Shown piece after piece: positions 1-64,000 of a stretch of 64,000 nt of DNA (within the stretch, counting starts at the first letter, position 1; every line of letters begins with the position of its first letter). This DNA comes from Sphingobium sp. BYY-5 (GTDB taxonomy: Bacteria; Pseudomonadota; Alphaproteobacteria; Sphingomonadales; Sphingomonadaceae), in NCBI RefSeq assembly GCF_022758885.1, contig NZ_JALEBH010000001.1, positions 2,759,501 to 2,823,500 of the forward strand, read 5' to 3'. Both the position numbers and the translations under genes were made by a program. Below the pieces are notes generated by a model. It saw nothing but the letters and a program-made list of their open reading frames with translations. It did no database searches and was not told where the DNA came from.

Positions 1-280
1 AGCTGCCCTCGGTCTGGGTGCGCAGATTCTGGAAGTCGCGCGCATCGAGGAACGATGAATGCGGGTCGAGGCTGGCGAGCATCCCGTCGATCGCGCCCTT
101 TATGAGCTTTTCGTCGTCGACCTTTTCCACATAATCGCTGCGGACCTTCTGGAACACGTCCATGAATTCATCGAGCGCCTTGTAGCTCGACGCTTCCCCG
201 TCGGCGAGTGCGGCGGTAGTGGCAGGAATGAGCGCAAGCGCCCCAAGCGCAACAGCGCCCTGGAGGAAGGTGGATTTCAT
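1..280 (-). CDS. S41-family C-terminal processing peptidase, N-terminal part (cut by window edge)
   Basis: The reverse strand opens with ATG at 280-278 behind AAGGA and reads about 93 codons to the window edge. The protein begins with a signal peptide (MKSTFLQGAVALGALA and following), then a helical N-terminal region containing LDEFMDVFQKVRSDYVE and the block GMLASLDPHSSFLD, which is characteristic of CtpA/S41 carboxy-terminal processing proteases. The PDZ and catalytic Ser/Lys parts lie outside the window. It would act in the periplasm on envelope protein C-termini. It follows the EnvC-like gene in the same direction, a common sphingomonad order. The family call is firm; the exact orthologue is not. 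Confidence 0.85.
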   Translation of the reverse strand, partial: MKSTFLQGAVALGALALIPATTAALADGEASSYKALDEFMDVFQKVRSDYVEKVDDEKLIKGAIDGMLASLDPHSSFLDARDFQNLRTQTEGS

Positions 281-392
281 GGCTGTCCTTGGAGTCCGCA
301 TCAATGGATCGATATAGGCCGATTCGCGCGCCAACGCAAAACCGGGCTTCGACCAATGTCGCTGTGCGACGATGAGCGTCGGGTTAATGCCG

Positions 393-1625
393 TCATCCCA
401 GTCCTACCAGCGGTACGATATCGACCGGGCGGCCGTTGCGGCGCAGTTCGACGGTGATATTGGGCTGCTCCGCGCCGGTGATGCCGACCGGTTCGCCCTG
501 GCGCACGCTGTCGCCTACCCGCGCGGTGACGCGGTGGAGGCCGGTGATGAGCGTGGTCCAGCCCTGGCCATGGTCGATGATGAGGATCTGGCCATAGTCG
601 CGATAGGGTCCGGCGAAGGCGATGCGGCCGGCCGTCGGCGCGATGGCTTGCGCGCCCGGCTGCGTCACCAGGGTCAGGCCGCGTGAGCGCACGCCGCTGT
701 CATTGACCTCGCCCATGCCGGTGACGAGCTGGCCGATCACAGGCAAACGATAGGGCGGCGGGCCGCCGGCAGAAGCCTCACGTTCAATGGCGGGGGCGCT
801 AGCCTGATCGGGCCGGGCGGGGCGGAGCAGCGGGCCGGATAGGGCCGCCAGCCGGTCGCGCAGACTGCCCGCTTCTTCCAGCCGGTCCATCAGATCGACA
901 ATATCGCGCGCCCGCTCGCCCAGTGCCAGCGCGCGGTCGCTTTCCAGCCCCGCATCGGCGCGATAGTCGCGGGCGGCGACACGCTTGCGCACCTCCAGCG
1001 AAGCGAGCGCGGCCTGTTGCTGCTTGCGGTCGGCCTGCGCCTGGGTCAGGGCGTCGGCGGCCTGTTGCGCGCTGGCGCGCAGGGCGCGGCTGCGCTCCAG
1101 TTCGGCGCGGAGGCCCGCAGTGCGCTGCTGGATGACCGGCAATATCTGGCCCAGCATGGCGCGCATATGGACGGCGTCGCCGACCGATCCGGGCTGCACC
1201 AGCGCCAGCGCCAGCGGGCGGCGAGCCATCATTTGCAGCGCGGCGGTCAGGCGGACCACTGGCTCCTGCCTGGCGGCGAGGCGGGCGGCCTGGATGCGCT
1301 GCATCCGGTTGAGGATGGCGATGCGGGCCTGCGCCGCCTGGATATCCGCCTCCGCCTGCTGGATGCGGGCGGCGACGGCGGCGGCGCGGCGGCGGGCCTG
1401 TTCGGCCTCGTCGCGGGCGGCGGTGGCCTGCTGCTCTAGGCGGGCGGAACGATCGCGCGCCTCGTCCGACTGGCGGCGCGCGTCCTTGAGCGCCTGCTGC
1501 TCCTGCGGCAGGGTGGTGCCAGCGGTGCCGGGCAGGATGATGGCGTCGCCATCGGCTGCGGGCAGGCGCGTGGCGGCGAGGGCCATCAGGCCCGCCAGTC
1601 CGCCAGCGATGATGATGGTGCGCAT
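393..1625 (-). CDS. EnvC-like murein hydrolase activator (M23/LytM domain)
   Basis: About 410 residues: a signal peptide (MRTIIIAGGLAGLMALAATRLPA), a long Ala/Gln/Arg-rich coiled coil from about 35 to 250, and a C-terminal LytM domain from about 295. The zinc-binding and catalytic positions of active M23 enzymes are replaced: the HxxxD position reads GLTLV and the HxH position reads NITVELR. That is the pattern of EnvC/NlpD-type proteins, which activate N-acetylmuramyl amidases at the division septum rather than cutting peptidoglycan themselves. The ATG at 1625 is preceded in frame by a GTG at 1628. It lies between rlmH and the S41 peptidase gene, all on the minus strand. Confidence 0.85.
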   Translation of the reverse strand: MRTIIIAGGLAGLMALAATRLPAADGDAIILPGTAGTTLPQEQQALKDARRQSDEARDRSARLEQQATAARDEAEQARRRAAAVAARIQQAEADIQAAQARIAILNRMQRIQAARLAARQEPVVRLTAALQMMARRPLALALVQPGSVGDAVHMRAMLGQILPVIQQRTAGLRAELERSRALRASAQQAADALTQAQADRKQQQAALASLEVRKRVAARDYRADAGLESDRALALGERARDIVDLMDRLEEAGSLRDRLAALSGPLLRPARPDQASAPAIEREASAGGPPPYRLPVIGQLVTGMGEVNDSGVRSRGLTLVTQPGAQAIAPTAGRIAFAGPYRDYGQILIIDHGQGWTTLITGLHRVTARVGDSVRQGEPVGITGAEQPNITVELRRNGRPVDIVPLVGLG

Positions 1626-1682
1626 CACCCGTTGCCCCGCCCTTGATCGCCCTTGCCTAGGGAAAAAAGCGAGGCGGTTCTA

Positions 1683-1754
1683 GTGTGGTGGATTTGAAAT
1701 ACGCCACATTATGGCGGCTTGGTAGGGAGCGTATTTCAAATCCATAAACCACAC
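1683..1754. repeat. Palindromic intergenic repeat 1 (envC-rlmH gap)
   Basis: A long inverted repeat. GGATTTGAAATACGC at 1690-1704 pairs exactly with GCGTATTTCAAATCC at 1729-1743, and outer arms GTGTGGT (1683-1689) pair with ACCACAC (1748-1754). The right arm carries four extra bases between the two blocks. It contains no gene. It looks like a REP or MITE-type intergenic element, and a transcript through it would fold into a stable hairpin. Confidence 0.7.
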
Positions 1755-1770
1755 CGGAATCAAATATTTG

Positions 1771-1846
1771 CTAGTGACCCTTGTGAATCTGAAGTTCGTT
1801 CAACGCCTACCAAATGGTGTGACGAACTTCATATTCGGGTCACTAG
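1771..1846. repeat. Palindromic intergenic repeat 2, overlapping the end of rlmH
   Basis: A second, unrelated inverted repeat only 16 bases from the first. CTAGTGACCC at 1771-1780 pairs exactly with GGGTCACTAG at 1837-1846, and GAAGTTCGT (1791-1799) pairs with ACGAACTTC (1822-1830). The terminal CTAG supplies the TAG stop codon of rlmH on the minus strand (1845-1843), so the repeat either inserted at the end of the gene or has been used as its stop. Confidence 0.7.
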
Positions 1847-2265
1847 CCTTCGCGATGATAGGGGTGGTTGGCGAGGATCGAGCAGGCGCGCCACAATTGT
1901 TCGGCCAACATCGCGCGGGCCATCATATGGGGCCATGTCATCGCGCCGAACGCGATCAGCAGGTCGGCATTGGCGCGGTCGGCATCGTCGAAGCCATCCG
2001 CCGCGCCGATCAGGAAGCGGCACTCCCGCATGCCCGCGTCGCGCCAGCCCTCTATGCGACGAGCGAAGTCCATGGACGACAGTTGCTTGCCCTTCTCGTC
2101 CAGCATGACCGTGACGGTGCCGGGCGCGAGGGGAGGTACTTTCCCACCCCGGTCGGGCATTTCGGTGATCTTGTGCGGCATGGTCAGCCGCTTGACATAG
2201 CGGTCGACCAGTTCGGCTTCGGGCGAGCGCCCGATCTTTCCGCGCGCAATGATGTGGAGGAGCAT
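1843..2265 (-). CDS. rlmH: 23S rRNA (pseudouridine1915-N3)-methyltransferase RlmH
   Basis: 140 residues, slightly short for the SPOUT-fold RlmH family, which methylates the pseudouridine at position 1915 of 23S rRNA using S-adenosylmethionine as an RNA-bound dimer on 70S ribosomes. Family marks seen: VMLDEKGKQLSSMDFA near 53-68, the cofactor loop FLIGAADG at 84-91, and the C-terminal HPYHR at 134-138. ATG at 2265 follows AGGGAGG. It sits directly downstream of rsfS, a widespread arrangement. The stop codon lies within the arm of a palindromic repeat. Confidence 0.95.
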   Translation of the reverse strand: MLLHIIARGKIGRSPEAELVDRYVKRLTMPHKITEMPDRGGKVPPLAPGTVTVMLDEKGKQLSSMDFARRIEGWRDAGMRECRFLIGAADGFDDADRANADLLIAFGAMTWPHMMARAMLAEQLWRACSILANHPYHREG

Positions 2266-2312
2266 GGGCGCCTCCCTAACGTCTCATTGCGCGCCTGTCG
2301 AAGGGCAGCGCG

Positions 2313-2702
2313 TCAGGCGTTGCCCGCGACCGGCGCGTCGACGAAGCCCCACATCCGTTCCAGATTGTAGAAGCTGCGCACTTCCGGCCGGAACAGGTGG
2401 ACGATCACGTCGCCGGCATCGATCAGCACCCAATCGGCGACCGGAAGGCCCTCGACCCGCGCGGAGCGGCCCGTTTCCTTCTTGATCCTCTCGGCCAGAT
2501 GCTGGGCCATCGCCGCGACCTGGCGCGTCGAGCGACCGCTCGCGATCACCATGTGATCGGCGATGCTGCTCTTGCCTTCCAAGGGGATGGAGATGGTTTC
2601 CTGAGCCTGGTCGTCGTCGAGCGACTGCATGACAAGGGCGTGCAGGGCGGCCACGGAATCGGCGCTGGGCGCCGTATCGTTGGCAGGGGCGAGGTTAGTC
2701 AA
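2313..2702 (-). CDS. rsfS: Ribosome silencing factor RsfS (Iojap family)
   Basis: 129 residues. RsfS binds ribosomal protein L14 and blocks joining of the subunits when nutrients are short. Characteristic stretches include IADHMVIASGRSTRQVAAMA, GLPVADWVLIDAGDVIVHLF and FYNLERMW near the C-terminus. The start is TTG at 2702 with GGAG six bases upstream; an out-of-frame ATG just before it ends at once. It lies 12 bases after nadD and 47 bases before rlmH, so the three probably share a transcript. Confidence 0.93.
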   Translation of the reverse strand: MTNLAPANDTAPSADSVAALHALVMQSLDDDQAQETISIPLEGKSSIADHMVIASGRSTRQVAAMAQHLAERIKKETGRSARVEGLPVADWVLIDAGDVIVHLFRPEVRSFYNLERMWGFVDAPVAGNA

Positions 2703-2714
2703 ACATACTCCAAT

Positions 2715-3344
2715 CTAGACGATCAACCGGCGCGTGAGCGGATCGCGCACACACGTTGCTTCATATTCGCGATGCCAGAGGGGGTCCGCCTGCCGCAGCA
2801 GGGTCGCCGATCTTGGATCAGGGCGAAAGCGCAATAGCACGAGCGCCGGTGGTCTCCAATTCGTCCAATCTGCACTCTGGCGCGCGGGCCGGACGAAGCG
2901 CCGCAGCCAGCCCATGGCCACAGAGCCACGGGCATCGTCATCATAACCGGGACGGGCGATCACGGCAATGGGCATCTGCCGCGCAATGCCGCGCCAGTCC
3001 TTCCACTGGGCGAATTGCGCCAGATTATCCGCCCCCATCAGCCAGATGAAGCGATGACGCGGATAGCGGCGGACAAGCGCGCGGAGGGTATCGACGGTGT
3101 AGCGGGTCCGCAATTGTCGCTCGATCGCGGTGGCGCGAATCGGGGCGCGGCGGGCGGTCCGCTGCGCCTGGGCGACGCGCGACGGGAGCGGCGCCATGCC
3201 CTTGGCGGGCTTCAACGGGTTGCCGGGCGACACCAGCCACCAGACTTCGTCCAGGCCCAGTGCCTCGTGCGCGAAGAGGGAAATGGCGCGATGCCCCCCA
3301 TGCGCAGGATTGAAGGAACCGCCGAGCAGGCCGATGCGTGTCAT
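2715..3344 (-). CDS. nadD: Nicotinate-nucleotide adenylyltransferase NadD
   Basis: About 209 residues from ATG 3344. NadD transfers AMP from ATP to nicotinate mononucleotide in NAD synthesis. The nucleotidyltransferase signature GGSFNPAHGGH is at 8-18, followed by VSPGNPLKP, RYTVDTLRAL (the substrate-binding ISxTxxR-like region) and FIWLMGADNLAQFAQWKDW. The frame stays open upstream to 3455, but that extension is low-complexity and unlike NadD, so the internal ATG starting MTRIGLLGG is chosen although its Shine-Dalgarno sequence is weak. First gene of the nadD-rsfS-rlmH cluster. Confidence 0.92.
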   Translation of the reverse strand: MTRIGLLGGSFNPAHGGHRAISLFAHEALGLDEVWWLVSPGNPLKPAKGMAPLPSRVAQAQRTARRAPIRATAIERQLRTRYTVDTLRALVRRYPRHRFIWLMGADNLAQFAQWKDWRGIARQMPIAVIARPGYDDDARGSVAMGWLRRFVRPARQSADWTNWRPPALVLLRFRPDPRSATLLRQADPLWHREYEATCVRDPLTRRLIV

Positions 3345-3525
3345 GGTACCGCCATGCCAGCGCAGGGACGGGGCGGCAATGGACATATGTGGGAGGGCAG
3401 GCGGGCGGGAGCGGGGCGCCGGAAAATGGGGAAAGGCGCGTTTGACGTCGCGCATTTCCCGTGAATTTTGAAATTTGCGAACGGGCTATGGCTATCAGTA
3501 GATGATCGGAAAGATCGGATTTCCC

Positions 3526-4989
3526 TCACTCCGCGGCCGGCAGCGCCCTTGCCTCGTCCGTCTGTGCGTCCCTCGCCAGCACGTCCAGCGGTTCGACCGT
3601 CTCGATCTCCTTGCCGCCGGTTTCGATGTCCAGGTCACGGAATTTGCGGCCGGTGGAGAGGACGCGGGTTTCGAAGCTGCCGATGAAGCTGTTGTAATTG
3701 GCGACTGCGCTATTGAGGCCGGAGCCGAGGCGCTTCAAATGCGTCGCAGCGACGGACAGCCGCTCGTACATTTCCTTGCCGAGCTGGCCGACCTGCTGTG
3801 CCTGCTCCTGCATCTTGGCCTGGCGCCAATGACCGGCCAGCGTGCGGGCGAGGGGCAGGAAGGTGGCCGGGCCACAGATGATGACGCGGTTCTTGGCCGC
3901 GCGTTCCCACAATTCCATGTCGGCTTCTAAAGCAGCGGTGACGAAATTATCGCCCGGCACATACATGATGACAAAGTCGGGCGCCTTGGCGAACTGCTCC
4001 CAATAAGCCTTGCGCCCCAGCGCGTCGGCATGGGTGCGCACGGCGCGGGCATGATCGCTCATGTAACGATCACGGGTGGCCGGATCGACCTGATCGACGG
4101 CGTTCAGATAGGCTTCCAGCGAGCATTTGACGTCGACCACCAGCTGCTGGTCGCCCGGCAGGCGTATGATGAAGTCGGGACGCAGACGACCTTCCTCCAC
4201 CGCGACGGACACTTCTTCCTGAAAATCGACGAAGGGAGAAAGGCCGGCGGTTTCGATCAGATTCTTGAACTGCTGCTCGCCCCAGCGACCGCGGGTCTTG
4301 GGCGCGGCACGCAGGGCGTTGACCAGCTTGGCCGTCTCGTCGCGTACCTGGCCCTGGCCAAGCTGCACCTGCGAGATCGCCTCGCGCAGTTCGGCATAGC
4401 TGCCCACGCGGTCCTTCTCGACCCGTGCGAGCCCTTCCTCATAGCGTTTCAGCGTGGTTTCGACTGGATTGAGCAGGGTCTTCAATTGCGCCTCGCTCTT
4501 TTCGCTCGCCTGGGCAAAACGCTGGTCGGCGCGGGTCAGGAACTGGGTCTGCGCCTGATCGAGCAGCTTGCCACCGATCTCGCTGAACTGGGCGGAGAGT
4601 TGTTCCTTCGCGTCCTTGAGCGCAGCGATCTGCTGCTGGAAGGCCTGGGTGCGCGCTTGGATGTCGGACTGGAGCGCGGCCAGTTCGCGCAGCGCGCCTT
4701 CGCGTTCGGTCTGCACCACGCCGAGGCGCTCGTCCGATGCGACCTGAGCCGATTCGAGGCGGGCGATATGGGCTGCCGCCTGCGCCACACGCTCCTTCTC
4801 CACCGCCAGTTCGGCGATGGCGCCGTTGCGCTGGGCGGCGGTAGTGTCGAGTTTCACAGCAAGGTCCGCCTTCTCGGTCGCCAGCGGCGCAAGCGAATTG
4901 CCCTTGAGCAGCCAGCCTATTGCGAGGCCGATCAGCAGCGCCACCAAGATCAATATTGCGGCCAAGCTGTCCACCAAAAACCCTTTCAC
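3526..4989 (-). CDS. rmuC: RmuC-family DNA recombination protein
   Basis: 487 residues with a GTG start at 4989 preceded by GGGAAGAA. An N-terminal membrane anchor (about 8-28, ILILVALLIGLAIGWLL) is followed by a long coiled coil (about 40-190) and the RmuC domain with the nuclease-fold-like core RPDFIIRLPGDQQLVVDVKCSLEAY and DFVIMYVPGDNFV. RmuC limits recombination at inverted repeats; its biochemical activity is poorly known. The gene stands alone between nadD and the GlxA-type regulator. Confidence 0.9.
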   Translation of the reverse strand: MKGFLVDSLAAILILVALLIGLAIGWLLKGNSLAPLATEKADLAVKLDTTAAQRNGAIAELAVEKERVAQAAAHIARLESAQVASDERLGVVQTEREGALRELAALQSDIQARTQAFQQQIAALKDAKEQLSAQFSEIGGKLLDQAQTQFLTRADQRFAQASEKSEAQLKTLLNPVETTLKRYEEGLARVEKDRVGSYAELREAISQVQLGQGQVRDETAKLVNALRAAPKTRGRWGEQQFKNLIETAGLSPFVDFQEEVSVAVEEGRLRPDFIIRLPGDQQLVVDVKCSLEAYLNAVDQVDPATRDRYMSDHARAVRTHADALGRKAYWEQFAKAPDFVIMYVPGDNFVTAALEADMELWERAAKNRVIICGPATFLPLARTLAGHWRQAKMQEQAQQVGQLGKEMYERLSVAATHLKRLGSGLNSAVANYNSFIGSFETRVLSTGRKFRDLDIETGGKEIETVEPLDVLARDAQTDEARALPAAE

Positions 4990-5072
4990 ACGATTTCTTC
5001 CCGTTCACCCGAAGCAAAGGCGAAGGGCTGGACCGACCGATAGGGAGGTCACTTCGCTTCGCTCAACGGAGG

Positions 5073-5097
5073 GCTTCGACAGGCTCAGCCCGAACGG
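5073..5097. repeat. Short intergenic repeat, sphingomonad type
   Basis: The motif CTTCGACAGGCTCAGCCCGA lies in the 190-base gap between rmuC and the AraC-type gene. From memory, close variants recur between genes in sphingomonad genomes. A looser relative occurs at about 6272-6302 (CTTCGACGCCGTTCAGC). Repetition across the genome cannot be tested from this window. Confidence 0.3.
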
Positions 5098-5180
5098 TCA
5101 TTTTATTGATGCGAGCGCATCGGAACGAAACAGGAACTTAGCTGTCTCCGTTCCGCCCTGCAACCCTTCTCACGCCAATG

Positions 5181-6167
5181 TCATGCCGCATTGGCGCGCG
5201 GGACGGCGAAGCGGGTGCGATAGTCGCCCGGTGACAGGCCGATCAGGCGATGGAACAGTTTGCGGAAAGCGGCAGCGTCTTCATAGCCGACGCTCCATGC
5301 GATCTGGTCGACGGTGCGCTTGGTGAATTCCAGATGTTCGCGCGCCTTCGCGACGCGCAGATGCTGGACATATTCGATCGGGGTCATGCCCGTTGCGCCC
5401 TTGAAGCGGCGCTGGAAGGTACGTTCCTCCAGCCCGGCCTGCGCCGCCATCTGTCCGACGCTGCCGGCGTTGGCTTCCCGCGCGGCGAGCCAGTGCTGGA
5501 CTCTCAGGATCGGTTCGTCGCCATGAGTCATGCGCGGCGCGAAGCGGGCATAATGTTTCTGTTCCCGTCCGGCCGGGTCGACCAGCAGGAACTTGCCTGT
5601 GTCGAGCATCACCGTCGGCCCCAGCAGCCGGTCGACGAGGCGCAGGCCAAGGTCCGTCCAGGCCATCAACCCGCCCGCAGTCAGGATGTCGCCATCGTCA
5701 ATGACGATGCGGTCGCAATCGAGCTTCACATCGGGAAAGCGAGCGCGGAACTGGTCGGCGAACGACCAGTGAGTCGTCGCCGGCCGGCCGTCGAGCAATC
5801 CCGTCGCCGCGAGCAGGAAGGCGCCGCCGCAATTGGAGGCGAGCGTTGCGCCCTGGGCATGGCGGTCCAGCAACCAGCGTGCATAGGGCGCGGCCTCCTC
5901 CGCTTCCGGGATACCGGACAGGCGGCCGGGGACGAGCCAGATGTCCGGCGCGCCGGGCAGCCCGTCATGCGTGTCATGGCTGCGCGCGAAGCGGCCGTCG
6001 GCCTGCTGCCCATGCCAATGGCTGACGCGCAGCGCCGGGCCACCATGCTGGCGCGAAAACTGGCTGGCGATATCGATGAGGTCGGTCATGCCATGGACCA
6101 TCGCCTGCTGGCATCCGGGGTAGAGGAGGATGCCGACTTCTGCCCTGGGATGACCCATTTCATCCAT
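5181..6167 (-). CDS. GlxA-type AraC-family transcriptional regulator (DJ-1/PfpI + HTH)
   Basis: 328 residues. The N-terminal half (about 8-190) is a class I glutamine-amidotransferase-like DJ-1/PfpI domain with the elbow [13 protein letters not shown]. The C-terminal 100 residues form an AraC DNA-binding domain ([31 protein letters not shown] and [20 protein letters not shown]). Relatives act as transcription factors whose DJ-1-like part probably senses a small ligand. It is transcribed divergently from the chloroperoxidase-like hydrolase gene at 6326 across a 158-base gap, so it may regulate that gene; this is inferred from position only. Confidence 0.88.
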
Positions 6168-6325
6168 TCCGCTTCGCCTTTGTCGGAATCGGCCCGCTTA
6201 ATGTCGGCGCCGCCAATATGCAGCATCCGCCATCTCCCCTAAATCTGCAAGCGCAGGGCGTGAAGGATGCCCCTTCGACGCCGTTCAGCACAGGCTTCGA
6301 CATGAGAGGGAAAGGGAATTTCATC

Positions 6326-7156
6326 ATGAGCAATATTATCACCACCAAGGATGGCACCCGCATCTTCTACAAGGATTGGGGGCCGCGCGATGGCCAGCCG
6401 ATCCTCTTCTCCCATGGCTGGCCACTCAGCGCCGACGCCTGGGACGCGCAGATGGTCTATTTCGCCAATCAGGGTTTTCGCACCATCGCCCATGACCGCC
6501 GCAGCCATGGCCGGTCGGATCAGGTGTGGGACAATAATAATATGGATCAATATGCCGATGATCTGTCGGACCTGATCGAGGCGCTGGACCTGCACGACCT
6601 GATCCTGGTCGGCCATTCGACCGGTGGCGGCGAAGTCACCCGTTATGTCGGCCGGCACGGTACGGCGCGGGTCGCCAAGCTGGCGCTGATCGGCGCGGTG
6701 CCGCCGTTGATGCTGAAGACCGAAGCGAATCCGGGCGGCCTGCCGATCGATGTGTTCGACGGCATCCGCAAGGGCACGTTCGACAATCGCAGCCAGTTCT
6801 TCAAGGATCTGAGCATCCCCTTCTACGGCTATAACCGTGAGGGGGCGGTGATTTCGGAGGGTATCCGTGAGGAATTCTGGCGGCAGGGGATGATGGGTGG
6901 TCTCAAGGGGCAACTCGACTCGATCCGCGCCTTCTCGGAAAGCGACTTCCACGCTGATCTCGCCAGGGTCGATGTGCCCACGCTCGTCCTGCATGGCGAC
7001 GATGACCAGATCGTACCGATCGGTGCATCCGCCCTCTCCACCATGAAGATCGTTACGCACGCGGTCCTGAAGGTGTATGAAGGCGTAGACCATGGGCTGA
7101 CGCAGACTCAGCAGGACCGGTTCAATGCCGACCTGCTTGAGTTCATCCAGAATTGA
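6326..7156 (+). CDS. Alpha/beta hydrolase, non-haem chloroperoxidase-like
   Basis: 276 residues from ATG 6326, behind GAGGGAAAGGG; the frame is open upstream but the preceding residues do not fit the family. Features of the cofactor-free haloperoxidase/arylesterase group: oxyanion loop [12 protein letters not shown] (29-40), nucleophile Ser98 in GHSTGGG, acid Asp in HGDDDQIVP (about 227) and His256 in GVDHGL. Such enzymes hydrolyse esters and, with acetate and peroxide, form peracids. The substrate is unknown. It lies divergent to the GlxA-type regulator. Confidence 0.88.
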
Positions 7157-7210
7157 ACGGCGCACGGGCGGCGCAGCATTGCCGCCCGCTATCCCAAGGA
7201 GTTAGTGACG

Positions 7211-7370
7211 ATGGCACAGGATAGCATCCTCCCTACCGGCGCGTCGGACGGCATCGGCGCCGTCTATGCTGACCGATTCGTTTGGCGTGGCACCAACCTC
7301 CCCGCGCACGGCGCTTCGTCTCAACCTGTCGCATAAGGATGCGGCGGCCCGTTATGCGGTGATCGCCTGA
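7211..7370 (+). pseudogene. Remnant of a short-chain dehydrogenase (N- and C-terminal scraps joined)
   Basis: An ATG at 7211 behind AAGGAG opens MAQDSILPTGASDGIGAVYADR, which is the start of an SDR (TGASxGIG cofactor motif), but runs out at TAA 7334-7336 after about 41 codons. A second frame from about 7267 ends NLSHKDAAARYAVIA with TGA at 7368-7370, resembling SDR C-termini. The catalytic middle (about 200 residues) is missing. An internal deletion with frame change is the simplest reading; no function is expected. Confidence 0.5.
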
Positions 7371-7435
7371 TTTTTCCTCTCGCTCCCGCCCGTGCGGGGC
7401 GAGGGGAAGCACCGCTTTTGCCAAGGAGACTTCCT

Positions 7436-7948
7436 ATGATCCTCGGTCTTACCATTCCCGCTTTCATCGCCCTGCATGTTGCGATCAGTCTGATCGGCAT
7501 CGTTACCGGCCTCATCGCCCTGTCTGCGCAGGCGAAGGGGCATTTCCTGCGCCGCATTCAGGCGCTCTTCCTCGTCACGACCCTGCTTACCAGCCTGACG
7601 GGATTTCTTTTCCCCTTCCGCGGTTTCACGCCCGCGATCGGGGTAGGGATCATGTCGACCCTGGTGCTGGTTGTCGCCTTCGTCGCGCTCTACGGCTTCA
7701 GGCTGCGCGGATGGGCACGGGGCGTCTATGCGGTGAGCGCGACGGCGGCGCTGTGGCTCAACCTGTTCGTGCTGGTGGTACAAGGCTTCCTCAAGGTGCC
7801 GGCGCTCAACGCCCTGGCCCCGACCGGCAGCGAACCGCCCTTCCTTGCGGCACAGGGCGTGTTGCTGATCGTGATGCTGATCCTGGGCGCGGTGATCCTC
7901 CGTCAGCCGAGCGCCTTGCGAAAGGCGGCGAGCCGCTCGATCGCCTGA
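7436..7948 (+). CDS. Four-helix integral membrane protein of unknown function
   Basis: 170 residues from ATG 7436 with AAGGAG seven bases upstream. The sequence is almost all hydrophobic, with four predicted transmembrane helices (about 3-28, 45-63, 70-90 and 105-160 as two segments), short basic loops (RLRGWARG) and a C-terminus LRKAASRSIA. I do not recognise a family with certainty; it resembles small uncharacterised inner-membrane proteins. Its 3' end overlaps the convergent aminotransferase gene by 46 bases. Confidence 0.7.
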   Translation: MILGLTIPAFIALHVAISLIGIVTGLIALSAQAKGHFLRRIQALFLVTTLLTSLTGFLFPFRGFTPAIGVGIMSTLVLVVAFVALYGFRLRGWARGVYAVSATAALWLNLFVLVVQGFLKVPALNALAPTGSEPPFLAAQGVLLIVMLILGAVILRQPSALRKAASRSIA

Positions 7949-9076
7949 TCCAGTGTTTCGTCCGTCTTTGCAAAGCAGAGGCGGACGAGATGCGTGACAG
8001 GTGCCTCCGGATAGAAGGCTGAGATCGGGATCGCCGCCACCCCCGCTTCCTCGATGATCCGTTCGCAGAAGGTCACATCGTCGAGCGCGATACCCGAAGC
8101 GGGGAGGTCGATCGACAGGAACCAGGTCGCCCCGCTGGGCCGTACGACATAGCCCGCCGCCGTGAGGCCGCGCGCCAGCCTGTCACGCGAAGCCTGGCAG
8201 GTGGCGCGCTGCGCGTCGAACCAGCTATCGGGATAGGCCAGTCCTTCCGCCACTGCCCATTGCAGATTGGGCGGGGTGGTGAAGGTCAGGAACTGGTGCG
8301 CGGGCAAGCAGGGTGGCGATGGCGGGCGCGGCGCACATCCAACCGACCTTCCAGCCGGTGACGGCGAAGATCTTGCCCGCCGATCCGATCTTGACCGTTC
8401 GATCGCGCATCCCTGGAAAGGCCATCAGCGGGCGGTGGATGATGCCGTCATAGGTCAGTTGCTCCCAAACTTCGTCGCAGATGGCGATCAGGCCGTGCGC
8501 GACACAGAGATCGGCCAGCAACGCCAGCTCCTCCTCGCGCAGGACAATGCCGGTGGGGTTCACCGGATTGTTCATCAGGAGGAAGCGAGTGCGGGGCGTG
8601 ATTGCTGCCGCCAGCGCGTCGCGGGTGATACGCCAGTCGGGCGGGGTCAGCTTCACCACCCTGGCCACCCCGCCGGCGCGCTCCACCAGCGGCAGATAGG
8701 CGTCGTAGAGCGGAGCGAGCATCAACACTTCATCGCCCGGCTTCACCAGCGCCAGCAGGCTCGCCGCGATCGCCTCGGTCGCGCCGGAAGTGACGATCAC
8801 CTCCTGCGGCGACAGGTCCAGCCCCTGGTGCCGCGCATAATGGTCAGCCACGGCCGCGCGCAGTTCGGTCAGGCCCGGCATCGGCGGATACTGGCTGGAC
8901 CGGGTGAGCAGCGCGTCGGCTGCCGCTTGCAGCACGTCGCGCGGTCCCGGCCCTTCAGGAAAACCCTGGCCCAGGTTGATTGCGCCCGTCGCGCGCGCGC
9001 GGGCGGACATATGCTCGAAGATGGTGGTCGGCATGTCCCGGTAGACGGGGTGGCCGAGGGCAGGAGTGTCGCTCAT
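7903..9076 (-). pseudogene. Class I/II PLP-dependent aminotransferase with a frameshift
   Basis: Reading from ATG 9076 gives MSDTPALGHPVYRDMP, then a fold-type I aminotransferase: GQGFPEGPGP, VTSGATEAIAASLLAL, NNPVNPTG, CDEVWEQLTYD and the cofactor lysine in GSAGKIFAVTGWKVGW. Near 8300-8310 the frame breaks, and the rest (HQFLTFTTPPNLQWAVAEGLAYP to FRKALG) continues in another frame to 7903. The break lies in a run of CG dinucleotides; two missing bases would restore 391 residues, a normal family length. Relatives are methionine/kynurenine-type aminotransferases. A sequencing error or a recent loss of function are both possible. Confidence 0.8.
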
Positions 9077-9160
9077 GCGACGGGATGTTCCCGATGGATG
9101 GAGACGGGTCAAGCGAGGATGGTTTATAACAGACGTTGTTCCGGCGTGATGAGGCGATGG

Positions 9161-9430
9161 ATGATGATCAACCGACTGTTTCTGCAACATCCGCGGACGG
9201 TGGGGGAAAGCTATCCCCAGCATATGGGGGTGGCGATGCGCTTCGGTTTCCTGATGGTGCGATCGGGGCTGGCCTGCATGATCCACGGGATCGTTCCGGC
9301 ACTGTTCATGCGCACGGGCAGTAGCATGGTCAAGCGTCTCTATGGCGAGATGCGCCAGCGCCAACCCGATCTGGAACAGGGGACTCCGGCCTATCTCAGC
9401 CCGCAATGGCGGCCGGAATATGAGATTTGA
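9161..9430 (+). CDS. DUF6356 family small membrane-associated protein
   Basis: About 89 residues starting MMINRLFLQHPRTVGESYP, with GAGG six bases before the ATG at 9161. A central hydrophobic stretch (MRFGFLMVRSGLACMIHGIVPALF) suggests membrane association, and the C-terminus is hydrophilic. The pattern of an N-terminal HPxxVGE(S/T)Y and a central GLAC(L/M)IHG matches the alphaproteobacterial DUF6356 family as I remember it; its function is unknown. It is divergent from the aminotransferase gene and is the last recognisable gene of the left block. Confidence 0.7.
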   Translation: MMINRLFLQHPRTVGESYPQHMGVAMRFGFLMVRSGLACMIHGIVPALFMRTGSSMVKRLYGEMRQRQPDLEQGTPAYLSPQWRPEYEI

Positions 9431-9923
9431 GGGAGGAATGAGACGAGAAAGCGCTCGGCTGGCTATGGCTGAAGAGAGGCGCAGAGACTGGAGATCGGTA
9501 TGGTTTACGCGGGAGCCGAAGGCATTTGAGTTGTGGCCACCGCTGGAGGCGCATGTGTCGTTGATAGCGACCAGCTTTTCATGACATTCTTGTCGGAAGC
9601 TCTACAGTTCGATGTTGAAGTAGCACGCTCTGGAACGAACGGCCTCTTTCGAGCACGCGCGGTAGAGTGTGGATGTTCATAATAGAGCGCACGGGCCTCG
9701 GCAGCGAGCGACGCTAGTTGGCAGTTGAGGCACAAGTTTTCATTTTTCCAGGTGCGGACCGTCAGCTTCGCGACTGTTGGGCCCAGCAATGCCGTAGCAG
9801 CCTTCCGACGTCGACGACGTGCCGATACATCGGGCCCTCATTTTCATGTCGCTTATGAGTTGACCGATGGAACGACCGCAAGAAGTCCAATGATATGCAT
9901 AGAGCGCCTCACCCGCGGGCAGC
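9431..9923. other. 493-base gap with no recognisable gene
   Basis: Short open frames exist on both strands but none has a convincing start, codon pattern or family resemblance. Base composition is lower in GC than the flanks. TTTTCAT occurs three times (about 9576, 9738 and 9840). The gap separates conserved chromosomal genes from accessory ones, so it is a possible island border, but no repeat or tRNA gene marks one. Confidence 0.5.
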
Positions 9924-11879
9924 TTAGGCTGTCATGGGCTTTACCCGCCAATAGGTCGCATAGCGTTCATGTGCGATGCGGTAATAAGGGATTAGCCGCA
10001 CCGGTGCGCCGTCTGCGCCCGCGATGGTGAACTCCAGTGGTCCCGTCCCCGGTTTTATCTGCTGTGCCAGAAGTTTCGGATCGCCCGTGATGGTCGGTAC
10101 TGCCACCTCGCCCTTATTATATTCTCCATATTTGCGTTCATTGATGATGATGTCCGCGCCGGGGGCCAGCCCCAGCCGCCCCAAAGCGCCCGCCAGCACG
10201 ATCGGCCCGTAGGTGAAGGCGACGATGTCGGGCGCGGCCGGCGCGCTTTCCACTGCCGGTTCCATGTTCAGGTGCAATTCGACATGGTCGCCATCCTTCC
10301 ACATCCGCGAGACCTGGACATAGCTGCCGGGCGTCACGGAGCGTGCGACCTCATGATCGTTCACCAGCACCACCGCCGTCCGGCTCCAGCGCGGGTGCCG
10401 CAGTTGCAGCGCGATCTCCGTCGGCGCGCGCAGCCTCCATCGCAGGCTGGTCGTCGGCATATCGGGGAAGGTCGTGCGCTGGATCAGTTCCGCCCCTTTC
10501 TCCTTCCAGGCAACGGACGACGGCACGAACAGGTTCACATAGATCGACTTGGCATCGTGAAAATAGATGGAATCCCGATATTTGACGTGGTTCTCCATAC
10601 CGGTACCCGTGCAGCACCAGAAACTGTCCTCTGGGGTGTGATACAGCTTCATGTAGCCCGGCTGCGCGCCTTGAAAATAGGTGGCCATCCCACTGTCCGG
10701 GTCCTGCGAAGCGAGAATGCCGTTATAGAGCGTGCGCTCATAATAGTCGGCATAGTCGGCCTGCGGGTCCTGCATGAACAGCAACCGCGCCAGCTTCAGC
10801 ATATTGTGCTGGCAGCAGGTTTCCGACCCCTTGGCAGAAAAGACATGTTTGTCGAAATCGGCCATGGCGAAAAAATGCTCATTGTCACCATGCCCGCCTG
10901 TCGCAAAGGAACGGGTGTGCGCCACCGTGCGGAAGAAGAAGGCCGCCGCCTGGGCATAACGATCATCGCCCGTCACCTCATAGACGCGCTGGAAACCCAC
11001 GATCTTGGGCACGTTCGTATTGGCGTGCATCCCGTCCAGCAGGTCGCGGTCCTTGACCAGCGGTTCCATCACCGCCTTGTGGGAAAAGCGCTGCGACAGG
11101 GTGCGATACTCTTCCTTGCCGGTCATGACGTAGATGTCGGCGTAGATTTCATTCATGCCACCATGTTCCGTGGCTAGCATCGTTTCGAACTGCGCGTCGC
11201 TAAGCGGCCTGGTCGCGACCACTCCCCAGTCCGCCAGCCGGATCAGCACCTCGCGCGATGCCGTGCTGTCCGCCAGCAGCGCGCCATCGCGCAGGCCAGC
11301 ATAGACCTTGTGCAACGTATACCAGGGAACGCCGGTAATTTTGTCCCCGCGAATATGTGCCGCCATCAACGCCGGCCCGTCCGGGAAGGCGCAGACGAGG
11401 CCCGATCCCGCCGCCTGCTGGCATACCGCCAGTTCGCTCGCGATATAGTCGATCCGCTGCCTGAAGCGATTATCCCTGGTGGAACGATAGGCGAGCGCGC
11501 AGGCGGACAGATAATGGCCCAGCGTGTGACCATGGCAGTTGATCTCGGCCCAGGACGGCTCGGACTCCCAACCGCCATAGACTGCCGCCTTCGGTTTCAA
11601 ACCCGCATTGACACGGAAGTTGTGCAGCATCCGATCTGGCTGGAGCCGAAGCAGATAGGCTTCCGTCATGCGCTGGGCGTGCAGGAATGGCCCGTCCGCC
11701 AGGGTCACATCCGCCATATCGAAGGGCTTAAGGCGCGCCGGCTTTACATCTGCCGTCGGTTCGGCCGCCGCAGCGGATGCCGGCAGCATCGCGCTCAGAC
11801 TTGCCGTCATTGCAACGACGCCTGCATTGGCAAGCAGATCCCGACGTGATGGCACGGTGCAACGGCAAGAATCGGACAC
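9924..11879 (-). CDS. GH127-type beta-L-arabinofuranosidase (DUF1680), exported
   Basis: 651 residues from a GTG at 11879 that follows AGGAGAG; the longer upstream frame lacks family features. The N-terminus carries SRRDLL and a hydrophobic segment ending ASAAAAE, a likely Tat-type signal. The catalytic alpha/alpha barrel has the zinc-binding set known from GH127 enzymes: Glu353 and Cys355 in ETCCQHN, and Cys422-Cys423 in FWCCTGTG, one of which is the nucleophile. GH127 enzymes release beta-L-arabinofuranose from plant glycans and glycoproteins. It lies downstream of the LacI gene on the same strand. Family confident; exact sugar inferred. Confidence 0.87.
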   Translation of the reverse strand: MSDSCRCTVPSRRDLLANAGVVAMTASLSAMLPASAAAAEPTADVKPARLKPFDMADVTLADGPFLHAQRMTEAYLLRLQPDRMLHNFRVNAGLKPKAAVYGGWESEPSWAEINCHGHTLGHYLSACALAYRSTRDNRFRQRIDYIASELAVCQQAAGSGLVCAFPDGPALMAAHIRGDKITGVPWYTLHKVYAGLRDGALLADSTASREVLIRLADWGVVATRPLSDAQFETMLATEHGGMNEIYADIYVMTGKEEYRTLSQRFSHKAVMEPLVKDRDLLDGMHANTNVPKIVGFQRVYEVTGDDRYAQAAAFFFRTVAHTRSFATGGHGDNEHFFAMADFDKHVFSAKGSETCCQHNMLKLARLLFMQDPQADYADYYERTLYNGILASQDPDSGMATYFQGAQPGYMKLYHTPEDSFWCCTGTGMENHVKYRDSIYFHDAKSIYVNLFVPSSVAWKEKGAELIQRTTFPDMPTTSLRWRLRAPTEIALQLRHPRWSRTAVVLVNDHEVARSVTPGSYVQVSRMWKDGDHVELHLNMEPAVESAPAAPDIVAFTYGPIVLAGALGRLGLAPGADIIINERKYGEYNKGEVAVPTITGDPKLLAQQIKPGTGPLEFTIAGADGAPVRLIPYYRIAHERYATYWRVKPMTA

Positions 11880-12127
11880 GAGTTTCTCTCCTATGGCCAG
11901 CGTAGAGCCGCAGCCTCGCAAGCAATTGGAGATTATACTCAGACAAAATGCGGCCTTATTCAAGGCTCCATGCATGGCGCGTTGGTGGCGCCTGTAGAGT
12001 GGCCGATCGTTGACGAATATGCTCGCTCGTGCGTCGGCGAAGGGCCGGGACGTGCCCCAAAGAGGCGATTGCAACTGAGAGAGGCGCAGCCGAGCCGCAA
12101 CGGCCCATCTTCAATTCAAACCGTGGA

Positions 12128-13150
12128 TCAAGCTGAAAGATGACTTGTCCCTAGCCGAAGCGTCATCGACCAAAGTTTCTGGGTCGGCTCCAGAGCATTT
12201 TCGCCTCCGCCGGCCAGTGTCGCCAGCACTCCCTGCGCCAAGGCGAGGCCGAGTTCGTTCAAATCCAAAGTGAAGCAGGTTAGATCGGGCGATAATGCCC
12301 GACATGCCGGATTGTCGCGTAGTCCTATGACCGCAACGTCGCACCCCGGCTGCAATTCTAGATCACGTAGTGCTCTATAAGCGCCTACTGGCGCGGTTTC
12401 GCCCATGAGCAGAAGGGCCGATGGCCTGTCCTTCAGGGTCATCAGTTCGCGGACGGTTGCTTCCCCATCGGACTCGTCCGTCGCTCCATTATGGATCAGT
12501 GCGGGGTTCGGCTCGATGCCCGCGGCTTTCAGCGCTGCGCGGTAGCATTCCACCACGATATGGCTGTTATTGATCGTGGCGGGTGGTGCCACCAATCCGA
12601 TGCGGCGATGCCCTGCCGAAATGAGGAGCGCCATCGCTTCTTCAACCACACGCTCGAAGTCGAGATCGATCCACGCATAGTCCCGCGCGGTCGAGGTGCG
12701 CCCGAGCGCGACGAACGGGATGTTCCGGTCGAGCAGGAAGGCGATCCGCTGATCGTCATACTGGGTGGCGGACAGCAGCCACCCGTCGACCGTCCCGCGC
12801 GAAACATGCCGACGAAGAAAGGTCAGCCCATCCTCGCCCTTGCGCGCGAGCAACACGATCAGATCGAGATCATGCGCGCTCAAACCGCTTTGCACGCCTT
12901 CCAGGAGAGCCATGAAGAACGGGTCGCCGTGAATCGCGCTGTCATGCTCGAGCGTCAACATGAAGCCGATCGTGCCTGTACGTCCGCTGCGGAGCGTACG
13001 CCCCGACTGATTCGGCGTGTAGCCAAGCGTTGCAGCGGCCTCGATAACCCGTTGGCGGGTTGCCGGGCTGACGTCCTTGCGATCGTTCAGCGCGCGCGAC
13101 ACCGTGCCGATCGATAAGCCGAGATGGCTGGCAAGAGTGCGGATATCCAT
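12128..13150 (-). CDS. LacI-family transcriptional regulator
   Basis: 340 residues: an N-terminal HTH (IRTLASHLGLSIGTVSRALNDRKDVSPATRQRV, about 2-36), a hinge helix (GYTPNQSGRTLRSGR) and a periplasmic-binding-protein-like ligand domain to the C-terminus. A perfect LacI-type palindrome lies 70 bases upstream of its start. It probably controls the surrounding sugar genes (GH127 downstream; ThuA, GMC and subunit-3 genes beyond the insertion sequences) and itself, lifting repression on binding a sugar. The ligand is unknown. Confidence 0.9.
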   Translation of the reverse strand: MDIRTLASHLGLSIGTVSRALNDRKDVSPATRQRVIEAAATLGYTPNQSGRTLRSGRTGTIGFMLTLEHDSAIHGDPFFMALLEGVQSGLSAHDLDLIVLLARKGEDGLTFLRRHVSRGTVDGWLLSATQYDDQRIAFLLDRNIPFVALGRTSTARDYAWIDLDFERVVEEAMALLISAGHRRIGLVAPPATINNSHIVVECYRAALKAAGIEPNPALIHNGATDESDGEATVRELMTLKDRPSALLLMGETAPVGAYRALRDLELQPGCDVAVIGLRDNPACRALSPDLTCFTLDLNELGLALAQGVLATLAGGGENALEPTQKLWSMTLRLGTSHLSA

Positions 13151-13219
13151 GTCCCCTGATTGCGGGAGGCGGCGGTTATGGCAAGCCCCCTTGACAATCC
13201 AGCCCCATCACGCGACTAA

Positions 13220-13235
13220 CCGTAAACGTTTACGG
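13220..13235. promoter_or_regulatory. LacI-type operator, perfect 16-bp palindrome
   Basis: CCGTAAACGTTTACGG is a perfect inverted repeat with the AACGTT centre typical of LacI-family operators. It lies upstream of the lacI-like gene (start 13150) and 38 bases before the left end of the IS21 element. The gene it would have served on the plus strand is not present beyond the insertions. Confidence 0.75.
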
Positions 13236-13332
13236 GTCCATGAGGAACCGCCGGTGACGGCACGAGAGAGGATTGTTGATTTCCACTGAGAAGTGACCCG
13301 GGTTTTCCATCGAGAAGTGACCCGTCTGCGGA

Positions 13333-14139
13333 TTATGTTTCGGGTGTCATGGGCGGGTCAACCCGTGGTTTTCTCCTTTCGGTTCTGATCTGCTTGGCAG
13401 AGCTGTTTTTGAAGCGGAAGCTATCGTTGCCGGTCTCCAGGATGTGGCAATGATGGGTAAGCCGATCGAGAAGCGCCGTGGTCATTTTGGCGTCGCCGAA
13501 CACGGTGGCCCATTCGCTGAAGCTGAGGTTTGTGGTGATGATGACGCTGGTGCGCTCGTAGAGTTTGCTCAGCAGATGGAAGAGCAGCGCGCCCCCTGAA
13601 GCACTGAACGGCAGATATCCAAGCTCATCCAGGATAACGAGATCAGAGTGCAGGAGGCGATTGGCGATCTGACCGGCCTTGCCCTGTGCTTTTTCCTGCT
13701 CGAGCGCATTGACCAGTTCGACCGTCGAGAAGAAGCGGACGCGCTTTCGATGATGTTCGATGGCCTGGATGCCCAGCGCCGTTGCCACATGGCTCTTGCC
13801 GGTGCCAGGACCGCCGACCAGCACGATATTGTCGGCGATGTCGATGAAGTCGCAGCGATGCAACTGACGCACCAGAGCTTCATTGACCTCGCTACTGGTA
13901 AAGTCGAAGCCGGCCAGATCGCGATAGACAGGGAAGCGCGCGATCTTAAGCTGATAGGCCACAGATCGAACCTCCCGTTCTGCTGTCTCGGCTTTGAGCA
14001 ACTGGGAGAGGATCGGAATGGCGGCTTCGAAGGCTGGAGATCCCTGTTCCATGAGATCGGTGACGGCCTGCGCCATGCCATGCATCTTGAGGCTGCGGAG
14101 CATGACGACGATGGCGCCGCTGGCAGGGTCATGACGCAT
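13333..14139 (-). CDS. istB: IS21-family helper ATPase IstB
   Basis: 268 residues from ATG 14139, chosen because the upstream extension is actually the end of istA in another frame. AAA+ ATPase with Walker [10 protein letters not shown] and Walker [13 protein letters not shown], then TTNLSFSEW. IstB assembles on target DNA as an ATP-dependent oligomer, and presents it to the transposase. It overlaps istA by 11 bases, consistent with translational coupling. Confidence 0.95.
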
Positions 14140-15661
14140 GACGCTTCTCCTTGCGCAGATCATCATAGCGTTCGACATTGGCCATCGGCTCGCTGACCAG
14201 CTTGAGCGCCTGGGGCGCCGTCACCGGCGGCGTGGAGATCGGTTTTCCGTCGACCAGCCTGTAGAGCAGATTGAGGATATGGGTCTTGGTCGGAACGCCA
14301 GCCTCCAGCGCCATGGTGACCGCCGTCAACACCAGTTGCTCATTATGATGAAGAACCAGCGCCAGTATTTCGACCATTTCCCTGTCGCCGCCAGGATTGC
14401 GCAACAGATGTCGCTGCAGACGCTGGAACGCATCGGGTAGCTCAAGGAAGGGCGCACCGTTGCGCAGGGCGCCGGGCTTGCGCTGCACGACCGCCAGATA
14501 ATGGCGCCAGTCATAAACCGTATGACCTGGACCGTCGTGAGAGCGGTTGATGATGCGCTGATGCGTGCAGATTGGCTGTCCCTCGGCGACGACCTGGAAG
14601 CGATCAGGATAGACGCGCAGGCTGACAGTGCGATTGGCGAAAGAGGCCGGTACGCTGTAGCGATTGCGCTCAAAGTGGATGAGGCAGGTCGGCGATACCC
14701 GTTTGCGATATTCCACAAAACCATCGAAGGGCCTGCCCGCAACCATCAGACACTCAGATTCATCGGCCCAGGCATTGGCAACCGATCCGGGTTCGATCCC
14801 GTGAGGGATGTCCTCCCATAACGCCTTGCAGCGCTCCTCCAGCCACAGGTTCAGCGCATCAAGGCTCTCGGCCTGCGGCGTTGGTTGCCACAGACGGTGC
14901 CGCGCATCCTGGACATTCTTCTCGACCTGCCCCTTTTCCCATCCCGCAGCCGGGTTACAGAACTCAGCTTCGAACAGATAGTGGCTGACCATCGTCAGGA
15001 AGCGTGCGTTGACGGTGCGTTTCTTGCCACGCCCGACCTTGTCGACGGCAGTGCGCATATTGTCATAGATACCCCGGCGCGGCACGCCGCCCAGCACGCG
15101 GAAGGCGTGATTATGGGCGTCGAACAGCATCTCATGGGTTTGCAGAAGGTAGGCACGCACGATGAATGCCCGGCTGTAACTGAGCTTGAAATGCGCGACC
15201 TGCAGCTTGGTCCGAACCCCGGCGATGATTGCCCAGTCCTCGCTCCAATCAAACTGAAAAGCTTCCCCCGGCGCGAACGATAGGGGCACGAATGTCCCAC
15301 GCCCGCCAATCTGTTGCTGGCGCCGATAATCTTCGCGCCAGTCCCGAGCAAAAGCGGCAACCCGGTTGTAGGATCCTTCATAGCCCAGGCTCACCAGATC
15401 GGCGTGAAACTGCTTGATCGTGCGCTTCTGCTTGCGCGATCGGCCCATCTCGCGCCGCAGCCAGGCCGCCAGATGCTCAGCAAATGGGTCCAGTTTGCTT
15501 GGTCGATCGGGCACCTTGAACCGCGGATCGATCGTCTCGGACCGCAAATATTTGCGGATCGTGTTGCGTGATAGTCCGGTGCGCCGCGCTATCTCCCGGA
15601 TCGGTAGATGATCGCGAAAATGCCAGCGCCGGATAACGCTTAATAACGCCATGTCCAACAC
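14129..15661 (-). CDS. istA: IS21-family transposase IstA
   Basis: 510 residues. N-terminal HTH ([21 protein letters not shown]), then an RNase H-fold DDE integrase core with [14 protein letters not shown] and the glutamate in [10 protein letters not shown], and a C-terminal Mu-type beta barrel region ([16 protein letters not shown]). It cuts and joins the IS21 ends with IstB's help. The start may be the internal methionine at 15652. It looks intact. Confidence 0.95.
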
Positions 15662-15843
15662 TCCATATACCCTCGCTTGTCAAAGCCAGGGACGAGTTCA
15701 ACATGGGTCAATTCTCAGTGGAAATTTACGCCCTACCCGGGTCACTTCTCAGTGGAAATCAACAGTCGAATGCGATAAAGTTTAAACTACCCGTTCTCAT
15801 GCAGTGAAGCGTCCCGGGTTTTCTGGAGGCTGTGCAGTTTGAC

Positions 15844-16752
15844 TCAGGCAGCCATATCGAGGGTCTCAATGGCCGCATAGTAGTTAGCTTCGGCCTCGGC
15901 GGGTGGGATGTAGCCGAGCGGGCCGAAAAGGCGATGGTTGTTGTACCAGTCGACCCAGCTCAGCGTCGCCATTTCCACCGCCGATGCGCTTGGCCAGGAC
16001 CGCTGGCGCCAGATGACCTCGGCCTTGTAAAGGCCATTGATCGTCTCGGCCAAAGCATTGTCGTAACTGTCGCCGACGCTGCCGACCGAGGGCACGAGGT
16101 TGGCCTCCGCCAGGCGCTGGGTGTAGTTCATGGCGAGGTATTGCACGCCCCTGTCGCTGTGGTGGATCAAGCCGTCATCCGGGCCGGGTCTGCGCGCATG
16201 GATCGCCTGCTCAAGGGCATCCAGAACGAACCCGGCCGTGGCTGAAGTACTGACCTTCCAGCCCACGATGCGCCGCGCATAGGCATCGATCACGAAGGCC
16301 ACGTAAACGAACCCTGCCCAGGTGTGGACATAGGTGAAATCGACTACCCACAGGGCGTTCGGCCGGTCCACACGAAACTCCCGGTTCACCTTGTCGAGCG
16401 GGCATGGCGCCTTGGGATTGCTGACGGTCGTGGTCGTCTTCTTCCCTCGACGAATACCGGCCAGCCGCATGCTACGCATCAGTCGCTCGACCGTGCACTT
16501 GGCGACATCAAGGCCCTCGCGCCGCAACTGATGCCAGACCTTGCGCGAGCCGTAGAGTCCGAAGCTGGCCTCGTGAACGCGCCGGATCTGCTCGCACATG
16601 TCGTCATCCCGGCGCGCACGGGCGGAACGCTTCGCCGGATCGGCAAGACGGGCCGCGTGTTCGTGATAGGAGGACGGGGCGATCGCCAGTTCGCGGCAGA
16701 TCGGCTCGATACCCAGGTCCTCGCGATGGACGTCGATGAACGACATCATCAT
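15844..16752 (-). CDS. IS3-family transposase OrfB
   Basis: 302 residues with an HTH_21-like N-terminal part ([19 protein letters not shown]) and an rve-type integrase core. The DDE residues are visible: Asp in WVVDFTYV, Asp in [10 protein letters not shown] and Glu in [12 protein letters not shown]. Its ATG overlaps the TGA of orfA (ATGA), so it may be made by coupling, by ribosomal frameshifting in the overlap, or both. Apparently intact. Confidence 0.93.
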
Positions 16753-17072
16753 CTCTCGCGGCGGTCGAGCTCCGCCATCGCAAAATATGCCGACGCCTTG
16801 CGAAGGATCTCGTTGGCTCGACGGAGCTCCTTGACCTCGCGCTCCAGCAGCTTGAGCCGGGCCTTATCATCAACACCCTGCGCCGCTGGTGCCGCCCGTC
16901 GGCCTGCCTCCGTGCGGCACCAGCGGCGCAGCGTCTCGGCCGTGCAGCCGATCTTCGAGGCAATCGAACTCATCGCCTCCCATTCCGAGCCGTAATCCGC
17001 ACGGTGCTCGCCAACCATTCGCACCGCTCGATCACGGACCTCAGGCGAAAATCTGTTTCCCATCTTGCTCAT
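16749..17072 (-). CDS. IS3-family transposase OrfA (HTH protein)
   Basis: 107 residues: an HTH region ([18 protein letters not shown] and [16 protein letters not shown]) followed by a leucine-zipper-like coiled coil ([26 protein letters not shown]). This is the DNA-binding half of the IS3 transposase and gives the functional OrfAB protein when fused to OrfB by a -1 frameshift. The stretch around TATTTTGCG before the stop could be slippery, but I cannot establish the site. Confidence 0.9.
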
Positions 17073-17212
17073 ACCGGATGCTCCTTCTCACAGTTCGGAG
17101 CCTCCGGAAAACCCGGGACGCTTCACAGCCCCGCCGAAAGTATAGTTGAGATATTTCAATTTATTGGCGAATTATAATATCTCGTATAGGTCATCTTCGG
17201 ACAAGCCTTTCG

Positions 17213-17539
17213 CTACTGTGGAGAGTTAAGGTCGAATTCGACCTTGGCATCGCAATCTGCTATCAGTTGTCCATCCTTGCAGATCAGCTCCGCAACGTGG
17301 ATGATGGTCCGCTGCCCCAATAGGAATCCGTAACCGCTTCCGGCTCGCAGCTTTGGTGTACGAAGTAGTGATACTGTCAGTTTGATGCGAATTCGTCTCC
17401 GCGGATGTTCTTCGGGCGAGAAGGGCAGGCGATATGCCATGAGAGATTGCCACTCGATCTCGGTGGCTAAGCATCTTTCCTTGTAAGTTTTTCGGTCAAT
17501 CGGCTGGTGCTCGAGAGAGATGATTGTGAAAGCTCGCAT
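17213..17539 (-). CDS. Hypothetical protein, 108 residues
   Basis: From ATG 17539 to 17213, rich in basic residues (YRLPFSPEEHPRRRIRIKL) with a beta-rich C-terminal half (GYGFLLGQRTIIHVAELICKDGQ). GC content is lower than in the neighbours. It has no recognised domain. The last 50 residues vaguely recall an end strand of a hotdog-fold thioesterase, so it could be a truncated gene. It lies 82 bases upstream of the ThuA gene end, on the same strand, beside the IS3 element. Confidence 0.4.
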   Translation of the reverse strand: MRAFTIISLEHQPIDRKTYKERCLATEIEWQSLMAYRLPFSPEEHPRRRIRIKLTVSLLRTPKLRAGSGYGFLLGQRTIIHVAELICKDGQLIADCDAKVEFDLNSPQ

Positions 17540-17620
17540 GGACGGAAGTGAATTTTTGCGGGGCCTTCATCTGCCGATCGCGGATACCCAATTTTTCGAG
17601 AGCGGCGCCCCATGATTGCA

Positions 17621-18421
17621 TCAGGGGCCAAATCTCCCTGCCCAGTTGATCGCATTTGCAAGGATGCGGTGGTAATTCGGGTCGTCGTAGCTTTCAGGCG
17701 AATGCCCCAGCGCAGAGTAGAAGACGCGCCCTTTCGCCGCGGGATTGATCCAGATCACCGGATGATTGCCCATCATCAGCTTGGCGCCAGGGCGGTAGCT
17801 GGCTTCGTCGATCCGCGCGAGCGCCGTCATGCCACGCATTTCGGGGTTTGCATCGAACGAATACCACTCATCGACGGGTGTCCAGGGCAGGGTCACGCCA
17901 GCCATGATCGGATGCCGTGGCTGATCAATAATGACACGCGCGGATTGAAACTGATCTTTGTCGCCGGGATGCCCGATGAATTTGGTCCCGATGATCGTCT
18001 TGGTGTACCAAGGTGCCGTATGGCTATTGTCCCCCGCGGCATGCAGCGCGACCACGCCACCCCCGCGCGCAACGAAGCGAGCGAAAGCTGACTGCTGTTC
18101 CTGGGTCAGGAAATCGCCGCTTGCGCTGTTGAGGACGACGACTGAAAAATGACGTAGTTGCTCGTCGTTGAAGATCGCCGCGTTTTCGGTGGTGTAGCTG
18201 GCACGCCCCAAACTCTTGGCTATGTCGGCGAGCACCGCATTTGAATGCGGTATATGCTCAATATGCCTCCAACCATTGGTCTTGGAAACGATCAGGACTG
18301 CCCGATCGAGGTTTTTCGGGAGCGTGGGGGCGACCGTATCGTAGATGGCGGTCGGTAGATGAGGGTTGGGCGCAGCCTGGGCCGTGACCAATAGCGCGAT
18401 AATCGCCAGCACTCTATACAT
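17621..18421 (-). CDS. ThuA-like domain protein (sugar metabolism), exported
   Basis: 266 residues from ATG 18421. A signal peptide (MYRVLAIIALLVTAQAAP) precedes a ThuA domain: VLIVSKTNGWRHIEHI, SVVVLNSASGDFL, ARGGGVVALHAAGDNS, WTPVDEWYSFD, ARIDEASY, HPVIWINPAAKGRVFYSALGHS. ThuA proteins have a class I glutamine-amidotransferase-like fold without the usual catalytic cysteine. In Rhizobiales ThuA/ThuB take part in trehalose and 3-keto-sugar catabolism. It clusters with a GMC oxidoreductase and its subunit 3, which could make 3-keto sugars, so it likely acts in the same periplasmic pathway. Confidence 0.85.
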   Translation of the reverse strand: MYRVLAIIALLVTAQAAPNPHLPTAIYDTVAPTLPKNLDRAVLIVSKTNGWRHIEHIPHSNAVLADIAKSLGRASYTTENAAIFNDEQLRHFSVVVLNSASGDFLTQEQQSAFARFVARGGGVVALHAAGDNSHTAPWYTKTIIGTKFIGHPGDKDQFQSARVIIDQPRHPIMAGVTLPWTPVDEWYSFDANPEMRGMTALARIDEASYRPGAKLMMGNHPVIWINPAAKGRVFYSALGHSPESYDDPNYHRILANAINWAGRFGP

Positions 18422-18565
18422 GATGCATCCTCTCCCACGCTCGCTCATATTGAAGCCCGGCGCCGTACGTGTAAAAAAGCGTGATTGGCCGCTGATTTGT
18501 GTCGTCTGCGCCAGCGGCCGTGGATCTGATGGCAGCAGATGAAACGGACCGAGTGGCGCGCCCGA

Positions 18566-20242
18566 TCAGATCACGCCCGCCTTCATCTGATTGACGGCAT
18601 GGTCGGCAGCGCGCGCGGTCATCGCCATGAATGTGAGCGACGGATTGACGCAGGAGACCGAGGCCATCTGGGCGCCATCGGTAACGAACAGATTGGGCGC
18701 ATCGTGCGCCTGGTTCCATCTGTTCAGCACCGACGTGCCGGGATCGTTCCCCATGCGTGCGCCGCCCATCTCATGGATCGCCTCGCCGGGAACGTGCTTG
18801 CCGCGACCGCCGGACACGTTCGTCAACCCCGCCTTGCGAAGCATCAGCACGCCCTGTTCCAACGCATCGTCCATCATCTTGATTTCGTTGTCGCGGAAGC
18901 GGACGTCGAAGCGCAGCAGGGGCGTGCCGAAGCGATCGGTCTTGCTATGGTTCAGCATGACGCGATTATCTTCATAAGGCAGGCATTCCCCGAACGCGCC
19001 CATCGAAAATCGCCAGGGGCCATATTCGCGCATGCCATGTTTCATCGATGCGCCGAACCCCTCAGGCGCGGAGGCCTGACGACTCGCACCGCCCTGATAG
19101 CCATAGCCGCGCTTGAAGGGCAGATCCTCCATTTCGAGATTGCGGAAGCGCGGAACGTAGACGCCGCCGGGTCGCCGGCCATATTCAACAAATTCGCTCA
19201 TGCCCGGAATGTCGCCCGAGACGCCGACGCGAAAGATATGATCCATCACGGCGCTCCCGAGCGCGCCGTTGGAATGGAAGTAGCTGCGTTCGCTGCCTGC
19301 AGGTCGCGAGTTCAGCAGGACATGGAGCGAACTCATCGCCGAAGCGCACAGGAACACCATCCGCGCCTGAACGACTTCCTCCTGACCGGTGTTGGCATCG
19401 ACCATTCGGACGCCCGTGACGCGCTTACGGGCCGGGTCATATTCCAGGTTGGTGACCCAACTGTCCGAACGGAGCGTCAGCCGTCCCGTCGCGCGAGCGG
19501 CGGGCAGCGTCACCGCCTGCGTCGAGAAATAGGCGCCGAAGCCACAGCCACGGTCACATTGCGCGCGCTTCTGACAGCGTGAGCGGTTCTGTTCGGGTTT
19601 GTCCTCGGTGATGTTGCTCAGCCGAGCATTGATCAGCTTGCGGCCGGGAAATTCGCTCTCCAGCCGCTCCTTCATCCACTTTTCAGCGATATTCATCGGG
19701 AAAGGCGGCATGAATTCACTGTCGGGGAGATACGGCAAATTCTCCCGACCGCCCGATACCCCGATATAGTTTTCGACATAGCTGTACCAGGGCGCGACAT
19801 CCTCGTAGCGGATCGGCCAATCGGTGCCTACGCCCTCGCGCTTGTTGGCCTCGAAGTCGGCCGGGCTCCAGCGAAAGCTCCACCGCCCCCAGGTCAACGA
19901 CTTGCCGCCGACCACCGATGGACGGACCCAATTGAATTTGTTGGGCGCGTCATAGTCATAGGGGTTGAGCCGATCGTTGATGAAGAACGGCTGGGTGGCA
20001 GGCGAAACCCAGCCGTTGAGCGCGAAATAATCCCTTTTGGCAAGCGCGGCCGGCATCCTGCCGCGCGCCGGGATGTCGTAGGCCGACTTGCCGTCGAACG
20101 GATAGTCCTCCCCATGTTCGACCATCCGGCCGCGATCGACCATCAGGACACGAAGCCCCTTTTCCGTCAGTTCCTTCGCGGCCCAGCCGCCGCTCACGCC
20201 TGAGCCGATTACGATTGCGTCAAAACGATCTGTTGCTGCCAT
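18566..20242 (-). CDS. GMC-family FAD oxidoreductase (sugar dehydrogenase large subunit)
   Basis: 558 residues. The N-terminal FAD-binding motif AIVIGSGVSGGWAAKELTEKG is followed by the GMC fold; a cysteine-containing insert RSRCQKRAQCDRGCGFGAYFS and the C-terminal signature HEMGGARMGNDPGTSV and FVTDGAQMASVSCVNPSLT are seen. Partners of subunit-3 proteins in this group oxidise sugars (gluconate 2-dehydrogenase, glucoside 3-dehydrogenase type) in the periplasm and pass electrons to a cytochrome, often using the small subunit's Tat signal because the large one has none. No cytochrome gene is present here. Substrate inferred only. Confidence 0.88.
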   Translation of the reverse strand: MAATDRFDAIVIGSGVSGGWAAKELTEKGLRVLMVDRGRMVEHGEDYPFDGKSAYDIPARGRMPAALAKRDYFALNGWVSPATQPFFINDRLNPYDYDAPNKFNWVRPSVVGGKSLTWGRWSFRWSPADFEANKREGVGTDWPIRYEDVAPWYSYVENYIGVSGGRENLPYLPDSEFMPPFPMNIAEKWMKERLESEFPGRKLINARLSNITEDKPEQNRSRCQKRAQCDRGCGFGAYFSTQAVTLPAARATGRLTLRSDSWVTNLEYDPARKRVTGVRMVDANTGQEEVVQARMVFLCASAMSSLHVLLNSRPAGSERSYFHSNGALGSAVMDHIFRVGVSGDIPGMSEFVEYGRRPGGVYVPRFRNLEMEDLPFKRGYGYQGGASRQASAPEGFGASMKHGMREYGPWRFSMGAFGECLPYEDNRVMLNHSKTDRFGTPLLRFDVRFRDNEIKMMDDALEQGVLMLRKAGLTNVSGGRGKHVPGEAIHEMGGARMGNDPGTSVLNRWNQAHDAPNLFVTDGAQMASVSCVNPSLTFMAMTARAADHAVNQMKAGVI

Positions 20243-20305
20243 GGATAATGCCTGCCCGATGAGTGCCGGAAATTGATGAGGTCGAGGGTCGAGGGCGACA
20301 GCCCG

Positions 20306-20863
20306 CTATGACGAGAAGATCCTTTTGACCTTCGCATAGGGATAGGCACCATCATAATCGCCGGGGACGGGCAGATAGTGCCGCTCCTGCGTGATACCTA
20401 TTTCAGAGGTATAATAGCCGGTAATTACAAGCTGCCGGAACGCCTGGAAAAATGGGGCAGCGCCGGGCAGTTCGCCATTCATCGCCAGCCTCAGCAAGGC
20501 ATCTTGCTGCGCGGCCGAAGCCTTCACTGCCGTTGTCCTGTAGTCGGCCATGCTGCGCGCATCGATCGCGGCAAGGCCGTCGATGATCGTCGCGCGATCA
20601 TCATCAACTGCCCAGTCTCCGAGCATATGCTCAATATATTCCGGCACTCCGGCCGCAATCGCGCCGGGCGTGTCCGTGGTGGGCAGGATGCGCTCACTCA
20701 GGGCTGCGACCAGCGCTCGCTGTGCGGGCGTGAACACGATCTCCGGTGGCCCGGTATTGATCTTCGGGTTCGGCTGATATTCGACGGCTCGCGCCAGCGG
20801 GGCGAACAAATTCGCGCCAAAGATGGCTACCACACCGGCAAGGGCAGTTCTGCGATCGATCAA
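20306..20863 (-). CDS. Gluconate 2-dehydrogenase subunit 3 family protein
   Basis: 185 residues from TTG 20863, which follows AGGGAGG by six bases. The N-terminus is Tat-like (DRRTALAGVVAIFGANLFAPLA). The body has the family pattern FTPAQRALVAALSERILPTTDTPGA and PFFQAFRQLVITGYYTSE. It is the small partner that exports and stabilises the GMC dehydrogenase encoded 63 bases downstream. A LacI-like half-operator lies about 95 bases upstream. Confidence 0.88.
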   Translation of the reverse strand: MIDRRTALAGVVAIFGANLFAPLARAVEYQPNPKINTGPPEIVFTPAQRALVAALSERILPTTDTPGAIAAGVPEYIEHMLGDWAVDDDRATIIDGLAAIDARSMADYRTTAVKASAAQQDALLRLAMNGELPGAAPFFQAFRQLVITGYYTSEIGITQERHYLPVPGDYDGAYPYAKVKRIFSS

Positions 20864-20955
20864 CGCACGCCTCCCTGCAAATTCTCGACGGTGGAACGGG
20901 TCTGGAACACTTCCACAAAATGAAAGGCGGTGCCTGCAGATGTGGCGCGCACGTA

Positions 20956-20969
20956 TGTTAGCGCTACCA
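20956..20969. promoter_or_regulatory. Putative LacI-family operator upstream of the GMC/subunit-3 operon
   Basis: TGTTAGCGCTACCA contains the palindromic core TAGCGCTA and fits the TGnnAnCGnTnnCA pattern of LacI-family sites. It lies about 93 bases before the TTG of the subunit-3 gene. Binding by the LacI protein encoded at 12128-13150 is possible, though its other site has a different centre (AACGTT rather than GCGC). Confidence 0.4.
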
Positions 20970-21966
20970 ATTTATCGCGCGCGAACGTTACCCCGGAATG
21001 CCCTGCAGTCATTCACCCCTCCAAACTATTTTAGCTTACAACCGAGTTATTCACACGTTGATGAAACAGTCAATGCCTACGAAACGCGAAGGACGGGCAT
21101 AGTGGGGTGGTAAAACCGGCAGCCGCAGCCGGCGCTCCCGAAGAGTTCTGGCCATTTCTGACCTCGATTGTCGCTCGTCTTGCCCAGACTGCACGCTAGG
21201 ACGATGGCGACCTAGCCCACTCGGCGCTATGGCTCGCCGATGACATGGCTATCCGGGGGGGCGAGCACAACTGTCATCCCAGATTGGCGCGCGCCGGCTG
21301 TACAGGCGGCGCCGCGCACCGATGATCCTTCACCGGTTGTTCTAACGGGCAGGCGCTGTCGTCTGGGGCAGGACCATAGGAATAATCGGATGAGACCAGC
21401 TGAATGTCTCCCTCATTCCCACTCGATTGTTCACGACCCCATAACCAATTGTTTTATTTGAGGAAAAATATTTTTCAGCCCAGTCTTACCGATCGCTAGG
21501 ACTGCAAAAAGCTTCCCTTTTGATTTCAAACGGAAAATCCCGCCATTTGCTGAAACCTCACTTTCAGGGACAATCGACAGTGGCGCGGAGCCGGTTCCTG
21601 AAGTCGACTGCTTGGTACCGCAATCAATGCTGGTCCGTTTTTACCGTCACCGGCGGGAATTCACAACCGGGAGTGCCCCAAAAAGGTGGCGCCAGACGTT
21701 CGAGAGCGGCGCCATCATTGGCGGCGACGACCCGACCGATGAAACTCGCGCTGCGGCGGAGATCCGACAAGATCGAGCGGCTGCTGGCGCGGGGAGCTGC
21801 GAGGCTGGAAACGATGCGGCTTACCGCCTGACGGCGCGCACGTGTTGATTGATGCTATTATTCCTTCGGCAACGCACCCGCAGACAGCCGCGGCGCGCTG
21901 TCGCTATCAATGATCACCACTCCCACAAACTGATCGAGAGGTCGCCGGAACAATAAACATTGACTC

Positions 21967-21983
21967 ATGTTATGATATATCCT
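21967..21983. promoter_or_regulatory. Zur/Fur-like palindromic motif before the receptor/ABC operon
   Basis: ATGTTATGATATATCCT matches the odd-centred Zur consensus ATGTTATAnTATAACAT at 13 of 16 fixed positions. It lies about 55-70 bases upstream of the TTG at 22038. The three Zur-type boxes further right are even-centred (TTATAA), so this one is either a diverged site or a site for another Fur-family repressor. Confidence 0.35.
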
Positions 21984-22037
21984 TACCAGACCTCGGCTGC
22001 TGCATCGCAACAGACTGCTTTTGCCGAGGGGGTAGAA

Positions 22038-24269
22038 TTGAAGCACGGACTCAAGGGGAACATCGCGCGCAAGCAGCATTCGCGTCTGAAACTTTTGGCT
22101 CTCTGCGCATCCTTGCCGTTCGTCTGGCCAGAGGCGGCGCTTGCTGAAGATGCAGAGGAAAACGACGAGATCATCGTCACAGGCGTCGCCGATCGCCAAC
22201 TTCTGCTCGATGCCCGGACGGAGACGGGCAGCCGCCTCGGCCTCAGCGTCCGCGAGACACCGGCGATCGTCGATATCCTCTCCCAGGAATTGATGCAGGA
22301 ACGAGGGCTGCGCACCAGCGTGGAAGCGCTGAACGCCACTCCCGGCGCGACCTCGGGCGAACTTGCCAGCAGTCCGGGCCAAATGTCGATGCGCGGCTTC
22401 ACGGCCGGTGCGATCTCCTTGCTTTATGACGGCGTTCGCCAGACCAACTCGGCGCTGATCATTCGCAATCTCGATAGTTGGAGCTTCGACCGGATCGAGG
22501 TGCTCAAAGGCCCGGCCGGCGTTCTCTATGGTGAGGGCTCGTTGGCAGGGGCCGTCAATCTCGTTCCCAAGAAGCCCCGATTCGGCGAAACCGCCTACGC
22601 CGTGACGGCCGGATATGGCAGTTTCGATACGGCACGGGTGGGCGTCGACGCCAACTTCGTGCTCAGCGACAAGGTAGCTGTCCGCGGCGTAAGCAGCTTC
22701 AACCGCACCAGTGGCTTCATCGACGACACTGACGCGCGGTTTTTCGCAACGACGCTCTCGGCGACCTTCAAGCCCACCGAACGCCTGACTATCGAACTCG
22801 CTGGCGATTATTTCGGCGACGAATATGGCACCGCTTATTGGGGCACGCCGCTGCTGCCGGCGGCCGTGGCGCGCGATCCGAGCGGACTGGTCACGACGAC
22901 CGACGGCTTCGTGATCGACAAGGCGCTGCGCAACAAGAACTACAATGTCACCAATGCCGATCAGGGATCGGATGCCTGGTGGCTGCGTTCCCGCGTCGCC
23001 TATGAGATTTCCGACGCGCTGACCTTCACCAACGAACTCAGCTACTATGATGCCGATCGTCGCTTCCGCAATTCGGAAGTCTATACATATCTCGCGCCGT
23101 CGATCGCGCTGCCGAACGGGTCGTTCCGGCGCAGCACGACCCGGATCGACCATGACCATCAGTTCTTCGTGGAGCGCGCCGTTCTGGCCAGCGACACGCA
23201 GATTGCCGGCCATCGCAATCGCCTGTCGATCGGCGCCGAATATAGCCGAAGCGATTTCGATTCGGTGCGCCGCTTCGGCAATACCACGGCGGTCGACCTA
23301 TATGATCCCGTCCGGGGAACATTCGCCGCGCTGGACGACACGGCCGCCAACTTCCCGGGGGCCGACAACCGCGCGAACTTCATTTCGCGCACGACGATCA
23401 CGTCAGTCTTTGCCGAGGAAGCGTTTAACCTCACACCGAAGCTGCTGCTGGTCGGCGGCATTCGCTACGATCATATCGCGCTGGATCGCAGCGTCGAGGA
23501 CCTCAACGCGGGGACGTTCACGCCCTTCTCGCGGTCCTACGATCCGATCTCGTGGCGCGCTGGCGTCGTCTATGACATCGCGCCCAAAACCCAGATCTTC
23601 GCGCAGTACAGTTATGCGGTAGCACCGGTCGGCAGCCTCGCGCTGATCTCGGCTACCAATGCGAAGTTCAACCTCACGACCGGCCGCTCGGTAGACGGAG
23701 GGCTCAAGACCAGCCTGTGGAACGACCGCTTCGACCTAACTTTGGCGGGATACTGGATCAAGCAGGACGACATTCTCACGCGCGATCCCAACAATCTCAA
23801 CGTCTCGATCCAGGGCGGAAGCCAGTCTTCGCGGGGAATCGAACTGTCGGTCTCGGCAGCGATCACTAAACAGTTCCGGCTCGATGCGAGCTTGGCCGTA
23901 CTCGACGCCAAGTTCGACGAACTGATCGAAGCGGGCGGCGCCAATCGGTCGGGCAACACTCCGCCGGTCGTGCCCGAGCGCGTAGCGGGCGTGTTCGGCA
24001 TCTACCGCTTCGAGGATGTACCGATCACGCTGTCGGGCGGCGCACGCTACGCCAGCCATTTCTTCACCGACAACGCCAACAGCATACGGGTTCGCGGCGG
24101 CGCCGTGTTCGACGCGGCGATCGGCTACCGGTTGCCGTTCGGCGACATCATCCTGCGCGGCCGCAACCTGACAGATCGCCTCTATGCCAATTGGTTCGGC
24201 GGCTCGGTGCGTCAGATCACGCTCAGCGCGCCGCGCAGCGTCGATATCAGCTTCATCGCAAGGTTCTGA
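22038..24269 (+). CDS. TonB-dependent receptor (siderophore-receptor type), operon gene 1
   Basis: About 743 residues from TTG 22038, which follows GAGGGGG and gives a good signal peptide (KLLALCASLPFVWPEAALA). The frame is open to 21960, but a regulatory-like palindrome occupies that part. TonB box-like DEIIVTGV follows the signal; the plug has ETPAIVDILSQELMQERG, MSMRGFTAG and RIEVLKGPAGVLYGEGSLAGAVNLV, as in siderophore receptors; the barrel ends SVDISFIARF. It would import a metal chelate or similar ligand across the outer membrane with TonB energy. First gene of a five-gene operon; the ABC ATPase follows after two bases. Confidence 0.9.
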   Translation: MKHGLKGNIARKQHSRLKLLALCASLPFVWPEAALAEDAEENDEIIVTGVADRQLLLDARTETGSRLGLSVRETPAIVDILSQELMQERGLRTSVEALNATPGATSGELASSPGQMSMRGFTAGAISLLYDGVRQTNSALIIRNLDSWSFDRIEVLKGPAGVLYGEGSLAGAVNLVPKKPRFGETAYAVTAGYGSFDTARVGVDANFVLSDKVAVRGVSSFNRTSGFIDDTDARFFATTLSATFKPTERLTIELAGDYFGDEYGTAYWGTPLLPAAVARDPSGLVTTTDGFVIDKALRNKNYNVTNADQGSDAWWLRSRVAYEISDALTFTNELSYYDADRRFRNSEVYTYLAPSIALPNGSFRRSTTRIDHDHQFFVERAVLASDTQIAGHRNRLSIGAEYSRSDFDSVRRFGNTTAVDLYDPVRGTFAALDDTAANFPGADNRANFISRTTITSVFAEEAFNLTPKLLLVGGIRYDHIALDRSVEDLNAGTFTPFSRSYDPISWRAGVVYDIAPKTQIFAQYSYAVAPVGSLALISATNAKFNLTTGRSVDGGLKTSLWNDRFDLTLAGYWIKQDDILTRDPNNLNVSIQGGSQSSRGIELSVSAAITKQFRLDASLAVLDAKFDELIEAGGANRSGNTPPVVPERVAGVFGIYRFEDVPITLSGGARYASHFFTDNANSIRVRGGAVFDAAIGYRLPFGDIILRGRNLTDRLYANWFGGSVRQITLSAPRSVDISFIARF

Positions 24270-24271
24270 CC

Positions 24272-24988
24272 ATGGCCCAAGACCCCATCCTAGCGCTCGA
24301 CGACGTGTCGATCGCCTTCAACGGCAATCAGGCTCTCGACCGACTCTCACTCACGATCACGCCTGGAGAGGTCTATGCCCTGCTAGGCCCGAACGGCGCG
24401 GGCAAGACGACCACCCTCAATCTCATTCTCGGCTTCCTCGCCCCCGATAGCGGCGCCATCACGCTCGACGGGATCGATGCGATCGACGACCCGATCGGAG
24501 CCCGCGCCCGCATCGCCTATCTGCCTGAGACCGTGATGCTCCATCCAGCGCTGACCGCGGTCGAGAATCTGGAATATTTCGCTCTGCTCGCGGGCCGTAA
24601 GATCAATGCCGCCGCCGCACGCGGGCTGCTGTCCGACGCTGGCCTACAAGCCGAAGCACACGATCGCCGCGCCGCCGGCTTCTCGAAGGGTATGCGGCAG
24701 AAGGTCGGCGTCGCTATCGCGCTGGCCAAAGAGGCACGGCTGCTGCTGCTCGACGAGCCGACATCGGGCCTCGACGCCGGCGCCGCGAACGACCTGTCGG
24801 CTGTGATCCGCACGGCCTCGGCACGCGGCATCGCCGTGCTGATGGCTACGCACGACCTGTTCCGGGTGAAGGATGTCGCCCATCGCCTCGGCATTCTGCG
24901 CGCAGGCAGACTGGTCGACGAGCGCGACGCCGCCGCGATCGGCCCGGTCGAACTCGAGCGCCTCTATCTTGAGAAGCTGGCAGCATGA
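24272..24988 (+). CDS. ABC transporter ATP-binding protein, operon gene 2
   Basis: 238 residues from ATG 24272. Complete ABC ATPase: Walker A LLGPNGAGKTTT, Q-loop region AYLPETVML, signature FSKGMRQKVGVA (a variant of LSGGQ), Walker B RLLLLDEPTSGLD and the switch His in ATHDLFR. It resembles CcmA/NosF-type ATPases that serve ABC-2 permeases. Its stop overlaps the start of the first permease (ATGA), and two related permeases follow, so the three probably form one inner-membrane transporter. Confidence 0.92.
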   Translation: MAQDPILALDDVSIAFNGNQALDRLSLTITPGEVYALLGPNGAGKTTTLNLILGFLAPDSGAITLDGIDAIDDPIGARARIAYLPETVMLHPALTAVENLEYFALLAGRKINAAAARGLLSDAGLQAEAHDRRAAGFSKGMRQKVGVAIALAKEARLLLLDEPTSGLDAGAANDLSAVIRTASARGIAVLMATHDLFRVKDVAHRLGILRAGRLVDERDAAAIGPVELERLYLEKLAA

Positions 24989-26379
24989 TCAGTCTCGTTC
25001 GCTTCGAGCTGGAGATCGTGCGGCGGGATCGACGTGCCTGGTGGGCATTGCTGTGCCTCGCCTCTCTGATCCTGCTCGCCTTCGCGAGCGTGAGCCTCGA
25101 TACCGCGCGCGGCGATGCCGAAAAGCGCGCCGTCGCCAACGCCGAACGCGCACGCTGGATCGGGCAGGGTGAGAAGGACCCGCACAGCGCGGCTCACTAC
25201 AGCATCTTCGCTTTCAAACCCTCGCCGGCGCTTTCCGCGCTCGATCCTAGCGTCGGCCCATTCGTCGGGCAGAGCGTCTGGCTGGAAGCGCACCATCAGA
25301 ACGACATGCTGGGTCGGCCCTTGCAGAATGCGTCGCTGCTCCAGCGCGCCGGGCTTGCCAATCCGGCCTCGCTGCTCCTGACCTTTGCGCCGCTGATCGT
25401 CTTCCTCCTCGCCTTCGTCGTGGTCGCTCAGGACCGGGAACGTGGGACGATGCGGCTGGCGCTTGGTGCCGCCGTCCATCCTGCCGCGATCATTCGCGCC
25501 AAGGCGCTCTCCATCTGGGGGGCTTCCACGAGTCTGCTGGTCCTGCCGGTGACGTTGTCGGGGCTGGCGCTCAGCGGCATCAATGGCCGCCTCGACGGGG
25601 ACGTGCTCGGGCGGCTGGCGCTTTGGACAATGATGATGTCCGGCTATCTTGCGGTGCTGGCGGCCATCGGCATCGTGGTGTCGCTGCGCGCGCGGGACGC
25701 CCGAATCGCGCTGGCGCTGCTGTTCGGCATCTGGATCGTCATCGCGCTGGTTCTCCCGCGCGCGGGCAGCAGCGTCGCGGACAGCCTACGGCCGCTGCCG
25801 TCGAGCCAGGCGGTGCGGCAGCAGACGCTCGACGAGGCCGCCGCCTATTGGTCGGCGGAAGATTCGGCCCGGCACAAGGCCCAGCTCCTTGCCCGCCACG
25901 GCGTCACGAGGATCGAGGACATCCCCAATCCGCGCATGGCCGAGCTCGACATGGTCGAGCGGCACAGCCATCGGGTGTTCGACCGGATATTGGGGGGCTT
26001 CTACGGCCGGGTCGTTGGCCAGGATCGGCTGTTCGCGGCCTTCGGCTTCCTGTCGCCGACGATCGCGACGCAGAGCCTGTCGGCGTCGCTCGCGGGCAGC
26101 GACTTCAGCCATCACCAGGATTTCATCTGGACCGCCGAGCACTATCGGCGCGATCTGGTGAACCGGATGAACGGCGACGGCATGGCGCATAGAGCCCATG
26201 GCTCAGAGCGTCACACCAACGACCAACGCCTGTGGTCGCAGATTCCCGAGTTCGCCTACAGCGCGCCCGCGCTGGGCCGAGCGAGCGCCACGGCGCTGCC
26301 GGCGCTCGCGGCGCTGCTGTTGTGGCTGGGCGGCGCATGGCTGCTGCTGGCGGCCACCGCACGGAGATTGAAACCATGA
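24985..26379 (+). CDS. ABC-2 type permease, DUF3526-like, operon gene 3
   Basis: 464 residues. An N-terminal transmembrane helix (ALLCLASLILLAFASVSL), a large periplasmic loop, a cluster of helices (LLLTFAPLIVFLLAFVVVAQDRERGTMRLAL, then about five more), a second large periplasmic domain (about 270-430) and a final helix (ALPALAALLLWLGGAWLLL). The RERGTMRLAL motif and overall plan match ABC-2/NosY-like permeases with DUF3526. It starts inside the ATPase stop codon and its own stop overlaps the next permease start. Direction and substrate of transport are not evident. Confidence 0.85.
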   Translation: MISLVRFELEIVRRDRRAWWALLCLASLILLAFASVSLDTARGDAEKRAVANAERARWIGQGEKDPHSAAHYSIFAFKPSPALSALDPSVGPFVGQSVWLEAHHQNDMLGRPLQNASLLQRAGLANPASLLLTFAPLIVFLLAFVVVAQDRERGTMRLALGAAVHPAAIIRAKALSIWGASTSLLVLPVTLSGLALSGINGRLDGDVLGRLALWTMMMSGYLAVLAAIGIVVSLRARDARIALALLFGIWIVIALVLPRAGSSVADSLRPLPSSQAVRQQTLDEAAAYWSAEDSARHKAQLLARHGVTRIEDIPNPRMAELDMVERHSHRVFDRILGGFYGRVVGQDRLFAAFGFLSPTIATQSLSASLAGSDFSHHQDFIWTAEHYRRDLVNRMNGDGMAHRAHGSERHTNDQRLWSQIPEFAYSAPALGRASATALPALAALLLWLGGAWLLLAATARRLKP

Positions 26380-27872
26380 GCGCACCCCGCTTCGTTGAGC
26401 TGTTCGCATGGGAATGGCGGCAGGTCGGCCGCACGCCGCTCCTCTGGGCCGTGCTGCTTACGCTGGCCGCAAGCTTCCTGTGGGGGGCGGTCAACACCGC
26501 TAACTTCCACCGCGCACAGGTGCAGGCGCAGGCCCGCACACTTGCGGCCGAAGCCGCGCATCGCGCCAGCTTGGAGAAGCGCGCCGCCGCCTATCGCGCG
26601 CCGGTCACACCGGATGCGCCTGCCGTTCCCTATTGGCAAGATCCGACCAACGTCTCCGGCTTCAGCCAGTATTTCGTGTTCCAGCACGCGATGAAGCCGC
26701 ATCTGCCGCTGTCACCGCTCGCGGCCGGCGTGAGTGATCTTGCGCCCAGCCGGCTGCAGGTGAAACTCAACACGATCTTCGGCTTCGACGACAGCTATGA
26801 CTTCGAGAACCCGCGCGTGCTGGCGCTGGGACGCTTCGATCTTGGGTTCGCGGTGGTCTATCTGCTGCCGATCGCATTGATCCTGCTGTTCGGCCTGCTC
26901 GTCACCTTTGAGCGCGACAGGGGAATGCTGCGGCTGGTGGCGGCACAATCGACGGGGCCGCGGCTTTGGTTGGGCGCGCGCGTGGCGGCGATCCTCGCCT
27001 GGAGCACGCCGACTGTACTCGTCGCGATTGTGTTGGCGCTCGGCGTTGCCGGAGTCTCGTTCGCTGCGGCTTGGCCGGAATTGATCACGGCCTTGCTGTT
27101 GACCGCCGCCTACATGCTGCTGTGGGCAGGCATCGCTACCCTCGTCCTCTCGCGTCTGCCGGGCGCGGCCAGTGCGTTGGGCACATTGGCCGCCATCTGG
27201 ACGATGCTCGCGATCGGTCTGCCGCTGCTTGGTTCGATTCTGATATCCGCCCTCTCTCCGCCGCCGTCCGGTGTCGCCTATGTCGACATCCGGCGCCAGA
27301 CCGGGGATGCGATCGAGGCCGATCGCAACGCGATCCTGAAGCGGGCCATTGCCGCGCGCCCCGATCTCAGCGCTGCGCGGGATCGTATCGACGACATCGA
27401 TTACGCGACCGAGCTTACCTTCTTGGCCCCGGAAACCGAAAAACGGTTGGCTCCGTCCTACGAGGCCATCACCGCACATGCCGACCATCAGGCAGGCATC
27501 GCGGCCTTTGCCGGCTATCTGTCTCCCCCGCTCGGACTGGAATCCGCCCTGGCCACGCTGGCGGGGACCGATAGCGGGCGCCACCGGGCGTTCGAGGCGC
27601 AGACCCGCGCCTACCAGCTTCGCCTGCGTGGAATCCTCTATCCGCTCGTGCAGAAGGAAATCGTCGATCCCACCCCGATGAATGAGCCCGCCATGCGGGG
27701 GCGGTTCAACCTGATCGAACGGGACTTCCTACCGCGCTTCGCCATGAGTGAGGAACCGCCATCCACCCGCGTGGCCGCGGCTCTACCACTTGCGGTCTGG
27801 CTGCTGCTTCTGGGCGGCGCGCTGACCGTCCTGGGTCTGCGCCGAGCGGTCCGCTGGCCTCGGGAAGTCTGA
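26376..27872 (+). CDS. ABC-2 type permease, DUF3526-like, operon gene 4
   Basis: 498 residues from ATG 26376, overlapping the previous stop (ATGA). Same layout as the preceding protein: first helix near 22-40 (LLWAVLLTLAASFLWGAV), loop, helices with VTFERDRGMLRLVAAQS, a second periplasmic domain (about 300-460) and a final helix (LPLAVWLLLLGGALTVLGL). The two permeases are paralogues that likely pair as a heterodimer with the ATPase. A TonB receptor gene follows after two bases, which ties this transporter to outer-membrane uptake. Confidence 0.85.
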   Translation: MSAPRFVELFAWEWRQVGRTPLLWAVLLTLAASFLWGAVNTANFHRAQVQAQARTLAAEAAHRASLEKRAAAYRAPVTPDAPAVPYWQDPTNVSGFSQYFVFQHAMKPHLPLSPLAAGVSDLAPSRLQVKLNTIFGFDDSYDFENPRVLALGRFDLGFAVVYLLPIALILLFGLLVTFERDRGMLRLVAAQSTGPRLWLGARVAAILAWSTPTVLVAIVLALGVAGVSFAAAWPELITALLLTAAYMLLWAGIATLVLSRLPGAASALGTLAAIWTMLAIGLPLLGSILISALSPPPSGVAYVDIRRQTGDAIEADRNAILKRAIAARPDLSAARDRIDDIDYATELTFLAPETEKRLAPSYEAITAHADHQAGIAAFAGYLSPPLGLESALATLAGTDSGRHRAFEAQTRAYQLRLRGILYPLVQKEIVDPTPMNEPAMRGRFNLIERDFLPRFAMSEEPPSTRVAAALPLAVWLLLLGGALTVLGLRRAVRWPREV

Positions 27873-27874
27873 CC

Positions 27875-29803
27875 ATGCGCCCGATTGCGCGCCTGCTGGC
27901 GCTGAGCGCCGCATCCGTCGCAGACCCCGTGATCGCGCAACGCGCGGACGACAATGCAGTGACGGCGGCCGAGGATGCTTTCGGCACCTCGATCGGCAAC
28001 GAAACCATCGGCCTCTACAGCAGCAGCCAGGTGCGCGGCTTCTCGCCGGTCAGCGCAGGCAATGTGCGGATCGAAGGCGTCTATTTCGATCGGCAGGCCA
28101 GTCTCTCCGAGCGCCTGGTTTCCGGCTCCACCATCCGCGTGGGGCTTTCGGCGCAGGGCTATCCCTTCCCGGCGCCGACAGGGATCGTCGATTACAAGCT
28201 GCGCAGCGTCCGAGACAGGCCGATCATCAGCCTGGTCGTAGGCAGCTTCGAATATGGCGCGCCGACGATCGAAGTCGATGCGCAAATTCCTATCGACGGG
28301 GAGCGGCTCGGCATCGCGGCGGGCGCATCCTACGCGCACGAGAAATATTATGACGGATCAGACGCGCACTACATCCGCGCGGCGATCATCCCGCACTGGC
28401 GCCCAAGCGACGGCATCGAGCTGGCCCCGTTCTGGTCGATGACGATCGGCAAGGACGAACAAGTCGCCCCGACCATCGTTACCGCCGGTTCTTTCGTCGC
28501 ACCCGAAGCGCCACGGCGGCGTTACTTCGGCCAGGAGTGGGCAGCCAAGGACAGCCGCGGCATCAATGCCGGCGTGATCGCCAAGGCGCGGATCGGTCGG
28601 GATTGGTTCGTGGTCGTCGGTGCGGTTCGTTCGATCTTCGTGAACGAGCAGAATTTTGCCGAACTGTTTGTCGACACCACCCAGGATGGCCAGACCCGTG
28701 AGCGGATCATCGCCGATCCGGGGCAACGCTATGCCTCGACCAGCGGAGAACTGCGCGTCAGCCGGAGCTTCTTCGACGGGCCGCGGCTGCATACGCTTCA
28801 CGCCTCGGTTCGCGCCCGTCGCCTCGATAGCTTCTATGGAGGTGCTGCCGAGCCGATCGACCTCGGTCAGCGCAGGCTGGGGATGCCGGTGCCGGTTGCG
28901 CAACCAGCTTCATACAGTTTCGGCGAACGCGTCCATGACAGTGTTCGGCAGACCACTATCGGCCTCGCTTACGAGGGGCGCTGGAAGGACGTCGGCGAGC
29001 TTAGCCTGGGCGTCCAGCGCGCCAGCTATAGCAAGACGATTGACCTTCCCGGCGATGCGCAGACCACCCGCACGCATGATAAACCTTGGCTGTTGAGCGC
29101 CTCCGCCGCCGCCTATCTGACCGACACCCTGGCCCTCTACGCCGGCTATACGCGCGGACTCGAAGAAAGCGGGCTCGCACCCAACAACGCCGCCAACAGA
29201 AACGAGGCGCTGCCCGCCATTCGCACGCGTCAGGCCGACGCCGGAATACGCTGGGCAATCTCGCCGCGTATGAAGCTGGTCGCCGGCGTCTTCGATGTTC
29301 GCAAGCCCTACTTCAACACCGACGAAGCCAATGTCTTCACCATCCTCGGCGATGTGCGGCACCGCGGTGTCGAACTGAGTCTGTCCGGCAATCCGACCGA
29401 TCAACTCAGCGTCGTGGCGGGTGCCGTCCTCATGCAGCCGCGTGTTACCGGAGAAGCGGTCGAACTCGGTCGGGTTGGCCGCAAGCCGCTTGGCCAGTCC
29501 GCAACGATCCTGCGCGGTAATGCCGACTATCGGCTGCCGTTCCTGCCAGGCGTCTCCTTGGATCTCGCATTGTCCTGGTATGGAAAGCGCCCCGCTTCGC
29601 GCGACAACCTCGTCTCGGTCGATCCCTATGCGTTGATAGACATCGGCGCGCGGTATCGTTTCAAGCTCGGCCGGTCTCCCGCGACGTTCCGCATCCAGAT
29701 GCAGAACGTGACCAACACCTTCGCGTGGAATATCGTCGGCAGCAACAGCTACGGCCTCATGGACAAACGTCGCTTCACCGCCTTCCTCGCGGTAGATTTG
29801 TAG
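27875..29803 (+). CDS. TonB-dependent receptor with a reduced N-terminus, operon gene 5
   Basis: 642 residues. A weak signal peptide (MRPIARLLALSAASVADPVIAQ) runs into plug-like sequence almost at once (GLYSSSQVRGFSPVSAGNVRIEGVYFD). No TonB box or carboxypeptidase-like extension is visible and the plug is shorter than in the first receptor. The remainder is beta-barrel, with a terminal strand RFTAFLAVDL ending in an aromatic-rich consensus-like strand. It may be a specialised partner of the first receptor. It is co-transcribed with the ABC genes. Ligand unknown. Confidence 0.8.
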   Translation: MRPIARLLALSAASVADPVIAQRADDNAVTAAEDAFGTSIGNETIGLYSSSQVRGFSPVSAGNVRIEGVYFDRQASLSERLVSGSTIRVGLSAQGYPFPAPTGIVDYKLRSVRDRPIISLVVGSFEYGAPTIEVDAQIPIDGERLGIAAGASYAHEKYYDGSDAHYIRAAIIPHWRPSDGIELAPFWSMTIGKDEQVAPTIVTAGSFVAPEAPRRRYFGQEWAAKDSRGINAGVIAKARIGRDWFVVVGAVRSIFVNEQNFAELFVDTTQDGQTRERIIADPGQRYASTSGELRVSRSFFDGPRLHTLHASVRARRLDSFYGGAAEPIDLGQRRLGMPVPVAQPASYSFGERVHDSVRQTTIGLAYEGRWKDVGELSLGVQRASYSKTIDLPGDAQTTRTHDKPWLLSASAAAYLTDTLALYAGYTRGLEESGLAPNNAANRNEALPAIRTRQADAGIRWAISPRMKLVAGVFDVRKPYFNTDEANVFTILGDVRHRGVELSLSGNPTDQLSVVAGAVLMQPRVTGEAVELGRVGRKPLGQSATILRGNADYRLPFLPGVSLDLALSWYGKRPASRDNLVSVDPYALIDIGARYRFKLGRSPATFRIQMQNVTNTFAWNIVGSNSYGLMDKRRFTAFLAVDL

Positions 29804-29895
29804 TGCTTCGTTGGTCCGAGCTCCGACATGATTCTGGCCCGTTGCTTCGGGATGATTGCCCAGATGCTACAGGAATAACCGATTGCCGCCTCGAC

Positions 29896-30429
29896 CTACC
29901 GAATGACGGCGCAGGCAATCCTCTCGCCCGCACCGCCGATCGGCTGGGTCTTGTAGTCGTCCGGATTGGCGTGGATCACCAGCGCAGACCCGTCGGCGTC
30001 CCGCAGCGCGGGCCGGTCGCCGTTTCTCCCGACGGAAACCAAGGTCGAATATAGCTCCACCGTTACGCTGCCCTCGGTTCCGACAAACAAATTCGGCTGA
30101 TCCCCGGCGTCATTCGCGCCTTCGACCAGCAAGCCGTGTACGATGGGTTTCGCCGAGTGAACATGTCCGCCAGCGCGCTTGAACTCTGCGTCATCGCAAT
30201 CCGCCGTTTCATGAAAGTGGACGCCGTGCCAGCCGGGCGGCAGGCCCTTCGCTTCGATCCGAAGCAACACCCCTTTGGGCCCGTCGGTTACCGTAATCAT
30301 GCCCAGCTCATTACCGACATTGTCATATAGTGTACCGGGCCGACGTTCGGCGGCATCCGCCGGTGCTGCAGCAAACATGGCTCCCATCGCCGTCATCAGC
30401 GCCATTAGCCCCCTCGTTCCGATAGTCAT
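29896..30429 (-). CDS. sodC: Cu/Zn superoxide dismutase, in frame with the upstream Zur-like gene
   Basis: 177 residues from ATG 30429, behind AAAGGACGGGG. Signal peptide (LMALMTAMGAMFAAAPADA), then SodC: GLPPGWHGVHFHETADC with copper ligand histidines, AGGHVHSAKPIVHGLLVEGANDAGDQPNLFV with zinc ligands, LIHANPDDYK-like region (VIHANPDDYKTQPIGGAGERIACAVI). It removes periplasmic superoxide. There is no stop codon between the preceding Zur-like frame and this one, so the ribosome could also make a 337-residue fusion. Its presence in a zinc-starvation operon is odd for a zinc enzyme. Confidence 0.9.
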   Translation of the reverse strand: MTIGTRGLMALMTAMGAMFAAAPADAAERRPGTLYDNVGNELGMITVTDGPKGVLLRIEAKGLPPGWHGVHFHETADCDDAEFKRAGGHVHSAKPIVHGLLVEGANDAGDQPNLFVGTEGSVTVELYSTLVSVGRNGDRPALRDADGSALVIHANPDDYKTQPIGGAGERIACAVIR

Positions 30430-30909
30430 CGCCCCGTCCTTTCGTTTCGCTGAGGATTTGAGGTTCGCTTCGTCTCTTTGCGCACATTCCGCACAGAGCC
30501 CGGACGCTTCAACGATCGAGCGTGATGGAGAATGACCCGTAGCCCGACACAATCTTTCCAGCTCTGCCTGCAAAGCGGAAACCGAAAATCTCTGCACCGT
30601 GCGGCAACATCGGCAGATGAGGAACCCGCAACGCCCTCCTTGCGCGGGGAGATAGGCCGACAGCAGTTCGATACGCTGGACTTTGTTGCTGCAAATCAGC
30701 CGGTCGAGCACACGATAGACTTGCGCAGCGGTGATAGGCGATCCTTGACCGCTACTCCGCTCTGCGATCTCGTAGGCCGTTAAGGGCCGGTTGCTCTGCT
30801 CCAGCAGGGCCAACACCAGAGTATCGAGGATGGCCGGTCCGCGGTAAGGGCGGCGATCCCGGGGTGCGGGCAGTTCCGGTTGGCAATTGTTTACCGGCTC
30901 AGGCAGCAT
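30430..30909 (-). CDS. Fur-family (Zur-like) regulator, reading directly into sodC
   Basis: About 160 residues from ATG 30909, which lies inside the last codons of the merC-like gene. Winged-helix part: PAILDTLVLALLEQSNRPLTAYEIAER and ITAAQVYRVLDRLICSNKVQRIE. C-terminal structural zinc site: ICRCC and CAEC. The histidine-rich regulatory segment usual in Zur/Fur (HPHHGH-like) is missing; the position reads AQGGRCGF. After CAECA the frame continues through about 15 residues (QRDEANLKSSAKRKDGA) to the sodC methionine with no stop. It could be a degenerate regulator, a fused one, or a dimerisation partner for the second Zur. Confidence 0.8.
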
Positions 30910-31303
30910 GTGCCCGGAGCCGCCAGTTCATTGTGTGACCGGTGATCAGCAACAGACTGCCCGCCACGGTGATCCCGAGTTCGGCGCCTCTACCGAGGCC
31001 GGGCAGAAGCGCGACGACGAGGCAGGCCATCCCTGCGAGACCGATGACGGCGGGACGGCGCGCGCGGTGTCGCCGGTAGCCGATCCAGAACGCGGCCAGC
31101 GCCGCAGGGACGACCAGCGCCAGGGCGACATAGTGGAACGCGTCCGTCCGCGCGAACATACCGATAGCGCCTGGAAGCAACAGCAATAGCAGCGGAAGCG
31201 CGAGGCAATGCACGAGGCAGAGTAGCGAAGCGGAGACCGCCGTGCCCTCGATGACGTTTGTCCGTCGATCCTTTGCATGATCCTCTTGACCCTGTGCGTG
31301 CAT
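30899..31303 (-). CDS. MerC-domain membrane protein
   Basis: About 134 residues from ATG 31303 (a TTG at 31312 is the alternative). Four transmembrane helices; the first holds ASLLCLVHCLALPLLLLLLPG with the Cys-x3-Cys-type pair (LCLVHC) typical of MerC, a mercury/metal-binding inner-membrane protein. Outside mer operons, MerC-like proteins often accompany zinc-uptake genes. It is the first gene of the merC-zur-sodC transcript, starting about 22 bases from a Zur-type palindrome shared with the ZnuD-like receptor gene. Confidence 0.82.
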   Translation of the reverse strand: MHAQGQEDHAKDRRTNVIEGTAVSASLLCLVHCLALPLLLLLLPGAIGMFARTDAFHYVALALVVPAALAAFWIGYRRHRARRPAVIGLAGMACLVVALLPGLGRGAELGITVAGSLLLITGHTMNWRLRAHAA

Positions 31304-31324
31304 TCGACTCAAAATCCTGCTTGT

Positions 31325-31342
31325 GTGATGTTATAACGTCTC
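31325..31342. promoter_or_regulatory. Zur-type box 1, between merC-like and znuD-like genes
   Basis: GTGATGTTATAACGTCTC is an imperfect palindrome with seven of nine base pairs matching around the TTATAA centre. It closely matches the sites at 38009 and 41523. It lies in the divergent gap between minus-strand merC-zur-sodC and the plus-strand receptor gene, so one repressor could control both. Confidence 0.75.
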
Positions 31343-31381
31343 TTATTAGGCCCCACATCTCAAGCGCAAAAGGGGCCAATC

Positions 31382-33421
31382 GTGAAAATTCGTATCTTCC
31401 TTCTCTCCGCCGTCTCGATCCCGGCCATGACTCCTCATGCGGCATTCGCCGCCCAGGCGGGTAGCATCGCAGATCGCGACATCGTGGTGACCGCCTCGGC
31501 GCTGGAGCAGAAGGCGGACGAGACCGCGACGCCGGTGGTCACCTTGTCCGGCGAGGATTTGGTTCATCGCCGCCAGGCGACGTTGGGCGATACGCTCGCC
31601 GGCCAGCCCGGCATCAGCTTCGACAACTTCGGCGGCGGCGCCAGCCGCCCGGTCATTCGCGGCCAGACAGCGCCGCGCGTCCAGTCTTTGACCGATGGCG
31701 CGAACATTCAGGACGCCTCGGCGATCTCGCCCGATCACGCCGTCACCACGGAGCCATTGCTTCTGCGTGGTATCGAAGTGCTGCGCGGTCCCGCCGCCCT
31801 TCTCTATGGCGGCGGCGCGATCGGTGGCGCGATCAACCTGCTCGATGACAAGGTGCCAACGGCGATCCCCGAGGGCGGTATCTCCGGCGTTGCGGAAGGC
31901 CGTCTGGGCACCGCCGACAAGGAACGCTCGCTTGTCGGTGGATTGACCGCTGGTGTCGGCCCATTCGCCTTTCACGTCGAAGGCGTCCATCGCAGCTCCG
32001 ACGACTACCGAGTGCCGAAGCGCTTCGGCGACCGGCATGTCGACGGTTCCTACAATGATACGTCCACCTTCAGCGTCGGCGGCTCGTGGATCGGTGACGG
32101 CGGCTATCTGGGCGTCGCCTATACGCGCCAGCGGAGCGAATATGGCTTGCCCGGTCATGCTCACGAATATGAGGACTGCCATCCACATGGGAGCAGCCTG
32201 CACTGCGGCGGCCATGATGATCATGAGGAAGACCATGATCACGGGCACGAGGGTGAGCACGAGGAAGTGCCTTTCGTGAAGCTGCGGAGCGAACGTTTCG
32301 ACATCCGCAGCGAATATCGCGACCCGCTGCCGGGCTTCGAGAAGGTGCGCTTCCGCATGTCGTTCACCGACTACGAGCACGACGAGGTCGAGGAGGACGA
32401 AGTCGCAACAACCTTCAAGAACAAGGCGCACGACATCCGGTTAGAGCTGACCCACAAGTCGATCGGCGGGCTGCGCGGTGTCTTCGGCGTCCAGCATTCG
32501 GAAAGCGATTTCAGCGCGCTCGGCGAGGAAGCCTTCCTGCCTGAGAGCGAGACCGGCAATACTGCGCTCTTCCTGATGGAGACATTGCAGGCAGGGCCGA
32601 TACGGTTTGAGCTCGCCGCGCGGCACGAATGGCAGCGCATCAAGACCACGCTGAATCGGCGGGCCGAGCACAATCCGTTCTCGATTTCGGGCGCGGCCGT
32701 TTGGGACATCAATGGAGATTATTCGTTGGCGCTGTCCCTGGCGCGCTCGCAGCGCGCGCCCAACGTCCAGGAACTTTATGCCCGAGGGGTTCACCTCGCG
32801 ACTAACACCTATGAGCTGGGCACTGCCACGCTCGGCAAGGAGACGGCGAAGTCGATCGATCTCACCTTCCGCAAGACCACCGGAGCGACCACCTTCACCA
32901 TCGGCGCCTATCATCAGCACTTCGACAACTATATATTCGCGGACACGCTCGACCAGTTCGAGGACTTCCGCCTGATCCGCTACACGGCAGCGGATGCAAC
33001 CTTCACCGGCATCGATGGCGAAGTCCGCCATCAGTTCACGTCCGACTTCGGCGTGTCGGTGTTCGGCGATTATGTCCGCGCCAAGCTGAAGGACGACCTT
33101 GGCAACCTTCCGCGCATTCCCGCCGGGCGCCTCGGTGGGCGCGCCGATGGCAAATGGGGAGCGCTGTCGGCCGACGTGGAATATTACCACGTCTTCGAGC
33201 AGGGCAAGGTGGCGTCCTTCGAGACGCGCACGCCGGGCTACGACATGTTCAACGCCACGCTGGCCTACAAGCTTGAGCTGGGGCCGAAGGCCGACGCCGA
33301 GTTGTTCGTGCGGGCGAACAACTTGACCAACGATCTCGCCTTCAACCATGCGTCGTTTATCAAGAATGCCTCACCGCTACGCGGACGCAACTTCACGTTC
33401 GGCTTGCGAACAGCGTTCTGA
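31382..33421 (+). CDS. ZnuD-like TonB-dependent zinc receptor
   Basis: 679 residues from GTG 31382, behind AAAAGGGGCC. Signal peptide ends AAFA; TonB-box-like DIVVTASA; plug with TLGDTLAGQPGISFDNFGGGASRPVIRGQ and IEVLRGPAALLYGGGAIGGAINLLD. An extracellular loop near 260-300 is very rich in His, Asp and Glu (HEYEDCHPHGSSLHC, then HDDHEEDHDHGHEGEHEE), as in neisserial ZnuD, where such loops capture zinc. The last strand is RNFTFGLRTAF. It is preceded by Zur-type box 1. Confidence 0.93.
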   Translation: MKIRIFLLSAVSIPAMTPHAAFAAQAGSIADRDIVVTASALEQKADETATPVVTLSGEDLVHRRQATLGDTLAGQPGISFDNFGGGASRPVIRGQTAPRVQSLTDGANIQDASAISPDHAVTTEPLLLRGIEVLRGPAALLYGGGAIGGAINLLDDKVPTAIPEGGISGVAEGRLGTADKERSLVGGLTAGVGPFAFHVEGVHRSSDDYRVPKRFGDRHVDGSYNDTSTFSVGGSWIGDGGYLGVAYTRQRSEYGLPGHAHEYEDCHPHGSSLHCGGHDDHEEDHDHGHEGEHEEVPFVKLRSERFDIRSEYRDPLPGFEKVRFRMSFTDYEHDEVEEDEVATTFKNKAHDIRLELTHKSIGGLRGVFGVQHSESDFSALGEEAFLPESETGNTALFLMETLQAGPIRFELAARHEWQRIKTTLNRRAEHNPFSISGAAVWDINGDYSLALSLARSQRAPNVQELYARGVHLATNTYELGTATLGKETAKSIDLTFRKTTGATTFTIGAYHQHFDNYIFADTLDQFEDFRLIRYTAADATFTGIDGEVRHQFTSDFGVSVFGDYVRAKLKDDLGNLPRIPAGRLGGRADGKWGALSADVEYYHVFEQGKVASFETRTPGYDMFNATLAYKLELGPKADAELFVRANNLTNDLAFNHASFIKNASPLRGRNFTFGLRTAF

Positions 33422-33433
33422 GGATCAGCAATG

Positions 33434-33470
33434 GGCCGGAGAGGCGGATCGATCCCCTGCCTCTCCGGCC
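33434..33470. terminator. Bidirectional hairpin between convergent genes
   Basis: GGCCGGAGAGGC (33434-33445) pairs perfectly with GCCTCTCCGGCC (33459-33470), a 12-bp stem with a 13-base loop. It lies between the ends of the ZnuD-like receptor gene and the convergent methyltransferase gene. No U-tract follows, so termination efficiency is uncertain. Confidence 0.55.
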
Positions 33471-33497
33471 GTCAGCGCGGATGCCGGAAGCCATGGC

Positions 33498-34199
33498 TCA
33501 GGCGTAGCTGACCCAGCCCCGCCAGGTGAAACCCGCATAGAACAGTTCGACATCGGAAAAGCCCGCTTCGCGCAGGATCGCCTCGTCCTCTTCCGGGCTA
33601 AGCATTGGCACATGGGCATCGACGGTCTCGCACATCTTCTCCACCTGATCTGAGGGCGCACCTGAGGCCAGCGCGAAGGCCGCATAGCGTGACAGCCAGC
33701 GCGCGCGCTGCCCGTCGTCCTGCGGGAAGCTCGAATGCGCCGCGACGAAAGCCGCGCCCGGTTTGAGCCGGCGATGCAGCTCTCGCACTGTGCGGGCTCG
33801 CTCCGTGGGCTCGAGAAAATGCAGGGTCAAAAGGCAAGTTGCGCCGTCGAACGGTCCTTCGGGCGCGTCATCGATATAGCCTTCGCAGAAAGTCACGCGA
33901 TCCGCATCGGGGCCGAGCACGCGCGCAGCCTCGTCCAGCATAGCCTTCGCGGGATCGACCCCTAGAAATGTCCAGCCAGGCTGTGCCTGCGCCATGGCCC
34001 GCAACTCGAGCCCCCCACCTGCGCCGAGAACCAGGACGCGTGCATCCCTCGGCGCGCGCTCGGCCAGGGCGATCGTCGTCATCCGATGCAGATCGGCGAA
34101 GCCGGGCACGAACAATTGCGGGCCGTCGCCGTAGCGCTTCGCATGTTCGGGGTCGTTGAAGGACGCGAGCAGCGACTGCATCGTGACATCATGCGGCAT
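33498..34199 (-). CDS. Class I SAM-dependent methyltransferase
   Basis: 233 residues. Motif [17 protein letters not shown], then [14 protein letters not shown] and [38 protein letters not shown], the usual order of a small-molecule methyltransferase. Its first bases overlap the end of the Rrf2-type regulator by 11, so the two are co-transcribed and probably co-regulated. The substrate is not evident. Similar Rrf2-methyltransferase pairs occur in many proteobacteria. Confidence 0.85.
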
Positions 34200-34653
34200 G
34201 AATGGTCTCCAGATCGAAGGATTGCTTGTGCGCGGTCAGCCGCTCGTGGAAATCGGCGCCGAGTGCGGCGAGCGTGACTGCGCCGAAGCGTGACAGCAGC
34301 AGGGCTTCGGCGTCGTCGAAGGCGCGGCCGAGCGCCGCATTGACGGCCTGCTCGACAAGGCAGCCAGGCGACTCCGTCCTATTACCGATCGCCAGCAGCG
34401 AAGGTTCGCCCAGCGCCTCGTAGACATCGCGCAGGGTGAGCGCCGAAAGATCGCAGGCGAGCGTCCAGCCACCGCCATGCCCCTTCTCCGAGCGCACATA
34501 GCCGCGATCACGCAGGCCCGCCATGATCCGGCGCACCACCACCGGGTTGGTCAGCATCGCTCTGGCCAGCATTTCGGATGTAGCCGGCCCATCATGCTCG
34601 GCCAGGTGCAGCAGCGCATGCAGCACACTCGACAATCGGCTATCACGTTTCAT
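34189..34653 (-). CDS. Rrf2-family transcriptional regulator
   Basis: 154 residues. Winged HTH typical of Rrf2: [63 protein letters not shown], shown here only in part as the N-terminal half. Only one cysteine is seen (SPGCLVEQ), so an iron-sulfur cluster like that of IscR/NsrR is unlikely; it is closer to YwnA-type regulators. An inverted repeat TAACatcaGTTA abuts its start codon and could be its own operator. It is followed by the methyltransferase gene it probably controls. Confidence 0.85.
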
Positions 34654-34654
34654 G

Positions 34655-34666
34655 TAACATCAGTTA
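34655..34666. promoter_or_regulatory. Putative operator of the Rrf2 gene
   Basis: TAACATCAGTTA has perfect 4-base inverted arms and sits two bases upstream of the Rrf2 start codon (34653), within wider arms TTTCA (34648) and TGAAA (34672). The position fits autorepression. Confidence 0.35.
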
Positions 34667-34708
34667 TTGCGTGAAATGCGAAGAGTCAACGCGCACTGTA
34701 TCCTGCAG

Positions 34709-35533
34709 CTATTCCGCTGCTGGTTGCGCCGCGATCACATAGTCGTGCCCGTGCCGAAGCGCTCCGTCCCGCATGATTTGCTCGATGGCTCGGGCGCGCA
34801 GTTCCTCGCCTTCAGCTCTCAGGGCGCCAGCCAGCGCACGGTTTGCGAGCTTCGCCAGACGCGGGCCGCACATGTCGATCTGGCTGTTTACGAACCGCTC
34901 CTTGTAGCGGATCGGGAATCGCTTGGCTGCGGTGACCTGGAACCCCGACGCCTCGAGATGATCGACGACCCACTGCGCCGGATATTCGCGATAGGGGGTG
35001 TCTCCCGTCAGCAGCATGCAGGCATCGCGGAAGCGGCCGATCTCCCGGATCAGGTCTCCGGCCGGCGTGTCCGCCGCTGCATTCACATAGGGCTCAAGGC
35101 CGACGATGTAGAGACGGCGACCGACGAGTGGCCGCAGCCGGACAAACATCTTGTGCTGGAAATAAGGCGCGAACCCTTCGACCGCGCCAATCAGGTAATC
35201 GGCCAGAACCGTGTCATAGCGTTCGCCCGCGAGCAGTGTGGGGGCAGCCCAGTTGCCGAGCACGATGCGATCCTGCGGGCGGCGAGCCGCCTCAACGGCG
35301 TCGCGAACCTGAACGGCATGGCCTTCTGCTCCGGTCACGGCGGTCCAGCGGTTCGTCGCGAGGTTCGATATCCATTCGATCGAGTTCGTGCCCGTTCCGG
35401 CATCGAGAACGCTACCCCATGGGATTTCACGCTGAAGGCCTTCGATATAGCGGAACAGCGCGGACGCCTTTCGCGGCTTAGACAACTCAGCCCGGTCGGG
35501 CATTTCTGAGCCTGTAGAAGATGCCGCTTTCAT
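34709..35533 (-). CDS. SAM-dependent methyltransferase-like protein in the zinc ABC operon
   Basis: Up to 274 residues. A motif I-like VLDAGTGTNSIEWI, then AVTGAEGHAVQVRDAVEAA, DTVLADYLIGAVEGFAPYFQ and LYIVGLEPYV suggest a Rossmann methyltransferase fold. Its start lies within the end of the DUF3299 gene (47-base overlap with ATG 35533; an alternative ATG at 35503 starts MPDRAEL). By position it belongs to the ABC-DUF3299 transcript under Zur-type box 2. No substrate can be named. Confidence 0.7.
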   Translation of the reverse strand: MKAASSTGSEMPDRAELSKPRKASALFRYIEGLQREIPWGSVLDAGTGTNSIEWISNLATNRWTAVTGAEGHAVQVRDAVEAARRPQDRIVLGNWAAPTLLAGERYDTVLADYLIGAVEGFAPYFQHKMFVRLRPLVGRRLYIVGLEPYVNAAADTPAGDLIREIGRFRDACMLLTGDTPYREYPAQWVVDHLEASGFQVTAAKRFPIRYKERFVNSQIDMCGPRLAKLANRALAGALRAEGEELRARAIEQIMRDGALRHGHDYVIAAQPAAE

Positions 35534-35996
35534 CCTGCCCCGTCAGCTCCAGCGTGCCGGTGATGACGGTCGGGTTCATCTCGTCGACCCTGACCGGAAC
35601 CGCGGCATAAACCTCGATGAACTGATTAGGCATCGCGTGCATATGGAAAGGGCATCCTGGTGGGTAGGCGAGCAGTACGAAATGCTTTTGTCGGGCGCCA
35701 TTCTCCAACGGCATCATCCACCCTGCCACCTTGATTTGCCTGCCAGCGAGCGCCTGGATAGCAGGCGGGAAGGCCGGTTTCGTGTAGATCATACGAGTCT
35801 TGGGGTCGGTGCGGTCGTTGAGCCTCGTGGTTTCCAATAGCTTCCATGACGTGCCGCCGGGCGGTGTTTTCGCCGGCTGCCAGACATCCTGCACCGGGGC
35901 CTTTCCGCTCTCCTGCATCGCAGCGGGCGCGGGACCGGACATTAGAAAGACTACGCAGAAGACCGCACTCAGGGATTTCAAAAAACGAGGCTTCAT
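35487..35996 (-). CDS. DUF3299 exported protein, zinc-regulon associated
   Basis: 169 residues with a signal peptide (LKSLSAVFCVVFLMSGPAPAA). The DUF3299 pattern is visible: IQALAGRQIKVAGWMMPLE, FVLLAYPPGCPFHMHAMPNQFIEVYA and TVITGTLEL. Proteins of this family are encoded with FtsX-type ABC transporters in zinc-regulated clusters (the Vibrio zrg genes are the example I recall). It would act in the periplasm. The permease gene is four bases upstream. Confidence 0.82.
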   Translation of the reverse strand: MKPRFLKSLSAVFCVVFLMSGPAPAAMQESGKAPVQDVWQPAKTPPGGTSWKLLETTRLNDRTDPKTRMIYTKPAFPPAIQALAGRQIKVAGWMMPLENGARQKHFVLLAYPPGCPFHMHAMPNQFIEVYAAVPVRVDEMNPTVITGTLELTGQDESGIFYRLRNARPG

Positions 35997-36000
35997 GGAA

Positions 36001-37272
36001 TCAGCTTGCCCTTGCCAGTGTCGCGGCGAGATCGATGCGGAAAACGCGGAGCGCAGGGACCAGCGCAGCAGTGAGTCCGATCGCGATCACTGCCCCGAGG
36101 ATCGCAAGCTCGCCGCGATGCGGTTGCCATGGCTGCAAGCCCAATTCGCTCAGTGCCGTGAAACTCCGCACTGCCGCAGCGAGAGCGACATGGCCGAGAA
36201 GGACGCCAAGCACCCCGCCGACGAACGCCATCGCCAGCCCCTCGGTCATGACCGTGCCGAATATCCGCGCGTGGCTCGCGCCCATGACACGCAGCAGGGC
36301 GAGATCGCCTTCCCTCGCGCTCGCGGCATTGAGCAAGGTGACGAAAATCGATAGGCCGCCGACGGCCGCAAGCAGCCAGGCGAACAGCCTTGCGCCATCG
36401 ATGCCCGCGCCCAAAAGCGACAAGAGCCGCGTGGTCTCGATCGCCGGAACCGCCGCCTGCAAATCGGTCTGGCGGTTGACCATCGACGGAATTCGAACGG
36501 CACCCGCCGCATTACGGTAGCGCACAAGCAGGGCGGTAACCTCAGGCGCCAGTTGGCCGCGGCCATCGGTGATTGCGGCGGTCTTATCGTCGTGTTCGGC
36601 ATGAGCCTCATGCTCATGGGCTTCCTCGCCACGGTCATGGTCCTGATCGTCCTGGGCAATGCCGTGGACGTCCCACACGGTCTCGACCGAGGTCAGGATC
36701 AGCCGGTCGATCACCGTACCAGTGGGTTTCAATATGCCAATCGTTGTGAAGGGATGGGCATGATGTTCGCCGGCTCCCTCGCCGTCGCCCAGGCCGTGAC
36801 TACCGATGAACTTCTGGCCAAGCCCGGCACCGAGCCTGGCCGCCACCGTTGCGCCCATTACCGCTTCGCCCTGCTTCTCGAACATGCGTCCGCTCCCCAG
36901 CTCAGCACCGTAGAGCCCGGCATAGGAGGGCTCGGTGCCAACGATCCGGTAGCCCCGGAAATTGTCGCCGAGCGCGAGTGGCACGACCTGCGCCACCGCC
37001 GGGTCACGCCGCAGCAGGTCGATGCTCGCCAGCGGGATGTTCCCGGTCGGCTGATCCATCTGGTAGATGCTGGACAGGATGAGCTGGAGGGGCGAGCCCT
37101 TGGCGCCGACCACGAGATCGATCCCCTGCGCATTGCGTTCGAGCCGCTCGGCCAGCTGCGTCGACGCCAGCAGCAGGATGGCCAGCGTTGCGACCGCGAG
37201 CGCCAGCAACAGGATATTGAGACCGGTGACCGACCGCCGATCCTGCATGTAGGCAAAGGCAAGACCGAGCAT
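36001..37272 (-). CDS. FtsX/MacB-type ABC permease with a His-rich loop
   Basis: 423 residues: an N-terminal helix (LNILLLALAVATLAILLLAS), a periplasmic MacB-type domain and three C-terminal helices (LFAWLLAAVGGLSIFVTLLNAA, MAFVGGVLGVLLGHVALAA, LAILGAVIAIGLTAALVPAL). The periplasmic domain has a metal-binding-looking run of His/Asp/Glu (DQDHDRGEEAHEHEAHAEHDD, around 210-230). Such permeases usually move envelope substrates rather than ions, but the loop and the zinc context point to metal handling. It overlaps the ATPase stop by one base. Confidence 0.87.
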   Translation of the reverse strand: MLGLAFAYMQDRRSVTGLNILLLALAVATLAILLLASTQLAERLERNAQGIDLVVGAKGSPLQLILSSIYQMDQPTGNIPLASIDLLRRDPAVAQVVPLALGDNFRGYRIVGTEPSYAGLYGAELGSGRMFEKQGEAVMGATVAARLGAGLGQKFIGSHGLGDGEGAGEHHAHPFTTIGILKPTGTVIDRLILTSVETVWDVHGIAQDDQDHDRGEEAHEHEAHAEHDDKTAAITDGRGQLAPEVTALLVRYRNAAGAVRIPSMVNRQTDLQAAVPAIETTRLLSLLGAGIDGARLFAWLLAAVGGLSIFVTLLNAASAREGDLALLRVMGASHARIFGTVMTEGLAMAFVGGVLGVLLGHVALAAAVRSFTALSELGLQPWQPHRGELAILGAVIAIGLTAALVPALRVFRIDLAATLARAS

Positions 37273-38006
37273 CAGGCCGCTTCGCTCACAGCGCTGCCGA
37301 GCGACAAAGCGTTCGGAATGAATGCCCGCAGGCGGTGATCGTGCGTAGCGACGAGCAGCGTCGTGCCCCGTTTCCTGGCCGTATCCAGCAGCAGGTGCGC
37401 GATCGTTTCCGCATTCAAATCGTCAAGCGCGCTCGTCGGTTCGTCTGCGACCAGCAGATCGGGCCGGCCTACCAGAGCACGAGCAATGGCGGCGCGTTGT
37501 GCTTCGCCCTGGCTGAGTTGGCGCGGCCGCGCGTCGGCACGATGTGCGATACCGAGCGTGCCAAGCAGGCCCTCGATCTCGGCATCATTCGTACTGCCAT
37601 GGCTCAGTCGCTGCGCCAGGCGCAGATTCCTGCGGATGCTGAGGGCGGAGACCAGACGCAATGTCTGGAAGATGATCCCGATCCGCCTGCGGCGCAGATC
37701 GTCGCGTGCGGCGCCGCCAAGGCCCGTCATGGGTTCACCGGCAATGACGACCTCTCCCGAATCCGGCGTCAACAGCCCGGTAATGAGGTTGATGACCGTG
37801 CTCTTCCCCGATCCGGACGGCCCAAGCAGCAGAAGATGCTCGCCAGGCGCGACGCTGAACGTCAGATCTCGCAAAACGGGAGCGGCGCCATAAGCTTTGG
37901 ATAAGCCGCGCACTTCGAGGACATCGACGGCTCCTTCCCCTCCACTGGAGCCGCCATGTCGCATCTGGAAGGGTTCGTATCTTGAATTCACACGCAGGTC
38001 GGTCAT
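37272..38006 (-). CDS. LolD/MacB-type ABC transporter ATP-binding protein
   Basis: About 244 residues from ATG 38006 (the internal ATG at 37964 is another option). Complete ATPase: Walker A LLGPSGSGKSTVINL, Q-loop GIIFQTLRLV, signature LSQGEAQRAAIARAL, Walker B LLVADEPTSALD and ATHDHRL. The LolD/FtsE-like type matches the FtsX-type permease that follows. Zur-type box 2 begins only three bases upstream of this ATG, so a repressor there would block the promoter or the ribosome site region directly. Confidence 0.88.
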   Translation of the reverse strand: MTDLRVNSRYEPFQMRHGGSSGGEGAVDVLEVRGLSKAYGAAPVLRDLTFSVAPGEHLLLLGPSGSGKSTVINLITGLLTPDSGEVVIAGEPMTGLGGAARDDLRRRRIGIIFQTLRLVSALSIRRNLRLAQRLSHGSTNDAEIEGLLGTLGIAHRADARPRQLSQGEAQRAAIARALVGRPDLLVADEPTSALDDLNAETIAHLLLDTARKRGTTLLVATHDHRLRAFIPNALSLGSAVSEAA

Positions 38007-38008
38007 AA

Positions 38009-38026
38009 GTGACGATATAACATCTC
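38009..38026. promoter_or_regulatory. Zur-type box 2, between the zinc ABC operon and DUF1826 gene
   Basis: GTGACGATATAACATCTC; read on the other strand it is GAGATGTTATATCGTCAC, close to box 1. It lies in the divergent gap between the minus-strand ABC operon and the plus-strand DUF1826-S46-zur operon and could serve both. Confidence 0.7.
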
Positions 38027-38052
38027 TATCTTGAAATGGACAAGACACGATC

Positions 38053-38739
38053 ATGGCGCTGACCGAACTACCAGAACGGGTCGCAGGCAATCAGGTTGAT
38101 CTGGACGTCAGGGTAGCACCTGCAGTCCATGTTTCCTGCCCAACAGCCCTTCGCCAAATTCACAACAGGGATACGGCACTGACGGTCTGGCGGCGGAGCC
38201 TTTCCGATGATGTCGACGCGGAACTGGCAGGTCTCGTACTGGGTGAAGTCGACGACATACTCTTCGCAAGCGAGACTGGCGCGCTGGAGACAGCGCTGCC
38301 CGGCGCCATGGAGCAAGCCGGTTATCCCGGCCTTCCCGCCCTCACGGCCGACATCGCCATGCTCGCGCGGCAGCACGCGGCGGTCACGGGTGATGCCAAG
38401 ATCAGGATCAGACTCGAGGTGGTGGAAACCGACGCCTGCCGGAAGTTCCATTCCGACTATGTGACGCTCAGGACGATCACCACCTATCTGGGTGAGGGAA
38501 CACAGTGGATCGAGGTAAAAGCCCGGGACATGGCCGGCCTTTCCGGCGAACCCGAGATCCGGCAACTTGGTGTGGGCGACGTCGGCATGTTCAAGGGGCG
38601 ATTGTGGCAGGAGGCTCCTACGATCCTGCACCGCTCGCCGCCGATCGGAGATACTGACGCGCAACGGCTCGTGCTGGTGATCGACCCGGCACCGGATGAA
38701 GATGAGAGGGCGATCAGATTGGAAGAAAAATGCGCGTGA
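38053..38739 (+). CDS. DUF1826 domain protein
   Basis: 228 residues. Core stretches TALTVWRRSLSDDVDAELAGL, RIRLEVVETDACRKFHSDYVTLRTITTYLGEGTQWI and LGVGDVGMFKG. HSD and HRSPPI supply conserved His residues (FHSDYV, LHRSPPIG) that recall a cupin-like or oxygenase-like metal site, though this is a guess. DUF1826 genes are commonly found in zinc-responsive clusters with COG0523 GTPases. ATG 38053 is 27 bases after Zur-type box 2. The next gene starts within its last codons. Confidence 0.82.
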   Translation: MALTELPERVAGNQVDLDVRVAPAVHVSCPTALRQIHNRDTALTVWRRSLSDDVDAELAGLVLGEVDDILFASETGALETALPGAMEQAGYPGLPALTADIAMLARQHAAVTGDAKIRIRLEVVETDACRKFHSDYVTLRTITTYLGEGTQWIEVKARDMAGLSGEPEIRQLGVGDVGMFKGRLWQEAPTILHRSPPIGDTDAQRLVLVIDPAPDEDERAIRLEEKCA

Positions 38740-40955
38740 AGTGGAGCGTCCGGATCGTCGCAGGTTGCGCGTTTGCCGCACTTGCCTCCCCCGCCACGGC
38801 CAATGAAGGCATGTGGATGCCGCAGCAGGTGAAGGACGTCGGGGCTGCGATGCGTGGCGATGGGCTCCAGCTCGATCCGGCATCGCTCGGCCGCTTCGAT
38901 GCGCCGCCGCTCAACGCCATCGTCTCGCTCGGCGGATGCTCCGCCTCTTTCGTCAGCCCCGAGGGGTTGGTCGCGACCAATCACCACTGCGTGCTGGGTT
39001 CCATCCAGTACAACAGCAAGGCGGGCCAAGACTATCTGACCAATGGCTTTCTGGCCAAGAACCACGGCGAGGAGTTGCCCGCCGTGCCGGGCACGCGGGT
39101 CTATGTGATCGAGGATCTGCGGGATGTGACGAGCGCCATGCTCAAGGGTGTGACCGCGAAGCTGGAGGGCCTTGCCCGCTACGAGCGGCTCGACGCCAAT
39201 CGCAAGGCGCTGATCGCAGAGTGCGAGAAGCAGCCCAATCGCCGCTGCGACGTCAGGCCCTATTATGGCGGGGCATCCTATTATCTTCAGCAGCAGCTAG
39301 AAATTCAGGATGTCCGGCTGGTTTATGCCCCTGCACAGGGAATCGGCAATTTCGGTGGCGACACCGACAACTGGATGTGGCCGCGCCATACCGGTGATTT
39401 CGGATTCTACCGCGCCTATGTGGCGCCCGATGGTTCCTCGCGTCCCCATGCCGCCGACAACGTGCCCTATCGTCCGAAGAGCTGGTTGAAGATAGCACGC
39501 GAGGGCGTGAAGGAAGGCGACTTCGTGATGGTCGCCGGCTTTCCGGGCACCACCAATCGCCTGCGAACGGCCGAGGAAGTGCGGTTCAACTTCGCCGAAT
39601 ACGAGCCGCTCTGGCAGCGGCTGCTCGCCGACTATGCCGCTCAGATCAAGCGTGCGACGGCCGGCGACCGCGAGGCTCAGATCCGCTATGCCTCGATCCT
39701 CCAGGGCGCCGAGAATTACGAAAAGAAGCTGGCGGGCGACCTCGCGGGTGCCGATGCGATCGGCCTTGACGCGCGCAAGAATGCCGAAGAGGACGCCTTC
39801 CGCGACTGGGTCGCGGCCGACCGCGCACGCCAGACGCGCTATGGCGCAGCGATCGAAGTGCTGGACGCGGTGGTCATCGAGAACAACCGGGAATCGCTCA
39901 AGGGCCTGCGCCAATCACTTCTCAATCGTGCGCAACTCCTCTCATCGGCGCGCACCCTCTACCGCTGGGCGAGGGAACGCGAGAAGCCTGACGCTGCCCG
40001 GGAAAACGGCTATCAGGATCGCGACCGCAGGCTGATCGCCGACCGGTTGACGCAGGTCGAGCGGCGGTTCCTGCCCAGCGTCGATCGCAAGCTGTTCGAG
40101 GCCGCGCTCGAGGAATATCGCCAGTTGGAGCCGGCCGACCGGGACGCGCGGTTCGAGACGGCGCTTAGCGAGATCGGCCTCGACCGGCTCTATGCCGGTA
40201 CAAGGCTAGGCGACGCCGCCACGCGGCTTGCCTGGCTCGACAAGCCGGCGTCCGCATTCGAGGCGTCCGATGATCCCTTCATCAAGCTGGCTGCGGCGCT
40301 CTATCCCGGCGACATCGACAGCGAGCGCAAGGAAAAGGATCGCGCCGGGCGCACGCAGGCAGCCCGCTCGGCCGCCATGCAGGGGTTGCTCGCCTATCGG
40401 GCTTCGATCGGTCAGCCCTCGTATCCAGATGCCAATGGCTCGCTTCGCCTGACTTGGGGCAAGGTGACAGGGCGCACGCGCGACGGTCAGATCTGGACGC
40501 CCTTCACCACCGCCGAGGGTCTGCTCGCCAAACATACCGGCAAAGGCGAGTTCGATGCGCCCGATGCTGCGGTCGCCGCAATCCGCGCCAGGGACTATGC
40601 TCCCTATGTTTCGGAGGAGCTGAAAACGCTGCCCGTCGACTTCATGTCGACGGTCGACATCACCAATGGCAATTCGGGTTCGGCAACGCTGAATGCGCGC
40701 GGCGAGTTCGTTGGTCTTGCCTTCGACGGCACGCTCGATGGGGTGATTTCCGACTGGGCTTATGCGGCCGATCGCAACCGCACCATCCATGTCGATAGCC
40801 GCTTCATGCTCTGGACCATGGACAAGGTCGATGGTGCGCACCGGCTGCTCGAGGAGATGGGGTTACGGCCGGCGCCAAGGCTCCTGAACCGATCGATGGT
40901 TGGTTTTCGCTTCGCGGTTCTTGAGGGGCAGGCTGTGGCGGTTCATAGGAGTAGG
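38730..40955 (+). CDS. S46-family dipeptidyl peptidase, in frame with a following Zur
   Basis: S46 serine exopeptidase of about 720 residues from ATG 38730 behind GGAAG: signal peptide (VAGCAFAALASPATA), chymotrypsin-like halves with His in LVATNHHCVLGSIQ, Asp in FGGDTDNWMWPRHTGDF and Ser in TNGNSGSATLN, and the family's usual end MLWTMDKVDGAHRLLEEMGL. S46 enzymes (DPP7/DPP11) remove dipeptides in the periplasm. Instead of stopping, the frame runs on through about 35 residues into a Fur-family domain, giving an 898-residue frame to 41426. It overlaps the DUF1826 gene by 10 bases. The end given here is the base before the internal Zur start. Confidence 0.85.
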
Positions 40956-41426
40956 ATGGCTCACACACCCGATGCGCATCTTGCCCTGAAGGATTCGTCG
41001 CTCCTTGATGCGGCGCGCACGGTTCTGACTGCCGACGGCGAGCAATGGACCGAGATGCGCGCCCATGTCTTCGAGATACTCGCCCGGACTGGTCAGCCGA
41101 TCAGCGCCTATGAGGTGGCCGAGCAACTGAGCACGATCATGGGCCGGCGGATCGCACCGAACAGCGTCTATCGGATCCTCGACCTGTTCGTCGCGCGCAA
41201 TCTGGCGCTTCGCGTCGAGAGCCAGAATGCATTTCTGGCGAACGATCATCCGGGCTGTGTCCACGACTGCATCTTCCTGATCTGTGACATGTGTGGTGCG
41301 ACCACGCATATGGACGACGACAAGGCCGCTCAGACCGTTCGGAAAGCGGCAACCCGGAGCGGCTTCCAGGCCACACGGCCGATCATCGAGGTTCGCGGCA
41401 AATGCGGCGCCTGCGCGGCCAGTTGA
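40956..41426 (+). CDS. zur: Fur-family zinc uptake regulator (Zur)
   Basis: 156 residues from an internal ATG at 40956 with AGGAG four bases upstream, so it can be made separately from the S46 frame in which it lies. Winged helix: WTEMRAHVFEILARTGQPISAYEVAEQLS and RIAPNSVYRILDLFVARNLALRVE. Metal sites: NDHPGCVHDCIFLICDMCG and the terminal CGAC; CDMC and CGAC form the structural zinc site and the His/Cys cluster before it fits the sensor site. With zinc bound it should repress the palindromes at 31325, 38009 and 41523. It is the better Zur candidate of the two here. Confidence 0.85.
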   Translation: MAHTPDAHLALKDSSLLDAARTVLTADGEQWTEMRAHVFEILARTGQPISAYEVAEQLSTIMGRRIAPNSVYRILDLFVARNLALRVESQNAFLANDHPGCVHDCIFLICDMCGATTHMDDDKAAQTVRKAATRSGFQATRPIIEVRGKCGACAAS

Positions 41427-41433
41427 CCTGATC

Positions 41434-41458
41434 TGGCCCTTCTACCGTTGAAGGGCCA
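41434..41458. terminator. Hairpin after zur
   Basis: TGGCCCTTC (41434-41442) pairs with GAAGGGCCA (41450-41458) around a seven-base loop, eight bases after the zur stop. No U-tract follows. It separates the DUF1826-S46-zur operon from the next Zur-type promoter. Confidence 0.5.
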
Positions 41459-41522
41459 TCGGGCGCGGTCCGACCCAAATGGCTGACGCTGTTCCTTGAC
41501 TAACCGCTTCTTGCAATTGTAT

Positions 41523-41540
41523 GTGACGTTATAACGTAAC
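41523..41540. promoter_or_regulatory. Zur-type box 3, upstream of the COG0523-hisI-COG0523 operon
   Basis: GTGACGTTATAACGTAAC, eight of nine base pairs of the palindrome matched; the best of the three sites. It ends 14 bases before the GTG start of the first GTPase. Confidence 0.78.
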
Positions 41541-41554
41541 ACACAGGAGTTCGC

Positions 41555-42712
41555 GTGGGCCTTATCCTTCGTGGCGACCAGTCGCTCATCCCTATCTCGG
41601 TGCTCACCGGCTTCCTGGGGAGCGGCAAGACCACCGTGCTGAACCGGCTCGTGCGCGATCCCGCCATGAGCCGGGCGCTGGTGGTCATCAACGAGTTCGG
41701 CGCGGTCGGGCTGGATCATGACCTGGTCGCTCGTTCGGACGAGGATCTCGTGGTTGAGATGATGGGTGGCTGCTTGTGCTGCACCATCCGCGGCGACCTG
41801 GTGCGCACCCTGCGCGATGCGCCCTTCCGCTTCGCGCGTGATGGCAAATGCTGGTTCGACCGCCTCGTCATAGAAACCACCGGCCTCGCCGACCCGGCGC
41901 CGATCCTGCACACGCTGATGACCGACGACCATTTGCAGACGCTCTACCGCCTCGACGGCGTGATCGCGACCGTCGATGCCGCGACCGGCATGGCGACGCT
42001 CGATGCGCAGGAGGAATCGGTAAAACAGGCGGCGGTCGCCGACCGGCTGCTGCTGACCAAGACCGATATCGCGTCCGACGCCGACATTCGGGCGCTGGAG
42101 GCACGGCTGCGGACGCTCAACCCCGCCGCGCCTATCATCAGGACGACGAATGGCGAGGTTACGGCGGAGCGACTATTCGATGCCGGGATCTACAATCCGG
42201 CCACCAAGAGCGTCGACGTCCAGCGCTGGCTGAATGCCGAGGCATATGAAGACGATCACCACCACAACCATCACCATGACGTAAACCGGCATGATGATCG
42301 CATCCGCGCGATCTGCCTGACCTTCGACATGCCGCTGAAGGATACGGCCTTCGACCGCTGGATCGGTATCCTCACGACCTTCAAGGGACCGGACGTGTTG
42401 CGGATCAAGGGCATCGTCAACATCGAAGGGCTGGACAAGCCGCTCGTCATTCACGGTGTTCAGCACGTCCTGCACACGCCGGTCGCGCTCGACGCCTGGC
42501 CGAGCGAGGATCGTCGCACTCGCATGGTGTTCATCGTCCGCGACATGGACGAAACCGATCTGCGCGGCACGCTGACGCTGATGACGCTGGGGCTGGAGAA
42601 TTTCGCGCTCCAGGGCGATGACGGTTTCAATCTCGGTACAGCACCGGGACTGATCCCCGATCGTCCTGAGCCAGCCATGGGCGGATATGACGGTTGGCGT
42701 GGCGCATCATGA
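41555..42712 (+). CDS. COG0523/CobW-family GTPase (metallochaperone), zinc regulon
   Basis: 385 residues from GTG 41555, behind AGGAG. G3E GTPase: Walker A LTGFLGSGKTT, VVINEFGAVGLDHDL, the metal-binding CxCC in GGCLCC, ETTGLADPAP and LLTKTD (the NKxD variant TKTD). The C-terminal CobW_C domain is preceded by the histidine run DDHHHNHHHD. These proteins deliver zinc or other metals to client enzymes using GTP. Its stop overlaps the HisI start (ATGA), so HisI may be a client or a substitute made when zinc is scarce. Confidence 0.92.
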   Translation: MGLILRGDQSLIPISVLTGFLGSGKTTVLNRLVRDPAMSRALVVINEFGAVGLDHDLVARSDEDLVVEMMGGCLCCTIRGDLVRTLRDAPFRFARDGKCWFDRLVIETTGLADPAPILHTLMTDDHLQTLYRLDGVIATVDAATGMATLDAQEESVKQAAVADRLLLTKTDIASDADIRALEARLRTLNPAAPIIRTTNGEVTAERLFDAGIYNPATKSVDVQRWLNAEAYEDDHHHNHHHDVNRHDDRIRAICLTFDMPLKDTAFDRWIGILTTFKGPDVLRIKGIVNIEGLDKPLVIHGVQHVLHTPVALDAWPSEDRRTRMVFIVRDMDETDLRGTLTLMTLGLENFALQGDDGFNLGTAPGLIPDRPEPAMGGYDGWRGAS

Positions 42713-43194
42713 CGGCGACCTCGTCCATGTTCGCTGAGCGCCTGTCGATCGAGCAAATCGAGCTGGGTGATGACCTGGCGCCCCGTTTCGATGTGGAGGG
42801 CCTGTTGCCGGCGATCGTCGTCGATGGCGCAAATGGCCAGATCCTGATGCTCGGGCAAATGAGCGCGGAGGCGCTGCAACTGACCATTGCCACCAGGCAG
42901 GCGCACTTTTGGTCGCGCAGCCGGCAGAGGATCTGGCGCAAAGGCGAGCATAGCGGCTTCATACAGACAGTCGAACGGATGCTGGTCGATGACGATCAGG
43001 ACGCCGTCATCCTGTCCGTGCGCGTGGATGGACCGGGAAGCTGCCATGTCGGATTCCGCTCCTGCTTCTATCGCGAGATTGATCTGGAAAGCACCGATCG
43101 TCCGCAAGCAGTCCGGCTCCGGCGGATCGAGGCCGCACCCGCCTTCGATGCCGAGACCGTCTATGCCGGCCTGCCCAACCCGACGAAATTGTGA
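42709..43194 (+). CDS. hisI2: HisI-like phosphoribosyl-AMP cyclohydrolase paralogue lacking one zinc cysteine
   Basis: 161 residues from ATG 42709. HisI opens the purine ring of phosphoribosyl-AMP in histidine synthesis and normally needs zinc held by three cysteines. The family blocks are visible: [54 protein letters not shown] and [12 protein letters not shown]. The usual first cysteine, in a DCDxD motif, is Asp here (VDDDQD), while the later CH..C pair is kept. HisI paralogues (HisI2) in zinc-starvation operons are known from comparative genomics of COG0523 neighbours. It lies between two COG0523 GTPases. Confidence 0.88.
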
Positions 43195-43238
43195 GGCCGC
43201 TGCCGACCGGCACCGTCCCTGGATTGAAAGAGGTCAAC

Positions 43239-44465
43239 ATGCTTGCGACACCTGACAAGCGACTGCCCGTCACCGTCCTTTCCGGCTTCCTCGGCGCCGG
43301 CAAGACCACGCTCCTCAACCACATCCTCGCCAATCGCGAGGGCAAGCGCGTGGCGGTGATCGTCAACGACATGTCCGAGGTGAACATCGACGCCGATCTG
43401 GTCCGCGGCGGCGACGCCGCGTTGTCGCGAAGCGAGGAAAGCCTGGTCGAGATGACCAATGGCTGCATCTGCTGCACCTTGAGAGACGACCTCCTGAAAG
43501 AGGTTCGCGCACTCGCGGAAAGTGGCCGGTTCGACTATCTGGTGATCGAGAGCACCGGCATCTCCGAGCCATTGCCGGTGGCGACCACCTTTTCCTTCCG
43601 CGACGAGGCGGGCCTCTCGCTTGGTGACGTTTCGCGGCTCGACACCATGGTAACGGTGGTCGATGCCATCAACTTGCTGAAGGATTATTCGAGCCAGGAT
43701 TTCCTGGCCGACCGGGGGGAGTCGCTCGGCGAGGACGATACACGCAGTCTTGTCGGACTACTGGTTGAACAGATCGAGTTTGCCGATGTGGTGATCGTCA
43801 ACAAGGCGAGCGCCGTGACGCCGGATCAGCTCGCCGTCGTCAAGAAGCTGGTCGCCTCGCTCAATGCCGACGCGAGAATCCTTACCTGCGATCATGGCGA
43901 GGTTTCGCTCGACGCCATTCTCGACACGAGGCTGTTCGATGAACAGCAGGCGGCGCGGCATCCGCTATGGGCCAAGGAACTCTACGGCTATGCCAACCAT
44001 CAGGCGGAAACCGAGGAATATTGCATCGAGAGCTTCGTCTATCGCGCGCGCCAACCCTTCGATCCAGCGAAGTTCCACACGTTCCTGATCGACGGCGGTC
44101 TCGATAATGTCGTGCGCGCCAAGGGGCATTTCTGGCTGGCCACGCGGCCCGGCTGGGTCGGCGAACTAGCGGTGGCCGGTTCCCAGACGATGACCTCCCG
44201 AATGGGGCGGTGGTGGGCAAGCATTCCGAAGAACCAATGGCCCGATGATGATCGCTTCGAGCAATTCGTTGCCGGACATTGGGACAGCATTTGGGGCGAC
44301 CGGCGACAGGAACTGGTGTTCATCGGCATCGGCATGGATGAGGCCCGTATCCGCAGCGGTCTTGATACCTGCCTCTTGCCGGTGCGCGTTTTCACGCCGG
44401 AACTGTGGATGGGGCTGCGCGATCCGTTTCCTTCCTGGGGGGAAGTCGTGCCCCAGATGACATGA
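43239..44465 (+). CDS. COG0523-family GTPase, ZigA-like zinc chaperone
   Basis: 408 residues from ATG 43239 with AGAGG upstream; a GTG frame opens earlier at 43191 but lacks family sequence. G3E motifs: Walker [33 protein letters not shown], CxCC in [26 protein letters not shown] and VNKAS. The C-terminal CobW_C part includes FHTFLIDGG and [10 protein letters not shown]. This longer type with the [10 protein letters not shown] stretch matches ZigA/YeiR-like proteins induced by zinc limitation. Last gene of the Zur box 3 operon. Confidence 0.92.
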
Positions 44466-44517
44466 GCTCCGCATCGAGAGCACCCATTTCGATCTCATCT
44501 CTGGAAAGTGAGCCGAA

Positions 44518-45468
44518 GTGGTGATCGAGTTGCGCCAGCTCCGCTATCTGATTGCGGCGGCCGAAGCGGGCAGCTTCAGCCGTGCGGCGCGCAACCTCAA
44601 CATTAAGCAGGCGACGCTGAGCCGCCACATCCTCGAAACAGAGAAGCGGCTGGGCATGGCGCTGTTCGATCGCAAGACGCGCGGCGCGACCCTGACGACA
44701 GATGGGGCGATCTATTTGCGCACTGCGCAGCGGATCGTGAAAGAGTGGGAGGAACTGAACGGCTGGGTCCGCTCGACCCGCAACGGCGAGGCGGGCAGGC
44801 TGGCCGTGGGCTTCTACACTTCCTTTTCTGCCGGCAATCTGCGCGCAACCGTGGGCGAGTTCGGCGAACGCCATCCCGAGGTCAAGGTGCACGGGTTCGA
44901 GCGCGACCGCGACATGTTGCTGGCCGGGATTGAGAGTGGCCTGCTCGATATCGCGATCATGATCGGCGAGGCGCCTTACCCGGGAGCGATGAGCCGCCCT
45001 TTCTGGAGCGAACGCATCCTGGTGGCGATGCCGGAAGATCATGCGCTAACTGCACGCGAGCGCATCCACTGGACCGACCTGACCGGCGAACGCTTCCTGC
45101 TGACCGAGCGAGATCCCGGCCCGGAGACGCGCAATATGCTCTTGGCCAAGCTCGGGATGCCCGGTTACACGCCGGAGATCGACATGGATGACATCGGGCG
45201 CGAGACGGTGCTGAGCGCCATCCCGCTCAGCGGTCGCCTATCGATCGTGGCGGAATCGGCGCTCGGCATTCAGGTCCCGGGTGTGGTCTTCCGCGAGGTC
45301 CACGAGACCAACGGCCACATGCGGATCGGTTTCTCCGGTTACTGGCGCGCGGACAATGAGAATGCCGTGCTGCGCCGATTCCTTGATTTCGTCGCCGTCC
45401 GCTATTCGCTGCCGCCCGTGTCGGGGCCGCAGCCATCGTCTCAGCAACCGGGAAAGGAGCAGTCATGA
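44518..45468 (+). CDS. LysR-family transcriptional regulator of the conjugation region (TraR-like position)
   Basis: 316 residues; start GTG 44518. N-terminal LysR HTH: ELRQLRYLIAAAEAGSFSRAARNLNIKQATLSRHILETEKRLG, then a LysR substrate-binding domain (GRLAVGFYTSFSAGNLRATVGEF). In Tn4371-like elements a LysR gene lies by the transfer genes. It overlaps the next small gene (ATGA). The inducer is unknown. It could instead regulate the zinc or other neighbouring genes, but the overlap with the exclusion-like gene favours a role in transfer. Confidence 0.88.
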   Translation: MVIELRQLRYLIAAAEAGSFSRAARNLNIKQATLSRHILETEKRLGMALFDRKTRGATLTTDGAIYLRTAQRIVKEWEELNGWVRSTRNGEAGRLAVGFYTSFSAGNLRATVGEFGERHPEVKVHGFERDRDMLLAGIESGLLDIAIMIGEAPYPGAMSRPFWSERILVAMPEDHALTARERIHWTDLTGERFLLTERDPGPETRNMLLAKLGMPGYTPEIDMDDIGRETVLSAIPLSGRLSIVAESALGIQVPGVVFREVHETNGHMRIGFSGYWRADNENAVLRRFLDFVAVRYSLPPVSGPQPSSQQPGKEQS

Positions 45469-45773
45469 CGCAAGGCAAGGCACTCATCATCGTGTTGGTC
45501 ATGCTGGTCATCGGGTTCGGCGCGGGTTTCGTGCTGCGCCCGGTGATCATCCCAGCGGGACAGACCGCGGCGGTCGCCGGGCCGCTTGCCGCTGTCTCGG
45601 CCCCGGCCGAACTGCGCGGCCGGCAATATTTCGCGGCGCATCTGGATGAAGCGCGGCAGGTCATGGCGCAATGCGCGGAAGGCTCGGTGCGGGGCGACGA
45701 GTGCGCCAACGCGGAGCAAGCCGTGATCGAAGCTGAAGGCCGGGACCGCTTCAAGCGGTTCATGGGGAATTGA
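45465..45773 (+). CDS. Small membrane-anchored protein, TrbK/entry-exclusion-like
   Basis: 102 residues. An N-terminal membrane anchor (ALIIVLVMLVIGFGAGFVL), a periplasmic part with two cysteines (MAQCAEGSVRGDECANAEQ) spaced as in TrbK-type exclusion proteins, and a C-terminus IEAEGRDRFKRFMGN that nearly repeats the end of TrbJ in this same element (EEAEGRERFRRFMGN). It probably blocks redundant mating or assists pilus assembly. It is transcribed toward the trb operon's end, together with the LysR gene. Confidence 0.6.
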   Translation: MTQGKALIIVLVMLVIGFGAGFVLRPVIIPAGQTAAVAGPLAAVSAPAELRGRQYFAAHLDEARQVMAQCAEGSVRGDECANAEQAVIEAEGRDRFKRFMGN

Positions 45774-45791
45774 GGCGGGCGACCTTCACCT

Positions 45792-46013
45792 TCAATTCCC
45801 CTGCGCGCGATGCCGGCGAAAGGCCCGGTCGGTTTCCATGAACCGGGCCAGCATCGGCGCGACCAGCTTCTCAGGTGGAACCGGCGATCCCCCGGTCTCG
45901 GCTGCGAGCGCGGCGGCATAAGCGACAAGATCGCGGTGGAGCGGCGCCGGCACCTCCACGGTGAGTTTGACCGGCCGGTCGTCGGCGAGCGGCCCGAGCT
46001 TCAACTTCGTCAT
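45792..46013 (-). CDS. DUF2274 protein, last gene of the trb operon
   Basis: 73 residues: MTKLKLGPLADDRPVKLTVEVPAPLHRDLVAYAAALA, with a short C-terminal tail ending FRRHRAQGN. The beta-strand plus helix arrangement recalls ribbon-helix-helix DNA-binding proteins, but no function is established for DUF2274. It starts inside the trbI stop codon, as in many sphingomonad and Tn4371-like trb operons. Confidence 0.85.
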   Translation of the reverse strand: MTKLKLGPLADDRPVKLTVEVPAPLHRDLVAYAAALAAETGGSPVPPEKLVAPMLARFMETDRAFRRHRAQGN

Positions 46014-47212
46014 CGTGTCGCTCCAACAGGTTCGAGCACCAGGTCGCGGGTCAGAACGACCCGCAACGGATGGCCCGGCCTAATGGTGAGCGTCGGCTGC
46101 ACGTTCAATTGCCGCCGCACGATCTGCTGGCCGGTCTGGTTGATGGTGTCCTGCGAGCCGCGGCGCAGCGCGCGGGTGAGGTCGTCGTCCTCGTCCGCGC
46201 CCAGCTCTGTACCAACGCCGAGGAGCGTCGAGATGGCGGCAGCCTTGAGCAAATTGCCCCAATGCTGGTTCACGCGGTCCTGCAAGCCGGCGAACCCGGC
46301 TGCGTCCGCGCCGGGCTGGCGCTCGAGAACGATCGAGCGCCCGTCCGGCAATATCAGCCGATCCCAGGCGAGCAACACGCGGGGCTGCCCGGCGGCGATC
46401 TCGCTGTCATATTCTCCGATCAGCCGCGCGCCCTGCGGGATGAGCAGGATACGCCCGGTCGGACTGTCATAGACGTTGGCCGTCACCTGGGCGGTGATCT
46501 GGCCGGGAAGGTCGGAGCGGATGCCGGTGATGAGCGCGGCCGGGATGATGCTGCCGGCCTGCACGACATTGGGCGATGGCGGAGCTGCAAGTCGCTCGAC
46601 GCTCACCGTGCGCTGGCTCGACGCTTGCGCCATGAAGGCCCGCTTGGCGGCCTGGTCTCCCTGCGCCGTTTCGGCGGGCTGGGCGGCGGCGTCCGGCGCG
46701 GCGGCAGCAATGTTCGGCAGCGAAGGGATGGCTGCGGATGCGCCTCCGCTCCCTCCACCGAGGAACACGCCGCTCATGCGCGCGGCATCGCGCTCCTGCT
46801 GGGCGCGCTGGCGGGCGGCTTCCTCGGCCTGAGCGCGAGCGTCGACCTGGGCGCCGACCGGCGGGACCGGCACATTCTCGCCGCGCTGCTGGGCCGAGAC
46901 AATCGGGCCGCCGAGGTCGCCGGGAAGCGGCGGGCCGAGGCGCGGCGCCTGGCCATAATCCTTCGGCCCCGACGTAATCGTCTCGGCCGTGGCGCGGCTC
47001 TCGGTGCTGTAGAGTTCCTTCGCTTCCTTCTGGCCTGCCGGCTTGAGCGCATAGATCAGCGAGCCGCCGATGCCGAGGCCGGCGACGACGCCGATGACGG
47101 CCAATGCCTTTCTCGACAGGCGCATGACACGGGGCGGGTCGCCGCGAAGCTGAAAGGCTTGCGGATCGGAGCGCGGTGCCTGCGGCGCGGCCGGTTCGAT
47201 GGGATCGGTCAC
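46010..47212 (-). CDS. trbI: TrbI (VirB10-like) conjugal transfer protein
   Basis: 400 residues. One transmembrane helix near 35-55 (ALAVIGVVAGLGIGGSLIYAL), a Pro/Ala/Gln-rich periplasmic linker, and a VirB10-type C-terminal domain (VQAGSIIPAALITGIRSDLPGQITAQVTANVYDS, LIPQGARLIGEYDS, IVLERQPGADAAGFAGL). It spans both membranes of the type IV secretion channel and forms its core with TrbG. Overlaps trbG by four bases. Confidence 0.95.
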   Translation of the reverse strand: MTDPIEPAAPQAPRSDPQAFQLRGDPPRVMRLSRKALAVIGVVAGLGIGGSLIYALKPAGQKEAKELYSTESRATAETITSGPKDYGQAPRLGPPLPGDLGGPIVSAQQRGENVPVPPVGAQVDARAQAEEAARQRAQQERDAARMSGVFLGGGSGGASAAIPSLPNIAAAAPDAAAQPAETAQGDQAAKRAFMAQASSQRTVSVERLAAPPSPNVVQAGSIIPAALITGIRSDLPGQITAQVTANVYDSPTGRILLIPQGARLIGEYDSEIAAGQPRVLLAWDRLILPDGRSIVLERQPGADAAGFAGLQDRVNQHWGNLLKAAAISTLLGVGTELGADEDDDLTRALRRGSQDTINQTGQQIVRRQLNVQPTLTIRPGHPLRVVLTRDLVLEPVGATR

Positions 47213-48225
47213 GGCCGCCCCCTGCGTCCGTCGTCGCGCACGATGCGGACACGCTGCTCGCTGCGTTTGTCGCCCAGCCGCAGCTCGGCGGCGGCGAACA
47301 GCCGATCGACCACCATGTAGCGGCCCTGCACGCGGTAATTGACCAGCTCGGCGTCGCCGGTCGTGCCAGTCACGAACAGCGGCGGCATCTCGCCCTGCGA
47401 GATCCCGGCCGGAAACTCGATGAACACCTGGGCGGAATCATCGAATGCACGGACAGGTTTCCACGGCGCGCGGTCGCCTTCGATCCGGTAGCGGAAATTG
47501 AGCGCTGCCACGTTCACGCCGGTCGCTGCCGGCGCGGCGGATGCGGCGGCGGCGTTGTGCGCCTGCAAGGCGATCAGGGCATCGTGCGGATAGCTCCACG
47601 AGACCGACGCCATGTAGGTCGCAGCCGTGGCGCGCAGCTCCAGATGATAGGTGCGGCGGTCGGTATTGATGACGAGGTTGGTGGCGAGGTCGGGCCGCGT
47701 TGGCTTCACCAGGATATGCACGCGGGCCGTGGCGCCGCGGCCGCTCACCGTGTCGCCGATGATCCAGCGCACGGTGTCACCGGCCGCCACCGGCCCTGCG
47801 CCCACGAGCTGCTCGCCCTCCTGCAAGGCGATGTCCGTCACCTGGCCGGGCGCGGTATAGACCTGATAGAGCGCGCCATCGGTCCAGGGATATTGCTGGA
47901 TGGCATTGAGGAATCCGTCGCGCACCGGCTGCACGCGGGCGGCGGCATTGGCCGCGCCGACACGGCGACGAGGATCGGCAGGCTCGGGCGGCGGCGCGGA
48001 TTCCCCGACCGGCTTCAACTGACCGGGAAGCGGCAGCGGCTCGGGGATCGTCACCACTTCGACCGCGCGCGGGGGTTCCGCGGCAGGTGTCGCCGCGATC
48101 TCTACGGGCGAATTGTCATAGGCGATGGCGGGCGGCTTCGCCGAGGTGGTGGCACAGCCGGCGAGCGCGGTGGCGGAGACCAGCAGGACCACCGAGGCGG
48201 AGCGGCAGAAAGGCGTGTGCGTCAT
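47209..48225 (-). CDS. trbG: TrbG (VirB9-like) conjugal transfer lipoprotein
   Basis: 338 residues with a lipoprotein signal (VVLLVSATALAGC, lipobox LAGC) and a VirB9-type beta-rich body: DGALYQVYTAPGQVTDIALQEGE, WIIGDT, RTYHLELRATAATYMASVSWSYP and FNFRYRI-like LNFRYRIEGDR. TrbG forms the outer-membrane ring of the transfer channel with TrbI and a VirB7 equivalent. Starts within the trbF stop. Confidence 0.95.
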   Translation of the reverse strand: MTHTPFCRSASVVLLVSATALAGCATTSAKPPAIAYDNSPVEIAATPAAEPPRAVEVVTIPEPLPLPGQLKPVGESAPPPEPADPRRRVGAANAAARVQPVRDGFLNAIQQYPWTDGALYQVYTAPGQVTDIALQEGEQLVGAGPVAAGDTVRWIIGDTVSGRGATARVHILVKPTRPDLATNLVINTDRRTYHLELRATAATYMASVSWSYPHDALIALQAHNAAAASAAPAATGVNVAALNFRYRIEGDRAPWKPVRAFDDSAQVFIEFPAGISQGEMPPLFVTGTTGDAELVNYRVQGRYMVVDRLFAAAELRLGDKRSEQRVRIVRDDGRRGRP

Positions 48226-48905
48226 TGCGACAGCTCCTTTGACCAGTTGAGGGCGTTGACGAAGACGCCGAGCGGATTCTTGCGCAGCGCATCGGGGGTG
48301 CGCGGCGGTTGCACGACGATGGTGAGGATGGCCGACCAGCGTTCGGTGGCGGCGAGGCTGCCATCCTGATAGCGCCGCTCGGTCCAGGCGACGCGGAAGC
48401 TGTCGGGCGAGGCCCGGATGACGCTGGATACGTCCACCGCGACCTGCACCTTGCCGACCTGTGTGAACGGGTCGTTGCTGCGGGCATAGTCGTTGAGCGC
48501 CATCGCCCCGCGATCGGTCGTGAAGTCGTAGGCGCGCAGCCAGTTCTGGCGGACGATGACCGGATCGGTGGGAATCGCGCGGACTTGCTCGATGAAGCGA
48601 GCGAGATGGAACGCGATCTGCGGATCGGTCGGACGGTAGCCGGCGTCGGCCGGCGCGACCGCTTGCGCCTCGCCAAGCCGATCGACTTGCACCACCCAGG
48701 GCACGATATGGCCGCGCGCCGACTGCCAGATGAGGCCGCCGGTGAGGCCGCCCGAAAGAGCGAGCGCGCCGAAGAAGGCGAGCCGCCAGTTCTTCGCCTG
48801 CACGCGGGCCGAGCCGATGCGGTCATCCCAGACCTGCGCGGCGCGCTGGTAGGGCGTGACGGGTTCGGCGGTCTGGCCGTAGCGGATGGTGGGGCGTCGG
48901 AACAT
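48222..48905 (-). CDS. trbF: TrbF (VirB8-like) conjugal transfer protein
   Basis: 227 residues. Short cytoplasmic N-terminus (YQRAAQVWDDRIGSARVQAKNWR), one transmembrane helix (LAFFGALALSGGLTGGLIW), then a VirB8-type periplasmic domain (AFHLARFIEQVRAIPTDPVIVRQNWLRAYDF and VAWTERRYQDGSL). It is an assembly platform of the inner-membrane complex. Three bases separate it from trbL. Confidence 0.95.
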   Translation of the reverse strand: MFRRPTIRYGQTAEPVTPYQRAAQVWDDRIGSARVQAKNWRLAFFGALALSGGLTGGLIWQSARGHIVPWVVQVDRLGEAQAVAPADAGYRPTDPQIAFHLARFIEQVRAIPTDPVIVRQNWLRAYDFTTDRGAMALNDYARSNDPFTQVGKVQVAVDVSSVIRASPDSFRVAWTERRYQDGSLAATERWSAILTIVVQPPRTPDALRKNPLGVFVNALNWSKELSQ

Positions 48906-48908
48906 GGA

Positions 48909-50294
48909 TCAGTCCTTCTCTTTGATGTCGGGACCACCGCCGCCACCGTGGCTGTCACCCGCCTTCATGGTGTGGGCGAGGACGGTCGCGCCGTGGGTCA
49001 TCGACTGGCGGTGTTTCATCGCGGCCGCCCAGGCGGGCGCTCCCGAGGCGCTGGCGGCGGAGGATGCTGTCGCCGTGCCGGCGGGCGCGGCGGGTGGCGC
49101 GGGCCCGCCGGTGATCGTGCCGCCGCTGGCGGTGAAGCCGGCGCGGGCGCCCGCGCGGAAATTGGCCTTCATCGCCTCGCCGCCCTTGGCGGCCGCCTTG
49201 CGCAAGGGGGAGAGGACGGCGTTCGCCGCGCTTCCTGCCGCCGCCTGGCCGACCGCGGACATACCGCCCGCGACGGCGCCCGCGCCGCTCTTGCCCAGGG
49301 AGCCGAGGCTGTAGGCGCTGGTCGCGCCGCCTGCCATCTGAGCGCCACCCCGCGCGGCGGCGCCGGTCATCCGGGCGGCCGCGCCGGCGGCGGAACCGGC
49401 GGCGCCCACACCGAGCCGTGCTGCGGCTGCGCCGCCGACCAAGGCGCCCGCTGCCGCGAGCGCGGTGCCGGCCGCCGCGCCCGCGCCGAGCTGCGGGCCG
49501 CCCGAGACGATGCCGTTGGCGATGCCGGGGCCAAAAATCGCGAGGCCCAGCAGCGACAACGCGGCGAGCGCGATGGCCATGACCTGATTGATGTCCGGCG
49601 CGACACCGAGGTTCGCGCCGGTGAACTGGCTGAACAGCGTGGTGCCGATGCCGGTGATGACGGCGAGGACCAGCACCTTGATGCCGGTCGAGACGACATG
49701 GCCCAGCACGCGCTCGGCCATGAAGGCGGTCTTGTTGAAGAAGGCGAAGGGCAACAGGACGAAGCCGGCCAGCGTCACCAGCTTGAACTCGATCAGCGTG
49801 ATGAAGACCTGCACCGCGATGATGAAGAAGGCGAGCACCACGATGACCCAAGCGAGCAGCAGCACGAGGATGAGCGCGAGGTTCGAAAACACGGCCCAGA
49901 GGTTGGAAAATTGGCCCGCCGCGTCCATCAGCGGCTTGCCCGCTTCCAACCCCTTCGCGGCGATCATGCCGGGCTTCATGAAATCGGCGATCGACATCGC
50001 GCCGCCGCTGGCTTGGAGGCCGAGGCCCGCGAAGCTCTCGAAGACGATGGTGGCCAGGGTCGAGAAGTTGCCGATGATGAAGGCGAAGGTGCCGATATAG
50101 AGCGTCTTCTTGACGAGGCGCTGAAGCACGTCCTCGTCCGCGCCCCAGGCCCAGAACAGGCCGGCCAGCGTCACGTCGATGGCGATCAGCGTGGTCGAGA
50201 GGAACGCGACCTCGCCGCCGAGCAGCCCGAAACCGCTGTCGATGTAGCTTTGGAAAACGCCCAGGAAGGTGTCGATGACGCCGGTGTCGTTCAT
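48909..50294 (-). CDS. trbL: TrbL (VirB6-like) conjugal transfer protein
   Basis: 461 residues with several membrane helices (about 20-270: TLIAIDVTLAGLFWAWG, LYIGTFAFIIGNFS, LALILVLLLAWVIVVLAFFIIAVQVF and others) and a long Ala/Gly-rich C-terminal tail. TrbL is the polytopic channel component through which DNA crosses the inner membrane. It overlaps trbK by four bases. The high-GC tail produces long meaningless frames on the opposite strand. Confidence 0.93.
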   Translation of the reverse strand: MNDTGVIDTFLGVFQSYIDSGFGLLGGEVAFLSTTLIAIDVTLAGLFWAWGADEDVLQRLVKKTLYIGTFAFIIGNFSTLATIVFESFAGLGLQASGGAMSIADFMKPGMIAAKGLEAGKPLMDAAGQFSNLWAVFSNLALILVLLLAWVIVVLAFFIIAVQVFITLIEFKLVTLAGFVLLPFAFFNKTAFMAERVLGHVVSTGIKVLVLAVITGIGTTLFSQFTGANLGVAPDINQVMAIALAALSLLGLAIFGPGIANGIVSGGPQLGAGAAAGTALAAAGALVGGAAAARLGVGAAGSAAGAAARMTGAAARGGAQMAGGATSAYSLGSLGKSGAGAVAGGMSAVGQAAAGSAANAVLSPLRKAAAKGGEAMKANFRAGARAGFTASGGTITGGPAPPAAPAGTATASSAASASGAPAWAAAMKHRQSMTHGATVLAHTMKAGDSHGGGGGPDIKEKD

Positions 50295-50596
50295 GGTGCG
50301 GCGCCTTCGGCGGACGGCGACATACTGCCATCGTGCTTTGTTGCGGCGGCGCCCTCGTCTTGGCTGAAGAAGCGGCGGCGGTTCTCGGCCCAGGCGGCTT
50401 CGCAGCCCGAGTCCGGCATGGTGAGCGTGGCGCAGCGGTCGAGCTCACGCGCGAGCCGGTCCTGGCCCGCTTCCGCCGGCAGCGCGAAGGGCGGCGGCGG
50501 CGCAGGCTCATCGGGCTGGACGGCGGCGACGATCGCCACCGTCATCATCAGCCCGGCCAGCGCCGCCACTCCCGCGATCTTCACCGTGCGCGACAT
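50291..50596 (-). CDS. trbK: TrbK-type entry exclusion protein
   Basis: 101 residues. N-terminal hydrophobic anchor (VAALAGLMMTVAIVAAVQP) and a periplasmic domain with two cysteines in the pattern LDRCATLTMPDSGCEAAWAENRRRFF, typical of the alternate TrbK family in Tn4371-like operons. It reduces uptake of a second copy of the element. It lies between trbJ and trbL, its standard place. Confidence 0.85.
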   Translation of the reverse strand: MSRTVKIAGVAALAGLMMTVAIVAAVQPDEPAPPPPFALPAEAGQDRLARELDRCATLTMPDSGCEAAWAENRRRFFSQDEGAAATKHDGSMSPSAEGAAP

Positions 50597-50604
50597 AGCC
50601 TGCC

Positions 50605-51321
50605 TCAGTTGCCCATGAAGCGGCGGAACCGCTCGCGCCCCTCGGCCTCTTCTGCGGCCTGACGGGCGGATTGCAGCGCCTGCGCCCGGCCCTGCGCCGC
50701 GACCGCGGCAGTGAGGTCGGCGAGCTGCTGCGATTGCAGAGCGAGAAGCTGGTTGCCCGCCTGGGTCGCCTGAAGCGCGCCGGTGGCGGACTGGCTGGCC
50801 GAAACCAGGCCGTCCATCGTCGTGCGCGCGCCCTCGATATTGCCGACCACGCCGGCCTGGACACGCATGGCGTCCTCGAACGCCCCGACGCTATCCTCCC
50901 AGCGCGCATTGGCGTTGACGACCATGCGGGCGTGATCGCCGGTCAGCGCCGCACCCTTGTAGCGATCGGTGAACGCCTCCTGGACGTTCTGCACATCGTA
51001 GGCGATGCGCTGCGCCTCGCCGAGAAGCTGCTGGGTGCGCTGCACCTGCTGCTGCAACTGCTGGAGCGAACTGAAGGGCAGCGAGGCCAGGTTGCGTGCC
51101 TCGTTGATGAGGCTGGTCGCCTGGTTCTGGATTTGCTGGATCTGGTTGTTGATTTGCTGAAGCGACCGCGCGGCCGTCAGCACGTTCTGCGCATAGTTAG
51201 TGGGGTCATAGACGATGCCCCCGAACTGCGCGTGGGCGGGCATGGGCGCGACGGTCGGCGCGATGGCCAGGGCGGCGAAGACGCCGGCCACGAGGGCGCG
51301 GCGGGCGGGCGGCAGTTTCAT
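50605..51321 (-). CDS. trbJ: TrbJ (VirB5-like) conjugal transfer protein
   Basis: 238 residues with a signal peptide (ALVAGVFAALAIAPTVAPMPAHA) and long coiled-coil helices (LQQINNQIQQIQNQATSLINEARNLASL, LQQLQQQVQRTQQLLGEAQ). VirB5-type proteins sit at the pilus tip or in the periplasm and aid pilus assembly. The C-terminus (EEAEGRERFRRFMGN) is almost repeated by the small protein encoded at 45465. Starts inside the trbE stop. Confidence 0.94.
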   Translation of the reverse strand: MKLPPARRALVAGVFAALAIAPTVAPMPAHAQFGGIVYDPTNYAQNVLTAARSLQQINNQIQQIQNQATSLINEARNLASLPFSSLQQLQQQVQRTQQLLGEAQRIAYDVQNVQEAFTDRYKGAALTGDHARMVVNANARWEDSVGAFEDAMRVQAGVVGNIEGARTTMDGLVSASQSATGALQATQAGNQLLALQSQQLADLTAAVAAQGRAQALQSARQAAEEAEGRERFRRFMGN

Positions 51322-53789
51322 GAGGAAATCTCCATGTCAGGCGTGAGGGGGAGTTCGGGCTGGCGGTCGAACACAGGTTCCGGCAGCAGCTCGACGGCCC
51401 AGGCGCAGCCGCGATGCCGCAGCCATTCGGCGACGAAGGCGGATGCGCCGTGGGTTTCGATGATCTCGGCGATGCGGAGTTGGTCGGCCTTGGCCGAGGT
51501 GGCGGTGAAGGCCAGCGCGACCTCGCCCAGCCCCAGCTCGAACAGCCGGTTGCCGCGCCGCGACTGGCAGTAATAGTCGCGCTTGGGCGTCGCCCGGCTC
51601 AGTATCTCGATCTGGCGGGCATTGAGCCCGAACCGCTCATAGATCGCCGCGATCTGCGGTTCGGCGGCGCGCTCGTTGGGCAGGAAAATGCGCGTCGGGC
51701 AGGACTCGATGATGGCCGGCGCGATGCTGCTGGTCTCGATGTCGGCCAGGCTCTGTGTGGCGAACACGACGCTGGCGTTCTTCTTGCGCAGCGTCTTCAG
51801 CCACTCGCGGAGCTGCGCCGCGAAATCCGGGCTGTCGAGCACCAGCCAGCCCTCGTCGATGACGATGAGCGTGGGGCTTCCGTCCAGCCGGCCTTCGATC
51901 CGGTGGAACAGATAGGAGAGCACGGCCGCGGCCGATCCCGCGCCGACCAGGCCCTCGGTCTCGAACACCTGCACATCGGCTTCGCCCAGCCGCTCGGCCT
52001 CGGCGTCGAGCAACCGGCCCCACGGTCCGCCGATGCAATAGGACGCCAGCGCCTGCTTGAGCTGCTGCGACTGGAGCAGCACCGCCAGGCCCGTCAGCGT
52101 GCGTTCCGACATAGGCGCCGACGCCAGCGAGCCCAGGGCCGACCAGATATGCTCCTTGGCCTGCGGATCGACTGCGACGCCTTCAGATGCGAAGATCGCC
52201 GCCAGCCATTCGGCGGCCCAGGCCCGCTCGGCGGCATCGTCGATATGGGCGAGCGGTTGAAGCTGAACGCCATCGCCCGCCTCGTCCGCGAGCATCCCGC
52301 CCAAGTCCTGCCAATCGCCGCCCATGCCGAGCGCGGCGGCGCGGATCGAGCCGCCGAAGTCGAAGGCGAAAACCTGCGCGCCTTCGTAACGCCGGAACTG
52401 CATCGCGATCAGCGCGAGCAGGACGCTCTTGCCCGCCCCGGTCGGACCGACGATCAGCGTATGGCCGACATCGCCGACGTGAAGGGAAAACCGGAACGGG
52501 GTCGAGCCTTCGGTCTTGCCGTGGAGCAAGGGGGGTTGTCCGAAGTGCTCGTCCCGTTCCGGCCCCGCCCATACCGCTGACAGGGGGATCAGGTGGGCGA
52601 GATTGAGGGTGGAGACCGGCGGTTGCCGGACATTGGCGTAGGTGTGGCCGGGTAGGCTTCCCAGCCATGCCTCGATCGCGTTCATCCCCTCGGGAATGAC
52701 GGTGAAGTCGCGGCCCTGGATGATCTTCTCGACCAGCCGCAACTTCTCGGCCGCGATGGCAGGATCACGGTCCCACACCGTCACCGTCGCGGTGACATAG
52801 GCCATCCCCGCATAGTCGGCGCCCAGTTCCTGCAGGGCGGTGTCGGCGTCGGCGGCCTTGTTCGATGCGTCGCTGTCGAGCAGCGTGCTCGCCTCGTTGG
52901 TCATCACTTCCTTGAGGATCGCCGCGACGGACTTGCGCTTAGCGAACCACTGGCGACGGATGCGGGTGAGCAGCCTGGTCGCGTCGGTCTTGTCGAGCAT
53001 GATCGCGCGGGTGGACCAGCGATACTCGAAGGCCAGGCGGTTCAGCTCGTCGAGCAGGCCGGGAAAGGTGACGCTCGGAAAGCCGATGATGGTCAACGTG
53101 CGCAGATGATGATCGCCCAGGCGGGGCTCCAGCCCGCCGGTTAACGGCTCGTCGGCGAGCAGCGCGTCCAAGTGCATCGGGGTTTCCGGCACGCGCACGC
53201 GCTGGCGCCGGGTCGAGATCGTGCTGTGCAGATAGGTCAGGGTCTCGGCGTCATCGAGCCAGCGGACCTCGGGCACGAAGCCTTCGACCAGGTTGAGCAC
53301 CCGGTCGCTGCGGTCGCTGAAGCCCTTGAGCAGCTCCCACGGATCGACGCCTGTATTCGCGCGGCCCTCGTAGAGCCAGGCTTCGGCCCGCGTGGCGTCC
53401 TCGGCCGGCGGCATCCACAGCAGCGTCAGATAGTAGGCGCTCTCGAAATGCGCCCCTTCCTCCCGGAACTGTTCGCGCCGCTCCATGTCGACCAGGGCCG
53501 ACACCGGATCGGGAAACTCAGCGTCGGGATAGTCTAGCGCCGGCGTGCGTTGAGCCTCGACAAAGATCGCCCAGCCCGATCCCAGGCGGCGCAGCGAATT
53601 GTTGAGCCGCGCCGTGGTGGCGACCAACTCGGCGGGCGTGGCGCTGTCGAGATCGGGGCCGCGGAAACGGGCCGTGCGCTGGAACGAGCCGTCCTTATTG
53701 AGGACGACGCCCTCGGCGATCAGCGCCGCCCAAGGCAGGAAGTCGGCCAGGTGCGCGGCTTTGCTGCGGTATTCGCGCAAGCTCATCAT
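51318..53789 (-). CDS. trbE: TrbE (VirB4-like) conjugal transfer ATPase
   Basis: 823 residues from ATG 53789, which overlaps the trbD stop; the frame is open further upstream but that part is a shadow of trbD. N-terminal CagE/TrbE domain, Walker A VGPTGAGKSVLLALIAMQF, Walker B TLIVIDEGWLVLDSP and a conserved FATQSLADI. It powers pilus assembly and substrate transport at the cytoplasmic face of the channel. Confidence 0.96.
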   Translation of the reverse strand: MMSLREYRSKAAHLADFLPWAALIAEGVVLNKDGSFQRTARFRGPDLDSATPAELVATTARLNNSLRRLGSGWAIFVEAQRTPALDYPDAEFPDPVSALVDMERREQFREEGAHFESAYYLTLLWMPPAEDATRAEAWLYEGRANTGVDPWELLKGFSDRSDRVLNLVEGFVPEVRWLDDAETLTYLHSTISTRRQRVRVPETPMHLDALLADEPLTGGLEPRLGDHHLRTLTIIGFPSVTFPGLLDELNRLAFEYRWSTRAIMLDKTDATRLLTRIRRQWFAKRKSVAAILKEVMTNEASTLLDSDASNKAADADTALQELGADYAGMAYVTATVTVWDRDPAIAAEKLRLVEKIIQGRDFTVIPEGMNAIEAWLGSLPGHTYANVRQPPVSTLNLAHLIPLSAVWAGPERDEHFGQPPLLHGKTEGSTPFRFSLHVGDVGHTLIVGPTGAGKSVLLALIAMQFRRYEGAQVFAFDFGGSIRAAALGMGGDWQDLGGMLADEAGDGVQLQPLAHIDDAAERAWAAEWLAAIFASEGVAVDPQAKEHIWSALGSLASAPMSERTLTGLAVLLQSQQLKQALASYCIGGPWGRLLDAEAERLGEADVQVFETEGLVGAGSAAAVLSYLFHRIEGRLDGSPTLIVIDEGWLVLDSPDFAAQLREWLKTLRKKNASVVFATQSLADIETSSIAPAIIESCPTRIFLPNERAAEPQIAAIYERFGLNARQIEILSRATPKRDYYCQSRRGNRLFELGLGEVALAFTATSAKADQLRIAEIIETHGASAFVAEWLRHRGCAWAVELLPEPVFDRQPELPLTPDMEISS

Positions 53790-54055
53790 GGCTGCATCCA
53801 GCTCGGATGACGGAGGTGGCGGCGGGCCACGTCCACGAATTGCGGATCGCGGCGCGCGGCCCAGACGGACAGCGAATGGCCGATCACCCAGATGACTAGG
53901 CCGGCGATCCAGAGGCGCAGGCCGAGGCCAATCGCGCCCGCCAGCGTGCCGTTGACGATGGCGAGCGCGCGCGGGGCGCCGCCGAGCAGGATCGGCTCGG
54001 TCAGCGCCCGGTGGACGGGGGCATAAAAACCCGCGGTCGGCTCGGCTGTGTCCAT
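53786..54055 (-). CDS. trbD: TrbD (VirB3-like) conjugal transfer protein
   Basis: 89 residues. VirB3-type start GFYAPVHRALTEPILLGGAPRALAIVNG, then two hydrophobic segments (TLAGAIGLGLRLWIAGLVIWVIGHSL) and a polar tail (FVDVARRHLRHPSW). A small inner-membrane component that works with TrbE. Start and stop codons overlap those of trbC and trbE. Confidence 0.94.
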   Translation of the reverse strand: MDTAEPTAGFYAPVHRALTEPILLGGAPRALAIVNGTLAGAIGLGLRLWIAGLVIWVIGHSLSVWAARRDPQFVDVARRHLRHPSWMQP

Positions 54056-54387
54056 CAGACCAGCGCCCCGCCGCCAAACGAGAAGAACGACAGGAAGAAG
54101 CTCGACGCGGCGAACGCGATCGACAGGCCGAACACGATCTGAATAAGCTTCCGCGCGCCGCCCGACGTGTCGCCGAAGGCGAGCGTCAGCCCGGTGATGA
54201 TAATAATCAGCACCGCTATGATCTTGGCGACCGGGCCCTCGATGCTTTCGAGGATCGACTGGAGCGGGGCTTCCCACGGCATCGACGATCCGCCCGCATG
54301 GGCCGGAACGGCGAAGGTCAGCGCGACGACGCTAGTAGTGGCGGCAAGCATGGCGCGGCGTGCGCCATGCCGAAGGGCATGGATCAT
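54055..54387 (-). CDS. trbC: TrbC (VirB2-like) pilin
   Basis: 110 residues from ATG 54387; the longer open frame upstream is a shadow of trbB. A long signal sequence (MLAATTSVVALTFAVPAHAGG) precedes two hydrophobic helices (KIIAVLIIIITGLTLAFG and KLIQIVFGLSIAFAASSFFLSFF), the form of a conjugative pilin precursor. In RP4-type systems the TraF peptidase processes and cyclises TrbC; a traF gene is present in this element. Confidence 0.93.
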   Translation of the reverse strand: MIHALRHGARRAMLAATTSVVALTFAVPAHAGGSSMPWEAPLQSILESIEGPVAKIIAVLIIIITGLTLAFGDTSGGARKLIQIVFGLSIAFAASSFFLSFFSFGGGALV

Positions 54388-55373
54388 GGCAGGTCTCCCG
54401 GTTGGGTGGTGGAAAGCGAAGTGAGGCGGTAGTCGCCGGTGGCGGGGTCGAGCCCCTCGACACGGGCCAGGTCGGCAAGGCGGCGGCCGTGTCCGTCGCG
54501 GACCAGCACGGCGATCAGGTCGATGGTCTCGGTCAGGAGCGCGCGCGGGACCGTGATGACGGCCTCCTGGATGAGCTGCTCCATGCGGCGCAGCGCGCCA
54601 AGCGCGGTCCCGGCGTGGATCGTGCCGATGCCGCCGGGGTGTCCGGTGCCCCACGCTTTGAGGAGGTCGAGCGCTTCTGCGCCGCGCACCTCGCCGATCG
54701 GGATGCGATCAGGCCGCAGGCGCAGCGACGAGCGGACCAGCTCGGACAGCGAGACCACGCCATCCTTGGTCCGCATGGCGACAAGGTTGGGCGCGGCGCA
54801 TTGCAGCTCGCGAGTATCTTCGATCAGGACGATGCGGTCGGAGGTCTTGGCGACTTCGGCCAGGAGCGCGTTGACCAGCGTGGTCTTGCCGCTGCCGGTT
54901 CCGCCAGCGACGAGAATGTTGGCGCGGGTTTCGACGCCGTGCCGAAGCGCCTCGGCGTGAGACGCCGACATGATCCCGGCCGCCGCGTAGTCGTCGAGCG
55001 TGAACACGGCGACGGCGGGCTTGCGGATCGCAAACGCCGGTGCGGCGACGACGGGCGGCAACAGCCCTTCAAATCGCTCGCCGCCCTCCGGCAGTTCGGC
55101 CGAAACGCGGGGGCTCCGGGCGTGAACCTCGACGCCGACATGGTGTGCGACCAGGCGAACAATGCGTTCGCCGTCAGCAGCGGTCAGCAACTCGCCGGTG
55201 TCGCTGATGCCTTCGCCCAGCCGATCGACCCAAACTTTGCCGTCCGGGTTCAACATCACCTCGATGACGGCAGGGTCTTCCAGCCAAGCCGCGATCGATG
55301 GCCCCAGCGCCGTGCGCAACATCCGCGCGCCGCGTGATCGAGCCTCGGATCGGAGTGAGTAAGCGGTCAACAA
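54384..55373 (-). CDS. trbB: TrbB (VirB11-like) conjugal transfer ATPase
   Basis: 329 residues; the frame begins with TTG 55373, with a later ATG at 55322 (MLRTALG) as the alternative. Hexameric secretion ATPase features: Walker [31 protein letters not shown], the His box [14 protein letters not shown] and [19 protein letters not shown]. It drives pilus assembly. A strong two-part hairpin lies immediately upstream of the TTG. Confidence 0.95.
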
Positions 55374-55376
55374 CTA

Positions 55377-55420
55377 GCCCCTGGATTGGACCGGGCGAAC
55401 CGCCGCCCGGCGTCAGGGGC
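55377..55420. promoter_or_regulatory. Two-part hairpin just upstream of trbB
   Basis: GCCCCTG (55377-55383) pairs with CAGGGGC (55414-55420), and inside it CCGGGCG (55391-55397) pairs with CGCCCGG (55404-55410). The structure lies four bases before the TTG of trbB in the 137-base copG-trbB gap, the only sizeable gap between traG and the end of trb. It could act as an attenuator, a terminator without U-tract, or a translational switch. Confidence 0.5.
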
Positions 55421-55510
55421 ACATCAAGAGAGACAGCAAAGGCCAGGATTCAACAAGTAAATGCAGGCGTCGTAGTCTGGCGAAGAAAGACAGGGAGCAG
55501 CGTAGGCGGC

Positions 55511-55930
55511 TCATTCTTCTTGGGGCGGCAAGTCTTCGCTGATCTCCTGCCGGACTTTCGGACCTTTCGCGAGTCGACGGCCCAACGCCTCCATGAAAGC
55601 GTCGTAGCGATCACCGCCCTGGCGGCGCATGGCGGCCCGCTCCGCTTCGGGCGGCGGCGGCGTGTTCGACAGCCAGAAGCGCACGAACAGCGCAATCATC
55701 TCGACACCGATCCCCACATCACGCTCCAGCCGGGTCGTGCGCCGGTCCAGCCGGTCGATCCGCTTGGCGATGGCTGCTTCGCGCTGCTCGTCGGCGTCGG
55801 GCGACAGGAATGAGGCGATGGCGGCCTCGGCGACCAGGGAGCGGGATTTGCCGCGCCGGTCGGCATAGGCCGCGAGCGCGTTCATCAGCTCGGGGTCGAG
55901 ATAGACCGAGAACGGCGTCTTGGTGCTCAT
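55511..55930 (-). CDS. CopG-family ribbon-helix-helix protein of the tra region
   Basis: 139 residues. N-terminal ribbon-helix-helix: KTPFSVYLDPELMNALAAYADRRGKSRSLVAEAAIASFL, then a helical part (DRLDRRTTRLERDVGIGVEMIALFVRFWL) and a tail RYDAFMEALGRRLA. Proteins of this type between traG and trbB probably repress or tune transfer gene expression. It starts within the traG stop codon. Confidence 0.9.
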   Translation of the reverse strand: MSTKTPFSVYLDPELMNALAAYADRRGKSRSLVAEAAIASFLSPDADEQREAAIAKRIDRLDRRTTRLERDVGIGVEMIALFVRFWLSNTPPPPEAERAAMRRQGGDRYDAFMEALGRRLAKGPKVRQEISEDLPPQEE

Positions 55931-57939
55931 AGCTCGATGCCGTCGCCGGGATCGAGCGACGCCCTCTGTGCGAGCCCCTGCATCTGGCGACGCACCGCCG
56001 CCTGCCGCGCCGCGTCGGTGTCGGTGTCGGCCTCGATTTCGTCCAGCTCGAACTCGTTGGCGGGCGCAGGCTTGGGCGGGGGCGCAACGTCGATATGGCG
56101 TTCCATGTCGGGCTGGCGGCGCAGGCCCGCATTCGCCGGGTCCTCATCCTCGCCGGCGGTCTCGCGCGGCTGGTCCTGCTGCGGCGGTTCGGGTTCCGGC
56201 GGCGCAGCGATCGGGGACAAGCCGCTCCAATCGTCGGGACGTGGCTTGCCAGCGCCGGCCTTCACGTCCGGCGGCGGTAGCACCCTTTCGGTGAACCGCC
56301 GGTCCTTATAGTAGCGGACCTTCTTCGCCCGGATCGGCGCGATGCCCGCGACCATGACGATCTCGTCGTCGGGCGGGAGCTGCATCACTTCGCCGGGGGT
56401 CAGGAGCTGGCGGGCGGTCTCGGAGCGCGACACCATCAAATGCCCGAGCCAGGGCGAGAGGCGATGCCCGGCGTAATTTTTCATCGCCCGCATCTCGGTC
56501 GCGGTGCCGAGCGCGTCCGATATGCGCTTGGCGGTGCGCTCGTCATTCGTGGCGAACGACACCCGCACATGGCAGTTGTCGAGGATCGCATTGCTCGGCC
56601 CGTAAGCCTTCTCGATCTGGTTGAGCGATTGGGCGATCAGGAAGCTCTGGATGCCGTAGCCGGCCATGAACGCCAGCGCGCTCTCGAAGAAGTCGAGCCG
56701 CCCCAGCGCCGGGAACTCGTCGAGCATCAAGAGCAGGCGGTGGCGCGATTGCCGCGCCTGCAAATCCTCCGTCAACCGCCGTCCGATCTGGTTGAGGATG
56801 AGGCGGATGAGCGGCTTGGTGCGCGAGATGTCGGACGGCGGCACGACGAGGTAGAGCGTCGCCGGCCGCTCGTCCTCGACCAGATCCTTTATGCGCCACT
56901 GGCAGGTCCGCGTGACCTGCGCGACGACGGGATCGCGGTAGAGGCCCAGGAACGACATGGCGGTGGACAGCACGCCGGATCGCTCGTTGGCGGATTTGTT
57001 CAGCAGCTCGCGTGCAGCGCTGGCGACGACGGGATGCACACCGGCTTCGCCCAGGTGCGGCGTCGTCATCATGGCATGTAGCGTGGACTCGATGGGCTGG
57101 CGCGGGTCCGACAGGAAGGCGGCGACACCGGCCAGCGTCTTGTCCTCGCCCGCATAGAGGATATGGAGGATCGCGCCCACCAGCAGCGCGTGGGAGGTTT
57201 TTTCCCAATGATTGCGCTTCTCGAGGCTGCCTTCCGGGTCGACCAGCACGTCGGCGACGTTCTGCACGTCGCGGACTTCCCAGGCGCCCTTTCGGATTTC
57301 GAGCAGCGGGTTGTAGGCGGCCGACGCGGCGTTGGTCGGATCGAACAGCAGGACGCGCGTGTGCTGTGCGCGGAAGCCGGCGGTGAGCTGCCAGTTCTCG
57401 CCTTTGATGTCATGGACGATGGCGGAGCCCGGCCAGGTGAGCAGCGTCGGCACGACCAGGCCGACACCCTTGCCCGATCGCGTCGGCGCGAAGCACAGCA
57501 CATGCTCGGGGCCATCATGCCGCAGATAGTCGCGCCCGAGCCGCCCGAGCATGACGCCGTTCGGCCCGAGCAGCCCGGCTGCGCCAACTTCCTTGCGCGC
57601 CGCCCAGCGCGCCGAGCCGTAGGTCTGGGCGTTCTTCAGCTCGCGTGCCCGCCATACCGACATAGCGATGGCGACGACGATCGCGGCGAACCCGCCAGAG
57701 GCGGCGATGAAGGCGCCGGTCTGGAATATCTCCGGTGCATAGGCGTCGAACGAAAACCACCACCAAAAGAAGGCCGGCGGCGGATAGACGGGCAAGTCGC
57801 CGAGCCTGAACCAGGGCGGGCCGAGTTCCGGCTGATAGGCCAGCGCCGCGGCCGTCCACTGCGTCGCCGCCCAGACCGCGGCGAGCACGATCAGAAAGAC
57901 GGTGATGACCTGGCCCCATAGAATCTTGGTCGCGGACAT
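55927..57939 (-). CDS. traG: TraG (VirD4-like) coupling protein
   Basis: 670 residues from ATG 57939 behind AAAGGAG. Two N-terminal membrane helices (VITVFLIVLAAVWAATQW and ETGAFIAASGGFAAIVVAIAMS-like), then the TraD/VirD4 ATPase: Walker A FAPTRSGKGVGLVVPTLL, VHDIKGENW, Walker B LLLMLDEFPALG and SLNQIEKAYG. It carries the relaxase-DNA complex to the channel. The last 100 residues are Pro/Asp-rich and variable. Confidence 0.96.
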   Translation of the reverse strand: MSATKILWGQVITVFLIVLAAVWAATQWTAAALAYQPELGPPWFRLGDLPVYPPPAFFWWWFSFDAYAPEIFQTGAFIAASGGFAAIVVAIAMSVWRARELKNAQTYGSARWAARKEVGAAGLLGPNGVMLGRLGRDYLRHDGPEHVLCFAPTRSGKGVGLVVPTLLTWPGSAIVHDIKGENWQLTAGFRAQHTRVLLFDPTNAASAAYNPLLEIRKGAWEVRDVQNVADVLVDPEGSLEKRNHWEKTSHALLVGAILHILYAGEDKTLAGVAAFLSDPRQPIESTLHAMMTTPHLGEAGVHPVVASAARELLNKSANERSGVLSTAMSFLGLYRDPVVAQVTRTCQWRIKDLVEDERPATLYLVVPPSDISRTKPLIRLILNQIGRRLTEDLQARQSRHRLLLMLDEFPALGRLDFFESALAFMAGYGIQSFLIAQSLNQIEKAYGPSNAILDNCHVRVSFATNDERTAKRISDALGTATEMRAMKNYAGHRLSPWLGHLMVSRSETARQLLTPGEVMQLPPDDEIVMVAGIAPIRAKKVRYYKDRRFTERVLPPPDVKAGAGKPRPDDWSGLSPIAAPPEPEPPQQDQPRETAGEDEDPANAGLRRQPDMERHIDVAPPPKPAPANEFELDEIEADTDTDAARQAAVRRQMQGLAQRASLDPGDGIEL

Positions 57940-57959
57940 GAACTATCTCCTTTGCCGGC

Positions 57960-59690
57960 TCACAGGCCGAGCCCCCGGCCGCGCCCGAACGACCAGTCCA
58001 CGCCGCCGTCGCCGCGCATGACGCCCGAGATGTGCTTGCCGATCTGGCGGTCGAGCGAGGGGGACCAGGGCACGAGCTGGAAGCCGAGGCCGTTGTCGAT
58101 CATGGCGAAGCGGCCCGAGGCCAGCGTCAGGCGCTGGCGCACGGTGCCGGCGACATACTCTCCGGCCTTGGACGGTGTGTGCCGCAGGCCGATCTCGGCC
58201 GACAAGTCCTTAGCGGTCGTGTCCAACTCGCGCCGTTTGAGCGTGTCGAGCAAGTTGCGGGCGAAGATGATCCGCTGCCCCTGCCGCCGCGCCAGCTGCT
58301 CGTCGGCGAGATGTTCGGCGCGCGCCTCCATCGCGGCGCGCACCTCAGTCCCGAACCGACCGCCAAGATTGCGGCCATCACCCGACAGGTTGCGGCGGTC
58401 GAGCCAGGTGGCGCCCTGCGCGCGGACCTGCGCCGACAAGTCCATGTCCGAGCGCACGGCCAGCGCCACCCGCCGCCGGCCCTTACGATCCTCGAAATGG
58501 CGCAGCTCGACGATCGCGCCAGGCCTGCAATCGCCGGTCGCCTCGATATCGGAAAAGCGGATGTGGTGGGTGCGCCCGTCGATGCCGTCCACGATCGCAT
58601 AGGCGCCGCCGGTCAGTTCGTCATGCAAGCCGCGATCGACCAGCCTGCCGATGACGGGCTGGGCGGGATCGGCATCGAGCACATAGCTGGCCGCGCCCCG
58701 GTCGATGCCTCGCGCGGTCATCGCCTGGTGCATCCGCTTGATGATGTCGTCGCGCTCGCCCAGCTCGCGTAGGACTCCCTGCGCATCGCCCGCCAGTGTC
58801 CATTGGCCGGGTGCGATCTCGCTGGCGAGGCCGAGACCCTCCAGCTTGCGCAGCCGCCCCATCCGCAGTGCATGGTCGCCGTCCGGCCGCGCGCCGGGCT
58901 CGGGCGCCATGTCGATCATCCCGTCGCGCTGCAGGGTGCGAGACAGGTCGCGGTCGATCTCGGTCCAGCGTTCGGCCTCGACCTGCCGCTCCAGCGACTG
59001 CCGGATGTCGAGGTCGCTGCGCAGCCCCAGCTCGCGAGTGACGAACTGGCGCGCCTGCGCCCGCATCCCCTCGCCGATATAGTCGCGCGAGATGACCAGG
59101 TTCTGCCCGTCCTCGCCGACGCCGCGCACGATGATATGGACGTGGGGATTGTCGGTGTTCCAATGCTCGACCGCCCGCCAGTCGAGGCGCGTGCCGAGAT
59201 CCTTTTCCATCCGCGTCATCAGCTCGCGGGTGAAGCCCTTGAGGTCGCGCATCTGATCCGCATCCTCCGGCGAGACGATGAAGCGGAAATGATGCCGATC
59301 GTCCTCGCAGCGCGCGGCGAACGCATTGCGATCGAGTCCGTCCGCTTCGGCGCCGAACAGCACGCCCCGCTCGCCGTGGCGGGTGACGCCATCGCGTTGC
59401 AGGTAATTGAGATGGGCCGCGACCGAGGCCCGGCCGCCATGCCGGACGACGCGCGCCTTGACGATGACCTGCCGCGATCGGTGGCCCAGCCGGTGGGTGG
59501 CGCGCACGCTGGCGATCCGGCCGCGCCCGAAGGTCGAACGGCCCGGCGCGACGATCCGGCCGCTTCGTGAAACATGACCGCCGGCACGCTGGGCGGCGGC
59601 GAGCGCCTGGGTGATGATGGGCCGCGCACGCTGGCTACCCCGCGAGCGGATGCGGCCTGGCCGGATGCGGAAATCGTCGTCGCGGCTCAT
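57960..59690 (-). CDS. rlxS: Relaxase (RlxS/VirD2-like, DUF3363)
   Basis: 576 residues from ATG 59690 (MSRDDDFRIRPGRI). Relaxase domain: VIVKARVVRHGGRASVAAHLNYLQRDG, FRFIVSPEDADQMRDLKGFTRELMTRME and the HxH motif in WNTDNPHVHIIVRG that holds the metal for nicking. The DUF3363 part follows (YVLDADPAQPVIGRLVDRGLHDEL to the C-terminus). It nicks oriT and leads the strand into the recipient. The untranslated 259 bases upstream hold repeats and hairpins suited to an oriT. Confidence 0.95.
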   Translation of the reverse strand: MSRDDDFRIRPGRIRSRGSQRARPIITQALAAAQRAGGHVSRSGRIVAPGRSTFGRGRIASVRATHRLGHRSRQVIVKARVVRHGGRASVAAHLNYLQRDGVTRHGERGVLFGAEADGLDRNAFAARCEDDRHHFRFIVSPEDADQMRDLKGFTRELMTRMEKDLGTRLDWRAVEHWNTDNPHVHIIVRGVGEDGQNLVISRDYIGEGMRAQARQFVTRELGLRSDLDIRQSLERQVEAERWTEIDRDLSRTLQRDGMIDMAPEPGARPDGDHALRMGRLRKLEGLGLASEIAPGQWTLAGDAQGVLRELGERDDIIKRMHQAMTARGIDRGAASYVLDADPAQPVIGRLVDRGLHDELTGGAYAIVDGIDGRTHHIRFSDIEATGDCRPGAIVELRHFEDRKGRRRVALAVRSDMDLSAQVRAQGATWLDRRNLSGDGRNLGGRFGTEVRAAMEARAEHLADEQLARRQGQRIIFARNLLDTLKRRELDTTAKDLSAEIGLRHTPSKAGEYVAGTVRQRLTLASGRFAMIDNGLGFQLVPWSPSLDRQIGKHISGVMRGDGGVDWSFGRGRGLGL

Positions 59691-59700
59691 GACACGACGC

Positions 59701-59824
59701 GCCGCAATGTGCGGCAAACCCTGATCTGTGCTGATGTCCGGCGGTCGCCACACATTGCGCGGTTTCCGCGCACATTGCGCAGCAATGCCCCAAAGCCTTG
59801 AGAATCAAGGCCGCAACCGGGGCA
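59701..59824. other. Candidate origin of transfer (oriT) upstream of the relaxase gene
   Basis: Within the 259-base relaxase-transglycosylase gap: CACATTGCGC twice directly (59751-59760 and 59771-59780), its inverted core CGCAATGTG at 59703-59711, and a perfect stem GCCTTGA/TCAAGGC with a GAA loop (59795-59811) enclosed by TGCCCC (59786-59791) and GGGGCA (59819-59824). Repeats plus a hairpin next to the relaxase gene are the usual form of an oriT. The nick site cannot be named. Confidence 0.5.
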
Positions 59825-59949
59825 AAATGGCATCGTACATTGCCGCCCTTTATCTTGCCCTCGACCTTCCCCCTTCAGAAAGACAGCCCTGCTTCCTTCC
59901 GGCGCTGCGAAAGCCCGCGCCCGAACCAGCCAAAGCGCGCGAGAGCCGC

Positions 59950-60882
59950 TCATTGCGGAGGCCGGTGGGAAACGGGGACGAACAGGCCGTCCGAGGTAGG
60001 CGTGATGGCGGCCACCGCAACGCCAGCGCCATCGGTCGGCAGGTGCTCGGCCTGCACGTCGATGGCATCGTTTTCGGCCTGCGGTTGAGCCGTCGAAACC
60101 GCACATGATCGTACCGCGAACAGCGCCGCGCGACGCCAGGCGAACGGGTCGGACGGCGGCGCGGCGGCGAACTGAGTGTCATCCGAACCGCCGGTGATCG
60201 ACGCCAGCTTTGTGAGATAGGCGCGCGTCTCGGCGGGTAGCGGACGACCGCGCGACAGATGCTCGTCATAGCGGCCCGGCCCCGCATTGTAGGCGGCCAG
60301 CATCGCCGTCGCGTTGCCGTAGCGGTCGTGCATCTCGCGCAGATAGGCCGCGCCCGCCATGATATTGTCGCGGGCGTCGAAGGGATCGGAGCCGAGCCGG
60401 TAGCGAGTGCGCAAGGTCGCCCAGGTCGCGGGCATGATCTGCATCAGGCCCATCGCTCCGGCCGTCGACACAGCGCGGACATCGCCGTTGCTCTCGACGC
60501 GCATCACCGCCCATATCCAGACTTCCGGGATGCCGAACCGCCGCGCCGCATCGGCGACATGGGCCGCATAGGGACGGCTCGCGGCCGCGCGCTCGATCGG
60601 CGGGGTCTGCGCCGACGCAGCGAACGGCACAGCGAGGCCCGACAGCAGCACGGTCGCAAGCGCGACGGCCAATCCGCCCCCGCAACGACGCCAGCCTGCC
60701 AGCGCGCTCGCTCCGGTAAAGGGTGCGCGCGAGGCGCCGGCCGATGGCCGCCCTTGACCTTCGCTGCGCGCGCCGGCCGGACTGTGCCCGAGCGGGACGA
60801 AGGGATGAGACGGTTTTTTCGCGAACAAAGGGATGGTCGGGAAAAGCGCGATCACGGCGATGGTGCGACCGGGGCAACGCAC
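59950..60882 (-). CDS. Lytic transglycosylase of the transfer system (VirB1-like)
   Basis: 310 residues from a GTG at 60882 that lies four bases after the DUF736 stop and has AGGA upstream; the longer frame is a DUF736 shadow. A hydrophobic export segment (GGGLAVALATVLLSGLAVPFAASAQ) precedes an SLT domain: IPEVWIWAVMRVESNGDVRAVSTAGAMGLMQIMP with the catalytic Glu in VESNG, YRLGSDPFDARDNIMAGAAYLREM and AAYNAGPGRYDEH. It opens peptidoglycan locally for the secretion channel. Confidence 0.9.
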   Translation of the reverse strand: MRCPGRTIAVIALFPTIPLFAKKPSHPFVPLGHSPAGARSEGQGRPSAGASRAPFTGASALAGWRRCGGGLAVALATVLLSGLAVPFAASAQTPPIERAAASRPYAAHVADAARRFGIPEVWIWAVMRVESNGDVRAVSTAGAMGLMQIMPATWATLRTRYRLGSDPFDARDNIMAGAAYLREMHDRYGNATAMLAAYNAGPGRYDEHLSRGRPLPAETRAYLTKLASITGGSDDTQFAAAPPSDPFAWRRAALFAVRSCAVSTAQPQAENDAIDVQAEHLPTDGAGVAVAAITPTSDGLFVPVSHRPPQ

Positions 60883-60886
60883 GGCC

Positions 60887-61222
60887 TCAGTCCTGCTCGC
60901 GGCGCTTCTGCGGCCGATTCCACCGCAGCGACCAAGACGATTTGTCGTCGCCGTTCTGAAACAGCGCGGCGCGGATCGGCTGCACGAGGGCGGGATCGTC
61001 GATGCGCAGCGACACGTAATCGCCGGCGCGTTCGCCTGTCTCGTTCCAGCCTGCGCCGACCTCGGGGCCATCCTCGCTATCGCCGAGATGAATGCGCCAG
61101 TCCGGCATATTCTCGCCCTCTTGGCGCTCGGCCGGAACGAGGCAGATGGACGCGTCGAGTGTCAGCGTATGAATGCGGCCCTCATAGCCGCGGCGGGTGC
61201 GGGTGAAGCTGCCGATCTGCAT
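60887..61222 (-). CDS. DUF736 protein
   Basis: 111 residues from ATG 61222 behind AAAGGA. MQIGSFTRTRRGYEGRIHTLTLDASICLVP, then MPDWRIHLGDSEDGPEVGAGWNETGERAGDYVSLRIDDP and FQNGDDKSSWSLRWNRPQ: the conserved core of DUF736, found almost only on plasmids and integrative elements of alphaproteobacteria. Function unknown, possibly DNA-related. Its start lies within the end of the traF gene (41-base overlap). Confidence 0.92.
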   Translation of the reverse strand: MQIGSFTRTRRGYEGRIHTLTLDASICLVPAERQEGENMPDWRIHLGDSEDGPEVGAGWNETGERAGDYVSLRIDDPALVQPIRAALFQNGDDKSSWSLRWNRPQKRREQD

Positions 61223-61817
61223 GGGATGGTCCTTTCGGTTGGCAGGGTGGATGCAAGGGACATGGCCGGAGGCCGCGCCATTCGAGCGGCGCGTGCGGTG
61301 CTTTGCGAGTGAGGATCGGCGTTGCACGGCCGAGCAACGCGGAGGCTGGCAACGGGCCGAAATAGCGGCCATCCAGACTGTCGGGGACGGACGGATTGAG
61401 CAGCAGAAGCTCGTCGGTCTTCAGCGTCCGGCAACCCTGCCAGATTGGGAGCGAACGGCCCCGGCCATCACGCGCGCGGGCGATGGCGACGGGCCGTGCA
61501 TCGACGCTCACCACGTCGCCCTTTCGGCATACCCGCTGCCCGGCCTTTGCGGCGACATGCTTCAACAGCGGGACGCCTTCAGGGAGATAGCGGCGCCCCG
61601 CCAGCCAGCGGGCCAGCGGCGGGGGCGGCATTACGGCAACCAGCGAGCCGGCCGGCGGATCGCTGTCGGGATGGATGCGGTAGAGCCCGATCGGCGCGCT
61701 GGCGCTGGCGTTCCAGATGACACGCGAGTGTGGATCGAGAATCGCCACCGCGGCGAACAGTCCGGCGAACAGCCCGACCGCCAGCACTGTTGCGATGACA
61801 TAGCCGAAGCGCGTCAT
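61182..61817 (-). CDS. traF: TraF-type S26 signal peptidase
   Basis: 211 residues. One membrane helix (GYVIATVLAVGLFAGLFAAVAIL), then the S26 peptidase pattern: catalytic Ser in NASASAPIGLYRI, LVAVMPPPPLARWLA, and Lys in VPLLKHVAAKAGQRVCRKGD, and the C-terminal box LNPSVPDSLDGRYFGPLPASALLGRATPI. TraF processes the TrbC pilin. The tail beyond about 190 is low-complexity and overlaps DUF736. Confidence 0.93.
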   Translation of the reverse strand: MTRFGYVIATVLAVGLFAGLFAAVAILDPHSRVIWNASASAPIGLYRIHPDSDPPAGSLVAVMPPPPLARWLAGRRYLPEGVPLLKHVAAKAGQRVCRKGDVVSVDARPVAIARARDGRGRSLPIWQGCRTLKTDELLLLNPSVPDSLDGRYFGPLPASALLGRATPILTRKAPHAPLEWRGLRPCPLHPPCQPKGPSHADRQLHPHPPRL

Positions 61818-62335
61818 CTCTCGATCTCCCGGCGCTTGAGCCAGGCGCTATGGCGCTCCATCGTGTAGGGACGCGGCTTATGGCCTGCGGCGATGCGGTT
61901 GTGGACATGCCGCCAGTGGTCGGGCGCGGCGTCGCAGGCATCGACGCCGGCCGCTTCCACCGCGTCGATCGCGGCGAGCACCTGTTGGACCTTCGGCCAG
62001 CCCTCGACTTTGAGCAGGATGTCGCCGCCGGGCCGCACGAAGGGCAGTGTCGTATGGGGCTGGCCAACGCCAACGGCCTGCACCACGTCGATGCGCGAGA
62101 TGATCGTGCCGAAGTCGTTCGACGCCCAGCGAACGAACGCGAAGACGGCGCCCGGCCGGAAGCTGGCGATGCGCCGTCGCCGGTCGATGATGCGGTCCTG
62201 CGCGACGCGCCCGAACCTGATCCAGTGCTCGATCTTCTGCTCGATCCAGGTCAGCTCGACATGGGTGAGACCGTCTGCGGCAAGCGTGCTGAGCGCACCG
62301 CCGCCACGCGGTCCGGCGGGCCAGTTGTCGCTCAT
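61814..62335 (-). CDS. DUF2840 protein
   Basis: 173 residues. LTHVELTWIEQKIEHWIRFGRVAQDRIIDRRRRIASFRPGAVFAFVRWASNDFGTIISRIDVV, then a region giving VQAVGVGQPHTTLPFVRPGGDILLKVEGWPKV. This matches DUF2840, a family encoded beside traF in Tn4371-like modules; function unknown. It overlaps traF by four bases. In related elements parA usually precedes it, but here it follows a 235-base non-coding gap. Confidence 0.9.
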   Translation of the reverse strand: MSDNWPAGPRGGGALSTLAADGLTHVELTWIEQKIEHWIRFGRVAQDRIIDRRRRIASFRPGAVFAFVRWASNDFGTIISRIDVVQAVGVGQPHTTLPFVRPGGDILLKVEGWPKVQQVLAAIDAVEAAGVDACDAAPDHWRHVHNRIAAGHKPRPYTMERHSAWLKRREIER

Positions 62336-62419
62336 CGGTTGTCTCCAGGATGATGGCGGAGGCCTGGCTGGCCGCGCGCGCTCGCGGCCGCGCTGTCCAC
62401 AGCGGCGCGTGGCGTTAGC

Positions 62420-62438
62420 AAGAATCCGAAGGATTCTT
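62420..62438. terminator. Perfect hairpin followed by a short T-run (plus-strand sense)
   Basis: AAGAATCC (62420-62427) and GGATTCTT (62431-62438) form an eight-base stem with a GAA loop, followed by TTC after a run of four T on the plus strand. It sits between repA and the DUF2840 gene. As the transcript there runs on the minus strand, its role may be to isolate the replication module or mark an old gene end. Confidence 0.45.
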
Positions 62439-62504
62439 TTCTATTAGCACTGTTAGAAGGGGGTCGATTTCGCGAGGATTTCTGCGGGTTTGCGGAAGCC
62501 GAGC

Positions 62505-62567
62505 GTTCCCGAAAGCCCGAGTCTCGCGTTCCCGGAAGTCCGAATCCGGCTGTTCCCGATAGTCCGA
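62505..62567. repeat. Three iteron-like direct repeats beside repA
   Basis: GTTCCCGAAAGCCCGA (62505-62520), GTTCCCGGAAGTCCGA (62528-62543) and GTTCCCGATAGTCCGA (62552-62567) are spaced 23 and 24 bases apart, about two helical turns, just after the repA stop. A partial copy lies near 62488. The layout is that of replication iterons or a partition site. Confidence 0.65.
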
Positions 62568-62570
62568 ACC

Positions 62571-63464
62571 TCATGGCCAGTTTTCCACAGGCTTGAGGCC
62601 GACGCGGCGCATGGCGGCGTCGATCGGATCGACGGGGACGGGCGTGAAGTTCAGCCGATCGCGGCCCAGCGCATGTTTGAGCGAGAGGACGTAGCCGGGG
62701 AGCGGTTGGCGCGCGACGATGGCGCGCAGCTCGAAGGCGAACCGGCGGAGCGGCGAGAGCACGCCCGACTTCAGGTAGAGGTGCGGAACGTCGAAGCTCC
62801 AGCCGCCTTGCTGCCGGCCACCATGTTTGCGCACGATGCGGTAGAGCCAGCGTTCGAGGCCGCCGGCGAGATCGAAATAGGCGCGGTCGATCGTCAGCAC
62901 GAGCGCGCGGCCCAGCACGCCGGCATAGAACCAGTCGGGCAGGATCAGCTCGATGCCGAGCGCCCGGCCGTTGCCGTCCGCCAGCTCGCGCCATTCGTTG
63001 ATCCAGGAGAAGCGATGGCGGCGGCGCTGATGCTCCTGCCGGATCGAGGTGGCGACGGTGGTGGATTGCAGCCGGTCGAGCGCGGCCTTCAACCGCTCGT
63101 AGCTCGCCTTGCCGGTGCCGCGCCGGGTGAACGCCAATATTTCGTGCGGCGTCGTCACCATCAGGCGCGAGGTCGGCCGCCCCGCGTCGCGCGCCTCGAT
63201 GAGCTGGCTCGCCGCCCAGATCAGCACATCGGCGTCCCAAATAGTCGCCATCCCGTGTTCGGGAACGGCCTCGACGGATATCGAGGTCGCGCCCATGCGG
63301 AACTCGATCGGCGCGATGCGCCTAGCCTTGGCGAGGCTGAAGAACGGCCAGGCCATCAAGTCCTGCGCGTCGCGGGCAGCGAGGTCGCCGGGAACCGAAC
63401 GGAACAGCTCAAGCTGCGTGCGTTCGGTACTGGACCGGCCGGAATGGGAGCGTGCGCCGGGCAT
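62571..63464 (-). CDS. repA: Replication initiator RepA
   Basis: 297 residues from ATG 63464. Body: QLELFRSVPGDLAARDAQDLMAWPFFSLAKARRIAPIEFRMGATSISVEAV, ATIWDADVLIWAASQLIEARDAG, LMVTTPHEILAFTRRGTGKASYERLKAALDRLQST and RFSWINEW; this matches the RPA-type replication initiator family found on plasmids and Tn4371-like elements. It would bind iterons and start replication of the excised element. The frame extends upstream only as a shadow of the HTH gene. Confidence 0.92.
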   Translation of the reverse strand: MPGARSHSGRSSTERTQLELFRSVPGDLAARDAQDLMAWPFFSLAKARRIAPIEFRMGATSISVEAVPEHGMATIWDADVLIWAASQLIEARDAGRPTSRLMVTTPHEILAFTRRGTGKASYERLKAALDRLQSTTVATSIRQEHQRRRHRFSWINEWRELADGNGRALGIELILPDWFYAGVLGRALVLTIDRAYFDLAGGLERWLYRIVRKHGGRQQGGWSFDVPHLYLKSGVLSPLRRFAFELRAIVARQPLPGYVLSLKHALGRDRLNFTPVPVDPIDAAMRRVGLKPVENWP

Positions 63465-63471
63465 GGGGCCG

Positions 63472-63738
63472 TCAGCGCCGCACGCAGTCGGTGGGCAGAC
63501 GCTTGGCGGGATGGACCATGCCGTTGCCGGGATCGGAGGTCGAGCGGCGGGTGCCGAGCGTCGCCCAGGCATCGAGGTCGTCGATCGCATAGACGATGCG
63601 GCCGCCGAGCCTGCGGAACACCGGCCCGGTGCCGTAGCAGCGATGCTTTTCCAGCGTCCGGGCCGACAGTCCCAAGTGAATCGCCGCGTCCGGCGTCTTG
63701 AGATAGCGTGGGGTTGCGGCGGTGACAGGCTTGGCCAT
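63472..63738 (-). CDS. AlpA/excisionase-type helix-turn-helix protein
   Basis: 88 residues from ATG 63738 with AGGAGG upstream. PRYLKTPDAAIHLGLSARTLEKHRCYGTGPVFRRLGGRIVYAIDDLDAWA is the MerR-like winged helix of the HTH_17/AlpA family. Such proteins regulate integration, excision or the tra genes of mobile elements. It lies seven bases upstream of repA and is probably co-transcribed with it. Confidence 0.92.
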   Translation of the reverse strand: MAKPVTAATPRYLKTPDAAIHLGLSARTLEKHRCYGTGPVFRRLGGRIVYAIDDLDAWATLGTRRSTSDPGNGMVHPAKRLPTDCVRR

Positions 63739-63857
63739 GATGATCCTCCTGATGATGGCCGGCCCCGAAATCGTGGGACCGGCGGACAGGAGGCCATGGT
63801 GGCGGAATGGCCCGGGCGCGGAGAAGGGACACCGCCGAAGGTGCGAGAAATGTCCCC

Positions 63858-64000
63858 TCAGCCGCCGCGCAACAGGCGGACGTAGCCGCCGTCCCTGAGT
63901 TCGAGCGCCTCGGTGATCCATCGGCCGATGCGCTTGCGCTCGCGGCATTCGACCCATTCGGCCGCGCTGTAGCCTGTGACGCCGCCGTCGATCAGCGCTG
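63858..64000 (-). CDS. C-terminal end of a small hypothetical protein (cut by window edge)
   Basis: The reverse strand from the window edge reads LIDGGVTGYSAAEWVECRERKRIGRWITEALELRDGGYVRLLRGG then TGA at 63860-63858, shown here as the full visible part split by the edge. No domain is recognised. It lies upstream of the AlpA-type gene on the same strand, in the accessory part of the element. Confidence 0.5.
   Translation of the reverse strand, partial: ALIDGGVTGYSAAEWVECRERKRIGRWITEALELRDGGYVRLLRGG

Follow-up and report, generated by a model that had tools for sequence, protein, structure and literature searches.

An apparently mobile zinc set in Sphingobium sp. BYY-5: a probable Zur-type zinc-starvation regulon, likely carried by an integrative conjugative element next to guaA

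Coping with zinc limitation is usually the task of core genes that a single core Zur controls. Among the described systems, the available part of the report on Caulobacter crescentus presents znuGHI, TonB receptors and zrpW, the last probably together with a COG0523 gene, as Zur targets (PMC4176598), and one Zur-regulated COG0523 cluster is located on a Klebsiella plasmid according to a figure legend (Haas et al. 2009, PMC2770081).

A zinc locus was analysed here in a window of 64,000 nucleotides (the whole stretch of DNA examined) of Sphingobium sp. BYY-5, and this locus is very probably a zinc-starvation regulon of Zur type that an integrative conjugative element, inserted next to guaA, has as its cargo. 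Regulons of this kind are already known; the one described here is a mobile variant, in that a conjugative element seems to carry a complete outfit for scavenging and sparing zinc along with its operators and a second Zur. The features are as follows, the letters of operators 1 to 3 being read directly:

21413..21427: left copy of a 15-bp direct repeat from the 3' end of guaA; the right copy, at C1:2843866, falls beyond the window
21960..24269, plus strand: TonB-dependent receptor TonB1, candidate TTG start at 22038
21969..21986: weaker candidate operator 4, upstream of TonB1, the ABC-2 genes and TonB2
24191..24988, plus strand: ABC-2 ATPase, znuG-like
24985..26379, plus strand: ABC-2 permease (DUF3526), znuH-like
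26232..27872, plus strand: ABC-2 permease (DUF3526), znuI-like, true start downstream
27875..29803, plus strand: TonB-dependent receptor TonB2
29896..30909, minus strand: Fur-like domain, signal-like segment and Cu,Zn-SOD in a single open frame
30899..31312, minus strand: MerC-domain membrane protein
31325..31342: putative Zur-type operator 1, GTGATGTTATAACGTCTC, divergent gap MerC / ZnuD-like
31382..33421, plus strand: ZnuD-like TonB-dependent receptor with a His-rich stretch
35487..35996, minus strand: DUF3299 protein
36001..37272, minus strand: FtsX/MacB-type permease
37272..38090, minus strand: ABC ATPase, listed start
38009..38026: putative Zur-type operator 2, GTGACGATATAACATCTC, divergent gap ABC ATPase / DUF1826
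38053..38739, plus strand: DUF1826 protein
38730..41426, plus strand: single open frame in which an S46 peptidase (about 38730-40893) continues without a stop into Zur2
40956..41426, plus strand: Zur2, Zur-type regulator
41523..41540: putative Zur-type operator 3, GTGACGTTATAACGTAAC, upstream of COG0523-hisI-COG0523
41555..42712, plus strand: COG0523 GTPase 1
42694..43194, plus strand: HisI paralogue, DDDQD replacing DCDxD
43191..44465, plus strand: COG0523 GTPase 2
46010..59753, minus strand: conjugation module (TrbI, TrbG, TrbL, TrbE, TrbB, TraG and an RlxS-type relaxase)

The three 18-base sites of the original prediction, at 31325, 38009 and 41523, are present, two in divergent gaps and one before COG0523-hisI-COG0523, and its figure of up to 13 genes behind them is a fair count (MerC, the Fur-like/SodC frame, the ZnuD-like receptor, ABC ATPase, FtsX, DUF3299, a 274-aa protein, DUF1826, S46, Zur2, COG0523, HisI and COG0523). 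Their description as matching palindromes suits site 3, which is near-perfect with 8/9 complementary pairs and was alone recovered by a search for perfect 18-bp palindromes with up to 3 mismatches, but sites 1 and 2 are loose (7/9 and 6/9). The predicted Zur-type control of the three operons, as originally proposed, is well supported: the sites fit published boxes, the genes are of kinds known from zinc regulons, one of them encodes a Zur-type protein, and relatives have the box before the same genes. Sites 1 to 3 each lie within 1 mismatch of the Caulobacter Zur core GTTA-N5-TAAC, for which the window displays 6 matches with at most 1 mismatch (one of them, 23611, intragenic and two overlapping at site 3) against a shuffle mean of 1.97 (sd 1.40), with 0 of 100 shuffles reaching 6. 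Operator 3 contains two 13-bp boxes that overlap with a shift of 5 bp, and the latter box (41528) is an exact GTTA-N5-TAAC. On the E. coli two-dimer Zur skeleton RNNNYRNNRYNNYRNNNY each of the three sites scores 8/8, a score reached by 241 of the 63,983 18-mers of the window. The pattern GTGANGNTATAAC was derived from the three sites themselves, the independent tests being the published core and the recurrence in relatives; its 3 exact matches in the whole genome (4,700,298 bases) are all at the zinc locus, against 0.00 expected in the window from shuffles, and with 1 mismatch it gives 19 genome matches versus 65 for the reversed pattern. The pattern GTKAYNNNRTAAC occurs at 8 places in the genome, namely the three sites, three places within genes, one upstream of a TonB receptor and one 23 bp upstream of a further MerC gene. 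A candidate site at C2:372078, upstream of a TonB receptor with a GntR-type gene adjoining, appears doubtful by eye as a zinc target. A search for sigma-70-type promoters gave no match at any of the three sites and a total of 1 in the region versus 2.8 expected.

Further to the left, candidate operator 4, which the original prediction had missed, shows 1 mismatch to GTTA-N5-TAAC and 7/8 of the E. coli skeleton, and, as it precedes TonB-ABC-ABC-ABC-TonB at 21969, the set could extend from 21.9 to 44.5 kb. The true start of TonB1 is probably downstream of this candidate, and the znuG-like ATPase is 50% identical to an ATPase adjoining a candidate box on contig C2. The locus had been called complete, a description at odds with this fourth candidate box and the five further genes, as well as with the search of the genome for a ZnuA family protein, which found none. 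The ZnuD-like receptor scores 672.8 against NF038289 (cut-off 950) over 670 of 679 residues, hence "ZnuD-like", and the true start of the ABC ATPase is probably within 37913-38006, its exact position being uncertain, since the listed start lies beyond operator 2. Rrf2 and methyltransferase genes are located further along the minus-strand run.

In relatives, Zur-type boxes were observed before 29 of the 60 gene starts that belong to these zinc genes versus 7 of 325 other starts, the 60 including cases in which both COG0523 queries matched a single gene, and the 29 representing 17 distinct sites in 15 of 23 loci, with a poor box counted for L120. Perfect boxes were found at 10 of the 60 zinc-gene starts versus 0 of 325 others, random windows giving a mean of 1.04 of 60, so the operator recurs before orthologous zinc genes; in 8 of the 23 loci the box is absent by the same rule. 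Of these loci, 3 are on plasmids (from 35 records) and 20 are stretches taken from 19 of the 44 other genomes in which DUF1826 was matched, and five further genus loci, of which 2 are without a box and 1 has a box about 700 bp from DUF1826, were kept out of the pooled count. In the locus L114, whose ZnuD is 86% identical, a perfect GTTA-N5-TAAC box lies in the same MerC/ZnuD gap and a perfect box also upstream of DUF1826, and Zur2 was not found within the stretch fetched. DUF1826 is present in 6 of 94 genus genomes, that of BYY-5 included. All 74 matches among plasmid records were partial, none spanning most of the locus, and the search of genome contigs with Zur2 gave 2 loci, neither of which copies this gene set.

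The genome harbors four Fur-family loci with two Zur-type proteins. The prediction that zur itself belongs to the set is borne out by Zur2, but the single repressor proposed with it is not supported in view of a second Zur-type protein, at C1:1439293, which is common to the genus (36 of 36 sampled same-genus relatives), is 57% identical to Zur2 in a separate clade, and has a nearly identical HTH segment. Zur2 retains the HTH, the HPGCxHDC motif, which is common to both Zurs of the genome, and the structural CxxC pairs; it scores 30.5 bits over the whole frame with PF01475 (cut-off 23.1), as expected of a Fur-family fold, and its PDB relatives are 7dh7 and E. coli Zur 4mtd. At 54.5 bits it falls below the cut-off of 167 of the NCBIfam Zur equivalog PRK11639 and is therefore named Zur-type, not an equivalog member. 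Among the residues which we take to be the E. coli Zur sensor ligands, two positions differ in the Zurs here. An altered DNA specificity of Zur2, suggested by GTGA replacing GTTA, was dropped in view of the nearly identical HTH segments and of GTGA-type halves in related loci such as L118, L082 and L130 (other strand). The genus Zur could act on the operators alone with Zur2 as a passenger, which is conceivable, if rather doubtful: the reading arises because Zur2 shares its open frame with a presumed exported peptidase, a stop-free S46-Zur2 join for which no other case was found, and it agrees with the constancy of the genus Zur and with relatives such as L114 that have boxes without Zur2 in the fetched stretch, but Zur2 keeps its functional motifs, has an SD-like AGGAG ahead of its own ATG and has relatives at 77-92% identity.

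The zinc locus apparently forms the left-hand cargo of an integrative conjugative element of 63 kb next to guaA, a setting that the original prediction did not include, nor did it include two stop-free gene junctions. The 15-bp repeat is by itself not significant (E 0.21); its start coincides with the guaA stop codon, and the first zinc gene is just to its right. An integrase-type frame, split over two loci and scoring below the NCBIfam cut-off, adjoins guaA, which places an integrase-type frame with flanking direct repeats at a known site. Conjugation genes are represented by TraG, TrbB, TrbE, TrbL and TrbG, which exceed the NCBIfam cut-offs, by TrbI, which is above the Pfam cut-off only and below that of NCBIfam; the putative relaxase scores 574 bits against the RlxS model (cut-off 850). 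Relatives display both occupied and unoccupied guaA sites: guaA loci were obtained from 30 of 41 genomes, and among the 29 other same-genus loci guaA abuts a homologue of window 7.7-9.4 kb in 12 and island-integrase-like sequence in 7, with L165 in both groups and 11 in neither. ARAGORN detected no tRNA in the window or flanks, and a tRNA attachment site was dropped in favour of guaA. A second accessory stretch with transposase genes occupies about 9.4-21.4 kb of the window, left of the zinc genes. A left end at some other place, with the zinc genes as an older chromosomal insertion and not conjugative-element cargo, is unlikely; this stretch implies that the insertion site took up DNA more than once and a 15-bp repeat can occur by chance, but the position of the repeat argues against it, its start matching the guaA stop codon exactly and the first zinc gene following just to the right.

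The two stop-free junctions each involve a Fur-family frame, one joining the S46 peptidase to Zur2 and the other a Fur-like domain to a Cu,Zn-SOD. The latter junction recurs in three database proteins (57-77% identical) with differing linker lengths, in a search confined to lengths of 0.55-1.75 times that of the joined protein, a range that excludes unjoined Fur-like proteins. The SodC part scores 253 against NF047632 (cut-off 250); one His of what are presumably its zinc ligands aligns with Asp, leaving the ligand set short of full, and His occupies that position in the second SodC of the genome and in the solved chains shown. It is quite unlikely that this frame is one membrane-crossing protein. 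Such a protein would have a cytoplasmic, non-zinc-sensing Fur-type DNA-binding domain, the signal-like segment as a tether and, in the periplasm, the SOD domain with its altered zinc site; as a one-component system it would read periplasmic metal or superoxide status directly and regulate the mobile zinc set. It is very unlikely that the sites serve a different Fur-family protein as operators, be it Fur itself or the Fur-like domain of the SodC frame; four Fur-family loci exist in the genome, and a Fur-like protein adjoins MerC or DUF1826 in related loci without a Zur2 match (L081, L120, L122, L127 and L130), but the Fur-like domain is without the HPGCxHDC sensor motif kept by both Zurs, its HTH differs, and the box fits published Zur boxes and also lies upstream of the unlinked MerC gene. 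A chance or AT-rich promoter origin of the likeness among the sites is rejected as extremely improbable, for although their TATAAC-like cores resemble promoter elements and the pattern was fitted post hoc, no further exact match exists in 4.7 Mb and enrichment was observed both in relatives and over shuffles.

In the preferred reading, a Zur-type regulon carried by a conjugative element, zinc-loaded Zur (the genus copy, Zur2, or both) would occupy the operators when zinc is sufficient, repressing MerC, Fur-like/SodC, the ZnuD-like receptor, the FtsX-type ABC set, DUF1826-S46-Zur2, COG0523-HisI-COG0523 and perhaps TonB-ABC-2-TonB. Under zinc depletion the repressor would release, so that receptors, ABC proteins and GTPases, and possibly the zinc-sparing isozymes HisI and SodC, would be made, while more Zur2 would provide negative feedback, and the element itself may transfer by conjugation. 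This makes the locus a clean case for asking whether a newly arrived regulator works alongside the resident Zur or competes with it, and whether zinc thrift spreads as accessory DNA between soil and water bacteria, and the changes of a presumed zinc ligand to Asp in both HisI and SodC make zinc sparing directly testable.

Compared with known systems, the three sites all fit the E. coli Zur box RNNNYRNNRYNNYRNNNY, whereas Arg52, which takes part in a dimer-dimer salt bridge linked to cooperativity in E. coli Zur, is Ser in both Zurs here (PMC4219657, available part). The locus resembles the Zur-regulated COG0523 clusters in the accessible text of Haas et al. 2009 (PMC2770081), with COG0523, DUF1826 and HisI paralogues near Zur sites, but the zinc-binding residues are conserved in those HisI paralogues, whereas here the Cys aligned with DCDGD of 1zps is Asp, as it also is in a relative. 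The zinc locus L081, on a Sphingomonas parapaucimobilis plasmid, is alike in its Fur-type repressor, MerC, two COG0523, DUF1826, peptidase, TonB receptor, superoxide dismutase and box in the same divergent gap, and unlike in being without a Zur2 match, in its different peptidase and in its Fur-like gene being unjoined to the SOD. As far as the available part of the Caulobacter crescentus report goes (PMC4176598), its Zur regulon shares the GTTA-N5-TAAC boxes, ABC-2 type znuGHI, TonB receptors and a COG0523 gene (zrpX there) with this locus, but its targets are scattered on the chromosome, whereas most of the candidates here sit close together on what seems to be a mobile element, alongside a second Zur, DUF1826, an S46 peptidase, HisI and SodC, which set this locus apart from that regulon.

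The original prediction of a zinc-starvation locus is right in its core but too narrowly framed: the regulatory logic of the locus is ordinary, and its apparently mobile packaging is unusual. Among the open-access matches listed, titles and abstract openings described neither an integrative conjugative element that carries zinc genes together with a Zur nor a Fur-SodC joined protein. The genes and elements are arranged as follows.

Left of the zinc set: weaker box (21969), then TonB1, ABC-2 ATPase, two ABC-2 permeases, TonB2
Zinc set, first half: MerC; Fur-like+SodC (29896-30909, -); ZnuD-like receptor; methyltransferase; Rrf2; unassigned 274-aa protein
Zinc set, second half: DUF3299; FtsX-type permease; ABC ATPase; DUF1826; S46 peptidase+Zur2 (38730-41426, +); COG0523; HisI (42694-43194, +); COG0523
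Right of the zinc set: TrbI, TrbG, TrbL, TrbE, TrbB, TraG, RlxS-type relaxase
Far right: integrase-type frame, adjoining the guaA 3' end

The relatives of these genes come from Sphingobium, Novosphingobium, Sphingomonas and Sphingopyxis, which suggests a sphingomonad host. The ZnuA family had no match in the genome. The direct Zur targets in Caulobacter, in the excerpted text of PMC4176598, include znuGHI (an ABC-2 type system) and TonB receptors.

Direct reading placed the three 18-base sites at 31325, 38009 and 41523 (sites 1, 2 and 3), as predicted, and the pattern GTGANGNTATAAC, which is derived from the three sites themselves, matched at these three places in the window and nowhere else in the genome of 4,700,298 bases (two contigs, C1 and C2; the window is C1:2759501-2823500). 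The core GTTA-N5-TAAC, published for Caulobacter (PMC4176598, excerpt), is independent of the sites, and with at most one mismatch it matched six times in the window against a shuffle mean of 1.97 (0/100 shuffles reached six). Exact matches occur at three places in the genome, namely site 3, upstream of a TonB receptor gene, and 23 bp upstream of an unlinked MerC gene (L078:1501-1922, C1:3130522; Pfam MerC, 85.8 bits), which is likely a target of the genus Zur, the second Zur-type protein of the genome. The wider pattern GTKAYNNNRTAAC was found at eight genome places (sites 1-3, the unlinked-MerC and TonB-receptor places, and three intragenic ones), and its backward control gave 20 matches per strand. 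All three of the claimed palindromes were found, but their palindromy is uneven, with 7/9, 6/9 and 8/9 complementary pairs. The two-dimer skeleton RNNNYRNNRYNNYRNNNY, taken from the E. coli Zur structure (PMC4219657), agrees at 8/8 positions at each site, a score that 241/63,983 window 18-mers reach; each site can also be parsed into a pair of 13-bp boxes, 5 bp apart in register, the second being exact at site 3. The MerC|ZnuD gap of a relative's locus (L114, ZnuD 86% identical) carries GTGACGTTATATCATAAC, with 8/8 of the E. coli skeleton and a perfect second box. Looser candidate boxes, with 2-3 mismatches to an 18-bp pattern, adjoin the second ABC-2 set of the genome, on C2 (L065:7844-8581), and a TonB receptor on C1 (L067:8115-10295).

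The window zinc proteins were placed by tblastn on 23 loci of relatives (3 plasmid; 20 stretches, 19 genomes), and a box was counted when it had no more than one mismatch and lay between 150 bp upstream and 30 bp downstream of an inferred start. Boxes were observed at 29/60 zinc gene-start tests (17 distinct boxes, 15/23 loci) versus 7/325 other starts in the same loci, and perfect boxes at 10/60 versus 0/325, whereas random windows gave a mean of 1.04/60; at 8/23 loci no such box was found near zinc gene starts. Five further genus loci comprised two with a COG0523 box, one whose perfect box lies some 700 bp away from DUF1826 and two where no box was found.

A 15-bp sequence at the stop codon of guaA (C1:2843866) is repeated exactly at window 21413-21427, directly left of TonB1, and the two copies would bound an element roughly 63.0 kb long (C1:2780913-2843880). 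In the 29 other same-genus loci, guaA adjoins a homologue of window 7.7-9.4 kb in 12 and sequence like the island's integrase end in 7, one locus being counted in both groups. These neighbours mark the guaA 3' end as an insertion hotspot in the genus and window 9.4-21.4 kb, an accessory stretch with transposase genes, as further inserted DNA. DUF1826 is present in 6/94 genus genomes including this one, with 43-48% identity in the remaining five.

Two frames in the zinc set run through domain junctions. The S46 frame has no stop through 40893 and continues into Zur2 (40956-41426, +), whereas a close homologue (L080:8911-11082, 79% identical) terminates exactly where it runs on, and 509 candidates included no further joined protein. 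Because the Zur2 ATG has an SD-like AGGAG in front of it, Zur2 is likely translated on its own, and the open junction is possibly a stop loss or a sequencing error. The L080 peptidase is encoded on a plasmid from Mesorhizobium, close to genes for RiPP maturation, and the zinc set is absent from the stretch shown. The Fur-like and Cu,Zn-SOD domains share one frame in three database proteins as well (325, 340 and 331 aa; 77, 66 and 57% identical), each with both Pfam domains and with linkers that differ in length and always keep the frame. The Fur-like part retains the CxxC pairs without HPGCxHDC, and upstream of the SOD domain lie an AxA-like motif and a run of hydrophobic residues (19-residue mean 1.38 in the window), which would fit a signal peptide or an anchor equally well; two products from this frame would be an ordinary reading. 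In the island SodC an Asp takes the position at which the genome's other SodC and the solved chains shown have His, presumably a zinc ligand, and the same Asp occurs in database proteins P0121, P0122 and P0124. Island HisI likewise carries DDDQD, also seen in a 69% identical HisI of a genus relative (L173), versus DCDxD, the motif of most typical HisI enzymes, in the 1zps structure and the genome's other HisI. With these replacements the island SodC and HisI may be zinc-sparing forms. Haas et al. describe zinc residues as retained in Zur-linked HisI paralogues (PMC2770081, excerpt).

Four Fur-family loci were detected in the genome. The genus Zur (C1:1439293) matches a protein present in all 36 relatives sampled from the genus, where it is 53-58% identical to Zur2, and Zur2 has relatives at 77-92% identity (P0001-P0010). 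In a midpoint-rooted tree, Zur2 falls within a 30-row clade (support 99/96) separate from 30 genus rows. The two proteins have the HTH segment APNSVYRILDLFVA.N in common, as well as HPGCxHDC, and therefore both could, judging from these residues, read the same operators. They differ from E. coli Zur at Arg52, which is Ser in both.
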